Assembly (NCBI GenBank): GCA_905250025.1
Contig: CAJNOJ010000019.1
Span: 372,001-436,000 of the forward strand
Source: Adineta ricciae
Taxonomy: Eukaryota; Rotifera; Eurotatoria; Adinetida; Adinetidae
Reading direction: 5' to 3'
Length of the DNA stretch: 64,000 nt
Position numbers and translations under genes: made by a program. Within the stretch, counting starts at the first letter, position 1; the number at the start of each line of letters is the position of its first letter. The notes under the pieces are model-generated. The model did no database searches. It was given only the letters and a program-made list of their open reading frames with translations, and had not been told where the DNA came from. Of this stretch, positions 1 through 64,000 are shown piece after piece.

Positions 1-15
1 TGGAAGAAGTGTGCG

Positions 16-23
16 TATAAAAG
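16..23 (+). promoter_or_regulatory. TATA box candidate upstream of the YAP gene
   Basis: The sequence reads TATAAAAG, 93 bases before the first ATG of the YAP-like gene. That spacing would place transcription start at about 45-50 and give a 5' leader of about 70 bases. This is the only promoter element I can propose here, because the window begins 15 bases upstream of it. Confidence 0.4.
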
Positions 24-115
24 AACGTGTGTAACTTTCATCAACATCATCTATTTCAAAAGGAACACACAAGAGAACAACGAACGAGTGAGTGCCTCGC
101 GTTATTCGGTTGTCA

Positions 116-1775
116 ATGAGTAAGATTAGTAGCTCATCGTACATTATTGATGATGATCAAAATCGATTCGCTATGGATTTTTTGTTCGCTCAGTTGAATA
201 CTGGGAATGGGACAACATCCAAGCCCTACTCTGATCGAAATCTACCTGCATCTTTCTTTCGACAACCATCGGCACATATTCCAACCAAAGATCAACACGC
301 TCAACATACAAAAAATCAACGTAGTCTACCAGGAAGTTCAGCGAAAGCTACAAAAGGCAACGATAGCCATGCACATTCGAGGACTATTAGTGACAGTGCT
401 GTACTTAATGGGCAAGTTGCAATGAGTTCAAATTTATCCCAAAACCATTGGCATTCTACGGCACTTCCTTTGCCTGATGGATGGGAAGAAAAACTAACAG
501 ACAATGGACAAATCTTCTATATCGAGTAAGACGTAGCATACGTTTTAGAAAGACTAAGAGACTTATTTTGGTGTAAACTTTATTCTTATCGAAGATGAAC
601 TTTTACGATTACTAACAAACTCCATGATAAACTATTCTTTCTCGTCATTAGCATTTGTTTCATCGACTATCAAAAGAAGCTCAGCAACCTTTGTTTTCTT
701 CTAGTCATTTCACTAGAAGTACAACATGGAATGATCCTCGGCCGAACCATTATGCAAAATTTCGATCGTACTGTGCTTCACTTCAATTGCCTGATGATTA
801 TGTTCAGAAAACCGATGGCCATGGACGAGTCTACTTTATGAATGTCAAAACTAAACAAACGTCCTTGGTTGATCCGAGACCAAGTAAAGTTCTCTTCATT
901 TTGATGCGAAAGAAAAATACCTTCTCGTTTTCAGCCTACTATCATTCGTTGATGACTAAACGCTTTGATGTCCCATCAGTAACAGTTCCACAAACGGAAG
1001 AAAATCTTGCCGAGAAACTGACCACAATCGCGAAAGAAAGACAAGCCTTGCAACAACGAACACAAGAATTAGAAAGATTAGTAAGTGAACTCTTATTTCA
1101 CGCTACGAATTTCTAATCTTCAAACCTTATCTAAATGCTTCAGCACAGATAATAACCGGTAGGAATGAATGTAGTCTTTCTCGTAATACTGTCGTTTCGG
1201 TTCGATTTTCTATCCATACGTATGAGTCATCGACGTCGCTCTATTTTTAGGAAGCTGAATTACAAGAGAAGATGCTTCGCTCGCATGGTATGAACAATCT
1301 AATTGCGACCAATCACACTACTGTTCAATCATTACCCGTCGGTTCACTTGCTCACAAACGATACGAAAGTACCGATAGTGGCCTAGGAAATGGTAAGTAG
1401 TTTCAGCAGATTTCGTGTTTAATGTGATATTTTTGTATGGTTTAGATTATAATGATTCGAATGAATTATTTGATACGGTTTCCAATTTTTCTGATAATCA
1501 TCTTTTTCCGGATTCGACAGGTATATGTGATATCCATAGTGTACTAGAATTCAAGGTTAAATCTCATGATTTCTCTTCGTCTCAGACTTTAGAAGTTCAC
1601 CTATGGACACACATTGTGCTGGTCAAACTCCTCATTCTACTTCTGTGGCAAACAGTTGCCAAATGAATGTTAGTAGTTTGTCAGATATTTGTCTATTTCT
1701 ATTCTTATCTTATCTTATCTATAGACGAAAGCACATCAATCGATGCAGCAATGGTCTTCCAGTACTCGTTTTTAA
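116..1775 (+). CDS. YAP1: YAP/Yorkie transcriptional co-activator (Hippo pathway)
   Basis: Predicted Hippo-pathway co-activator that would bind TEAD factors in the nucleus. Exons 116-525, 705-883, 935-1080, 1251-1392, 1446-1520, 1586-1668 and 1725-1775 sum to 361 codons plus stop. The first ATG of the open frame is at 116; the frame upstream opens only with GTG. Seen in order: a TEAD-binding-like segment with NLPASFFRQP (vertebrates have LPDSFF); HSRTIS, which fits the LATS target HxRxxS; WW1, restored across intron 1 and ending STTWNDPRP; a second WW-like unit; a charged coiled coil; and ESTDSGLG, which matches the YAP phosphodegron region. In the second WW unit both signature tryptophans are replaced (LPDDYVQK and TSLVDPR). 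The C terminus (SSSTRF) lacks the usual FLTWL PDZ ligand. Poly-A signal AATAAA lies near 1921. Identity is strong; the last two small exons are less sure. Confidence 0.88.
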
Positions 1776-3244
1776 ACATAAGCAATCGTGTATTGAACAG
1801 TGATACTATTCGGTGTATATCCATTCCATTCATCTTGATTCTATCGTATAATTTTGATGATTTGTTCTTTTCTATTTTGACGAAACTGATGCTAAATAAG
1901 TGATTTTTTTTGATAAAAAGAATAAATTTCGAAAGTATTTGCTTTTGTTACGAGAAAACACATAGATAAGTTCCTTACAAAATAAATTGGATTATGTATA
2001 TGATATGTTATGTTTATCTTCTGATAAAAATCGATTAGTCATATATAGAATTTTTCCTTTTACGATATCGGATTGCTGTTTTTCTATATGGAAAGTTGTC
2101 GGTAAAATTGGTTTGCTGTTTTGTACTTTTAGTTTTACTGATTTTCATCAACAGTTAATGTTTGATAAGTTATCTGATTTTTTGCAAAAGACGTCTAAAA
2201 ATCATGGTCACGAACTCGAACGTCACTGATAACGTTTTTCAATCGCGTCATCTCTAGTTAAACTCAAGCTCAAAAACTCCACAAAATAAGACAATATGAC
2301 TAGGATCAGTGACTTCAGTGCAGTTAGGAGCACGGTCGTCTTTTAAGATTTGTAATATGTTTAGAGCAACAACCATGTTTAATCGAAATTGACCGACAGT
2401 TTGAAGCATATGAATAGGAATCCTAACAACTTTTCTACAGTAGATATGACTTATAAGTTTTACTCTACTGCAATATATCAATGTTATTTTCACGAAATTC
2501 TTTGCTTATTGAAGTGCTGGCGATGATGACAAAGAATCGATAGAATCTCGTACGGTTTCGACTACTGTATTCATGAATGATCTTTTTTACCACCACAAGA
2601 TTATGCTCTTGTTATTTACCTGTTGAATGAGATTGATCGACCTGTATTTGGACGAGTTAAAGCAATATGTAAAATTGTAAGTTTTCCTAGAACAATTTGA
2701 ACTATTCCTGAATTACAATTAACCTTGCGACAAACATTTCAATTAAATGAGAGAATCTAAAGAACATTCTTTTCTCCGAATAATTATGAAAATGTATTCC
2801 TTCTCAAATAAAAATGATTATTAAGACCAACCAAAGTCAATCATATCTCTGTCTCAGTTCTGCTAAAATATTCAATCCTATGACTAATATACAAATAAAT
2901 GCGATACAAGATTCTTTTTATTGAAATCTCACAATGTTTGTCAGTAATGAGACGCCTACCCAGACGTATATTTTCTGGTGATCCCATTGGCGTATTTCGA
3001 AGAATCAACAAGAAAAACGACTGACATCATTTCATCACAAGATTTTACGCTATTACAACTATTCCTTTTCTAACTATTACATGAATAAAGATTAAAAAAG
3101 CGAGAGGAAAAACACAGATAACAAGAAAAAAAAAGGAAACCACAGAAAAAGCGACGATTTTATCGCATTTTTCGCCAAGCCCACGTTTCATTGATGCTTA
3201 TCTAAATAGATACAAATATATTTAACATTAATGGAAGGAAATTA
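1776..3244. other. Intergenic stretch between two convergent genes, with one orphan exon
   Basis: About 1.5 kb holding the 3' ends of the YAP gene (+) and the claudin-like gene (-). The open frames at 1987-2229 and 2254-2493 show no domain, no conserved composition and no splice partners. The only coding-like piece is the short exon listed at 2600-2676. The rest is AT-rich. Confidence 0.6.
2600..2676 (+). pseudogene. Orphan exon-like fragment of an unrecognised gene
   Basis: An AG acceptor at 2598-2599 is followed by 77 open bases and a perfect GTAAGT donor at 2677. The frame reads DYALVIYLLNEIDRPVFG and on to AICKI, which has protein-like composition. No matching upstream or downstream exon was found within the gap. 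It may be a relic of a larger gene or of a transposon-borne gene. I do not recognise the family with certainty. Confidence 0.28.
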
Positions 3245-5303
3245 TTAGTATATGATAACCTTTTTGAGACTTTTTCGTTTCGACGTGGCCGGATAGGTCT
3301 TCTGCTCGCTATCAGAATCACTATTAAATGAACTGATTTCGATATCACCTGCAGAATTTCGTGCGGCTGTCACATAGGTCGTTGCAGCTGATCCAGTGAT
3401 GAGATTTGATCCAATAATATTATTGGCATTATTATTTGCTCGATAGGCAATGGTGTAAACAGGTTGAGTCGGATTTTGTACTAACATTGATGGTTGTGCA
3501 ACATTATATTTGATCATATTTTGTGGTTTCATCTGAATACATCAAGCGCGTAAGAATGATTATTGGAAAGCTGAAGACAAGTACTTACGATGGTTTGAGA
3601 ATTGCCTTCGACGAATTGTTGATTGTTTTGAGGTAGTACATAGGACATCGGCTGCGAAGTGTTGCTTGATGTCATAGCTGATGTTTGTGTTGATGGATTG
3701 GCTTGAGGAGGTACTTGCGATTGAGGATGATAGTAGGGGACTGGTATTGGAACGAATTGAGTTGTTTTTGGCGTACTATCCACAGGAACTGTACTTTCTT
3801 GAGGACTGTATGATCGCGATCGATTTCGTGAATGATGTCGAGAACGTGAATGAGAACGATGGCGCGATCGACTGACATGAGGACACTCGTCAAATTCGGA
3901 ATTCTATCAAATAAAGTTTGACTTTCGAGAAACATAATACATCGAAAACTCACTTCAGTCATTAAATGACGAGAATGATAAGGATCAAACTATAGAACAG
4001 ATGATAGAAAATATCATTCGGATTGGTCTTGCCAATGACTTACATTTCCATTGGGATACACATTTGGGCTGCCAGGTCGAGAGTAGCCAAATAAACTTGG
4101 AGGCGCTGGTTGATATCCTGGATTTACAACACCAGGATAAGTGGGTGGTGGAGGATAGCCCATAGGATTCTGTTGTGGATGGTTTAAACCGTTAATTTGA
4201 TAGCAAGTGTTGGGATAATCTTGATATTGAAATTGTTGTTTCATCCCTGATGTCGTATTGCTATTCAAATACAAAATCTGATGGTTTTTTTTCTCTCTAA
4301 TTTATCATCGCTGATCACTTACCCGTCTGACGGCACTTTACATACACTTCCGTTGTATTTGTCACCACTATGACTGAAAATGCCAGTCACCTGCATACTA
4401 CGATAGTCACACCAATAGAGTATGGATGCAATTATGAAACAGATCGACGTTATGAAAGATAAGACAAGATTTGGCACTAATAACCACATTCCCCATCGAC
4501 GAGGATTATCATTATCAGGTAATTTTAAGCGTTCCACATAGACAACAGATTCATTGGCAAACACGGTAACACCAATGGCGGTGAATATGACTGAAAATAA
4601 ATAGAACATATTTCAACGATAAAACTCATTTTCAAGCATCAACAAATGAATTAAGATTTCAATCACATAGATCAAGCGAATGATAGAAAATTAGCGCTGT
4701 ATTGAACGAAAGCTCGTTACATCACCTAATTTTTTTCTACACGCAAATCAAATAAAACAACATGCACATTATTCATGCAATAAGTAAGCGTTAAGTTTCG
4801 TTCGATATCTTGACCAAAATCTCAGATTGTACAGTTCTATACTTACAACTTAAAAACGCGAATAATGCTGCAAATAATACCGAAGTGACAAAGATACGCC
4901 GACACATGAAACCAATACAAGCGGATAAAAGTGACAGACAACCCAGAGCTAAACCAAATGGGATAAGGACTTGAGCAACTCGAACAAAACCTATGAAATC
5001 AAAGAGACTAATGACCAAAACAATATAACAAGTCTAAGCTTTCTCACTAGGCGAATCTCGGTTCCATAGTGTACAAATAAAGTCATTTTCGCTGGCCGAG
5101 AATATACACTTATACCATAGACCAAATTTCTTGAAGACTTTCGTAGAATTATCAAAAGAGACGTCACCCTTCAGCCCATCGCGTTCATAGAATTGTAGCC
5201 AATCTGGTACGGAAAAGGAGACCCAACCGAAGACTAAACTAAATATCAATAAGCCGATACCAATTGATGTTAGTATACGTGTTGGTATAGTACGATGATA
5301 CAT
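3245..5303 (-). CDS. Claudin/PMP22-like four-transmembrane protein with long cytoplasmic tail
   Basis: Predicted plasma-membrane protein of the claudin/PMP22/stargazin type. Exons on the complement: 5048-5303, 4847-4990, 4323-4590, 4044-4260, 3954-3989, 3589-3903 and 3245-3532, 507 codons. Four hydrophobic segments are visible: near residues 8-28, then two around LIPFGLALGCLSLL and FVTSVLFAALFAFL, and one around LVLSFITSICFIIAS. The first extracellular loop carries the family signature FGLWYKC followed by a second cysteine and CTLW. After the last helix comes a tail of over 270 residues: first Pro/Tyr/Gly-rich (NPMGYPPPPTYPG), then Arg/Ser-rich (SRSRHRSHSRSRHHSRNRS), then Gln/Ser-rich with an acidic patch. 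The tail is much longer than in claudins. A 36-base micro-exon encodes FDPYHSRHLMTE. The role (junction component or channel subunit) is inference. Confidence 0.75.
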
Positions 5304-6952
5304 TATATCCAGGTTTGATTGTTTTGTAAAAGTTTTGACAAGTATTTATTAATTTAGTAAATAACGACGGTACGGAATGTTAAGGCTTTCGCTTAAACAT
5401 TACTTAACGTTTGCCTATCAATGAATTTGAGCTACTTATACGTTAAGAATAAATATGAATAATAACGTCGAGACGTATAAATGATTGATCAGCATACGAG
5501 TTCAGCTGTATTGTTGCTTCAGTAACTTCGAATAGAAGAAAATTATAGGACATCGACAGATAAGATATATCTAATGGTCACACACAGATGAGCAGAGATA
5601 TCTCGTTCTCCTCTTCTTTTCGTCTTCTCAACCAAACAGACAATGAAAAGAACATAAGTTTTTATAAAATGTATATGTATATCTATATCTATATATACTT
5701 ATACAAATATTTGCCTAAGCAAGATGCGCCTTCTCGATTATTGCACATACAAAAAAAACATTCGCTTCGCTGTTCTGTGTTCTTAATTGTCGCGTACGAC
5801 GAGAGAAAACGGCGTATAGCTGATCATCAAGTAAGCCATTCGTATGTTCAACTGGCGAGTTCAATGAACCGTTGAACTTTCCCTTCGTCTATGTACCTGT
5901 ATACCTCATAATATACAAAAGCATAGGTATAAATGAAATGGGGAGGGCCAAAATGAAACGATTGAATTGTTTGTTTGCGTGTGTGAAAAAGAGAAATACT
6001 TACTCAACAAGTCACAGTCATGGCAAATCGATGAGATATTTCACCATCTTCAATTTCATATGTGATTTTAAACAGTTGTTGTACAATCTGATGTCATCAT
6101 CCGATCGTTTTCTTTACCTCCATACACAACGACATTGAATTTTGATGAGTTATATCAAAGACAAATTTCATTATTCGTTTCAAATTAAGATACTTATCAT
6201 CACACAGAAACATATATAAGATCAGTTATGAGATATACGCACGTATACGTATATGTATATACGAAAATATAGTCGAAATAAGATGGTCAATTATGAAAAC
6301 AAAGTGTGATCATGGCTATTCGTTGCTGAGTTGTCCTACTTATATAAGTGATAGATCGTTACTCAATTGAAGTATTGCTTTTTTCTCACTTTGTTGTATG
6401 CATTTGTAGATCTGATAAGCCTCGGATAATGGTACGATTGGGGTCACATGCACCTAGAAATGTTCAGTCATCAATCAAAAGATTTGTTGGGGAGGGTAAT
6501 CCTAAATGACAATTAAGTTTAACTAAAGCGATATCTCCACTTGATCGGATTAGTTTCATTGATAAGAAAAACGTCTCTACAAATTGTCACTTGCGTCGCC
6601 TTAGACTCTGATGTATTTTCGTGTCGTGCAGATAAAGGAAAATAATCTTTCAAAATCATTCGTATTGTTTAGTCATGTGTTGATGATAGGATACAAAATA
6701 TCTATTGTGACAACGAGCGTCGTTCATCGTGTGATCACTTGCTATATATTTAACAAGGCATTTAATTGATTTATTCGAATGTCTTGCAAATAGAACGAAA
6801 TCATCTATCTTCTTACTTTTTGGTGACTGATTATATTTTATTAGAATCTTTCAATTATAAGAACAAAAATATATATATGTATTTATAAATAACTGATAAG
6901 AATAGAAAAGAAAAGAGACTTCTGTTGTTCAACGATATCTGACAGCATATTA
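5304..6952. other. Intergenic stretch upstream of the claudin-like gene
   Basis: This 1.65 kb lies between the start of the claudin-like gene and the 3' end of MSH2, both on the minus strand. It contains TA/CT-rich low-complexity sequence (about 5670-5700 and 6230-6265). The open frames at 5588-5875 and 5872-6138 have repeat-driven composition and no domain. I see no convincing gene. Confidence 0.6.
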
Positions 6953-9900
6953 TCACATTAAACCGACACTTTCTGCTTTGTTTAACAATTTGAGAATCAT
7001 CTCGTGTGCTTGATCGGGATCTTTGATCGACTTCAACTGTTCCAATTCATTCCAGATTAATTCCACCGATTCCTGAACGATGAAAGAGAGTATAGTGTTG
7101 AATCGTTATATCGAACAAAACTTCTTACACTCGAAGCAAATCCATGCCCATGATTTTCTTTGCCGGTGTCATCGTTATTGAATTCTTCTAACTCCTGTGC
7201 TCGTTTCTTGGCAAATTCAATCACATGATCAGGAAATTGTGCGAGTTTAGCAACATGAATACTAAAATGAATGCAATGATTTTGACGGCGTCCTCGTTTT
7301 TCAATCCGTAATGAATTAACCTACCCGAAGCTTTGATCGCACACGCCAGGCTTCAATTTATAAAGTAAGACAAGTTCATCATTGACGGGCAAGGCGTCAA
7401 CATGAAAGTTCTGTATGATACTCGAATGGTCATGTTCAATGGAGGTCAATTCGTGAAAATGCGTAGCAAATAAACAAAAGCATTTGATAGTCGTGCAAAT
7501 ATAGTGTGCAACAGCCCAAGCAAGACCAAATCCATCATATGTCGACTAGAACGAAGCACAAACGATTTTTTGACATTATTCTCATTGCTAACGATACGTA
7601 ATGTGTCTTAGTTACAAAAGACACACTTATCTATCGAGTAGTTAGAACACGATACTAGTCGCTTATCGGGTATAGAGCGAAAGTTCAGTCCATGATGACT
7701 TACCGTTCCTCGACCAAGTTCATCGATAATTAAAAGTGAATTGCTTGTGGCGATGTCTAATATTGTCGACATTTCTAACATTTCGGACATAAATGTGGAA
7801 ACTCCTAATGCTAGATCATCATTTGCGCCAAGCCGAGCAAGAATACAATCAACAATAGTTGTATGACATGATGTACATGGCACGAAACAGCCTATTTGAG
7901 TCATCAATTGAATAACGCCCACCTAAAAGATTACCGTGAACGTCTTCTCATTAATCCTCTGTTTTTTATGCTTACTTGACGTATGTACGTTGATTTTCCA
8001 CCCATATTCGGACCTACAAAACAACACCAACAATAACGACTCAATTTTTATTTGATGAATTCTTACCGGTTATGATTTGAAATCGATGTTTGGTTCGATC
8101 TAATTCAACTGTATTCGAAATGAAATTCATATTGTCTTGTTTTTCCACACATGGATGTCGCGAGTCAACTAGATGAATTTGTTGCTTCTCGTTACTTAAC
8201 ACCGGTCGAATGTAGTTCCCATTCACCGAAGCTATCGCAAATGAAACCAGACAATCTAGCTGAGCAAGAATCCTACAATAAAATTAACACACTTATTGTA
8301 ACTAGCAAAACGTTCGCGACAGATTATCGTGATAATGCAAAACGGATTTAATTATACCAACAGATAAAATCGTCTTTTTTTTTATTGCAGTGATGTCATC
8401 ACTGAAGGCAAATATCATCTACGTTTTTCGTTCACACCCAGAAATGATTAAAATGGTCAAAGGGAATTAGTAATGGTTCGTTTCTTTCTTGCTTTCTGGC
8501 GTTTCAAACATTAATCGACGAAACGTATCACTCGTTCGTTCATATTGATATACATATACATTCAAGATGATAAATTGCTGTATTGATAGAGTTATACCTC
8601 TTACTCGCCTTCTAAAAGCTCTCGAATACTCCTGTCCTCTTTTGAAACGAATACATAGGTCATACATTAGATTAAGATACATATATGTGAACTTACTCTG
8701 CTAATTGACTGAGCGAATCGCAATAACCCGAAGCGATATTGAGAACATCGTCAATAACTTCTTTGGATGTTTCGTTATAAGTCGCGTTTAAGCTGGAATA
8801 TTTCGTATTTAATTCAGCTAAACGTATGGTTTGAAAGAAAATGCCTTCTTTCTTTGTCACTTTAATGGTGATGTTAGGTAGTTGTTTTTGTAATGTTGCA
8901 CTTTCTTTTCGAACGATTCGATATAACCAACCACCTTGTTTAGGGTCGTAAACTAGACGGACTGGTTCTTTGACTGATTCATTCCCGCCTTTTCTTCCGC
9001 GACCTGGTGTAGATGAAACGTGAGGAGATAGTTTTTCACAAACTGATGATAAATCATCGTGCATTTTCGATTCCAGTGCAAGCTGTTTTTCTCGACATTC
9101 TAAAACCAAGGTCAGACTTTTAAATCGAAGGGAAAATGCAGGCTAGTGTACCTTGTAGATCTTTATCATAATCTGGTTTAATGACAAATTCATGATTACG
9201 AATGCGGTCTAAATCGATCGTTGTTTCGATCATTTCAATGTACTTGCTGAAAACGTTGATCATATCCTAGAATAATAATCACATTTTGAAGAGAAAGGAG
9301 GTTCGGCAGGATTGAAATACTCGGATAGGCTCAACAATGAGATGGTCTAAAACACCTTTGTGTGGTCCATTGAATTCACTGATGTACTCCAGTAATTTTG
9401 GCATTTTATTAACGGCAACATAGATTTTATAGCAGTCCTAGTTCGAAAGAAAATCTAGAATGGAAGTTACGGAAATTGCTCGGGTTTACCTCGAGATTTG
9501 CTTTTTTGCGGATAAATTTTCTTACGAGGCGTTCAAAATCAGGCACGCGACCGAGAAAATCTTGTGAAATGTATGTGCGAATGCCCGAATCGTTCACAAA
9601 TGCATCGACAATATCCAACCGTTCATCTAAGCAGAAACTTTATTTTCTGGCGAGAAGGAACAACAAAAGGAAGCTCGTACTGATTTTTGCCATGTCGGTC
9701 AATGGTTGTTTGAGCCATTGCATCAGTAATCGTTGTCCTTGTGCTGTGCGGCAATGATTGAGTAAACCGAAAAGACTCGAAGATTTTGCATTGGCACCTG
9801 AACGGGTAAATTAGTTAACAGCTACTGATTCAGATCCGAAAGATCTCAACTCACTGAAATCTGGCCGTTGTCGTTGATCGGGAAAGATATTCAAAGCGAT

Positions 9901-11249
9901 CATTGCTGCTGTATCAAGTCTCATATAGAGATCAGGTTGATGTGTTTTCAAATGAAATCGATTGCATTGATTTTTATCCGAAAGTAACTAAAAACGAGTT
10001 TTCGTTGTCAAATTCTCTTAGTTCTGTTTCAATTTACTTCGAGGAACTTAATGGCTGCTGACAATGCACATTTCGCATGTTCCATTTGCACTTCCGCTAG
10101 AAAAGGAGAAGCCTTTTCTGAAAAATTCTCCAAAAACCTATGATAAACATACACATAACGCCAACTTTCATTTCGAATTTGTCATTATCTTCGTCTTTGC
10201 CTTTGACTAACAGACGACAAAGATCTTGTTTAATATCCTTTGACGAGAAGTCAGCTAAAATAATCCACATGTATCTTCGTACTATCATCTATATTGTCAT
10301 ACCTTTGGGTCGTTCAGTCACAAGTACACCTGATTTCTCGATGACTTTCTTCAATTGTAAGTAATTGTCTTCTGTCGCAGTAAATGTTGGCAATAGACAT
10401 TCCTTTGGACCGAGTTGAACCAGAATGGTCTTTTTAGAAGTAAAGAAAAGCTCAGATTATTATCTACTCAACACTTTTCTTACTTCTAAATTCGAATAAT
10501 GATTGGATACAGTGACTTCGCACATTTTGATTGTTAATGTATGAACATCTATCAATGCGAGACCAATAATCTAGAGTACACGAAAACATATTTCGAGGAT
10601 ACACTTCATCGGTCGACTAATAGTTCACTTACAGTGACACCGTTCTCCTGTGCTAATTTACATGAGAGTACACCTGACGAATTTTGAGATGTCGAAGATG
10701 ACGAAAAGAGAATGTCTTCAAATTGCGTGAGATTGCCAGGTGAGCCCTATATGATTTGGAAATAGTCGATTATACAGCAAAACAGTTGCTTATTTACATG
10801 ATATGTCAGCGTCCATTCATTGGACGCTTTTTGTGCTTTCTTCCAAATTTCAACTCGATATTGTTTGATCAATAGGAGCTTTCGAAGGATGTCTTCGAAT
10901 TGTTTATTAGAAATGTAAATGGTTTCAAGTGACTTTTTCGGATCTATGAAAAATCAAAATAAATCTTCGATTTTCTAATCATTCATTCACTTCCAGTGAC
11001 GCGCCATTACCTAATGTTTTCCAATATTTCAATGAATTTGTTGAATGCAACAATTCTTTGGCAATAAAAAGTGCGTCATCTCCATGACATGTATAGTATT
11101 CATTATGTTCGAATAATCTTATCGTTACCGCAGTTTTCGGCGGCAACTTTTTAAATACTCCATAAAATTCATTATCAACTATGGACGTGATTCGTTCGTT
11201 CAAAACATTCGTAGATTCACTCGAAATCTCTTCGNACAAGAAAAAACAT
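6953..11249 (-). CDS. MSH2: DNA mismatch repair protein MSH2 (MutS homologue)
   Basis: Mismatch-recognition ATPase that pairs with MSH6 or MSH3 in the nucleus. I assembled 19 exons; the last is 6953-7072, the ATPase exons are 7325-7545, 7704-7922, 7976-8013 and 8067-8272, and the first is 11011-11249. Total length is about 943 residues (human 934). Visible: an MSH2 N terminus with [14 protein letters not shown], a connector with QYRVEIW and [10 protein letters not shown], the core/clamp with [11 protein letters not shown] and IKFLELLSD, Walker [10 protein letters not shown], then [16 protein letters not shown], Walker B DELGRGT, and ATHFHELTS. The ATG at 11247-11249 is in frame only if the single N at 11235 is left out; counting the N there is no in-frame start and a stop lies just upstream. 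With it left out the total divides by three. One intron (8273-8696) is about 420 bases, against about 50 for most. Identity is very secure. Confidence 0.93.
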
Positions 11250-11547
11250 GGTCAGTCACCATCATCTTCTGCCCAGAAACTGAATGAAAATGAAAGAAAT
11301 AAACCAATCCATAATTTCACTCGAAATACCGATTATTTGTTTGTAAAAATTTTTTCTATGAAACTTTGCCGAAAATTATTTCGCAAAAAAATTCATTCGT
11401 AAAAATGTAGAAATTAAACATATTAGCAAGCAAATTTCTCCAAATGCATAGATGATTCATAGACACCATTGTAGAGGTCAGGAAGGATGGCAATTGAAAA
11501 TGGTATATTTGTTCTTTTCTTTCGTTTCTTTTTTGTCGGAAGAAGAC
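11250..11547. promoter_or_regulatory. Divergent promoter region between MSH2 and YTHDC1
   Basis: Only 298 bases separate the start codons of MSH2 (minus) and the YTHDC1-like gene (plus). Both 5' leaders and any promoter elements must lie here. I see no clear TATA box. The frame at 11181-11402 reads across it but is the shadow of MSH2 exon 1. Confidence 0.55.
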
Positions 11548-14246
11548 ATGTCAGGAGGTACGAAAGTCAGATGTCAAATATGAGTTGAATTTTAAATTTG
11601 GATTTATCTTCTAGTCGAACTTGATCTTATTTGTCCAGAAATTGATGTGGATGATTTTTCATCCGTGGCAAGTACGTACTTATCTAAAACTTCAACGAAA
11701 GGAGTGTCGAGATTTGATCTATGATGGAGTTTTACATAAGCAGTTGTTTATCATCTTCCGCTCAAGATCGAGTGTATCTTTTTCGTCTAGAAACAAATCA
11801 CAATGAACATAGTGACATTGAAGATGATCAAGTAAAATTGATTGGAATGATTTGGGAAAGAGAACATTGTTTTTCATCTGCTTAGGTAATCGAACAGGTC
11901 GAAGATCTTCCGCCAACTACGAATCTTGAAACTCAAATATCTAGTGAAAGTCTCCCTCCACAAAACACGAATCAACATGGTAAACTACTGTTGCCTGACT
12001 AACCTTGAAAAGTCAATGACTTTGCTTTTCTAGAAGAATCAATCGATTCTCAATCAAATCCTACTCAAATCGACAAACCAGAAGAAACTGAAGACTTTCA
12101 ATCGACAATAGCAGATGCAATACCACAACCTCCAATCGAAGAGCAGACTATTCCAATTAACAGTAATGAGAAAAGAAAACCTCTGCGTCTATCCCATCTT
12201 GTCATGTATATTTTAGATGAAAAAGATCTAGCTGCATTGAATACTATATTTCATGATACGGTTTACTTTTTGATCAAAAGCGGAAACGAAGAAAATGTTT
12301 CGTTGGCGAAAGCTAAGGTAAAGTTCGATTGAGATATCGATGAACTATGCATTTCTGTTCTCTAGGGTGTTTGGTCTACACCGCCAGCCAATGAAAATAA
12401 ATTGAATCGAGCCTTTCGAGTAAAACCTATTGATTCGACGGGCAGACGAAACATTGTGTTGCCTTTTTGTCTTTGCTAGGGCCATCAAAATGTCATTTTG
12501 ATCTTTTCAGTCGCTGAGAGTAAAGCATTTCAAGGTTTTGCTCGAATGTCAGGTGAAGCTCGACACGATAGTCAGCCAATCAATTGGGTCTTACCTCCTG
12601 GCATGAGTAATCGAGCATTTTCAGGTGTTATTCATATTGATTGGATTTCTCGGTTAGTATATAAACATTACATTGATACATGTTAAACATTCTTCTTTAT
12701 CCAGACGAAGTTTACCATTCAATCAAACTCTTCATTTATTCAATTCATGGAATGACAATAAACCTGTTAAAATTGGTCGGGACGGACAGGTATTTTGTTT
12801 TTGATTAGCTTTATCTGTAGGTTATTCTTGTTGCTTAGGAAATCGAACCACGTTGTGCGGAAGCTTTATGTCGTTCATTTCCACCCGATCCAACGATTGA
12901 CATTATCTCAATTTCGAAAAAATCGGAGAAACATCGTCTATCTTATTCACCATTATCAAGCAATCCATCCAAAGATTCGAGTCACCATCATTACTCGTCG
13001 TCTCATCGTGCAAACAATTCGTTTGATAGTCATAGGTCAGCGGTGACTCTTTATTTCATGATTACTCGTCTCACAAATTTGGCTATCATGTTTCATACTA
13101 ATTGCATTCAGTACAGAACTTTTAAAACAGGTGTTGGTTAATAGAGAGTTGCTTTCTTTTTCTCGATGTATTATCGACGATCCAACTAATTATTACAATG
13201 AATATCAAGCTGAAGACAAACAAAAAAAGAACTGATAATGATATATATATATATCCATATACGTCAGAGACTATATTTATATGTTCATTTTATAAAACAA
13301 ACCGATGTGTATTTTTTTAAGCGAAACTGAGACTGCGATTATTTTCTGTCAGATAAAAAAGCGCAGATATTGAGTCGGATGATATATATATATATATATA
13401 TATATACACTTCTTTCGAAAGAAAATAAATAAAGAGAGAATATTTTTCGTGATCTTTGTCCGTCTTACTTTAGACATCATCGGTCAAGAAGTCGAGAACG
13501 AGACAGTACAGATTCACATCGAAAACGACGACATCGATCAAGTACGTTGGTTAACATTTCTAATTAATAAAGAAGATTTTTCAATTAACAATTTCGAAGT
13601 AAACACTGCCTTTCTTTTTTCTCCATTAGCATCCTCGCATTCTGATCATGGCAATCAACGTAGTTCAAGTCGCAAGCGTTCACATCATAGTAAAGAAAAA
13701 TCTTCATCGACAAATCCTGTCGATTCAACAATGTCACATATTATGGCTAATGGCGTAAGAAAACACCAAAGGAAACTACTCCTGCTCTATCATTACCATT
13801 CCATTTTAGACATACGAAGAGTACATGAAATATATGTACGAAACTCAAACGCAATACGCTGGGTATCCACCACCTATGCTTCCTCCTGTAAGACTATTCG
13901 TTAGATAGGAAACTCATCATTATTTTGCTAAATATAGGCTTATCCAATGGGTTATGACACATCTAGTTATTATCCGATGGGATTTGATCCTCACAGCATG
14001 CATGGGGCTCCTTATGGTGATCCGACAAATATGTACTTGCCTACGCCGGTACTGTCGTCGTCTGTATCTCACAATCCATCGGAATATGAACAAGAAATCA
14101 ATGCTTTCCTTCGACATACCACATCATCGTCTTCACATAAAGAAAATGATAGTCTGAGTAAATCACATCGAAGCCATTATCATCATAAGACGTCATCGTC
14201 GTCATCCTCTCGGCATCGTTCGAAATCTCGTGAACGACGTCGTTAA
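11548..14246 (+). CDS. YTHDC1: YTHDC1-type nuclear m6A reader
   Basis: Predicted nuclear protein that binds N6-methyladenosine in RNA and influences splicing and export. Exons: 11548-11557, 11615-11675, 11744-11831, 11886-11979, 12034-12162, 12217-12317, 12366-12419, 12480-12652, 12705-12789, 12839-13035, 13474-13541, 13630-13754, 13810-13887 and 13938-14246; 523 codons. The first 130 residues are acidic. The YTH domain (about 133-290) includes [46 protein letters not shown] and [12 protein letters not shown], close to human YTHDC1. Trp164 and Trp215 are the expected methyl-adenine cage residues. The C-terminal half is Arg/Ser/His-rich with a Tyr/Pro-rich stretch, as in YTHDC1 rather than the cytoplasmic YTHDF proteins. 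The first coding exon is only 10 bases and is the least certain part. The intron 13036-13473 is much longer than the others. Confidence 0.9.
13378..13408. repeat. TA microsatellite in the long YTHDC1 intron
   Basis: About 13 uninterrupted TA units, with a shorter TA run near 13239-13256 in the same intron. Two overlapping AATAAA signals follow at about 13424-13433. Confidence 0.85.
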
Positions 14247-16499
14247 AATTTAATTAAAGATTATCTATCTATGTTGCTTTACTTTCCTTTTTTTCTCTGT
14301 TCTTTTTTGAATGTGTATTCTGTGATACAAAGAACAATTTATCTAATAAAGAAAAACGGAACGGAGCTCAATTCCGTTTTCACACAAATGATCTTTGCTC
14401 AAATTCAAATGTAAATCATGAATACGAATAACTGATCAATGATTACAATTCATTGCCCTTATGTTTAAAGTTAATCATCTAAAGCAAGGTTTTATTCAAA
14501 TGAGTTCACGAACGAGAATAGACAAACTGACAGAGAAAATGCGGAGTAAATTGCTGAGTTTTACTTGGATTTATCGCCGATGATCGCGTTGTTATTGTTT
14601 GTGTACATTGTTATTATTTAACAAGAAGAAGAAACAGATCCGGTTATATTTAGGCAGGTATTAGATGCGAGAAGGATAAGAAGAGAAGAGGGGGGATAGA
14701 CTTTATTTGTAATTTTGTCGTTGTCGTTCGGATGCATATGCACATATATTGTACGAGTCGTTCGAAATAAAACCTTTTCTTCTCTTCGTTTTTTTTTTCA
14801 TATATACACACACATATATATATTTATATATATATACATATGTAATACGAAAAGATGGTGATGCGGATGTGCTCTTTTGTCATCCTCACATTTGACAGCT
14901 CATCTGAACACGTACAAGAATAATCGAAAGGTAACCTGTTATTCTTCTTCTCGATTTTCTCTCTCAATACTTCGAATTTCAAAAGCTAGCTATCAAAAGT
15001 TAAACAGTTAACTTTCAAGCTTTCTCTCGTTTTCTTCTCTTGATGTTGAATTCGGAGATCAAATTTCGTATATACTCTCGAGACAGACTCAATGTCAAAT
15101 TGATCATTTATCAAAAACTAACAAAATCGTACGCATCGTAAAAAAGAAATGTTTTCCCGTGTTTCTGAACGTAGAACGCTGAAGCCATCCATTTCTCCAC
15201 ATTCAACGACTTCCAGTCAGGTAACAGAGCGAAAGACCATGCGTAAAATACGGATCTTTTTTTTTTCGTTCCCGAAGAACGTCTTATTTTAATGACGAAA
15301 CACATGACATATCCTGCCTGTCGATATTCCTCTTTTCCTATTGTTCTCACTTTTCGCATACATTCATCACTTTGACTTTTTTTTCATATTGTGCCTGTTT
15401 GTACATGATAAGCATCGTCATATATCCCATACTACTCAATCGATCATCATTAATCTAACCTCGACGTTTCGTGTGTATACACGTACATATAAATACTTTT
15501 CTCGATCACATTTTTGACGGCCAACATCATTTCAATTTGATTTCATTCCTATTCAAAGCAAGAACGACATCATCGAAAAAATACGCTTCACTGTGTTTTT
15601 TTTTTCTTACTTGTCGGATTTTTTTCCTTCGCTTGCAATCATACTCTCCACGACGCGTATGTTTACTGAACTTACCATTGACAAAAAAAAACCGTGTGCT
15701 TTTAAAAACCAACTACAAGTGTTATAATTGATTTGTTAGTCAAAACAATGATCACTATAGCAGCTACTGGCGATAATGTGAAGGAAAATGAAAGTATTGA
15801 ATTGACACATTATCTTTCTTATATGATCGTTTATTTCATATTTCAAGTTGCTTGTATAATTACCGTATGTATATGCGAAAAAAAAGAAAATAATCAGAAG
15901 AAAATGCGTGTAAGGTCATTCCTTGATCAATCAGTTGTTTTTGTACATATATGCTTTAAAAAAACAGTTCTGTACGTGTGATAACGTCTCTTCTGTTAGC
16001 AATACTTCATTTCTGTACGTATATATAGTATTTTTTTGTTATATATATATGTTATAACGTGAGAATAAGAGCGTAAACAAATTGTTAGATGTTTACGATT
16101 TCGTCCAGTCGTCATCGTCAACATCAACAACAACAACAGCAGCATGTTGACGAGAATAGCAAAAACGCGAAAACCTATCGACAAACAGTAGACACACGCA
16201 CACATACATATTCAGAGGAAAAAGGAGGGAAAGAGAGAGAGAGAGAAAAAAAAAGCGCAAGACTATTCTTTAACATGAGACGACAGAAAGAATGTAACAT
16301 GCACGTTTAGGATCCAGAACAGGTGATTACGATGATCTTGAAGGACGATGACAGTATTACCTCTGCAGCATCATCATCTATGTCAAAATAAACGAATATA
16401 CATTTCTACATTTAATTTTTCCTCACTCTACATTCAACAATAAATATTCGTCTTAATAGTAGTTATTAAGTGCTATTATTTATTCAAGGAGAATAAACT
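14247..16499. other. Intergenic stretch, AT-rich with microsatellites
   Basis: About 2.25 kb between the YTHDC1 and FAM78 genes, both plus strand. AATAAA near 14345 fits the YTHDC1 poly-A site. TA/CA simple repeats occur at about 14803-14840 and 16019-16052, a CAA/CAG run near 16122-16143 and a GA run near 16228-16246. The open frames at 15111-15359, 15471-15981 and 15996-16310 have no recognisable domain. One exon-like piece is listed at 16311-16391. Confidence 0.6.
16311..16391 (+). other. Possible terminal exon of an unplaced gene
   Basis: A TTTAG acceptor at 16306-16310 is followed by 27 codons ending in TAA. The frame reads DPEQVITMILKDDD and ends SSSMSK, which is protein-like. Upstream exons were not found. 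It may be a last exon of a gene spread over 14.3-16.3 kb, or chance. Confidence 0.25.
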
Positions 16500-18058
16500 A
16501 TGCATTTTTATACACATTCATATCCAACAACTGGCTATTGGACTGGCGAAATTCCTTTCTTTTCTCAGGTATATATATATATTCAAATTCTATACCCTAT
16601 TGAATTCATATGCGGCAAGTAGATAAGACATGTACATATGTACTTTTTTTTTCAACAGTTATATACATCTTTATACAACTAAATTGCTACAATTAATGTC
16701 GCTTTTTTTCTTCGTGTATGCATATACTTTTATCAATGTTCAACAACCACAGGCTGTACCGACAACAGTACCCAATATGAATGTAATGGGCCAAGTAGTT
16801 AATAAAACAAAGCGGCCTGTCGTCATGCAAACAATTACAAATGAAAAACCTCCACCGCCGATATTACCCGTTCGTATTCTTGAACTCGAAGCAACTATTG
16901 AAAATCGTCCAACAACGATCGACGAGAAAAGTCCTGCTGTTCTCAAATATCGTACACCACATTTCCGGTAGAAGATTTGCAAGCCTGCACATTTACCTGT
17001 TTGAACTTTCTTTCGTCTTTTGCAGAGCATCAGCTACCTTAAAATTTCCTCCGTTAGAGGAAGGTGAACATTGGAAAGTGGGTTGGATCCAATCGTGTAC
17101 ACGCATGGATTTCTTTAACTCCTATGGTGATAGTGGTTATTCAAGTTGGGAATTCCCTCAGTTAATGTCCGGTCAAAATCCAATGATATCGGATTCTGAT
17201 GGACGTAATTATCCGTTCTATGGTTCGAAATCTGAAGTAATCGAACTTCAAGGACCATTTTCCGATTATCGTACGATCAAAGTACTTATGAATGACAATT
17301 TTTATCCTCATATCACATGGGATATACCAACAAGTAATGAACGTTTATCACGTTTAACGAATGTTAGACGTCACCAAACATTTTATACGTGGCTCGTCGC
17401 AATGAATGCAAAAAATGGCTCAATACTTGTATTGAAAACAATCACTTGGCAAATGAATCTTGAAATCAATGTTGACCCAACGAAACCGCAAGGTTCACGT
17501 GCTGTATTGATTTCGAATCCAATTCCTATTCAACCGGAAATTCTCAAACAAAATATTCGTATACCGACGTGTGTGCTTTACCCTCCAAATGTAAATTTTG
17601 TTGAAATAATATGCATAATACGTTCATATCCGCTTCTTTTCTCTCGTTCCTAGGCAAACAGTGCCCAAATCCTCGTTTGGCATCCAGGCCGTCGTCCTGG
17701 TGAAATAAGCCAACGACCTGAAATCGTCGTACCACCACGATGCGATTATGTTCTACATCAAAATCCTTACTATGATCACTACATCCGACATAAAACTCAT
17801 ACATCTGTTCAAAATAAACTCAATGGCGGTAGTTCATCGTCTTCATCAACATCAACATCATCATCATCATCGTCATCTTCTTCTGAGAATAAACCTCTCG
17901 TTGTCCAACCGCCAACACACGACGCCTATTGTCGTCTGATCCATCCTCAAACATCAGGCCATAAACCGGCTCCAATTCCAGGAAATCGTTGTTACAATGG
18001 TGTAAAACATATCCTCGAGGATCATGCAAGACTGGCTCAAGGTGTGATTGTTCGATAG
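16500..18058 (+). CDS. FAM78B: FAM78 family protein
   Basis: Homologue of vertebrate FAM78A/B, a conserved animal family of unknown biochemical function. Exons 16500-16568, 16753-16967, 17026-17590 and 17654-18058 give 417 codons. Family landmarks, which I compared from memory with human FAM78: PTTIDEKSPAVLKYRTPHF, VGWIQSCTRMDFFNSYGD, SSWEFPQL, ISDSDGRNYPFYG, MNDNFYPHITWD, FYTWLVAMN and NSAQILVWHPGRRPG. The first exon (MHFYTHSYPTTGYWTGE) is in phase with the second but is not conserved; an internal MGQVVNKTK at 16786 resembles the MG start of vertebrate FAM78 and could be an alternative start. The C-terminal extension holds a run of about 20 Ser/Thr residues that vertebrate members lack. The family call is secure, function is not known. 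Confidence 0.87.
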
Positions 18059-20781
18059 AAAGTTCGTTTTTGTCTACTATCATTTGTTATCTCCTGGAAA
18101 GTACAGTGAAAAGTTGAAGATAATACGTCATATGAGCGATGACGCTTTCCTTCAACTGAAAATTTTCTATTCATGAAGAAAACCTGTGGTGTGAAATATT
18201 TTTTTTGCATTATTTCTTTTAAATATATGTTTTGTAGTTGTGAAAGACGAAAAAAAATCACTATTTACTATTAGATAAACAATCCATAATCAATCATCGC
18301 ACCAAATGTTTAATAACAAGGTCTGTAGTAAAAAAAAATCGAATGTTTATTTTGAGAACAGTAATTAAAGAAAATGGAAAAATAAAATACATCGATATTT
18401 ACGAGTCAATCAAAGATAAAAAAATCATTTAGTTTTTTTTCTAAACACTTTAATCAATCGAAGAATAATATTGATCGAATACAAGGTCGTTTGCTTTTTC
18501 TCTCCGCTGTCTCTCGTAGTCGATGTATACATGTATATTCAATTACATGCACTAGACAACGGGATTCTGTTTTGAAAATACAAAAGCGTTTGCATCGAAT
18601 GTTTTTCTTTCTGTTCTAATCGAGTTGTTTGTTTATTGTCAGTTACGCTTTGTTAAGCAGATGGCGACCGATGATAGAAAGTGTAAAAAACATGTATCGA
18701 CCATCTCATATCATACATATTTATTTCTTTTTCTAATATCAGGGAGACACGCACGGTGAGAAAAGGTAATTTGTGATGCGATATGAAGAGTCACCTGTAC
18801 ATCGTATTCGCCCGTCCTGCTATTGATCGGTAAATAGGACGCAAGAGTGGCAATAGAGCATTGGTGTTCTACCTCACTGCTAATTATTGAATTTGAATAT
18901 GATTCATTACTTGCCATTGATGTTTCGATAGAAATCCGAGTAAAAATTTCGTTGCCTGAAAGCTTTGTTGAAGTGTATGTAAAGGAGAAAAGTATGCTGA
19001 TGGTAAAAAGCCGATTGATGAAAGCGTATTTTGCTGGATTCTCTGATATCCATTGATCAATTGAAAGCTGACTGGGTACATCCGTGACTGAAATGTTAAT
19101 GTCTGAGAAAACTGATCTCTGTTGGCATGTAGGAATAGATTCTGCGTTTGTGTAATTAATGAGTACGAGAAGAGTACTCCGATGTTATGATTTCATTAGA
19201 AAATTTCCAGATGATCGATCGATTAATGAATTATTCTATTGTATATCTCACATATGGAGTAACTACAGTAAATACAATAACCATTGGCTTTGCCTTACTG
19301 ATTAGAATCCCACAGTTTTCTTGGAAAACTTGACATACTGACACGTCTATTGAGAATTTGCCTAGGTTTCGGTGATAGAATGTAGTTTTACGACAGGTCG
19401 TGAAAGCAAACTGATTGTATACGAGCACTTCAGCTTAGCAATCAAATATTTAGTTTACTGGACCATTTGCATCCAGGTAAATAAACGAAATTTGCACCTG
19501 ATTAGTCTTCTTTCAGTTTAACAAAGCCCCATAAGACTCCTAGATGGCAGAATGACATCAATCAAAACTTTCACTACACCCGGTTTCCTTGTTCTTAAAC
19601 AGGAAACTCGATACGTTTTGCATTCTGCGTTCTTTATCTCCCGGTACGTAAACTACCAATGTGCCATTCTCAGCATAGACTCGACAACTGTCTGTTTCAA
19701 TCTATGAGAACTAACAAAATGTGATCATTTCGTCTACATTAAATTCTCGATGAATATTCTCATATAGATCACAAGGTCAAGATTGAATCACCACTCGTAA
19801 GGAACAGATGTCTTAGGTTAGGGTAGAAATTTTGAGCGGTGATACATGCCCTTCGAAATATACAGCGACCTCCACCGTCCAGCGAGATTGGCTGGGCGAC
19901 AACTCCAGTGATGAAATGAAAATTTTATTCATCTTTTCTTTCTTTCCTTTGATAACTTTCTCTTTCAACAGTCAACTTATTTTATATTACTTTTTTACAC
20001 GAAAACCTCCAAATCAATACTACTTATTTGTATCAACAGTCATATTTCCCATAAGAAAACTTTTCTGTCTCTCTCTCTCTCTTTCCATGATAATAACAGC
20101 TGCTGTGCTTCACTGTATCGATCAAGTATATGTATATTTAATCATAAAAAGTCTAAACAATTACATATGCTTTGTCATCAGTCTTCTTCATCTAAATTGA
20201 TCTATATACAGAACAATTCATTTGCCTATTATGATCGACAATTGATAGCTGAATATAGAGTTACATCATTTTGTTGATGTGAGGAAGGAAAAGAGAAGAA
20301 GAAGAAGACAAACTTGTTCATCTTCATCACTTTTTATCCTCTCTAGACACAAAGTATACGTGCCTTTTCCTCCCCGTCTCTTTTCCTCTCTTCATATCTC
20401 TTTCTTTGTTCTACTAACAGTAAATAATAGACCGAGCATATTGCATACATTTTCTAATCACATTGTATGCAAACTATAGGACGCGAAAGAATAAATGAGA
20501 TGAGAAGCATGTCGATGTACACTGACCGAAACGAATAACAATGTGTGCGACTATGACCATCATTAAGAATTCTTCAATTCTTTGCATGTTGAGTAAGCTT
20601 AGTTCTTTGAATGAGAGTTATTCTACACAATGTCAAATGTCAATAGGCAAGAGCAGACAGAAAGGAATTGATTTCTGAAATGATTTTCTTTCATAAAAGG
20701 CTTTTTTTTAGATTTAGTTGTGCCATACATTTCCTATCGCTTGGTACGAAGGAAAAACGCTATGACGATCGACATTGTTCG
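18059..20781. other. Long intergenic stretch with minus-strand coding remnants
   Basis: About 2.7 kb between FAM78 and the RSKR-type kinase. The part 18711-19890 contains protein-like minus-strand frames, listed separately. The rest (18059-18710 and 19900-20780) is AT-rich, with pyrimidine runs near 20069-20084. Plus-strand frames here have no domain. Confidence 0.5.
18711..19890 (-). pseudogene. Coding remnant of an unrecognised, possibly secreted protein
   Basis: Several minus-strand frames read as protein. One runs from about 19160 down to 18711 without a stop and includes SDINISVTDVPSQLSIDQW, ISSEVEHQCSIATLASYLP and GEYDVQVTLHIASQ. A second, near 19270-19430, includes TTFYHRNLGKFSIDVSVCQ. 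A third, near 19590-19700, includes ENGTLVVYVPGDKER. A fourth, near 19840-19910, includes SQSRWTVEVAVYFEGH. The beta-rich, cysteine-bearing style suggests an extracellular protein. I could not join the pieces by convincing splice sites, so this is either a decayed gene or a fast-evolving one with unusual exon structure. Function unknown. Confidence 0.33.
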
Positions 20782-23277
20782 ATGGGTAATAAAAATACTT
20801 CACCACATTTAATAAACTCCTCATCAATAAATGGATATGACAATCATCGACCTTTTCAACAGCATAATCTAACTAATAACGACGATACTGATAATAGTTG
20901 TGAAACTTCGTCTTATCAAAGTAGTAATGGCAAGAAACATGGGCCATCGCCACGTTTTCGTCGCCGTCGTGATACCCGACAGTCGCCATTAGATAAAAAA
21001 GGAAAGAAACTCCAGGTAATACCGATAAACAATATTAATCGATTAAACATAATCTGCGTCTTTATTTGCATAATCGAGAGACATCGGCATTTTTCACGAT
21101 AAAATTGACATTTATATCCTAATCTAATTCACGATCATACAGACGATAATAGGTTTCTATTTCCAACGGATTCTTATCAAGAATGTGAACGATAGCAGAC
21201 AGTTTCATTCTGATTATGTGAGAAGCACGCAGTTATTAGTATAGCTTTTTGAATGAGAAAGTACACATAAAGCATGGACTAATTGAATTCGCCGTTTGAA
21301 ACGTATCGATGAAAAGCGAAACTCTTGGATTCCTTTCAGAAATCGTTCTGGAGACGTCGGTGTTTATGAGAATTGAATTACGATGATCGTAATGACAACG
21401 TTTTTCTCCAGAGTAAATCTTTTATTCTAGTCTGCCTCGTCGCATTTAAATGTCAGTCTCCAATCGTTTGGTGATCGAACAATAAGTCTATTTTCTCGAA
21501 GTTTTAATTTTCTCCAACAATCGAATTCATCCTCACCATTATGTGAAACTCAACAAAAACATGACAACTATCGTGAATATCCACCGGGCTCCCATTCCGG
21601 AGTATATCGGAATCAATCGCGACGAAAATACCAAACATCATCTCTACGAAATCCGTATCGACGATCGAGTACAAACTTTCCAGTCCGAGGCCATGAAGCC
21701 ATGTTTCTACCGGAGTTTTCCATCAAGGGCAAAGTTACGGAAGCAGATTTCGAAGTAAATGAAAACAGTTTTCAGTATTCTTATATTAATCATTCACAAT
21801 CTAGGTCATCGATATCATTGCGAGGGGCGCATTCGGTAATGTGATAAAAGTCTCTTGCAACCACAATAAACAAGTTTATGCTATGAAGATCATGAGTAAA
21901 TCGCAGATCGTTAAAGATAATGCTGTTCAACAAGTAAAAGGTAAGATTAATTGACTTCTAGCGCTATTCGACAACTGATCAATCGATATGTTTAACCGCA
22001 TTGAATGTTGTGATAACCTTGGAAATATCGGGAGGCGTTCGAATCGCGAGAAGTGATTTGTTATTCCTTTTCTAAACATCAAATGATTCTCATGAGAGTA
22101 TGAACTAATCAAGGTAACACTTGTTTTCATCTTCGTATGAAAAAAAGAAAGTTTTCTCATTAGTAGCAGTCTCTTGCTCACTTAAATGAAAGACTATTGA
22201 AAATGCAGAAATCGAGTCTTTTTTAAGTAACTATTTGCCTCGAGGTTATCATCAAGTCGGCATTAGCTGCGAATTCCATTCTTAGACAATCAGAACTCGT
22301 CTAAAAATACTTTGTAGTTGCATTCACATCTAAATTCAGTCGACATTTATGTGACTCGACTAATAAATTGTCTCATTTAGATGAAGTGACAATTGCACAA
22401 TCGTGCCTTTCGAATTCGTTTATTGTTCATACTCATCATTATTGGCAATCTCGTCGCTTTTTATACATCATAACTGATTATGTCGAAAATGGTGAGCTAT
22501 TATCTTTATGGCTGCGCATTCGTCGTTTTCCCGAAATGATTGTTAAAATTTATATCGCTCAAGTTGCGATGGTACTTGACTATCTACATAATAAAGGTAT
22601 TATATATCGAGATGTGAAAATGGAGAATATTTTACTCGATGAACATGGAAATATCAAGATGATCGATTTTGGCTTATCGAAATGGCTTCCTATGGGTCAA
22701 CGAACAACGACTATTTGTGGAACATTGCAGTGTACGTTCTAATCAAAAGATCTTCTCCTTAAAGATATTTGCTTTTCTAGATATCGCTCCCGAAGTGCTA
22801 AGCGTTCGACCATATGATCATCGCGTTGATTGGTGGAGTTTAGGTATCCTAATGTACGCATGTTTATTTGGTGAATATCCGGTGTCAGCTACTAAAGATC
22901 ATATATCCATGGCGAATAAAGTATTAAATCATAAATTTCATTTCCCATTGAATGGTTTGGATAGCAAAACTGATATTAAAGAACTGCTCGATCATCTGTT
23001 AGAAAAGAATCCCAATCAACGTTTATGTTCGTTGGATGAACTACGTCAAACATCATTCATGTCAACTATTAGCTTCGATCGGATTTATTCGAAGTCTTAT
23101 TTTCCAATTGCAATCTTGATGAATACGAAGACCGAATGGCACAATGAATTGAAAGCACATTATGGTTATCAGGGCAAATCCCAAATAAATGACAATGGAA
23201 ATGTTTACCATTCGTCTCCTTCGTCGTCCCGACAGACTTTCTATGAAAATCTGAATAATAATCTATCCACTAAATGA
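20782..23277 (+). CDS. RSKR: RSKR-type AGC-family protein kinase (S6 kinase-related)
   Basis: Predicted Ser/Thr kinase matching human RSKR (SgK494). Exons 20782-21015, 21431-21754, 21805-21940, 22381-22731 and 22781-23277; 513 codons. It starts MGNKNTSP, so N-myristoylation is possible, as in the human protein (MGAVS). A Ser/Arg-rich region of about 170 residues leads to MFLPEFSIKG, a hallmark shared with RSKR. The kinase domain shows glycine loop ARGAFGNVIKV, the ATP lysine in YAMKIM, catalytic YRDVKMENILLDEHG, IDFGLSKW, and the activation segment CGTLQYIAPEV followed by DWWSLGILMYA. The intron 21941-22380 (440 bases) is unusually long for the window. Substrate and pathway are not known. The kinase call is secure and the RSKR assignment good. 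Confidence 0.88.
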
Positions 23278-23694
23278 AAACTTCCTAGTTTTGATTGTAT
23301 ATTCATTTAAAGAGCTTTTGTACCGTTTTGGGTTCTCATTTTCTTATGTATGTACAATAAATCTCACAATTTTAAGAAGAACATTACTCAAAAGTCTATA
23401 GATTATACTTATCTAGACAAGTCACATTCCGAACAGATAGTCAATATCTACTTTGTAGCTAAAAGCCTGACCGGATATGTTTTTTCTTGTTCAACAGACT
23501 AGATATGACACATTATGGTTGTGTTGTATTGTTTTTCTCTATGACAATTATATAGGTAAATGTCAGAATGTCTACGAGTCATGATTTAGATATAAAATCA
23601 AGTGAAAAAATGGAATAATTCACAGGATTCCAGTGATAACTATGCTTTCTACTATAAAAGCTGCACGATAAGCTACATTGTTCTATCATTTCTA
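23278..23694. other. Gap between the kinase and RING genes
   Basis: About 420 bases with the kinase 3' end (AATAAA near 23357) and the 5' part of the RING gene. An acceptor (TTCACAG) ends at 23628. The frame from 23602 is open but starts with GTG, so the first exon of the RING gene may lie here. Confidence 0.5.
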
Positions 23695-24735
23695 ATGATA
23701 GTCATGTCTTCGATTATATTCCCTGGTATCCTCTTAGTGAACTATCTATTACTCAAATCCCATACATATGCACAAGGAATCAGTTATATCAATCTTCATT
23801 TTTATTATAAAGAACTGTTTTTCGATGTCAAAGAATTCAAAACTCGTGGATTATTAATTTCTAAACAACATCTCGAAAATGTCTATATTCTATCTGGTAA
23901 TCTATGGGGGAAAAATACATTTAATATCTCCAAGGTGACATATAAAAGCTCCTTCAATCTCATGTGTGATACGTGTTTAGGCAAAAGTGGACGTAATAAT
24001 TAGTTATCTTATCTTGATTTTGAGCTTTTATTCTATTCTTTAGGTATAAACATACTTCTGTCTGATATACTAGACAATTGTATACAAATAATTGGTCCGC
24101 AATACGATCTATTACAATATTTACAAAAATTCATGAATTCAACCAAGACGGCTATTTTCCAATGTACAATCGAATTCATATACGATGAAACGCCTGATAA
24201 AGATAGATTCCACTTAAGTAAAACTGGTTTATTTGGTATTATTTTTCTAACAACATGTATTATTTTGACACTGCTGGTTTGTGTTGGATGGTTGGTAATA
24301 TCGTATTACCGTCGACTAGCATACCGTCGAATGAAGACTAAACTGCGAAAAGCACTAGCGCATTCCGTTCAGCAAGCACTTGAGACTTCTCCGGTGATTA
24401 TCTTCGATTCGAAGAATAACGACAATCCAAACCTTGATACGGAAACTATATGTGCAATTTGTTTAGACACGTTCAGTGATAACGAAAAACTCCGTCGACT
24501 TCGTAAGATCCTCCTTTAATTTCTATCTGATCGATCTCCTTTTCGCCCTATTCTAGAATGCTCACACTATTATCACGTATCTTGCATTGACCCATGGTTA
24601 ATACAACATCAAAGCTGTCCATTATGCAGTCAAAGCGTCCTAGACGGTTTAATTCCATCGGTATCCGAGCAAGTGACTACGCGAGAGAATACACAACAAC
24701 GTTCACGCAGTTCATCTGATTTGGAACATCAATGA
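23695..24735 (+). CDS. Transmembrane RING-H2 E3 ubiquitin ligase (RNF13/PA-TM-RING-like layout)
   Basis: Predicted membrane-bound ubiquitin ligase. Exons 23695-23992, 24044-24502 and 24557-24735 give 311 codons. A hydrophobic N terminus is followed by about 140 non-cytoplasmic residues without a clear PA-domain signature, a transmembrane helix (GIIFLTTCIILTLLVCVGWL), a basic stop-transfer (YYRRLAYRRMKTKLRK), and a RING-H2 domain split by an intron: CAICLDTF, then CSHYYHVSCIDPW and CPLC. The Cys/His order fits RING-H2. The start is provisional: the ATG at 23695 is the first in the open frame, but the frame extends upstream to 23602 with a further hydrophobic segment, so an upstream exon may supply the true start. 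Substrates unknown. Confidence 0.78.
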
Positions 24736-26990
24736 ATATAGTTTTTATTTGAGAAGGAGAAAAGGAAGACTTGACTAATAAAAACTACGACTCAAACATG
24801 TAAAATGAGACGAATTCGTCTACGCTCTATCCTCAAATAAGCACGATTGACATGTCGAAGGTATAGACATCTCTTCCGGTTTCCTTCTTTCCGTTTGATT
24901 GACGATGTCTCATATTTAGTAACATCAAATGTTTGTCCGATCGTATTTCCTCCCATTTGCTTCATTTCAATGCTCTGCATGATTTACAACTGACAATGTT
25001 TTCTTTTTTTCCGATGACATCACAGTTAATTGTTATTACATGTCACATTCGATCCGAACAAAACAATTGTCTGATATTATTCAATCGATTATTAATGATT
25101 CATAATTACCTGTCTTGACAGACTCCTTTGATAAAAAGTATCACCTATGTCGCAATAGTCTCATCGATTTCAATCGGTTGAGAGAGTCTATTTTTACACC
25201 GTTCTAATGACCTTGTTCTCTGACTGACACATTCGATCTTTCGCCTTGAACATTGATTTCATATTCATCGGCAACAAATTGTAACACCTGTTTAACATTT
25301 ATGTAAATGTTTTTTCTCTTCTGCAAACTCTGATCCTGTCTGAACAGATTTCTAATTGTCATGACTGGACGTGTCCCGCAGCTTCATTGTTATATAAAAT
25401 CGAATCGATCTCTTTCGATTATATGACACCGGATGGTGAAAAACAATCTCCTATCGAAACAAATTAGTGAGTGAACAACGAACTTTTGACCTTCTCATGT
25501 TGGAATTCATTCGTTTTGTTTTTAATTGTTTCAAACACGCACAAGTAAACGGATCGATATGTATCACTAAAAACAGAACGAAAGAAAGATGGAGAGAGAA
25601 AAATGTTGTAAGAAATGAAAATCATTCGTTTTCTTCTCGTTAGACATGTTTAATCCAAGAGGATATCTTCACGTTTTCTATATTCCAGCTTATTGCATCA
25701 CCTCCCACGGGTTTTTTCCTCTTTCCACAGTCTGCTGACAACGTGTTACAATTAACAAAAAATCTCAGCATGAGATTGTTCGTTACTTGAACAGACACGT
25801 CTCGCATGTGTGTATATACATAACAACATTCGTCGAAGAAATTCAACTAAGAACGAACGAACAATTTGAGGTTTGATTTAATAATCATTTGATAAATGAC
25901 ATCAGGTACGAAAGGAAAAAATGAAAAATGACGAGAGGGAAATATTTCGTATTCGAAATTTTGTCGACTGGTTATGAAATACAGGCTAATAAATTGCATG
26001 TCGGCTTAGCTTACAAAGAGAAGGTCATGCCTTTCTTCGTTTTTTTTTTTCTTCTGTTAATTGTAAAGAGTAAGACAGACAGAATTGAGCTCGAAGTATG
26101 TGATAACATTTTTGCCCCATAAGATAAGAAATTTGCTGAGCAGACAGTTGGAATTGTATTTGTTAGTTTGCGCATCTTTTTCGATTGAACAGCTTCATTT
26201 CCAATTGTCTAGTTGTGTGTTTTCAAGGTTGCACCTTTTCTAATGTGTTATTCTTCGTTTTGTCCGTCTAGTTGTTTAATTTGTTCGTCAAACAAAACAA
26301 CTCCTCTGTGTATCTTATGCGAATCGAATTGACCTTTTCGTTATTCTTGCTCTAAAATGAGAGAGAGAGAGAATACGAATTGACGAGATTAGATGATGGC
26401 GATGTTGTTCAATTTTGTTCGACAAACTCAACACGAGAGACGTCTGATTACCTCCTTTCTTCTCTTTTCAATATCAATAATTATATATGTAAGCAGTTTT
26501 TTTTTGTTCGAGTTTATTTTTAGAAAAATATTCGCTGACAAGTGAGGCTTTTGAATATTTTCAAATCAATAGAAGGAGAGATCCAGCCTTGAGTTCGTGC
26601 ATATGAAAACGTTTTCCTTCTTTTTTTCTTTAAGTGTCCGCTTGACTCTTTTCGTCATTGATTATTAATTTTATGAAAAAAAAAACAATTATTCATGAAT
26701 AATCATGCCGTAAAACGCAAAGAGAGAGATTTATTCATAAGCTTCTTCGTTTTTCAGTTTAGAAGTGATTAGACAAATGTTCAAGGTAGGATAATATTTA
26801 ACTATTTTCTTTCTTTAAATATCTTACAGGAATGTCGGCAGGTGTTAATCATGAGATGTTCTTTCTCGATTTCGAACCTTCGGGCCACCGATGCAGCATC
26901 TCTTCTCCTTCTTTGATAATAATGATTTTTCTCACATATAAATGATGTTAATCAGCTCAAACATTTTCTTTCGTTTCAGACAAAATACAA
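24736..26990. other. Intergenic stretch upstream of the DENND2 gene
   Basis: About 2.25 kb. It holds the RING gene 3' end, low-complexity pyrimidine and GA runs (about 26359-26372), and one exon-like piece at 25348-25466. An acceptor at 26978-26979, 11 bases before the DENND2 ATG, implies a 5' leader intron or trans-splice site. Confidence 0.55.
25348..25466 (+). other. Orphan exon, possibly an upstream exon of the DENND2 gene
   Basis: AG acceptor at 25346-25347, 119 open bases, and a GTGAGT donor at 25467. The frame includes NCHDWTCPAASLLYK and FDYMTPDGEKQSPIETNY and looks like real protein. It is not in phase with the first DENND2 exon, so another exon would have to lie between, or it belongs to a different or alternative transcript. 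Confidence 0.38.
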
Positions 26991-29900
26991 ATGAAAACAC
27001 AAGGTAATACAGATGCTCCTATTATCCGTTCAGGTGCGCGTATACGTGAAAGTGTACGATGTTTACCGAAAGGACATTTTCAACAAATTCGACAAATGTT
27101 CGACAAACAATCGTCATCGTGTATTGGTATGACAACTCTTTCGACCATTCACGAGCGACGTACAGAAAAAACGAAATCATCAATTTTACTGCAATCATCC
27201 GTTACTGATGATGAAAAATTGCAACATTCGATTTTACATCAGACTGATGATAGTATGGTGGAAGAAAATGATCTTTTTCATTGTCCAGTATTGCATTCCA
27301 AGCTTGTAAATAAAGGTAACCGAAAGAACCTATTTTGTTTTTCGAAAATAGATGCAATCATCTGTTTAAATGTCAGCGACATGTTTTATCTCACCTCGTA
27401 AATCATCAGAGGCCAGTGCGAACAGCCAAAAAAATAAGAATGGCAACGAGAAGAAAAACAAGATGAGAAAAGATATAGAAGGTCGACATTTCCTCGCGTT
27501 CTTTTTTTTTCTCACGAAATTCGAGTAGTTCGATTGATCATCATGATCATCATTCGAGAAAAGAATCCGAAGAACGTCGGAGAAGAGTAAACATTCGAAT
27601 AGTGTAAGATAATAAAAACAAAAGAAGAAGAACGACAAAGGCCATGAATCGAATAGGTATCTAGTCGGTAAGCAACATCGATATTTCATTAGTCATTCAT
27701 CCACCTACACATATTTCAATTCATCCTTCTCATATATACTTCTTTTTTCTCGAGTTTTTATTTAGTAACACATACATGTAAGCCAGTCATAAATGTCGAT
27801 TTCATGTTTTAGACACACTTTTATATACAGCATTCGTACCACAACAGATCATCTTGACTACTGAACGTGAAAAATCAGATCAACGACGGCAATTAGCTAT
27901 GGCTGCTGCTATTAACTATGCCGATAGTTACGAACTGTCGCCCACATCGAAGTCGTTCAATCGGATTGGTAGTACACGTCAATATGTAGCTAGCTTACAA
28001 CGAGGTTCAACTGTCAGCGCAAAGCCAGTGCTGGTCAAAGCAAGTGCGATACATTCCCAACCCAATGCGTCAATTATATACGATACAAATAGCGAATTAT
28101 TTCAATCAACAAAACGACTTCAATCTTCGGCGTCCCTTTCATCCACAGGTTACGATTCGAATTCGTCGCCATCAATAGTTTCCAAACGAAATTCGTTGGC
28201 AACTAATCATAGTATTGATTTTTCATCGTCTAGTGACGAACGACAACGATTACAGCCCTGGGTAAGATTAAATACTTTTACCTATTCAAATATAATCTTC
28301 TCTATTAATATTGCTGTATAGATATTATGCGAATCCGAGCTTGGCACACCTGCACTGATTGTAAATTCCTATTCGAGCGATGAGGTGTTCGATAGTCCTT
28401 CAATGATTAGCCGTGCACATATTAAATTAAACCATTCACCTACCTCAACTCTTGAACGTCGTCCGGTCTCGGTCATTCGTCATACATCGATTCGTAATTC
28501 ATCAGTGCTCAATTCTCCATCGATCTCCTCAACATCTTCATCTTCATCAGCAAAATACATTGTTCAAACAACGTCGTTTCCTGAGCACACGTCCAACAAT
28601 GAAGATCGATGTTCTTCATTGAATAGAAAACATACATTACGTTCAACTGGCTCAACCGGATTTCAAATTCAGCGAAGCCCATCCATATACAGCCCCGTTC
28701 TCGTGCAAAAGCAAATTAATGACCGAGAAGAGAGTCCGCTACCCGTTGTGGAAAATCCTCTATTTCAACAAGTACCACCCAATAAACCACCACGTACATT
28801 CGAACACGAAACTCGATATGGTCATTTGTCAACAACCATCGATCAAAAAGTGCCTTCGTCCGCATCGTCATCATCTACCACAAGTGATTCACCTACATTT
28901 GATCTCGGTAAATTTTAATCGCCTACATCCTCTTTTTTTTGTCGCTTATAAAGTTCTTGATGTATCCAAATATAAAACTTGATCATAATCATAGCCGTCT
29001 ATCAATTGAATTACATTTTTTTCTATTTTTCAATTCTTAGGTGCTCGTTCTGTAAGTTGTATGGATTTGACTGCAGGTGTTTCAAGTGCTTTGTTATCGA
29101 GTGGCCTTCTTGCATTAGACAAACAGTGTCTCCATACGGATCAGTCAGCTGACATCGTGCCCGATGAAAATATCTACGAAGAATTAAAAACGCCTTTACC
29201 TACATTAACAAGAGATGATGGTGAACAATTTCAATTCCATACTAAACGTGCACAAACAATGAAAACTATTTCGTGTGAAACGCGTTTTCAAGCGCCAATT
29301 CCTAAACCAAAAACAAACCGACCTTTCGCCAATATCAAATCTGCGATGAAGAAAGGTGTCAGTGAACCTAACTTAGCCAAAAGCAAAACGGCATCGTCAA
29401 CATTCTTTTCACCGCGTGGTTTAATCAATCGTTTCAAACGAATTCTTCCATTATCATTGTCCAAACAATCCTTGAATGATAGTCATGCAGTAACCATCGA
29501 TAGTGATGATTCTGGAAGTACAACATCAGAAACCACTGATGATATCCGAACATCTCGTTTGGATCACGTCAGTCGGGTACGAAATGTGTACGATACTCTA
29601 GGTAAATATTAGGAAATCCCTTCTTTCTATGTAATACTTTGTTCTACATAGGTTCGGGAAGTCATTTGAGTAGTCTCTTTGCTGAATTGAATCATTTCAC
29701 AGCTGCAAATGAATTGAAAACATTGTATGATTATGTAGTACATATTTTACCTGAACAAGAACTTGGCTATTTTGCCAATGGAACTGGCTGTCTCTCATCA
29801 TCAAACTTAAGTACTGATTTTTCACTTCACACATCGACTCCTATTCGCTTCAAATACCCATTGGACGCAAATGATGAATCAACATTGAAATACTTCTGTT

Positions 29901-31186
29901 TTCCCGATCAACATGATTCGAACAACAATCACTACCATCAGAACACTAGTTCAATCCTATCGCCCAAGCGACCACGACCGGAATATTTCCGTTTTACCTT
30001 AACAGATATGCGCGGATGTCGAAAACATGGTTATTGTTCGCGCTTTATTCATAAAGGTATTCTGAATGCATTGTGTATTATCTCTCCATGTGATATGATG
30101 GATTTATACGAAAAAATCCTTTCCACGGCAACAGAATTATTTCTTTTATATAAAGAAGATGATGCGAAGAAGTTTCTCAAAGAAATCTATCCACATCGAT
30201 TACCTAGTCGAGGTGATACAATACACATCCATACAACGACAGTTGGATTGTACGGCCTCAAATGTGAACATGATCGACGAAAACAACTGATTGATTCTGC
30301 TGGATTATTGAATTTATCTACCGGTATGTTAACAGAAATATAGCAAAGAAAAATATCATTGTTATTTTTCTTTCTCTTAGATACAATTATCAAAATCTTC
30401 TCGTCGATTCTCTACGAACAAAAGTTAATCTTCATCAGCGACGAACTCGGACCCTTGACACGCTTGATCAACACATTTATATGTCTTCTTTATCCATTTT
30501 CTTGGCCACATACATATGTTCCAATCTTACCAGCCTTGATGCTTGATGTTCTTCAAGCACCAACACCTTATATCATTGGTATTCTACGTTCCTGTGAGCA
30601 TTATCTCTGTGAAAACGATGAATTTTTATCTCAAGACAACTCGGATGTCCTTATTGTTGATATTGATCATGATCATATCTATTCCATTAATGATTATCTT
30701 CCGAATGAATCCACTCGCAGTTCATTTGATAATCTTCAATCTCCATTTTCTCAATATCAAATCCTTCCGAAGATTTTCAAAGTCGAACTCAAACAAGAGA
30801 TTTCATTCTTACGAAAGAATCGACAAATTCTTTCGTTGGACGAATGTCAACAACGTTTACGAAATATATTCATGTCAATCTTTGTACAATCTTGTTATAA
30901 TTACAAAGATTATTTAAAACAATCACTCGATTCCGAACATTTCATTCGATCGAAGCCGCGTACGATTGAATTGTTCTTAGAATGGTTTACACGAACACAG
31001 ATATTTGAATTATTCATTCGACAAAAACTGGATTCCAATAGTCAAAATCCATTTGCAATTACGTTCGATTTAGCCTGTGACAAATACCGCCGAACATTGA
31101 ATAAGTCAACACCACAACGCATCACAGCTAAATCTGTTAAACGAAAATCAGCTGGTAGAGCAAACAAACACGATCAACGTTTATGA
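26991..31186 (+). CDS. DENND2: DENND2-type DENN-domain Rab guanine-nucleotide exchange factor
   Basis: Predicted exchange factor for a Rab GTPase; vertebrate DENND2 proteins act on Rab9-type GTPases in endosomal traffic. Exons 26991-27315, 27813-28261, 28322-28907, 29041-29601, 29652-30323 and 30381-31186; 1132 codons. The first 600 residues are Ser/Thr-rich and probably disordered, with possible phosphosites and PPNKPPR-type proline motifs. The tripartite DENN module follows: upstream part with RPEYFRFTLTDMRG and HGYCSRFI, core with SSILYEQKLIFISDELGPL and YPFSWPHTYVPILPALMLD and PTPYIIGIL, and a downstream helical part with EWFTRTQIFELFIRQK. These match DENND2 rather than other DENN families. 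The first ATG after a splice acceptor was taken as start; further 5' exons are possible. Confidence 0.88.
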
Positions 31187-31799
31187 ATGCTACATAACAC
31201 ATGTGTATTTCGAAACTACTTAGTCAGATAAATTCGTTCTTTTCTTTGTGTAAATTTGCTTCTTTTTTTTTAAAAAATAATTTCGATGATCTATAACAGT
31301 CACTGATTGAATTACTAAATAAAAGCATTATATACCGTACACTGATTCTTGTAACATGCTATCCGAGTTCCTTCATATCAGGTAAATACACTAGTTTTCG
31401 AGCCCTTACTAACATTGTTCGAATATTTCGTCTGTCTACAATTATGTATTACTATTGACGGCAGAATGAATCAATACAATTCATGCTCGATATAATCATT
31501 GCGTTTAACGATCTATTCTAATTGACTACATGTTCTCTTTTTATTGTCTTGTTTGATCACACTATACACGGTTAGCTGAAAAGTTCGTCAAGATTCGTCT
31601 CTAGTTGCCTTTTATATACTTAGTGGGCAATAGAACAAGCAAAAAAAATATTTTTTCCCTGTGCGGTAAAAAATGCGAGTATCTTCGCTGATTGTAACGA
31701 AGCATAAATAGACGGCGTACTCTATGCATTCAGCAAGGTTGTCCTTTTTTCTTCCTTTTTTCTTCCTTTTTTCTTCGGTTTTGTGGATAGAGCACGGCT
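31187..31799. other. Intergenic stretch upstream of the sugar cluster, with core promoter candidate
   Basis: About 610 bases between DENND2 and the glycosyltransferase gene. CATAAATAG near 31703-31711 is a TATA-like element about 90 bases before the proposed ATG. TTCTTCC repeats lie at about 31747-31776. I see nothing coding. This is the only sizeable gap before the three-unit cluster, so any shared promoter should be here. Confidence 0.45.
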
Positions 31800-34700
31800 A
31801 TGCTAAACAAGGAGACGATGCTCTGCGTTACCAGGTAACTACGGATCTCGTTTTAGATGTTATATACCTAGAGTACACACATTCTATTCTTTAACACGAT
31901 GAGTCGTTTTTTTGCTAAATACAGAGAAATACGACGGGTGTGTTTTTCTACTTCAACTATCAGAAAGCCATCCGTTTTATTGGTGAATCATGGTTATCCA
32001 CCATTATTCAACGCAGGTTCGGAGGTATGCATACGATTTTCCTAGTCACGGAATTGGAAATTATAATTAAATTCAGGTTTACACGCAAACACTGGCTGTA
32101 CGATTGAACCGATCGGGAAAAACATCTAGTGTATCTGTTATATCTCGTGAACAAGATCCGTTTCGAGCGGATTTTCTCGTCAGACAGAGTCAGGACGAAC
32201 ATGATCCAACTATACCCGTCTATTATATTAATCATGCACGAGAAGCAGCCTATCAACGTTTCGTCAATACAGATATTGACCATTGTTTCGAAGATATCTG
32301 TAAACAAATAAATTCCAAACCAGATATTGTTCATTTTGGCCATTTAAATCATTTATCATTAACATTACCACAACGTGCACGAGACATAGTAGGAGCAAAA
32401 ATCCTATATACACTACATGATTACTGGCTTATGTGTCCACGTGGACAGTTCTTAATCAATGGCGTTGCTTCAACGTTCAATAACAGGCAACCTTATGAAT
32501 TATGTAAAGAACAAAAGGATGAGAAGTGTGCTACGAATTGTTTCACATCACGTTTCTCAACAGGTAATCACTTTTGATTTGATACAATAGTATCCCGTGA
32601 GGCAATTGTAGGCACAACAAAAAATAAAGATCGTGAAACAGAATATTGGACATGGTGGATCAATGAGCGAATGCGCGCAGTGCGAGAAGCTTGTGATGCA
32701 ATCGATATGTTCATCGCTCCTTCAAAACATTTACAGAAGCGATTTATTGAAGAATTCGGATTGCCATCTGAAAAAGTGAAATTTTTACCATATGGTTTTG
32801 ACCACTCGATACTAACTCATCGCCGACGTATCCGCCAATCCGATGAACCCATTGTTCTTGGATATATCGGACGCCATTCACCATCGAAAGGTATTAATTT
32901 ATTGCTGGAAGCAGCACAGCAAATTGTTCAGTCTCAACCAAAACTTGCTGGTCGATTCTCTCTTGCTATCTATGGTCGACCGGACCCAGCTACTACTGGC
33001 AATCTTCAAACTATGGCTAAAGCTGCAGGAATCGCTGTTGATTGGCGGCCTGAATATAAAAATTCTGAGATTGTCGATCGTGTTTTTAATCATGTCGATT
33101 GTATCGTTGTTCCATCTATATGGGAAGAAAATTCGCCTTTAGTTATTCATGAAGCACAGCAATGCCACGTACCTGTAATTACTGCAAATATAGGTGGAAT
33201 GGTAACATTGTTTTGTGGGGTTTCATTTTAGAGATCATTTCTATTTTCTTCAGAGTGAATTAGTCAACGATGGAGTGAACGGATTGACCTTCTCACATCG
33301 CGATGCTTCATCACTGGCTACTGCTATCCTTCGAATTCTTCAACAACCAAATATTCTCGATAAGTTAGGTCAACATGGATACTTGTATTCTAAATATGGG
33401 CAGGTACCATCGATCGAAACACATGTTGATGAATTAATTAAGATCTATTCAACATTGACAAATAATCAGCCTAAACCGATCAAACAATTACCTGCTCCAC
33501 GTCGAATAACATTTGATACAAATCCGGATGATTGCAATTTTAGTTGTATCATGTGTGAACAGCATTCAGAACATTCACCACATCAAAAAGCGCGTATAGC
33601 AGCCAAGATTCGTCGTCGTAGAATGGACTTCGATATCATCAAAGAAGTTGTTGCTGAGACAGCATCGCTTGGTTTACAAGAAATTGTAAGGAAAAAAACC
33701 CACTGTTACCGATCCTACGATGGAGCATAATCAATTTCGTGTCTGTATATTCAGATTCCATCAACAATGGGCGAGCCATTGATGTATCGTGATGTTAAAG
33801 GTCGTACATTCGAGGATATTATCAAGCTGTGCCGAGATTATAACATAAAACTGAATCTTACAACGAACGGATCGTTTCATTCTCCTCAAGGTCATTCTGG
33901 TATGTGTAAATGTTTTCATAAATCTTACTAGAACAGCCTATTTCACTTTTAACATCAGTTTCGGAATGGGCTCATCTACTCGTACCAGTTTTGAGTGACG
34001 TGAAATTTTCCTGGAATGGAGTTACGAAAAAAACTCAAGAACTAGTCATGAAGCATTCAAAATACGATAGACAAGTATTAACTGCTATGTTTGCAAGATA
34101 AATATGTCAATTCGATTACCTTTTCTAGTTGGACAATATCAAAAAATTTATTCAGATACGTGATCAATTAGCAGAACAAAGGGGAAATCGAGCAACAGTT
34201 ACACTGCAATTAACTTTCATGGAAATCAACTTGCCTGAAATTCCCGAGGTAATTTATGAAAAAGAGACACTTTGAGGACATCGCAGAGGCTTGTTAAACG
34301 TTTTTCTTGAGATGAAGATACTGAAATAATGTCAAAATTCAATATAATTCTAATAGATTGTTAAACTTGGAATCTCACTGGGCGTTGATCGTATCAAAGG
34401 TCATCATTTATGGGCACATTTTCAACAGATCAAAGATCAGAATCTACGTCGATCAAGTGATGCTATTCGCAGATGGAATCAGTGTGTAGTTGAGTGTCAA
34501 AACATTGCTCGTCAACAACTACTGCCGATAGGAAAACAAGTTAGACTTTTCTATCCATCGAATGCAGAAAAAGTCTTTTTCTGGGATTCTTGATTTTAGA
34601 TTAAACTTGAAAATTTCTTCGAATTGGACGAAAATAGCGGCTCAGCAACAATTCATCCTCAGAGTGTTTGCCCATTTTTAGGTAAAGAAGCGTGGATTAA

Positions 34701-34899
34701 TCATAGTGGTCGATTCGATCCTTGCTGTGCTCCCGACCAAGAGCGATTATCTTTGGGCTCATTTGGTAATGTTCAAAAACCAAATGAAGACATCATGAAA
34801 ATATGGAATGGGGATGCATACAAAGCGTTAATCAAGAATTATACTGACTATTCTCTTTGTCGAAATTGTAATATGAGAAAGCCACCTACTAATCCATAA
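31800..34899 (+). CDS. GT4 glycosyltransferase fused to radical-SAM/SPASM enzyme, bacterial type
   Basis: Two-part enzyme of bacterial style in a spliced gene. Exons 31800-31834, 31925-32024, 32077-32563, 32612-33201, 33254-33685, 33755-33899, 33959-34074, 34129-34248, 34357-34539 and 34600-34899; 835 codons. Residues about 30-430 are a GT-B glycosyltransferase of family GT4: VLLVNHGYPPLFNAGSEVYT, LHDYWLMCPRGQF, LGYIGRHSPSKGINLLLEA and the EENSPLVIHE acid pair. Residues about 490-830 are a radical-SAM enzyme with CNFSCIMC (CX3CX2C cluster motif), TMGEPLMYRD, and a SPASM-like end with CPFLGKEAW, RFDPCCAPDQE and CRNCNM. Donor sugar, acceptor and radical reaction are unknown. The N terminus (MLCVTREIRRVCFSTST) is basic and could be a targeting peptide. 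The ninth intron uses GTTAGA. Families secure; function inferred only from fusion and neighbours. Confidence 0.85.
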
Positions 34900-34955
34900 A
34901 TAAAATAAAATTCTTTTCTTTTCGTATTGATTTGTTGTCTTCGTATCAATTGTAG

Positions 34956-35894
34956 ATGTTAATCAACCGATTTCAACAAATAACTTTATCGAAGACTTGT
35001 ATTCGTCGGTACAAATGGACGTATTCGAAAGTATCGTCATGCGGTACACATCACATATGCTTAAACAAGCATCAACCATTATATCAAAATCGATTCCAGA
35101 GTGTATTGCCTTTTCATTCGCCTGGTTTAGCTCCAGTGATCGATCAAACCGGATCAGCATACCACATCAATGATCGAGGTGAAAGCGCTTATTCACAACG
35201 TTTCTCTCGGACATTTGGTTTCTATGAAAATCTTGCTGTTGTACAGGTTTGTTATATGAGAAACCTAAAAATCAAATCATTGTCAATACTTCATTAGAAT
35301 ACCGATAAATGGTATCACATCACACCGAAAGGATCAACTGCATATGACGCAGTCTGGCATTGGTGTGGTAATTTTCAATCAAACCGATGTCCGGTGCGAG
35401 ATTCAAACCTCCAATATTATCATATTGATCCTAAGGGAAACATCACCTCAGGTCCACACTCATACGCCGGAGATTTTCGAGAAGTAATTGTTTTCTTTGA
35501 ACTTACATTTAATTGTTTGTTAGATTTGTAGGGAAGTGCAGTTGTTCGCAGTTTAACTGATGGTCTTTTTCGTGCTATCGATGAAAATGGTGATCTACTG
35601 CATTCATTGTCGTCGTTATCATCTCACAAGACAAATTTTCTTGACCTTGATGTTTATCATAAGGGTTTAGCCCGAGCACGAGATGAAAATGGTTGGTTCT
35701 TTATTGATCGTAGTGGTAAAGACATTGGACAAGGACGTCGATATCGGCAAGTCGAGAATTTTTATAATGGACAAGCACTTGTACAGATGTTACACGATGG
35801 ATCTAGATGTATTATTGATGAAAATCATGAAATATTGAATCGATTACAAAACTGTGATGATGAGAATTGTGCTGACATCGAACAGGCAAAATAG
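34956..35894 (+). CDS. WG-repeat protein, bacterial type
   Basis: Exons 34956-35246, 35298-35483 and 35532-35894 give 279 codons; 35031-35099 could be an extra in-frame intron of 69 bases. From about residue 50 the protein is a series of WG-type repeats: SPGLAPVIDQTGSAYHINDR, FYENLAVVQ, NTDKWYHITPKGSTAYD, YYHIDPKGN, FRAIDENGDLL, GLARARDENGWFFIDRSG and ALVQMLHDGSRCIIDENH. Such repeats are common in bacterial proteins and rare in animals. The role is likely structural or ligand-binding; I know of no enzyme activity. The ATG directly follows an AG acceptor (TTGTAG) 56 bases after the upstream stop. A GC-AG intron from 35886 would join this gene in frame to the next, so the two may be one gene. 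Confidence 0.78.
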
Positions 35895-35941
35895 TTCCAG
35901 TTATAGTTTTTCCTTTTAATTACTATTCTTGGTGTTTTTAG

Positions 35942-38900
35942 ATGTCAAAAAGCTATTGGCCATCATTTGCCCTTAAACTAGGTTTAGAGCAGAAGACAAC
36001 CTTACTTGAAAAGGACGATGTATTGAATAATGATGATCAACAACAACTAAGAAAACAGATTAGACGAGTGTGGGATGAATTTGGGTTTATTAAAGAATCA
36101 TCTGCTGATGGAGAATATACTGTGACAAAACGTGGCCGTCCTCTCTTTGATACGAATAGTGTTATCCATGATCGAACTATTTATTGGTTGCAAAATAAAT
36201 TCATTTCCGGTTGGCTACCAAGTTTACGGGATCAGCATACAATATATGCGAATACTGATTACTTCTCTGATATTGCCGAAGATCCTAAACTTGTAAGTTT
36301 AACCCAAAGAGTACTCAATTCCTATGCTAAGCAAGATTGGCACGGAATTTCATCTGTACTTCCTGCTGAACTATTTCAGTCATCAACTATTGCTGATCTT
36401 GGTGGTGGTGTTGGCGCTTTATTATCTGAATTATCAAAGCATTGTTCTAATCAACGATTAGTCTGTATCGATCGTCCAGAAGTTATTACTTTGGCAGAAC
36501 CTCATGAAAAAATTGTGTTTCAAAATGGAGATCTCTTTTCTGGTCCATTGCCTTCGGCTGATTTTTATCTCTTATCGCGTGTTCTGCACGACTGGCCGGA
36601 TGACCAAGTAAAACAAATTTTGAATCGTATTCCATCGAAACATTTGTGTGTCATCGAACGTGAAGTTGATGCAAATCGCAATCATCATGCTCTTCTATCT
36701 TTACATATGTTTTTATTGCACAAAGCGAGGGAAAGGACTCGACAAGAATGGGATGATCTTTTTACATCAACAGGCTGGTCCGTTCAATCGCGTACGCCGT
36801 TCTCAGATCATTTAGTTACTGTTTTAAAGAAAGATACAATCAATACTCATATGCCAACGTTCTCATTTAAATCTGCTAATAAAACTATTCGTAAAGTTGT
36901 TCTACCTGCAGCTGGACTTGGCACGCGAATGCGTCCACAAAGTGCAATCATACCTAAAGTATTTCTGCCTATTACTCAATGCAATTCAACGAGATGGAGT
37001 TGCCGTCCGGCACTCGATCTTTTGCTTGAAGAGGTATTTGCCAAAGGAACTGATATCGAACAAGTTCTACTCGTTACCGCACCTGAACAATTACATCTAT
37101 TTCAGTCTTATCTTTCATCTTATCCGCGCGATAAAGTTGATTATGTTTTACAACAATCCCCCAAAGGATTCGGTCATGCTGTTCTTCAAGCTGAATCATA
37201 TATTAATGGTGAACCATTTGTTGTGATCTTAAGTGATCATCTTTACCAATCAAACAACACCGATCAGTCATGTTTAAGACAATTACTTACTGCGTATCGA
37301 CAGAACGTTCTCGAACCATTCTGCGTTGGTCTCACAGGTGTTATGTCGTGTACCGCTGACAAGGTTTCCAACACTGGCCTATTGCAATCAGATTCTTCAG
37401 TAAAGAATAAACGCTTTTTTCGAGTCACAGATATGATAGAAAAACCTTCGATCGACATCGCAATGAATCGTTTTCAAACTCAATTAGCTTACAATTCCTT
37501 CCTGTGTCAAGCGGGAATGGATATTCTTCCACCGACAATCTTTCAGTATCTTCGGCAACATCAACAAAAGTTAGAACAAGAAACAAAATCAGCTGAACTT
37601 GGCTTACGCGAATCGATGAACACTCTTCGACAGAACGGGCAATTATATGGTTGTATATTAGATGGTCAACGGTATGATATCGGTGATCCAAAAGAATATT
37701 ATCAGACATTTCGTGCATTTGCTATTGATAAAAAGGAACAACCGTGTCAGAAATCTCCTATTTCAAACGTATGGTCAATAGTACAACGGATTCACAAAGT
37801 ACGAATGGTGTTTGCTACGTCAAACGCACCAATATATAGTGCAAGTGCTCCCGGTCGATTAGATCTCATGGGTGGCAAGTAGAAAGGAATAGAATTGTTT
37901 TTCAGAATCTCTTTATTTTACTTCAGGTTTTGCGGATTACTCAGGTTCACATGTTCTTCAATATCCTATTGCACAACGTACATATGTTTTCATTCAGCCT
38001 TCCAATACAGGTGCCATAGATCTGACTAGCATTCAAGCAGATAGTATCAATGTTGAATCAGGCGATCAGAATAAATTAACGATATGGAATCGTGAGATTC
38101 CAATGAAGTTACTTTTTGACCATCAAAATCAATCCTTACGTACACGATTAGAAACATGGTATGATCAAGGAGAAGGAACTCCCGTTTCACAGGATGAACC
38201 AATCAATTGGCCAAGTTATGTGATTGGTATTTTAGCTGAACTGATTAAGAAAAGCGACAAAACACGTATTCCAGTTGGTTTCAATATTGTTGTCGTCTCT
38301 GATGTACCATGCAATAAAGGTGTAGCCTCATCTGCAGCTCTCGAAGTTGCTGTGGCAAGTGCAGGTAAATCTCAAACAGCGGCCAATGTCGTACTGATTA
38401 TAGTAAATGTTTCGGGTAATTTTAGCAAGTACATGCCTCAATCTCGACCATTGTATGTCGAAAACTGAACTAGCTTTACTTTGTCAATATGTAGAAAATC
38501 ATATTGTCGGTAGTGCGTGTGGGTTTATGGATCAAATGGCTTGCGTTCATGCTCGTGCTGATCATCTATTATCACTTGAGTGTCAACATTTACCCAATCC
38601 ACCATTCCACAATGTAACACTACCATCCAGTATTCAATTATTCGGTATAGATTCCGGTGTGAAACGATCAACAGCTGGCTCAGCGTATCGCCGAGTACGC
38701 ACAGCTACTTTTATGGGTAAACAACTGTTAAATCTCCCAGATGATTATCATCATCTATGTCAAATGGCCCTTTCGAGATTTAATAATCAATACCGATTAC
38801 AGTTACCAGAAAAACTGATTGGCAAAGAGTTCCAGTCGTCATTGCATCTTGATTCACTAAGTAAAATAGACTCAAATGAAATTTATCCAATACGCGCTGC

Positions 38901-39294
38901 TACGGCTCATCCAATTGAAGAAAATTTTCGAGTACAACTTTTTGAACAATTACTGGCCGATCATCATGAGCCATCTTCTCAAACTCTTGCTAATCTTGGC
39001 GAATTAATGTTTCAAGCCGATGCTAGTTACCGAGCATGCGATCTGGCTAGTGATGAAACAAATTTACTTGTAGATTTGGTACGACAACGATCATCAGCGA
39101 ATATCTTATTTGGAGCTAAAATTACAGGGGGCGGCGGTGGTGGAACAGTTGTTGTACTCGCTCACAGATCATCCGAAGCACTCGAAGCTGTGCACGATGT
39201 CGCTAGACAATATGAGAATATGACTAAACGGCAAACTCGTATTTTTTCAGGATCATCCTCAGGTCTTGTCACATATCCTTCGATTGAAGTATAA
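35942..39294 (+). CDS. O-methyltransferase / sugar nucleotidyltransferase / GHMP sugar kinase fusion
   Basis: Three predicted enzymes in one chain. Exons 35942-37874, 37927-38364 and 38426-39294; 1079 codons. Residues about 1-295: O-methyltransferase with a dimerisation-like start (SYWPSFALKLGLE), AdoMet site DLGGGVGALLSEL, CIDRPEV, NGDLF and HDWPDDQVKQIL. Residues about 315-600: nucleotidyltransferase with VVLPAAGLGTRMRPQ, then PKVFLPI, GFGHAVLQAE, ILSDH and YDIGDPKEYY, as in GalU-type enzymes. Residues about 630-1079: GHMP kinase with SAPGRLDLMGGFADYSGSHV, PCNKGVASSAALEVA, GSACGFMDQMA and ITGGGGGGT, close to the L-arabinokinase/galactokinase branch. Kinase plus nucleotidyltransferase suggests sugar to sugar-1-phosphate to NDP-sugar, as in fused salvage enzymes; methylation could act on the sugar or the acceptor. 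Intron 37875-37926 begins with GC (GCAAGT); a GT alternative breaks the conserved frame. Substrate unknown. Confidence 0.85.
37875..37926 (+). other. GC-AG intron inside the GHMP kinase motif
   Basis: A 52-base intron with donor G|GCAAGT and acceptor TTCAG. Removing it restores LMGGFADYSG, the conserved first GHMP motif. The nearby GT at 37879 would shift the frame. Confidence 0.75.
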
Positions 39295-39543
39295 CGGTTG
39301 TAGTCATTTTCAATAAAAATATGTTCTAAAGTTTAAGATTTTTACTACGTTACTAGCAACAGCTCAGCATAGACGTTTACTTAAAGAATTGATTAATCAT
39401 CGGTTGACTTTTTTCTCCATGAAAAATGCATAAGTTAAAAACAAGAAAAACTGATTATTCTGCCATTAAAATACTAAAGCACTATGTATTTGCATCGCTA
39501 AATGAAGACGTGGGAAAACGCATTTTCAACGGAAAACAAGCCT

Positions 39544-41357
39544 ATGGCAACTACAGAAATAGAAGGTAATGAACAGAAGAATCTGTTTGCTGACTAATTA
39601 ATATCGAGTAAATACAGAATTTCCTGTTAGTCTGGTTCAGCGATAATCCTGACAATACAAATGATCATTGCCAAAATATAACGGTACAATTTCAAGACAT
39701 TACCAACGACATTGACATCGCCTCTAATAATGGTGAGTGCATTGAATTTATTTTAGGGAATGTTGGCAAAAGAATATTGTCGCATTGCGTCAGGATCGCT
39801 TGCTCAGTATCTGGCACCTTGCGTGCATGATGTATGTCAAATGCATGCTATTTTCGTCCTTTCTGAAAATGAAATAAGCAATGCACAGTTTATCCAGCTA
39901 TGGGTCAAGATCAAGGCTGCCTTCGCAGATATAACAACACTCCGTGAAACTCTTAGAGAATTGGTAAAACAACATGAGAAAGAAGCCAGATCAGTTGTTC
40001 AAGAAAATCATACGAAACATGAACTTTGAAGAACACAGAAAAGGCTTTATCTACTATTGTCGCACTGTTTTTGTCGACAACAAAGAGCAGCTAAAAAGGT
40101 AGAACAGTTCAAGCAAGAACACTCTTCTGACTCGTCAATATAGTGATATACCTTGGATGATTTCTTGTATCCTATGCTGAATCAAGCCTTATGAATAATG
40201 AACCAAGATATTCTTGTACAAATGGGATTCTTTATTAAAGATCTTCATGAGCAAATATAGTGAGTTCATAAAGAACAGTACATTGATAAATCTTTCAGTC
40301 GAATATCTTCTGTATACCGTGGACAAGGTTTATCAAAAGCAGATTTCGACGAAATCATGAAATCCAAAGACGAGCTGCTGTGGTTCGATTGTTTTCTATT
40401 CGCAAGTAAAGATCATCGCCATTCGTCCTGATTTGATCGGAATTCTACGTATTTATTATAAAAATTGGCTTTGCTCAATCAACAACATCATTCGCTTCCG
40501 TCCGTCATTCAGAGTATAAGATCTTTCGCCTTAATAAAATTCAATCAGTCAACGAAGCCACTCAGCTCTATAAGAAGTGGATCAATCACTTAGAGACGAC
40601 AAAGAATCAGGTCTCTCCGCATTTAGTGATTACATCCACCACGAAATAGGTTCGAACAAAAATGGATTTTTGAACCTAACGAATTTATTAACGATCGAAT
40701 ATCAACATAAAAAAAGCTGAAGAAATTGTCATGAAGTTGTTTTTACAACAGACTGGCGAGCGTCGAACACCATTCATTCGTATACTACCCGGCTTGCTCG
40801 CGATTGAGAAAGTTCAACTACAAGAAGAATTAACTTTACGGGAGACTGCATTTCTTCTCCGACAGGAAACATATCCGTTCAACCATCCTGACCTGGACAC
40901 ATCGTACAACAACATTGATATTGTGAGTGACGTCATGGATGATCGTTCACTAGCGCTCTTGTATTTACCAAGAGTGTTCACACTCAATCATTCTGATTCG
41001 GTGTTAGTATACAAAGACAGTGATTCTCTTTCTTTTTTGAAAACAGGCAATTATTTGCAAGTACCCCAAAGAACGCTCACAATTCGATATCAGCTACTTC
41101 CATCCAACCACTTTGGTTAGGCGTAGGTCGACAACGTAATAGATTTTCTACATACGATGGTAGGTGACTATTCACAAGCGCTCTCACCTTTTCAAAGAGC
41201 ACTTTTAACTCGACATCAATCATTTCCACCCAAGTATTCTGATTTGGCTAAGCGTCAAAATATAGATATGTCAAATTTACTAACCGAACGCAAGTACATT
41301 CATGAACTCGAAAGCATTCCTGCTTCTATGTGTTTGCTGGTAACTCTAAGTATCTAA
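39544..41357 (+). pseudogene. Broken ADP-ribosyltransferase/TPR gene (fossil)
   Basis: A decayed copy of the ART-domain plus tetratricopeptide-repeat family that I associate with bdelloid genomes. Parts still readable: an N-terminal region (near 39620-40030), a central segment with the ART landmark VYRGQGLSKADFDEI near 40310-40370, and C-terminal TPR-like units with ATSYNNI- and GDYSQALSPFQRALL-type text near 40880-41340. It is interrupted by many breaks and is certainly not functional as read. Similarity in the surviving parts is still clear, so the decay looks moderate in age. It lies directly downstream of the bacterial-type sugar cluster. Confidence 0.7.
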
Positions 41358-41814
41358 GAAACTAATTGCAATATGTATTTATATAACTTTATATTATCTA
41401 TAAAGCTCAAAAAGTTCGTTTAGTTGAAAACATGTTATCAACGACGGGATAACATTGCGCTATAGCTAAGATTACTGAGAAGTAGCTATTCTTATGTTCT
41501 CTATGTAAAATGGCTATCATGATTTTGTACTTTTAGTCTTATAAGGAAAACATATCTTCTACGATGAAATAAGAGATATCATTATGAAGTCGAGTATTAG
41601 AATAAAGATAACTATGCAAAACAGCACACATAAGATAACATTATAAATTGAGAAAATGTATAATTGAGAAACCCTAAAGCAGAAAAGTTCAGTATCATGA
41701 TTATTTAACACTGGTATAGTATACGCTATTCTGCAGATGTGAGATAGTCGAAGAGAAACGGAGAGAATAGGCGCAAAATGATTACAATGTCTTTTCTTCT
41801 TTTCAGTTTGTGAG
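41358..41814. other. Intergenic stretch
   Basis: About 460 AT-rich bases between the fossil gene and the TMEM26-like gene. No open frame with protein-like composition. A TTTTCAG acceptor ends at 41806, nine bases before the TMEM26-like ATG. Confidence 0.55.
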
Positions 41815-43192
41815 ATGAAAAATAAAAATAATCATCGCGTTGATGAGTTGATCATTTTCATTATACGCAATGGTTTCGCACGAATTATCATGTCTGTACT
41901 ACTTGTCGTCTGTTACGCGCGAGCAATCTGTGAAAAACAACAGTTGTGGATACTATCTAATTTGTGTTATATCGGACTTGGATATCTGATTATTGATTGG
42001 TGGATTATTCTACTGAAAATTCACGTGCATCGACGAGTAGTCGAGTATTTTTGGATCAATTCAGGAGTTGCTATATTCATCATGTGTAAGTGACATGAGG
42101 AAAAGATCACGGTAACCTATACTGGAAACATTGTTAGTTACAATGCCGCCACTGTGGTTCTTGCGATATGCATACTTCATTCAATCAGTCAAAGATGATA
42201 AATTACAAGCAAGTCAGGCTGAGATGAACTTGGAATCGTATGTTAAAACATGTTGGCATTTGAAAGAAAAGAAACAATTGCATTTAATGGAATTTCAATA
42301 TGCGCCGATCAATCAAACGTTTTCTACAATTCAAGCAATAAATAGTACATGTGATCAAGAGGAGAATATGGATTGGTGTGCTGATGGTCGGTGTTTGATG
42401 AAGCAAATGCCTGATGAGGTGTTAGAACAAGTTATCGTACTTAGTAGTATTTGCTTTCGTTGGTAAATAGGCTCATGTGTTCATCATTCGTATAGAAAAG
42501 AATTGCTGTTTCTGTGTGGCCAGGATGATTACTGGTAACTTGGGTCTTGATCAACTGATTACATATTTCATTTCGACGGCTTCCGATATTGTCGAGTAAA
42601 TATCTCTGACGATCTATTTCCAGTCACATGATGACGTTTTATTCGATAGTTTCGCGTCAACAATGGTTGGACAAAGCGAACAGCTGATTCAAAATAAAAA
42701 TAGGAATGTCATGAAAGCTATTATTGGTATATCTGTGTTCCGTACTACTCATATCAACCTGCTTTCTGTCATACTATAGCTGCTTATTTCATATCTTTGT
42801 CACAATTCAGTGTAAACTTATCTGGTAAACGAAAACATGACCATCGATATGACATTATTAAGTGGTCGAAAGCCACTATTCGTGAACGATTAGCTATCGT
42901 TATTGATTTTGTGTTCGGTACTGAACTATGGGGTATTTTAACACAAATGGCAACCGAGGATGGGCTTCTACTCTGTTTACGTATTGTTGTCGTCATCAGA
43001 TTCGATGCAAGTACATTGGAAAATCTGTTTTTCGTCATGAAGAACATACTGACAATTGCAATCTTCACATATTACGCAGCTGCGATCTCGGATTGTTATA
43101 TTCGACACCGCTATCGTTATCAACGATATTTTAAAAAACAACAAGCAATTCTATTTCGCGATAGTCTCAGCATAGAACCGATCACGAGATAA
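41815..43192 (+). CDS. TMEM26: TMEM26-like multi-pass membrane protein
   Basis: Homologue of vertebrate TMEM26, a multi-pass membrane protein without known biochemical activity. Exons 41815-42085, 42138-42458, 42496-42595, 42650-42726 and 42780-43192; 393 codons. About eight hydrophobic segments. Landmarks aligned from memory with human TMEM26: the N-terminal IIRNGFARIIMSVLLV, TMPPLWFLR (human IVPSLWLLEL), DQLITYFISTASDIVE (human DQLSQLLLMFVGTAADILE), and FGTELWGILTQMATEDG followed by LRIVVVIRF and VMKNILTIAIF (human [22 protein letters not shown]). The second intron uses a weak GTTGGT donor, chosen because only that phase gives conserved text on both sides. The next gene starts 157 bases downstream on the same strand. 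Confidence 0.8.
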
Positions 43193-43349
43193 ATTATTAT
43201 GTAAACACTTCTTTCTTTTCTTTACTTTCCATATCGTGACGCGCTATTTTTTCTTTTTCTCTATTTTGTACTCGATGCATTCAACTCTCATCGTTTTACT
43301 TAAAGTATGTTAGTCATTTTCATCTTTCGTTCGCCTTCTATTGTACACT

Positions 43350-46162
43350 ATGGTTCAAAGTTAGACAAACGATTCTTTTCCTTGTAGAAGTATGATTTTC
43401 TTTGTTTTCTAAGGTCCTGTAAAAATCGGCGTTCTCGAACGAAAAGAAAGCCAAACGAATGGAACTATCACCCATAAAGAAAGTAAACCATCGCTCTCGA
43501 TATCCGAAAACCATGAACATAACGTCAAAGTTTCTCCACGTGAGAATTTCTGTTTATATTTATCGTTAACAATTGGTTCACTTGGTGCTATCTTTGGTGA
43601 TATCGGTACAAGTCCGTTGTATGTTATGCATACAATTTTTGCGGAAAATCCTAGTCCAAAACGAGAACAATGTATTGGTGCCGTGTCATTAATTTTATGG
43701 AATTTAATTATTGTTGTAACAATAAAATATTCCGGATTTATCTTAATGGCAGATAATCGTGGTGAAGGTGGAGCGTTTGCTCTCTGTGGACTATTAACTG
43801 GAGAAAATAGTCGACTACGTGCTCGTGCTAAACATATTATTAGTATTATCTCGATTTTTGCTGCTTCTTTATTGATTGGTGATGAACATTCGTTGATGAT
43901 CGTTGCAATTACTGTTTATTTTGATTTTAGGTGACGGGGCGCTAACTCCAGCTATCAGTGTGCTATCGGCAGTGGAAGGCTTAGCAACAACTTCCGTCGA
44001 ATTGCGAAAATGGGTTTTACCAATCACAGTCTTGATCATTATCGGTCTATTCGTTGTACAAATGTTTGGTTCAGGAAAAATTGGTAGACAGAGCCTCTTA
44101 TTAGATAGTTGTCTTCATTTTCATCATGATTAGGATTGATATTTGCGCCGATAATGTTTTCTTGGTTTGTTGTCCTGTGTTCTATCGGTATTTGGCGTAT
44201 TACATTCGAGCCAACGATACTTCGAGCATTCAACCCATGGGAAGCGGTTAGTTATTTAATTCGAGAAAAACGAAAAGGATTTCTTCAGCTCGGTAACGTC
44301 AATGACACATAGAATTCAGACATCTTATGTTCTCTTCTTCAGGTGGTGTTTTTTTGTCACTAACCGGTGTTGAAGCATTATATGCCGATCTAGGTACAGA
44401 AATTTCGCTTCAGATTATAAAATATATCATCGGGTCTTCTTAGGACATTTTGGTCGATGGCCAATACGAACAAGTTGGTTATGTGTTGTTCTACCATCAG
44501 TAATGTCAAACTATCTCGGTCAAGGAGCATTGTTAATGCAACACCCAGAAGCAATTTCGAATCCATTTTATAATGCTGCTCCCAAATGGGCTCGCTGGCC
44601 ATTGATCGTTCTTGCTACAATAGCAACTGGTAATCGGATCTGAACAGAAATTCATCTCTATGCCTGTTTGATTTATTCGTAGTTATTGCTTCTCAAGCAA
44701 TTATCACAGGTGTCTTCTCACTGCTAAGCCAGGCGACAGCTCTTGGTTTCTCACCACCATTACGAGTCATCCATACGAGTAAGAAAGTTATTGGACAAAT
44801 TTATGTTCCGGTAAGCAAATCGGTTCCTATGCTTATCATCTGATAAGTACAGATTCGTTTTTAAGGCTATCAATTGGGTGATTATGCTGATTACGATATC
44901 AATCACTCTATATTTTCGTACTAGTGAGCACTTAGCGCATGCCTGTAAGTGAATAATCCGACAAGACTTTCTCCGATTGTGTAAATTGTACTGTGAATCT
45001 TATTAGATGGTGTTACTGTGTGTTCTGATATGCTGATCACAACAATACTCTACATGTGTGTGATACGTTACGTCTGGAAACGTCATTGGATTCGTTCTGC
45101 TCTTTTCGGTCTATTTCTATTCATTGATGGTTTCTTTCTCTCCGCCAATGCTGTTAAATTCTTCGAAGGTGGATGGGTTGCTTTAGTGATCGCTATATTC
45201 TTTTTTATCATTGGTTTTTCATGGTACTATGGTCAAACGTTACTTCGTCAATATCTGCATAGTTATGCGCAAACAACTGCTCTCTTCCAGTTACCTACTC
45301 GTCTTGGCTTTCCAAATGTAACAAGCGCAGCGATTGTAGAAACAAGAAATGAAGAATTAGAACGATCAAAAAGTTTACCATTGGAACGCCAATCGACTGT
45401 AACTGATTCAGACAATGGACGTCGAACAATACCAATCATCAATATACTCCCACCATCGGCCACTCTAACGAACGACGAAAGGAATGAGAGTCGTTCGTCA
45501 TCAACTAGTCCGACACAGGAAAACTTATTTCGAACAAGTTTAACTGGCCATGTGACGTTTACAGTCACACCTGGCCTTGGCATTTTTCTTACCACGTCAT
45601 CAAGACATACACCGCACGTTTTTGAACGTGTTCTTGCACGTGTGCATGCCGTACGTAGACACGATAAAATCTTTCTTTGTATCCGATGCGGTTGTCTCTT
45701 GTAGCTCCCAGAAGTATCCATATTTTTAAAATTAGAATATGCTCGTATTCCGGTTGTCGACATTGGTGAACGGTTAAAAATGCAGAAGTATGGGTCGGAT
45801 CAACGATATTTTTATCATATCACCGCACGTTATGGTTATTCGGAACATAAAGTTCATCTTCTCGATATGTAAGTTAATAGAACATCTTTGTTCTTCAATG
45901 AACATGTCGTTTTCGTTTGTAAAAACCTAGTTTGGAATTATCTGCGAAGGAATATAGCATTCCTGTGCCTGAAAGTCGGAATATCACATTTTTCATTCCT
46001 GCAATTAGTATTCGAGTCGTCCGAAAGGGGTGGCGAGTTCTTCCAAGTAAACTGATCTTATGCATTTATTCATTCTTAAAAAATAGTTTTCCATTTGGTC
46101 AAAGAAATATTCACTTATCCCCGGATCATACAGTTAGTGTTGGAATGGTTGTACCATTATAA
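43350..46162 (+). CDS. KUP: KUP/HAK/KT-family potassium transporter
   Basis: Predicted K+ uptake transporter (K+/H+ symport in characterised members). Exons 43350-43359, 43414-43878, 43931-44083, 44134-44292, 44343-44393, 44444-44629, 44683-44810, 44866-44944, 45007-45650, 45705-45868 and 45931-46162; 756 codons. About twelve hydrophobic segments. Family signatures: [134 protein letters not shown] and [12 protein letters not shown]. Insert 45290-45530 codes a Ser/Thr-rich cytoplasmic segment of about 80 residues. This family is widespread in bacteria, fungi and plants and, to my knowledge, absent from most animals, so transfer is likely, followed by intron gain. The 10-base first exon (MVQ) is provisional. 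It ends 109 bases from the convergent SET gene. Confidence 0.87.
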
Positions 46163-46271
46163 TCATTCTGCTGTATCTATTGTTACTTTTTTCTTCTTTT
46201 AGTTAATTTATTTTTAAAATTTTCTAGTCTTCTTTTTTTTTCCATGGAAATACAAGTATTTGGCCGTAGTT

Positions 46272-47377
46272 TTATTCCAAATCATTCAATGCTTTTTGAA
46301 CAATCGATTTCTGACTGTCTAAATAATATTTCGTGAACATTTCCTCGTCGCTGCATAGATTCAAGTTCTCAAGGTATTCGTTCAAGAGATTTTTTAGATA
46401 TGGCTTACAATGTTCATTCACATGATCGATTGTTGATAGTGTTTGCGCACTGAGGATCTTAACCAAACGTTGTGAGTCATCCGTTAGACGACCATCGATG
46501 TTGATAGTTAATCGTGGTGGTAGATGCAATTCCTTGATAAGACGTAGTTTATCTTCCAGTAGAAGGTCGTCAGGCGACAGACTAACAGGCAATGTAACAC
46601 GATCATTGGGATTGACTGATTGGCAAAAACCATATAAATATAATAATTCTTCGTTTGATTTCGATCCGTAACAGATGGTGATCTCTTCACCTGGGTTTAG
46701 TGATCGTTCCGACCGGAGAATTAGATCATGAGTTGTATCGTCAATAAACCAACGAGCATTTGCATTGAAACTAATGAAAATCATTTATATATATGTGTAT
46801 GTAAAGATAAATTGATTTACTTATGATTGGCAAAATCAATGAATGGTACTAATGAGATTGGCTCATTATCTGGCAGATCCAATATTCGAGACCAGACCAG
46901 ATGATCAATGGCACAGAATAGTTCAAAACTAATGTGAATCTTATCAGATTGATTTAAATACCCATATTCTTGTTCGAGCTGTTGATATCGTGCTGTTAAT
47001 GCTTGGCCTAGAGTGCTATGTTCCACACAATTGAACAAATTCATTTTAGTCTTTAGTAAATCATCTGCTTCTTTATCGATGTTCAACAATTTGATCCAAG
47101 GATACCAATCGGATTCTTCTTGTTTCGTGTACTCATGTGAGAGGAATAAAACCAACGCTTGTCGTTCCGTAGCGACATCAATGGTTGGTAAATTAACGTG
47201 TTGTTTATTGACTACTAACGACCACGGAATGATCGCAAGAGCAGCGTGAGATTCAATTGTACTAGTAGCGAAAAGTCCACGTTCTTCTCTCGTATCAATT
47301 TTTATATGTTTATGAACTTGACCACCTTTCTCTCGAATCCAATCAAAGAATTTTACATAATCACTGTCGACCGACAT
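46272..47377 (-). CDS. SET-domain protein methyltransferase (SETD3/SETD4/Rubisco LSMT class)
   Basis: Predicted lysine or histidine methyltransferase of the split-SET class with a C-terminal Rubisco-LSMT substrate-binding domain. Two exons, 46821-47377 and 46272-46770, 351 codons. Visible: start FFDWIREKGGQVHKHIKI, then RGLFATSTIESHAALAIIP (SET-N), SLVPFIDFANH across the intron joined to NFNANARWF, the GEEITICYGSKSNEELLYLYGF block with the conserved CYG and downstream Tyr/Gly-Phe, and a helical C-terminal domain of about 130 residues. The split SET motifs are intact, so activity is likely. The substrate cannot be told from sequence; SETD3 modifies actin, others histones or Rubisco. It is the last gene of a minus-strand array, 187 bases downstream of the P5C dehydrogenase gene. 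Confidence 0.83.
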
Positions 47378-47564
47378 GTTTATTTCTTCATCATAGGAAA
47401 ATATACTACAAAATAAATACGGGTGCGAATCATTCGTAATAAAAAATAATCAAGTCTTTATTGAGAATCTGTGAAAAACAATGTGGTCAGATCACAAAAA
47501 AAAACCAATCAATGGAATAGTTTGAAAGTGAGATTAAATGCAAGGACAATAGAACAGATCTTTC

Positions 47565-49322
47565 TCATTCCATAGAAACATGTTTGAATGTTTTCAATGG
47601 ATCTTTCATATTCTTTATAGCTAAAGGAGATGAAAATCGGAAAATATAGTGTGGTCCACCAGCTTTATCGTTGGTACCGGACAGACGTGCACCACCGAAG
47701 GGCTGTTGATTAACAATCGAGCCAGTTGATTTATCGTTTAAATAAAGATTACCAGCAGCGTTGACTAAGCGCTGGCGAGTTTGTTCGAGAATTTGTTTGT
47801 CTTGACAGAAAATCGATCCAGTTAGAGCGTAGTTCGATGTATCATTCACTAAATCCACTGTTTCATCAAATTTATTATCATCATAAACGTAAACTGTGAC
47901 TACAGGACCGAAGATTTCTTCTTTCATTAGTTTATCTTTTGGATCTGTGGTTTCAATTAATGTAGGTTGAACATAATATCCGACTGAATCATCGTATTCG
48001 CCACCGACTAGAATTTTCGTTGACGAAGATGATCGGGCATGATCGATGTAGGCCTTTATACGATTGAACGATGCACGATCGATCACTGCTGATGTAAATG
48101 TCTCGAATTTCAAAGGTGTATCAATACGTAACTGTTTAGACATGATTGTTTTCATTTGCGAAAAGAATTCTTTTGATAACGAACGCGGCATATAGATACG
48201 TGAACAAGCTGAACATTTTTGTCCACTGTATTCGAAAGCTGAACGTATTGTTCCATAGACAACTGTAGTTAAATCTGCGGTTGGGTGGACCAAATGAAAG
48301 TTTTTACCACCGCATTCACCGACTAAACGCGGAAATGTTCGATAATTATCCAAGTTATCTGCTATCCATTTCCATAAAGTCTATAGAAACGCGAACATGA
48401 ACTATTGTGAAAAGTTTGTCGTTGCTATTTACCTTGAAAGTTTTAGTACTACCAGTAAATGTAATTGCTGCAAGATTGGGTGATTGAGTAATCTTTCTAC
48501 CGAATTCTTCACCTTGGGAAGGTACAAATTGAATAATACCAGGGGGAAGACCTGCTTCTTCCAAGATTCGATAGACGACATAGTTGGATAATAAAGCTGT
48601 GTCGGATGGTTTCCATAGAACGGTATTACCCATTAGAGCTGGCGCTGAAGCAAGATTGCCACCGATCGCAGTGAAATTGAACGGCGAGATGGCTGCAACG
48701 AAACCTTCGAGTCCTCGATGGCTATAAATATTATCTGAATCTCGAGTACTGATCGGTTGATAAGCCAGAGCCGATGCAAGATGTTGTGCATTGAAACGCC
48801 AAAAATCGATTAATTCGCAAGCTGCATCAATTTCAGCTTGAAATACAGTTTTGCCCTGACCAAGCATGGTTGTTGCAAGTAAACGAGAACGCCATTTAAA
48901 ATCAGCAGCGAGGTCAGCAGCCTAAGACAAGCTTCGTGTTTTCCAACAAAAAGAAATCAAGCAGGCTGTACCTTGAGAAAGATATTTGCACGTTGTTCAA
49001 TTGGCATCAGATCCCATTTGTATTGATTCTTAACTGCACTGTTGATTGCCTTTTGAAGGAGCGCCCCATCTGCATAGCAATACTCTGCTAAGACATGCTT
49101 ATGGTCGAATGGAAGGACTTGTTTTTGAACATGTTTCGTCCAGACTTCCTCCCCATCGACAATACATGGAATGCGTGTAACTTTTGATTTATATTCATCG
49201 AGAGCAGCTTGGACTTGTTGTATCTCCTTGCTACCTCGTCGATACTCGAGTACTGGCTCATTTTGAGTTGTATATCGAAGAGAAAATGTTGAGGCATATC
49301 GACGAACACCGAATCGATACAT
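47565..49322 (-). CDS. ALDH4A1: Delta-1-pyrroline-5-carboxylate dehydrogenase
   Basis: Mitochondrial enzyme of proline breakdown: oxidises glutamate semialdehyde (P5C) to glutamate with NAD+. Exons 48972-49322, 48433-48921 and 47565-48380; 551 codons (human about 563). N terminus MYRFGVRRYASTFSLRY looks like a mitochondrial presequence. Landmarks: EIDAACELIDFWRFNA, FVAAISPFNFTAIGGNL, WKPSD, ITFTGSTKTFK, GECGGKNFHLVHPTAD with the catalytic glutamate, EYSGQKCSACSR with the catalytic cysteine, EEIFGPVVTVYVYDD, and QQPFGGARLSGTNDKAGGP. All expected catalytic residues are present. The ATG is directly preceded by an AG after a pyrimidine stretch (TTCTTTTTCAAG), which suggests trans-splicing or a leader intron at the start codon. 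Confidence 0.93.
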
Positions 49323-49524
49323 CTTGAAAAAGAAACGATATATTGAGAGACAATTTGTGTTTTTTTTGTTTGTTCAAAAGAGAAGAAAAAACGAACAACT
49401 ATGTTAAATATCTGAATGGTCGAGAACTGAAACAAGTAAACAAAAACGAGTATTCTAGAACGTATTTAGTGTTATATACAAACAAATATGTCACTGTTAA
49501 CAATACAATAGTGATCTTTGTTGT

Positions 49525-50597
49525 TCATATGAGTGATTTTTCTAAGAGAATACGATCATAACCTTCCGGTGGAGGAAAATAAAATGTCGAAAATTGAATA
49601 TCGAGTATCGCACCTATAAAGAGAAATATGTAGATGGAACAAATCTGAGAATAGTAGGTTATGTACAAACCTTCGTCGACGTAGAAAATTGGAAAGACAG
49701 TTCCACGCGTAGCAACACGACAACAAGGTTCTTGTTCTGTTCCGTTCACAAAAACACGAAACGTTTCATGATCATATGCAAAGCCCTAGTGAAAAGAAAT
49801 CAGAAATTTTCAGTAGTTGATGTCGCTGAACAAAATCTGTCAACGAAAATCTTTGTTTCTCGTTAGTTGATCTCGATAACGTACTTGTCATCGATTCATT
49901 AATGTCAAGAACTTTCTCCAGGGGTCAATTTATTGTCTTATTGATAATAAGAGTATACGTATATCATGTGTTGACACACTTTTATCTGCGCGGGTTCATG
50001 TGGATTACTCTCACAAGGATAAAATCTTTTCGTTATATTAGATTATATCCGTATGAGGATTTTTAATCAAAGAAAATTCTACTTACAACAACATCACCTT
50101 CTTCTATAGCAGTTCTGAATTGGCCAAGTACTTTATTATCATGTTTAACTTGACCATATTGATCCATGACCCATGTTTCACTATCAGTGCCTAATGGTAC
50201 CTTTGATAAGTTTGCTCGTCGAGTACCCAAACCAATTCCCCAAGTGCCTATACGGTAAGCATTAGATTTTAACGATGGTGAATTAATAAAAGCCTCGTTC
50301 ACTTACCTTGTGTTTGTAATTTCATTTCAAAATAAGCTTTATTCTGAACAACTGGTGCATTCTAAAAGAAACGAGTACCGACGTTCAGAAAAAGATCAAA
50401 CTGATTCGTTCGATGCGATTTACCGCCACGGCTGCGCCAGTTCCGCATAATCGTCGTCCATTTTTTACTACGACGACGTCCTGGCCCATTCGAGATGTAT
50501 CTAGTGTTACTTCTGGCCGATGCGCAACTATGACATCAGGATAATTCGAGCCTTGCAGAAACCGAAGACAACACGCACTTTTCAAACATGAAAGCAT
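49525..50597 (-). CDS. SPRYD7: SPRY domain-containing protein 7
   Basis: Homologue of vertebrate SPRYD7, a small SPRY-domain protein of unknown function. Exons 50424-50597, 50308-50361, 50087-50247, 49671-49785 and 49525-49613, about 197 codons. Conserved with human: DTSRMGQDVVVVKNGRRLCG, GTWGIGLGTRRANLSKVPLG, RGTVFPIFYVDEG, AILDIQFSTFY and a C terminus with PPEGYDRILLE. In the second exon, around 50336-50343, the two conserved halves (APVVQNK and AYFEMKLQTQ) are in different frames: the exon is one base short of what the family and the total length require. This may be an assembly indel or a real lesion in this copy. The start ATG (50595-50597) lies three bases after a TTTTAG acceptor and only 137 bases from the stop of the upstream APMAP gene. 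Confidence 0.83.
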
Positions 50598-50734
50598 AAT
50601 CTAAAACTAAAGTCATAATCGTCAGTTTTTCTGTTCAGAGCAATGACTAAATGTTAATAAATAAATAATAACAGATTAAAAAAAGTATGATAACATTAAC
50701 AATCAAACGGATTAGAATGATAATAGAGATTGAT

Positions 50735-52420
50735 TTAAAGCTTGAAAACGGCGATATATTCCAAATAATACGATCCAAAATAAAGATGGTCATTATACTC
50801 AGTGACTTGGGATGTGGAAGGAACAACCAGACCTTCTGCGTCTTGTAATGAACGAACGATATGTCTATTGTCTTTATCAACTTCAATAATAAGCCCATGT
50901 TGTGGTAATCTTCTTTGTATTTTTTTCAACGCTCCAGGTACAAGCTAGAAAAAAAGCAACGAACCCTTTTTCGTTAAAATGAAGAAATAAATCAATCATC
51001 ATGCTTACCGAAAGTAACGTGCGTAATCTTGGCCAATTGCGTAAACGATCTAATATACTTGGCTGATCTTGATGGCGAATACCTGCAAAGGCAATCCAAT
51101 AGTTTCCACTGCTGGTTAACCGAATGTTGTCTGGAAGACCAGGTAAGTTATCAATGAAAACTTCGCTTTTTCCTATCTTGGAACTATCACCGTTAATCCA
51201 ATGCCGAATAACCCGAGCTAATGTCGTTTCACACACTAATACTGATTGCTTATCGACAGATAGTTGAACACCATTTGGAAAGGCAAGTTGATCATCAAGA
51301 ATACGTACTTTACCCGTTTCAAGATCAAAACGAATCAATCTACATGATAAAGTCAGTTTTTATGCAAAAAAATGAAACCGAATCGATGAATAAATTCACC
51401 TTCCACGAGGACTTGCATGCATTAGAACAGACATAAACTCTTTTCGTGGATAAAGCCAGTCAGAATCAGTAAAGAAGAGATAGCGTCCCTCAAGTACATC
51501 AACATCATTCACAAATTTCAATGGACGTGAACCAAAGCGTTGATCATCTGCGCTGATCAATCGAGTTAGTTTCTCTAAAACAGATAATGACCATACTTTG
51601 AGATCAAAGTAGATAATTGAACATACTTGTTTTAACATTTAATTTAAATAGACCGTGGTAAGCTTGCACAACGATAAGTTCGTCATCAGACAGACGACGA
51701 ATACCCAAAGGACGACCACATACATGTTCTAAATTGTCTTTTCCTAAATAATACAATTGATTATACCGGAGAATAATGATTCGCTGATAATACCATACCA
51801 CAAGTGAGCAAATGATCGTCAATACTGAGAGATGAATAAACAACGCGAGTTTTTCTTGTTACCGGGTCAAGTTCAATGATAGAGCCATTCTTTAGACCAG
51901 TGTACAGCATACCTAAAATTGATTTTATGTAACAAATTAGAAAAATACAATTGATTGAAGTCTACCATTCAATGGTTCAATCGATTCTGGTCCTTCACCA
52001 ACATAGATTCGTTCACTATGAGCAAGAAAGTCATTCACAAGTAATGGTGCACCATCCATCGTTGGCAACGAAGCTGGAAAGCTAATCGAAAACAATACTC
52101 AATAAATATTTTTATCTTTTACTCTTCACTTACTGTTTTGTCATGTGATCCTCATGAGGCAATGCGAATTGTATGTAAGCTAACAGAGCTAACATTGCAA
52201 TCGCGATAACAGTCAGCGCTACTTGTCTAAACACGAAGAAAACAAGATCTATGCCAGAGTTCAAATTTCCTTCGAAAAATTCTTACGATAATGGTATTGA
52301 CGGTTGTCGACGGGGCCGACGATCATCTGGATCAATCACAATACCTCGCTTACTATCATCTTCTGTAGATTGATAAATTGCTTCGTCAACTCGTTTACGC
52401 TGACGAACATTTTCGGTCAT
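50735..52420 (-). CDS. APMAP: APMAP-like (strictosidine synthase-fold) membrane protein
   Basis: Homologue of adipocyte plasma membrane-associated protein: a type II membrane protein with a six-bladed beta-propeller of the strictosidine-synthase/paraoxonase type and reported arylesterase activity. Exons 52287-52420, 52134-52226, 51966-52081, 51799-51912, 51627-51743, 51400-51574, 51009-51339 and 50735-50944; 429 codons. A basic cytoplasmic start (MTENVRQRKRVDEA) precedes a helix (VALTVIAIAMLALLAYIQF). Propeller landmarks: YTGLKNGSIIELDPVT, CGRPLGIRR, AYHGLFKLN, FVNDVDVLEGRYLFFTDSD, FPNGVQLSVDKQSVLVCET, LPGLPDNIRLTSSGNYWIA and YFGSYYLEYIAVFKL. Length and order match APMAP (human 416). First gene of the minus-strand array. 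Confidence 0.9.
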
Positions 52421-52894
52421 TTTCGATGAAGCCTTGTAAATAACAAACAAATCGATATAACGTCAAAAATATTATTGGCGTATATCTACGTATGTGTTCC
52501 TCTTCTCTTTTTGCGTTTTTTTCTCAGTAGGAGGATGTGTGCGTGTGTGTGTGTGTCCCGAAATAAACTATCGATGGTAAGAATTCCAGCGAATCTTTGA
52601 TCGAGCGCTACAATCGCAGAATAGTACAATGTGCAACTGAGCTGCAAGTAGAACGAAGGTGGTTGCCTGGAAACTCGATTTATGAATGGACGTCTGCTCT
52701 ATGTATGTGTTGAAATGAGAGTTTATACAGAAAAGAAACAGCTGATTCATTGAAATGCCCCGTATCGTACCGACGTCAGACACTTTCTTCGGAGTTTCAT
52801 TTTGATGATTATTGAACTAAGAAAACGTTGTTTATTTTCAGTTTAAGAAGATTTTTCTTTGAATTAGCTGAACTGATATGTGCAGCTGATGACC
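52421..52894. promoter_or_regulatory. Divergent promoter region between APMAP and the LRR gene
   Basis: About 470 bases between divergent starts. It contains a TG run (about 52538-52556) and no convincing coding frame; the minus frame at 52568-52783 has no domain. Promoters of both genes must lie here. I see no clear TATA box. Confidence 0.4.
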
Positions 52895-55800
52895 ATGAAA
52901 AGATCTCTGCGAGTAAGTTTCTATATCATAAAGAATGTATGAGATGTTTTTCTTTCTTGATTCTAGTCATCGTTAAATCGATATCATAATGACGAAGAAA
53001 AAAGTGAATATGCGAACTATAGTAATACAAAAATAAGTAAGCAAATGCATTTTCGACCTAGTTTTACTTTGACATTCACAATTCATTCACTATGCATAAT
53101 TAAATTATCCGATCAATTGTTTTTTTTTCTTTTCGCCAAGAATTTTTCATCTGTGGGTAAACGACTCATATAAAATCAGCCTACACTCATTAATGACCAG
53201 GGAAGATCGACTAAGAGAAGCAAACTTGAGTAAATATTTCGAGTTTGATGTTAAAGCTATTCGACATGCACGTCATATAAATTGACAATTCAGACTTGTG
53301 ATGATTAACAATGAATATTGTTTCTCTTTCGAAAGATGCTGATTTGTCAGGATTGTTTCTAACATAAAACGAAAAGTCTAGAGAATGTCTTTTTTTTTAA
53401 GTCACCTTATTTCAAGTACCTCAGTATGAACATTTACAAATCCTTATATGCAACGGAAATTCTTTAACAACATTAGCCGGTGTCGAACATATCAAGAGAC
53501 TATGGAAACTTGACGTCGGGAATAATCAAGTATTGTATTGCAATTCATTGCACACGATCTCATTCAATGTTTGCTATTAGATTCAAAGTTTACAACACTT
53601 GTCGCGTTTTATCGCACTCGGTTCACTTATTCTGTCAGCTAATCATTTACAATGGATTGAATTACAGCACATTCGTCATATGTTCATACTTGACTTGAGA
53701 CTCGATGGCAATCCTATACTAGATGCCGATGCCAACTGTAAGGATATTCGGAAAGTGAAATGCTTTGATGATATTTGTATGCGTAGATCGGCAACATGTT
53801 CTCGATTGTTTACCACGAATTTGGATGTGCGATGGTATTTTTATTTCGAGTAGGTTTTCATCGATAGAATCAAATTTGGACAATTCAGGAAATATTCTAG
53901 CATTGGAACGTGAACAAGTGGATGATTTCTTCACACAATCATTATTAGCAAGAAAACCAGTGGTAAGACGATTAGTTTCGGAGAGAAATATCATATTCAT
54001 CTATTGCAATTTTTAGCGACGAAAGTTAGCACGCGATATTTTTATGCCAACAAATCTGAGAGATCGTTCAGTCAATGGATTATTTGGACAAAAGGTACGA
54101 GAAGAAATGCACCTCGGTAAATCTATTTTCTCTTTGTAGGCGACAGACTTGTTTGCGAAATTTCCTATGAACTGTTTTATTAACGTTGGTAAGTGTATAA
54201 CTTTACTTATTTCATAAGCAATACTCTCATGTGTTCCTCTAGAAATTGATAAAAAGAGAATACGACATTTAGCAACGACAATGCAAGATATATTCGTTAC
54301 GGAAATGAGAGCTGATGACTCAAAGTAAACGAATTTATCAAAAATTGAAAGGCTCATACGTTAACATGATAAAATCTTAGAAAACAAGAAGAATTGCTCT
54401 TGGATGATCGGCAACTATTTCATCAACTTGTGGATCTTCGAGAGAGTCATGTAGAAGAATTCAATATGTTTCTTATATTACTTGTCGTACGTTTTGAAAA
54501 CTCACTGCTTTTGAAACATAAAATTCCTTTCGTCTTCATTAGACTCATATTCTATTTCAAATACCGGATGAGTTATTGAATAATGTTTTGGATGTGACAC
54601 ATACGAAAACAATTGGGTACGAATGTCCATCGGATATTTCTTTCTTTCTCTAGTTGATTATTCAGAGAATTGAATCTTGAGCGGATATTTTCGTTGGAAA
54701 AGTCGATACAATGCATGATCGCATCGCTTATTCACGGCGGTACACGAATGGATCGAGATGAAAATCACGTAAATCAAATCATTTTTCTCTCTCGAAAAGA
54801 AAAACTCGTATGTTCTTTAGCCGTCTGTTTATCATGATAAACTATTCAATAGTCTTTCAACAATCCTTACCAATCAAATCCGACAATTCTCTACATTGAG
54901 TTCTCATCAACCGTATCCCAACGCAAGCATGTAAGACAAACTATCTCTATTTACTTTGCCATCATCAATAATTCATGTTTAGATATTCGGAAGCAAAATC
55001 TATGTTGTGTCTCGAAGCAATGCAAGTATTAATCATGTGTCCATCATTTTACAAACTCGTCGAAAATTCAAGTATGACTTACAATGGATTCGTTTTGATA
55101 GAATTTACACTTTCCTTATCTAGGTGTTAATGCGATTTTACAACAAGCTCTGGACCGATCACCAGCCTATGGAAGTATGCAAGAAATCTTGGATAAGCTA
55201 CAGGATGATGAAGTAAAGTTGTCTACATATGTGGGATATAACATCATTGTTGTTTCTCTTTGTATTCATTTTAGAAATCAGCAGAAGAACAAAGAGATGC
55301 ATTGAGTGTTGTTCTTGGGAATATTCTAAAAATGGCTATCCGAACTTTATCCACAAAGAAAACAAAGAAAGTCGTTGAACCACCATTAGTAGTACGTGTT
55401 GAAAGAGAACAGAGTGGTCTTATCTGTATATTGATATATGTTAGGAAGCAAATAAAGTTGAAAATGAAAATACAAGTCGACGGCAACTCGAACAAAGCGT
55501 ATCGTCGCCAAAACAACTACCGCGATCCAATATTCATCGTGTTCCTGGTAAAATTATTCTTTCGCGCATATAGAAATCATTCCCTTCCAACTTCCGTTGC
55601 AGCTATCGCCGATCGCATCCTAACCGCTCCACAAAGATTTGGTCGTATCATAACAATTCCTGAAACAGATGTGGCCTTAGTTCAATTCGATCATGTACTT
55701 GCTATAAATGGATCTATGATTGCTAATGGCTCATTCAATGATCATTCGAATTATGTGAATACGAACAATTTTGAATGGGATGCTGTACATGAATATTGGA

Positions 55801-57023
55801 AACCGAAATTAGCATCTGGGGATAAGTATGTTGAAATTTGTTTCGAGTATGTGAAATATATATATATATGAATAGGATTACACTGCACATGTTGCCATCG
55901 AAAGATGAAACACCTCGAAATATTTCACAGTTACGAACAACTTTACTAAAAGTAACAATTTTTCAGTGGAAATTTTTAGTCTAATAAAAATATTTTATTT
56001 ATATTAGACAACAGAATCGCCTGAAAAAGGACGGACGATACCCAAACTATTCGAAATTAGTAAGTTTATCTTTCAAACTCTCTACAATTCTATATCAAGC
56101 TCTGTCTTCTTTCTAGATATCAATAAGCCAAAGTAAAACAGATTACTCGTGTTACAAGTCACACACCTCGCTCTTTTGTTCCGAATTTAGAGAAGCATTT
56201 GTTGAATCAGCGCGAGAAATAACACCGCCACCATCGATGGTCGAACACGAAGATCCACATAACTCCAAGAAGACATCTATCGTCGATCAAAAGTCAGTTG
56301 CACCTGAACAGTACGTATTTAGCTCGTGTTCTACTTCCTTCATTGTCGACGATCTCATTTCAGAGTTGTCATCGAACGACCTTTGTCTGTTCGCATCATT
56401 AAACAAAAGCAAGAACAACAAGTAAAAGATTCAACATTTGCCGAAGGCCTATCTTCATCTCCTGTTCTCATCGAATCTACTCTGATTTTCATGCCTGATC
56501 AATCTCAAACACAAATTACAGCATTTGATTCACAACATCAAATGAATGCCTCATCATTCTTAGATGATTTTGAACACACCCATGGTGTCTATCGCCGCGC
56601 AACATTACATCGTGTACCAGTACCAGTACACAATGCAACACAATGGTTTAGCGGGCCAAACATGCAAAATGAACGTTCAGGTCGAATGGAAAAGGTTGTT
56701 TCATCGCTTTTTCGACGATCGTTTCGCTCTATTTCAACTTACTCGTATGTCATACATTCAGCAAAGTCACATTCCATTAATATTCTCATCTTTCTCATAG
56801 AATGCCACGTGTACCAACGCTAACTTCACCATCATCAAGGGAGCATGCTCTATACAAAGGTATTGAATCTATTGCAAAACAGCGAAAACTAAAGCCGTCG
56901 AAAACTTTTTGAAAATTAGGTGTTCGTCCAGGAACATTTCAAGATTTCAGTATCGAAAGTCAACGTGTAACTCCTGCACCACTTTCTCTCAGTCGACAAC
57001 TCCGATCTGCTAAAAGTCGATAG
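52895..57023 (+). CDS. Leucine-rich-repeat protein with long conserved-looking C-terminal region
   Basis: A large multi-exon gene whose family I do not recognise. The clear part begins near 53410: LQILICNGNSLTTLAGVEHI, LWKLDVGNNQ, IQSLQHLSRF, LGSLILSANHLQWIELQHI and LDLRLDGNPI are LRR units, followed by an LRR-cap-like end (HVLDCLPRIWMCDGIFISS, then REQVDDFF). Downstream are about 700 residues, largely helical, ending in a basic tail (SRQLRSAKSR). A piece near 55600-55830 reads ILTAPQRFGRIITIPETDV and ALVQFDHVLAINGSM. Introns are mostly about 50 bases; I traced acceptor/donor pairs in consistent phase for most of the gene. The 5' end is uncertain: candidate first exons 52895-52912 and 52967-53036 could not be joined cleanly to the LRR region. 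It may be a scaffold; no enzyme motif seen. Confidence 0.62.
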
Positions 57024-57530
57024 TAACTATTCACACTCAAATCTGATCTCTAATCGTTTTCATACTTTAGTACGCCATCAGCACGCTTATACGACTTCAG
57101 TAATTGACGTATCCTTACAACATTTGTTCATCGAATCTTGTTTACCTAAGTGTGATACTCAATGATGAATCTTCTTGGATGTGATAGATTGCTTTACGTT
57201 ACTTTGATCTGTGATAAAGGCTTGTGTGTTCTTTCTTAACATGTAGATATAACCGAATCTTTCGTTTCGATCAGTATGGATTCAATCCATCCATATGCGC
57301 CTTATTTTAGCTATGCTTTTTATAATTGCTTTTACATTCGATATAAACCATCGATGCCTTTCTCTCTACTTGCTACACTGTCATATTTATTTATAATCTC
57401 GTTTTCAATATTCTTATCTTTTAATAAACATCCGAAGTAACAAAACAAATCTATTAGTCGAGGTGATGTGAAAAGTAGCGCTTGATTTTATTTCTAACGA
57501 ACGAATACAAATGTAAAATGAGAAAAATAT
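57024..57530. other. Gap between convergent genes
   Basis: About 500 bases between the LRR gene (+) and the small minus-strand gene. AATAAA near 57422 can serve the plus-strand gene. Nothing coding is visible apart from the read-through tail of the minus-strand frame to 57454. Confidence 0.5.
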
Positions 57531-58170
57531 CTAATGACAACACCAGAAGTGAATACGACGTTTTTCGAAAACAATTCGCCGAGTATTGGGCTGAAAGACG
57601 AACAAATATTTGTATCGTTACTAGATAAGAATGTAAATGACATACTCCTTGAATAATAATATTCTGTTTCCGTTCGAGTTTGTCCTTTATTGGATAAGTT
57701 CGTATCTCAGCAATGAATGGCTGTGAAGAATTAAGTTTGGATGTTAGTTGTACAGGTACCGCTGATGTGTTCAATGGAATTTCTGTTTTGTGAGGTTTCG
57801 ACGATGCTCTTATCGTCTGTTTATCCGATTGGATCATCTCTGATACCGATCGAGATTGACAAACATTATTCTTAACTGATAAAAGCGATTCTAATCGATG
57901 CAAACGAATCTTTCAAAAAGAAAACAAGAATATATCGTTAACTACAAAGAATTTTACTTAAACTTACATTAACATTCGCTGGCACAGAACCTGACCAGAA
58001 TTTCCATCGTTCACGTATAATTTTTGCTAAAGAGAAAAACCTTTCTTCTTTTTTAAATACACAACTCCAGAAGAAAATTTCACACCTTGATGCAAAGCAC
58101 AAAGTACAAATGGATCTGATACATCATCAATCAAATCTTCATCACTTTCGTTGTAACCTTCGTGTCGCAT
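57531..58170 (-). CDS. Small unrecognised protein
   Basis: Four exons in consistent phase (58086-58170, 57968-58026, 57646-57909 and 57531-57590) give 155 codons that sum to a multiple of three. It starts MRHEGYNESDEDLIDDVSDP and has an IIRERWKFWSGSVPANVN segment, a short leucine-rich helix (LHRLESLLS), a Ser/Thr-rich middle and a basic end with NTRRIVFEKRRIHFW. If the last intron is retained, the frame instead runs to 57454 and ends with a hydrophobic segment (SLLVLSLDIFLILHL), so two C termini are possible. I do not recognise the family. The intron phases make a real gene likely; function unknown. Confidence 0.5.
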
Positions 58171-58412
58171 AACGTTTGGAATGTTAACGAAGAGAATCGG
58201 CAAAGCGCGCCTTTTTTTTTATTCTCGATAAACAACACGACTACAAATGATGTGCTCGAGAATAATGTTCTCGACAGAAACAACAAAAGAATCATTCAAC
58301 AGAACACAGAATTATCATCTAATCTGCTCTCTTATCTCATACAGATTCAATAGACTTTTGTAGAATTTACATATAATCTATTGAGAATCATCTTTCTCGA
58401 CAAATACTTCAA

Positions 58413-59637
58413 TTAACCAATCGAATATGGCGGTCTCGTCGGTACAAAACAAACATTCACATCATCCGAAAGAGAAAATTCAGTTATGACTCCAAGCTTT
58501 GTTTTGATATTTCGAACATAAAACTGATTTGAATATTTCATAAAAATTTTTCTTTCCTCATCATTTACTTCGACTTGTTTTCGGCACGTTCCATGCAATG
58601 AAAGTGATGTCATTTAGAGATTTATCGATTTGAACAAATCATCATCCAAGTGTGAGATTTCCCATATCGGCTATATTCAAATCGGCTTGTAATTTCTGTT
58701 TCTTTCCGTTCGTATCAATTAACATTAAACTCTAAGAATAAAAGGCGATTGTTTCAAAATCTTCGACTACCACGGAATAAATCACAAATGTCACGTACAT
58801 GTTTTCTTCTTACGTCGAAAGCAAACCATTTCATTAGCGATTCAGTTCGTAACCTACTTGAAAATATGCTAATATGATCACTCCTCCTATTCAATATTCA
58901 CTAAGTCGAGGACGACTCGAAGAGGAAAATCATTCGATCTAATGGATAGACATTTATGGATGTTCTCTTTCATCTTCAATCATCGAGGTGTATATCGACA
59001 CGTTGATGTTATACATGTGCCTTACCTTTTGCGTTTTTCCCCAAGTAATTCAATATACACCTTCTCACTTTGATGATGTGTTGCTCATTTTAGTCAATTG
59101 ATTTTCAACAGATATGTTTTAAGCTGGGACGTACTTTCAAATGAGTTTTTTCTCAATGTCATCCAATGCACCAGCAGTAAAAATTTCAAAAGAATCATCA
59201 GGATGAACAAATGAAATAACAATTTGCCAATCATCATCGAGAGAAAACAAAATTAGGCGAGAGCAATCATTTGATTGTGTACGATACAGAGAAAATGTAA
59301 TCCAATTAATAAGAGAGAGAGAGAGACAGGGAGAGAATGTGTATACGTGCTCACTCAACCGATTTCGTATATATATATATTGCTCTTCTCGATAGTCATC
59401 AATATCATTTAATCAAATTCATATGGAACGTAAGTATTCCTTGTAAACAATTGTGCATGTCTTAGATCGATAGAGAAGTACTAGAGATCTGTTCAATTGG
59501 TGAATTGATCTTTTACACTTAGAAGAAGTTTCTTGATTGCTATCATAATAGATTTTCAAAAAACTCTTGTCGTTGATCATCTCTATCACAATTGACCATC
59601 GCACTCTCATCTTGCCACCTCTTAATTCGATAAACAT
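58413..59637 (-). other. Candidate minus-strand exons of one or more unrecognised genes
   Basis: Several protein-like frames lie in a row on the minus strand: 59419-59637 (SIVIEMINDKSFLKIYYDS), 59137-59358 (SRLILFSLDDDWQIVISFV), a phase-compatible exon pair near 58810-58852 and 58654-58732 (ESLMKWFAFD joined to SLMLIDTNGKKQKLQADLN) that ends in a stop, and 58413-58613 (YSNQFYVRNIKTKLGVITEF). The beta-strand-rich style recalls a PH or lipid-binding fold, but this is a guess. I could not build one gene from them. They may be a fast-evolving gene, or two small genes. Confidence 0.3.
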
Positions 59638-59780
59638 TTTAACAAAATTCTATCGATGGAATCTATCCATCCATCCATCTCCGAGTGTCAGATTTGTCAC
59701 CAGCGATCATATTTTTCGATGTTTATATAGAAATAAAATACATTATTTCCTCTTCATTTCTAGCCCACACATCAATTGCC

Positions 59781-60470
59781 ATGTTCATCAGTGAAATACC
59801 AGTTCGGTATCAAAAATCGATTCAATGGATTCGAGACCTCAGCCATCGAACTACCGTTCAAGATGTCATCTCGTCTGTGTTGCCATTATCGGAACCAAAC
59901 CAATATTCGCTCTATATTTATATGGGCCGTCATCGACAATTATTGAAAAATTCCTCTCGAATCTACAAGATCGTTGCTTCATTTAATCAACAACAATGTG
60001 CACGACGTTTACTTTTCGAAATTCGACCAGTAAAGGTTCAACAGCCGAAGAAACGCGTTCGTTTTGCGGATGAAATCATCGTGCAGGATATCAAGAATCG
60101 ATGTGTATCGACTGAGAAAAGCGAACATAATATGATCGAAACCGTATCCATTCCAATCGAAAAGCGTCTCGAAAAATTAAAGGAAAACTTCCAGAAAACC
60201 ATTCAACAAAAACAGGAGAACTACGTTAAATTATGCACAATCACCAAAAGGTACGGGAAATCTTTGTTCTTATTATTTCTCAACCTAATACCTTCTTTTT
60301 CTTGTAGATCAACTTTACGTGTGATCAATGAGAATGTGCCGAAACATGTCTGTGTACAAACAGCGACCATCAAACAAATTGTACGTTCATCCAGCGAATC
60401 GGGTATCAGTTCCAGTTCATCTAGCGATGATCTAGTTGTACCAACTCAAAGATTAGAAACACTCGTATAA
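59781..60470 (+). CDS. RA-domain protein, RASSF7-10-like
   Basis: Two exons (59781-60250 and 60308-60470), 210 codons. The N-terminal 95 residues (FISEIPVRYQKSIQWIRDLS, TTVQDVISSVL, YSLYIYMGRH, RLLFEIRPV) have the pattern of the ubiquitin-like Ras-association domain at the start of RASSF7-10 proteins. A basic/acidic region (KKRVRFADEI) and a coiled coil (IEKRLEKLKENFQKTIQQKQ) follow, then a Ser-rich tail. An acceptor at 59761-59762 precedes the ATG by 18 bases, so a leader intron or trans-splice is likely. It would be an adaptor near small GTPases or at centrosomes, by analogy only. The domain call is moderate. Confidence 0.55.
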   Translation: MFISEIPVRYQKSIQWIRDLSHRTTVQDVISSVLPLSEPNQYSLYIYMGRHRQLLKNSSRIYKIVASFNQQQCARRLLFEIRPVKVQQPKKRVRFADEIIVQDIKNRCVSTEKSEHNMIETVSIPIEKRLEKLKENFQKTIQQKQENYVKLCTITKRYGKSLFLLFLNLIPSFSCRSTLRVINENVPKHVCVQTATIKQIVRSSSESGISSSSSSDDLVVPTQRLETLV

Positions 60471-61043
60471 GAAAACTGTTCTTTCCTTTCATTTCATCCA
60501 TTTTACTTTGTATGCATTTATTTGATTAATAATAAACTGTACATAACTCACATTGACTGTACGAACGATTGAATAGCTACTTGATCAAGTGATTGACTTC
60601 GAGAATTGGTTCGTCTTCTAATCAATTGGATTATGACAATGACATCCTTGTGTCATTTGTTGTTCACACTTGCACACGCATGATCATCGATCGAATGGAT
60701 GAGAATAAATCTTTGACTAAATCAAATATATTCCTCGAATTGATCGTCTTAACTTTCTGCGACGAATTTCTCAACATGTCAACAGCGAAATCCAGGCATC
60801 TTCTCTTCTCACTAATAGACTATTCAACCTTCGACATGAAGGTGAAAACGATCAATACATTCCATCTGTAACCATGCGAGAAATCAATAACGACGAACAA
60901 ATATTATGATTTCTATTCGTTGCAATTATGACGCAAGACAAACCCTTTCTTCTTTGTCTCGTTTCTATTCATTATCAACAATTGAAGATAGAACGTCTTC
61001 TAGACCGTTGGCACGTTAACACGATCGTTGATCATGGAGCTCA
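60471..61043. other. Gap upstream of the EF-hand gene
   Basis: About 570 bases with the RA-gene poly-A signal (AATAAA near 60531). Open frames at 60593-60871 and 60928-61092 could contain 5' exons of the EF-hand gene, but I found no convincing splice chain. Confidence 0.4.
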
Positions 61044-61777
61044 ATGCAACGAAAAGTCCTATGCATCTACCAGCTTACGAAAATATCGTCAAGTAATGTT
61101 CGTTGCGATCATTTATCTATTTAAATCTTCTTCAATTGCTAGGCGATATGGAAAGTATACAAGAAAGGTCAACGGCGAACTTGTCAAAAGTATTTTCCAA
61201 AGATTTTCTTTCCTGTAGGACGTCGTTTATCTTCGTAAATTTAGTTGTTTATGATTGGTTCGAACCTGAAGATAGTAATCAATACAAATTATGTTTAACA
61301 AAAAAACAATATGATCTATTGAAAACATTTGTCTCTCCAATAGGTTCGTTCAGTTCTTGACTAGAGTATCGATTGTCTTTTTTTTTTGTTGCAATAGATT
61401 CAAATGGTGAACCATTAGCATTTGATCGATATTGTGATGTGCTAATCCCAGTTATTACTGCTGGGGAAGATGATCATCACGATGATTATTCAATCTGGTT
61501 AGCATTTCGTTCGTTTAAAAAAAGTCACAATCGTTATATCGAAACGAGTGAATTGGAAAACTTAATACATATCATTGGTCAATCGGTCGATCGTGAACAG
61601 ATACGTGATCTGATTAATAAAATTGATTGGGATCATAATGGCCTATTGGACTACAACGAGTTTCGTCAATTCATTATTCGTGGTTATGCAAGAGAATTGT
61701 TAATGATGGACATTACGAGAGAAACGGTTTATTCCGTGGATAGAGTAGAAACACCAACAATGACGCATCGATTCTAA
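61044..61777 (+). CDS. EF-hand calcium-binding protein
   Basis: Exons 61044-61092, 61143-61343 and 61398-61777 in consistent phase, 209 codons. The C-terminal half has two EF-hand units: a degenerate first loop (FKKSHNRYIETSELENLIHI) and a canonical second loop, DWDHNGLLDYNEF, with Asp, Asp, Asn-Gly, Asp and Glu at the calcium positions. The spacing is calmodulin-like. The N-terminal half (VYDWFEPEDSNQYKLCLTKK) is not recognised. The start is provisional: the ATG at 61044 is the first in phase with the downstream exons. Calcium binding by the second hand is likely; partner and role unknown. Confidence 0.62.
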
Positions 61778-62180
61778 CAACGAAAACTTTGATTTGATAC
61801 CCGAACGATACAATCGAAATTTTCATAATTCTTTTCAGTTAATAAATTGATGGACTTGGTCACCTAGAGAAATCATCTCTGCTTCCATTCTTTTTCTTTC
61901 GTAGTCTAGGATCTCTAGATCCAATCGATTGCTTCCATGTTATCTTTAGTAGGACAGAAAGGATGAAAGTCAATCAGACGTATGATGTTTCTTTCAGTCA
62001 TATTATCTCAGCGAAAATCAATAGTCTCTTCCAGTTATTGATATCCAATTATGCTTAAATTCCACGACAATCGTATACTTACGCTGTCAATCTATCCACA
62101 AGCATAGTCAATTCTGCTACTATGAGTAAAATAGTTCTTTTAATCGAATTTTTACATTTTAAAAAAGAGAATAGAAACAA
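61778..62180. other. Gap between convergent EF-hand and innexin genes
   Basis: About 400 bases with AATAAA near 61841 for the plus-strand gene. No coding-like frame. Confidence 0.5.
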
Positions 62181-63781
62181 CTAAAGATTTGTACTACTAG
62201 TTTTCGAGTAATCGAATATCGATCCTCCTTGCCCATCGGATCGATTCATATTCCGATTTCCCGTTGCTGTCAACGAAACGGTCGCGCTAAGACCACCTGA
62301 TATATTCTCAGGTGGTGCTGGCTTATCCGAACGTTGAAAATTTTTCCACAAATGAGTTAAAATATTCGATGTGACATCATCACCGACGTTTGAATGTATC
62401 AATCGGAAGATGAAGAATCCGTCTTGTTGCAAATAATCGTGAATAAAGGCGTTCAAACCGGTTCGTACAGTTGTGATACTTTGTTGGATTTGAATCCGTT
62501 GACTGAAAAATGAATAGCGTAGACGTGGAAGAAATAAAAACATCAGCCAAGAGACAAAATCGTAAATGGTTACAGCCAACACAAAATTCATCCAGATATA
62601 TAAAACCGTAAATACTTGTTCGTTATACACATTGATAGTCAATACACCTAAAACAAATAAACAGCATAAGAGAAGAAGAAGAAGTTAATTAATAATAAAC
62701 TGAACAAATAGATAAAATAAACATTCGAACTCCTCCTCGAGGCCACTATTCAACATCTGTACTACCAATGATAGATTATTTCAATTCTCTTCTTCTGCGT
62801 CCTTGATGACATTCTACTTACATTGAACTGTATATTTATGCCCTTCGTCACTATTGGGCTCGATTATTCGAAAATCACACATGCTAATCTTCGGAAAATA
62901 TTTCGATAATGGATTACTGCGCAAGACATCAGCAGTAAATATCTTCTGGAAACCTTTCCACGTTTGGTTGACCGTCCATTTTTCTTCGAGTAAGATTCTT
63001 ATCGCGTATAATTGAACAAACGCATTGAGTATAAATAGAAACTTGGTGACTAAGTAAAGTAGGAACAGATATGCACTAAACACGTTTGAACTGCCGAATA
63101 CACAGCTAATGAGACCTTCGATATACGTATTTATTCGATTATGTTGCTGTTTGGGTCGTTTGCGTGGATCGCCCGAGTATTGGTGTAAAACAGAAATGAG
63201 ATAAGCCATGATTGTCTTATGTTTATGAAAACGTTTGACACTTTTTAAATTCTGAGCAGCATCCATGATATTCCGGACATCGAGACCAGAATGACGACTA
63301 AACGAACGCCAAAACAATCGTGGTAGAACATAGAACAGAGCTTGTAATAGTAAAATAAATGGAACGAATTGGTAGTATCTCAAAACATATCGTTTTTCCC
63401 GTGCCCGTTGCATATTTGGTTCACTAATGTTAATATGGTACGTCTAATCACACCGTTCTCAACATTTCTTATCTGAATAGAAAAGTTTAGTCTTACATTG
63501 TGTATCCAACAATAGTTTGACACATAGATTTCATAGTTCCGAGTGAAGATGGCCGGTACCCAACTGAAAAGGATGACGACAGCATGAAGAAGATGCAACA
63601 ATGAGAATGTTTACCATTGAATTTGATCATTGGAAAACTGCTTTCCTGCGATGACAATTGAGAAGAAGATTAATAAACCTACAGTGTACTTATAATTCAA
63701 TCGATCAGCGAAATCATCGTCGCGTCGGACACCGAAATAACTGATAGTTGGCAAACGATGAAACGCATTGAGAAGATCCAT
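62181..63781 (-). CDS. Innexin (gap-junction channel protein)
   Basis: Invertebrate gap-junction subunit. Exons 63615-63781, 63497-63563, 62822-63443 and 62181-62647; 440 codons. Four transmembrane segments: GLLIFFSIVIAGKQF near residue 40, YYQFVPFILLLQALFYVLPR (the innexin YYQWVPF signature) near 100, a third around FLFILNAFVQLYAI, and a fourth around FTVLYIWMNFVLAVTIYDF. The N terminus (MDLLNAFHRL) is typical. Extracellular loop 1 has two cysteines (CWVPAIFTRNYEIYVSNYC) ending WIHNTY; loop 2 has CDF and VQC, the expected two cysteines. The C-terminal tail of about 110 residues is cytoplasmic, with Ser/Thr-rich end. All four loop cysteines needed for docking are present. Confidence 0.92.
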
Positions 63782-64000
63782 CTAATTAAAGAAATACAGA
63801 AGAGAATTTTGGTATGTTCGGCGTGCTTTTCTTTGAATTAACTATGCATTAAATGATAACAAGAATAACAATTGCTATTTGTCTAACAATGTCGAGCGAT
63901 AATAGAAACTAAACGGATTCTGTTCCGTCGATAGATTGAATCGACAAGGAAATAGATATAAATAAACGCATCTGTACAGTATCATCAGCAATACAACAAA
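63782..64000. promoter_or_regulatory. Upstream region of the innexin gene
   Basis: About 220 bases to the window end. GATATAAATAAA at about 63954-63965, read on either strand, is AT-rich and could include a TATA-like element for the minus strand, but at 170 bases from the ATG this is weak. Confidence 0.25.

Follow-up and report, generated by a model that had tools for sequence, protein, structure and literature searches.

Our analysis revealed a two-gene cluster of bacterial-type enzymes in the genome of the rotifer Adineta ricciae, within a window of 64,000 nucleotides, which is the whole stretch of DNA analysed. Its domains, splicing frame, gene order, bacterial relatives and conserved catalytic residues are directly observed, and these sequence features support the transfer of a ready-made bacterial operon into the animal genome. 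Horizontal transfer into bdelloids is already known. Taken as a whole, the cluster is, in our judgement, fairly probably explained best by operon transfer, a later addition of a nucleotidyltransferase (NTP) and GHMP kinase half, and a specialised glycoside pathway. We infer the substrates and product of this pathway, as well as the expression of the cluster.

The first-pass annotation had described bacterial-type domain families with spliced introns between animal genes; Pfam searches, stop-free splice models and the DENN and Tmem26 flanks bear this out. A domain search of the 64-kb window identified DENN, TMEM26 and innexin genes as the animal neighbours: a uDENN/DENN/dDENN gene upstream (29606..31183, +; open stretches only), Tmem26 downstream (42704..43189, +; PF09772, 4e-12; a single open stretch) and an innexin gene (62817-63443; domain match 2e-29). 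The two genes contain 12 spliceosomal introns, or 13 if that at 35886-35941 is counted, and their spliced frames are free of internal stops and can be aligned to bacterial homologues, which lack introns. The introns, described earlier as about 50 bases long, are indeed short, with a range of 48-108 bp across the models. Codon usage of the cluster correlated at 0.89 with 1853 nearby codons, assumed native; for four gene sets from bacterial cassettes the correlation ranged from -0.6 to 0.63. The bacterial style of the families was corroborated by bacterial relatives (173 for the radical SAM enzyme, of which the best 80 were kept). Spliceosomal introns, animal flanks and bacterial relatives, features of horizontally acquired genes, are thus present together.

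Gene 1 (31899..34899, +) encodes, in the spliced model, a GT4-radical-SAM/SPASM protein of 832 aa with nine exons (31899-32024, 32077-32563, 32612-33201, 33254-33685, 33755-33899, 33959-34074, 34129-34248, 34357-34539 and 34600-34899) and eight introns, all GT-AG and 48-108 bp long. Pfam identified Glycos_transf_1 (1e-26), Radical_SAM (1e-9) and SPASM (1.5e-9). The GT4 glycosyltransferase domain (31959..33484, +; three introns) retains 75 of the 80 residues that are at least 97% invariant among 95 bacterial rows, and five near-invariant residues are replaced. The radical SAM (rSAM) core with SPASM/twitch (33485..34896, +; five introns) carries CxxxCxMC, MGEP and the SPASM/twitch cysteines; its CxxxCxxC motif and C-terminal cysteines place it in the SPASM/twitch group by sequence. 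Compared with 45 bacteria, it keeps 80 of 81 invariant and 34 of 41 nearly invariant residues. Its predicted model (pLDDT 92.6) matched the folds of SuiB, SkfB, BlsE, viperin, DesII and BtrN in Foldseek.

The 56-bp gap between the genes (34900..34955, +) contains an AATAAA-type A-rich stretch, then TTGTAG immediately 5' of the ATG, possibly a polyadenylation signal and a trans-splice acceptor. The accessible portion of PMC12460157 shows no precedent for trans-splicing in bdelloids. Joining gene 1 and the WG unit into one gene was rejected because the candidate donor, judged by eye, would delete the conserved final CxxC. Both proteins have basic N-termini (7 K+R and 1 D+E in 24 residues; 6 and 0 in 30), which may be mitochondrial presequences; the N-terminal helical moment was not raised, as high a value being reached by 796/2000 and 1019/2000 shuffles.

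The second gene (34956..39294, +), an inferred single gene, would encode a WG-methyltransferase-NTP-GHMP protein of 1356 aa from exons 34956-35246, 35298-35483, 35532-35885, 35942-37874, 37927-38364 and 38426-39294; the joined frame has 1356 codons and no stop. Three units had originally been counted in the cluster. All of their domains are present; units 2 and 3, however, are probably one gene, giving two genes, because in bacteria the WG and methyltransferase (MT) domains usually come in a single protein (MT is present in 60 of the 78 WG ORFs). They would be joined by a GC-AG intron (35886..35941, +; CAG/GCAAAA...TTTTTAG/ATG). The spacing at this joint is the same as in the animal in 15 of 17 aligned bacterial WG-MT proteins; the other two are longer ahead of it, L047 by 1 residue and L080 by 4. 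Without the intron, a TAG stop lies at 35892-35894 and a separate gene would begin from the ATG at 35942. Counter to a single gene are the weak residue similarity right at the joint, six residues missing from the animal 18 positions past it, and a donor that is not a strong GC-AG consensus.

The WG-repeat domain (34956..35885, +; WG_beta_rep, 1.2e-9) contains two GT-AG introns of 51 and 48 bp and retains 35 of the 37 residues that are at least 97% invariant among 102 bacterial rows; two near-invariant histidines are changed to A and F. For a bacterial relative, the predicted structure is a beta-propeller-like repeat (pLDDT 97.7). The Methyltransf_2 domain (35942..36856, +; 6e-27), which lies with the NTP domain in one shared long exon, has an intact SAM motif, DLGGGVG, and LHDW. 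The SAM motif is like that of the animal in 11 of 17 aligned bacterial WG-MT proteins and unlike it in six (L001, L004, L005, L008, L028 and L047). Among solved structures, this domain is closest to small-molecule O-methyltransferases, CalO6 and MmcR for example; methylation of the sugar itself, as proposed at first, is a tentative reading.

The same modules form a conserved cassette in bacteria. GT4, rSAM and WG lay on a single strand and in the same order in 84 of 85 loci, 81 of these retrieved by rSAM alone, and the order that the first annotation had suggested looking for was thereby found; the window shows this defining arrangement too, with GT4 first, rSAM/SPASM next and WG last, all on the same strand. 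The loci span Proteobacteria, Myxococcota, Chloroflexota, Planctomycetota, Chlamydiota, Cyanobacteria and others, and include insect, tick and other intracellular symbionts; examples are Sorangium, Hormoscilla, SAR202, Rickettsiales and three Arsenophonus plasmids (CP132904, CP132902 and CP132908), the last with full-length relatives at about 48% identity. An rSAM ORF was obtained in 79 of the 84 loci (37 fused to GT4, 40 adjoining it, 2 other or cut), and WG was the next ORF in 76 of these 79. Identity to the animal in the 40 best loci was about 40-57% for GT4, rSAM and WG, and 25-34% for MT where matched. Accessory, not universal, neighbours were an epimerase (58/97 loci) and a histidine phosphatase (53/97); in the 64-kb window, tblastn matches to both were at chance level only. 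Bacterial and animal copies are alike in modules, order and strand, with catalytic residues kept in the animal, whereas the bacterial loci are intronless, lack NTP-GHMP and often carry the epimerase or histidine phosphatase. At the end of one locus (L012) lie a GalU-like gene and a UDP-glucose dehydrogenase, which tie the cassette to UDP-sugars. In the main texts of the literature searched, we found no published description of the GT4-rSAM-WG/MT cassette. No report fitting rotifer radical-SAM transfer was found either, and rotifer transfer lists may include these genes unnamed; likewise, these texts gave no description of the combination in an animal, as the first annotator had believed.

The NTP-GHMP half is outside the bacterial cassette. 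It comprises a GalU-like NTP_transferase domain, a sugar-1-phosphate nucleotidylyltransferase by profile matches (36857..37741, +; 1e-13), and a GHMP sugar kinase (37742..39291, +) with a GC-AG intron at 37875-37926 (52 bp) and a GT-AG intron at 38365-38425 (61 bp). GHMP_kinases_N (9e-15), GHMP_kinases_C (1e-6) and the galactose-binding signature GalKase_gal_bdg (2e-7) are all present, an arabinokinase/galactokinase-type signature. The nearest solved chain, AbGHMP (9ulx), matched residues 630-1075 of the 1079-aa C-terminal unit at 2e-73 with GHMP motifs kept; the animal kinase differs in being fused behind WG-MT-NTP. In the cassette loci examined, GHMP had no match and NTP only one, the unfused gene in L012; the claim that this half belonged to the same acquired cluster is therefore not supported, nor is a single acquisition of all six domains. 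Searches for the fused pair used two queries, one without the first 33 residues of the other. Among the listed matches, NTP and GHMP did not occur at one place in 25 cassette genomes, 146 cyanobacterial genomes, 188 myxobacterial genomes or 201 Chloroflexota genomes, save for one Chloroflexota match (G1427) that reaches query residue 332 through two stops and was counted as NTP only. The best NTP match by E value was cyanobacterial (6e-26) and the best GHMP match, among the matches listed, was from Chloroflexota (43%), queries and samples differing between the searches.

The widespread occurrence of this exact order in bacteria supports the joint acquisition of GT4-rSAM and WG-MT, as first suggested. 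A shared pathway is likely for these modules because the cassette order is conserved, but the suggestion does not extend to the NTP-GHMP half. We envisage that a two-gene operon, GT4-radical-SAM/SPASM followed by WG-methyltransferase, would have entered the animal genome as an intact block, early enough for about twelve introns and a host-like pattern of codon usage to arise, the genes staying adjacent and in order. The GalU-like NTP domain and the arabinokinase/galactokinase-type sugar-1-kinase would have been joined to gene 2 either in a donor outside the sample or within the animal itself. Only bacterial rows were compared with the animal row, which has a long branch and shifts position between trees. 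In a 49-row tree it fell in a starred set of 24 rows, most of them proteobacterial, with Chlamydiota among the others; no single-domain tree places it in any starred set, and the nearest rows differ by domain. One tree, with a long-branch warning, put it beside Cysteiniphilum and Arsenophonus-type rows, and constraining the animal to a clade with six Rickettsiales rows gave a tree that was not rejected (p-AU 0.179). On these trees, and with a SAM motif like that of the animal kept in 11 of 17 WG-MT proteins and not in 6, an Arsenophonus-like donor may be one candidate among several.

BtrN (4m7t) is a SPASM/twitch rSAM dehydrogenase of butirosin biosynthesis; it resembles the animal rSAM in fold and, weakly, in sequence over the SPASM part (E 0.009), but lacks a GT4 fusion and reaches a TMq of only 0.46. 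BlsE of blasticidin S biosynthesis converts a glucuronosyl group to arabinopyranose (PMC3715490, in the part available). BlsE (7vob) shares the fold (TMq 0.67, TMt 0.70) and the CxxxCxMC motif, at 14% identity and unlike the GT4-fused animal enzyme; it was not listed in the sequence searches with rSAM, so the likeness is one of fold, and clear sequence homology to the BlsE/BtrN type was not found. Bdelloid biosynthetic genes of foreign origin featured in the accessible text of PMC11258130 (NRPS/PKS, RNA ligases and glucanases, with a proposed defence role) are, like the cluster, non-animal biosynthetic genes in an animal; the terms "radical SAM" and "glycosyltransferase" do not occur in the main text available. 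The Rickettsia buchneri aminoglycoside cluster is likewise a symbiont-borne sugar natural-product cluster, with genes including a PIG-L deacetylase, a BtrR/KanB aminotransferase and HemL (available parts of PMC8770908 and PMC6300072). As a parent system it was rejected, having other genes and, in those parts of PMC8770908 and PMC6300072, neither "radical" nor "glycosyltransferase".

In the pathway we propose, a free sugar (a pentose, a hexose or a uronic sugar) would receive a phosphate at C1 from the GHMP kinase; the NTP domain would convert the sugar-1-phosphate to a UDP-sugar, and GT4 would move its sugar onto a small acceptor. The radical SAM enzyme might then oxidise, epimerise or decarboxylate the glycoside, in the manner of BlsE or BtrN. 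An O-methyl group would come from the methyltransferase, the WG propeller might bind or present the substrate, and the end product would be a specialised glycoside. More tentatively, and with real doubt, we suggest that the animal keeps a two-gene bacterial operon turning a self-made UDP-sugar into a radical-SAM-tailored, O-methylated glycoside, and that the cassette is an uncharacterised natural-product pathway recurring in endosymbionts and myxobacteria. If true, the product of the animal operon would be an antibiotic-like or protective compound.

Other origins of the cluster were considered. GT4-rSAM, WG-MT, NTP and GHMP might have been acquired separately and united in the animal by chance or selection, since NTP and GHMP are missing from the cassette apart from the one unfused NTP, best matches differ by domain (a cyanobacterium for NTP; Chloroflexota for GHMP among the matches listed, with differing queries and samples) and single-domain trees give differing nearest rows, none firmly placed. 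Independent rebuilding of the order and strand of 84 of 85 loci is, however, very improbable, and the MT-NTP joint lies within one long exon, as if inherited fused; we regard separate acquisition as unlikely. Contamination or an assembly artefact joining bacterial DNA to an animal contig would account for the purely bacterial families, but the 12 or 13 spliceosomal introns, a codon usage like that of the host (0.89) and the animal genes flanking both ends make it extremely improbable.

The function, too, may be read differently. Because the peptide-modifying SuiB and SkfB lead the Foldseek list, the rSAM substrate class may be peptide or sugar, and the enzyme might be a RiPP-type peptide maturase, with GT4 glycosylating the peptide and the kinase and NTP merely feeding the glycosyltransferase. 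The SPASM domain, a weak sequence match to YydG/EpeE (E 0.01) and NCBIfam matches, among the best 25 of 55, to families of rSAM-linked glycosyltransferases and maturases (every one scoring far below its cut-off) are in keeping with this. No precursor peptide gene was noticed, however, in ORF calling that covered at least 90 aa, the sugar- or cyclitol-acting BlsE, DesII and BtrN are in the same fold list, and in PDB sequences the rSAM profile matched BtrN alone at an E value of 0.01 or less; the chance of a peptide maturase seems to us small. Even less probable is pure salvage, in which only NTP-GHMP would be in use, recycling dietary sugar to UDP-sugar, the rest being a relic. FKP-type salvage enzymes have the same order, nucleotidyltransferase then kinase; FKP contains a fucose-pyrophosphorylase-family domain, and Pfam listed none in the window protein, giving NTP_transferase (PF00483) instead. 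The Leishmania arabinokinase/pyrophosphorylase, which makes GDP-D-arabinopyranose via the 1-phosphate, offers a precedent (PMC3347535, in the part available). The 80 of 81 invariant rSAM residues and the intact MT motif, however, are not expected of relics and disfavour this reading. We therefore favor operon transfer followed by the NTP-GHMP addition.

To our knowledge, transfers into animals have mostly been described as single genes. Here, a multi-domain bacterial operon in an animal has kept its order and catalytic residues, which makes the expression and retention of foreign pathways testable. Our study also brings to light a conserved GT4-rSAM-WG-MT cassette across several bacterial phyla that may make glycosides of a new class.

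The region is best read as two plus-strand genes with 56 bp between them. Gene 1 (31899–34899) is split into nine exons by eight GT–AG introns (48–108 bp); its product of 832 amino acids comprises GT4, radical SAM (rSAM) and SPASM domains. About 120 bp 5' of the gene's start, an 11-bp unit (TCCTTTTTTCT) is repeated in tandem at 31742-31776, in 3.2 perfect copies. Gene 2 starts at 34956 and, if joined, encodes WG-repeat, methyltransferase (MT), nucleotidyltransferase (NTP) and GHMP kinase domains. Its WG exons run into a stop at 35892–35894 unless spliced; a candidate GC–AG intron (35886–35941) would fuse them in frame with the following ORF, giving 1356 stop-free codons, and a further GC–AG intron occupies 37875–37926. 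In bacteria, 60 of 78 WG ORFs also contain MT, and the animal spacing over the WG–MT joint equals that of 15 of 17 aligned bacterial proteins, with weak residue similarity at the joint. Because the join is in frame and stop-free, the bacterial domains mostly share one ORF, and the joint spacing is equal, we favor a single WG–MT–NTP–GHMP gene on sequence grounds. The introns described in the first-pass annotation are borne out; its three units are more likely two genes.

Ordinary animal genes had been placed on both sides, and we found a DENN-domain gene upstream, a Tmem26 gene downstream and, farther along, an innexin gene (62817–63443). The codon usage of both genes correlated (0.89) with that of 1853 neighbouring codons, which were assumed to be native and were drawn from open stretches that may in some cases include the ends of introns. 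Against bacterial stretches carrying the GT4–rSAM–WG/MT cassette, the correlations for gene 1 were −0.6 (Sorangium), −0.57 (Chloroflexota), 0.21 (Chlamydiales) and 0.63 (AT-rich Arsenophonus). Two open stretches at 43413-43931 (7e-32) and 44997-45701 (3e-18) match a KUP/HAK-type K+ transporter (PF02705), a family that is, to our knowledge, absent from most animals; located 4 kb from the cassette, they are a second candidate for horizontal transfer. A strictosidine-synthase/SMP-30-like stretch (PF03088, 6e-15) lies at 50886-51359 on the minus strand.

A tblastn search of plasmids with gene 1 matched 315 records, three of which covered most of the query: 20–21 kb Arsenophonus plasmids of louse-fly origin, with ~48% identity, in the order epimerase, GT4, rSAM, WG–MT, PhyH oxygenase, SHMT-like. 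On these ~20 kb symbiont plasmids (L001, L002 and L003), the cassette stands beside panBCE. With the rSAM alignment as sole query, a search of a collection of bacterial and archaeal genomes yielded 173 relatives; the best 80 of the 173 were retained and, with two loci from a viral collection and the three plasmids, make 85 loci altogether. The gene order sought in bacteria, GT4, rSAM, WG on one strand, was present in 84 of the 85, the sole exception being a distant match (L085). For 81 of the 84 loci the query contained neither GT4 nor WG, so finding both there counts as independent evidence. Among the 79 of the 84 with a called rSAM ORF, GT4 shared that ORF in 37, was adjacent in 40 and otherwise arranged in 2, and WG was the next ORF after rSAM in 76.

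Of 103 loci examined, a few being the same genome twice, 97 had a called rSAM ORF. Genes for the following proteins stood within eight ORFs of it: epimerase (58 of 97), histidine phosphatase (53), ABC exporter (20), PhyH (19) and a threonine-aldolase-like enzyme (14). In phylum samples that each contain known carriers, the cassette was found in 21/282 Myxococcota, 6/116 Chlamydiota, 4/294 Planctomycetota, 1/398 Pseudomonadota and 1/244 Cyanobacteria; it is rare in the last two samples, as the starting genome was the only match. One cassette-bearing contig of the viral collection (L084) groups in the tree with a Phycisphaerales locus (L055) and is probably a bacterial contig filed among viruses. 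In a planctomycete locus (L031), WG lies six ORFs from rSAM, and a fusion at 11727-13580 joins a P-loop kinase domain with a tyrosine-phosphatase-like one. A Rickettsiales locus (L079, 12081-14079) also contains a lactate/malate-dehydrogenase-like gene together with one for an APH/choline-kinase-like phosphotransferase; this is how a gene for modification or self-protection might look.

Of 81 rSAM residues that never vary among 45 bacteria, the animal protein has 80, and of 41 that are nearly invariant it has 34. Of residues at least 97% invariant in bacteria, GT4 retains 75/80 and WG 35/37, with histidines at both positions lost from WG. The SAM motif of MT is intact, as in 11 of 17 aligned bacterial proteins (including Myxococcota, Chloroflexota, beta-proteobacterial and chlamydial loci), and degenerate in Arsenophonus and loci L004, L005, L008, L028 and L047. 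This difference argues against an Arsenophonus-type donor. With the motif apparently lost in L001, the Arsenophonus WG–MT protein may have a role other than methylation. In donor trees, whose comparison rows are bacterial, the animal sequence forms a long branch that in one tree, flagged with a long-branch warning, stands beside Cysteiniphilum and that shifts on change of model or rows; in single-domain trees it fell in no starred set.

The NTP–GHMP half differs. NTP resembles GalU, and GHMP resembles AbGHMP (9ulx, 2e-73), with a Chloroflexota relative at 43% identity among the matches listed. Bacterial cassette loci gave no GHMP match and one NTP match, in L012, where a GalU-like nucleotidyltransferase and a UDP-glucose dehydrogenase at the operon end past the exporter (18441-20647) would make UDP-glucuronate. 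Among the matches listed in bacterial genome searches, none spanned both NTP and GHMP, apart from one Chloroflexota match that extends beyond NTP through two stops. The proposal of one acquired cluster is supported for GT4–rSAM and WG–MT and not supported for NTP–GHMP.

Earlier work reports that bdelloids have acquired foreign genes and use them in biosynthesis (PMC11258130), and that Hydra has a foreign gene within an animal operon (PMC3273482). A search of PMC3499245, on bdelloid transfer, for six terms gave no match. Arsenophonus plasmids have been described for pantothenate genes, in passages that do not describe the cassette (PMC10654098), and our literature searches found no paper on it.

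A bacterial rSAM model (pLDDT 92.6) matches the folds of SuiB, SkfB, BlsE, viperin, DesII and BtrN, a mixture of peptide-acting with sugar- or nucleotide-acting enzymes. Sequence matches were weak: BtrN (E 0.009) and, when the query was a single bacterial protein, YydG/EpeE (E 0.01) plus a few poorer ones. The nearest relatives of MT are natural-product O-methyltransferases. For a bacterial WG domain the predicted fold is a beta-propeller-like repeat (pLDDT 97.7), best matched by BamB and designed propellers; this prediction, with several histidines invariant across 41 bacteria, gives a hint that the domain binds a ligand or metal instead of serving passively as a scaffold. From these fold, sequence, MT and WG comparisons we propose that a sugar would be activated, glycosyl transfer would follow, and the product would undergo radical tailoring and then O-methylation. 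We consider this general scheme about evenly balanced between right and wrong, and any specific substrate much less probable. A glucuronate/arabinopyranose link is an attractive speculation, since BlsE performs a glucuronate to arabinopyranose conversion (PMC3715490), L012 has putative UDP-glucuronate genes and the kinase resembles arabinokinases.
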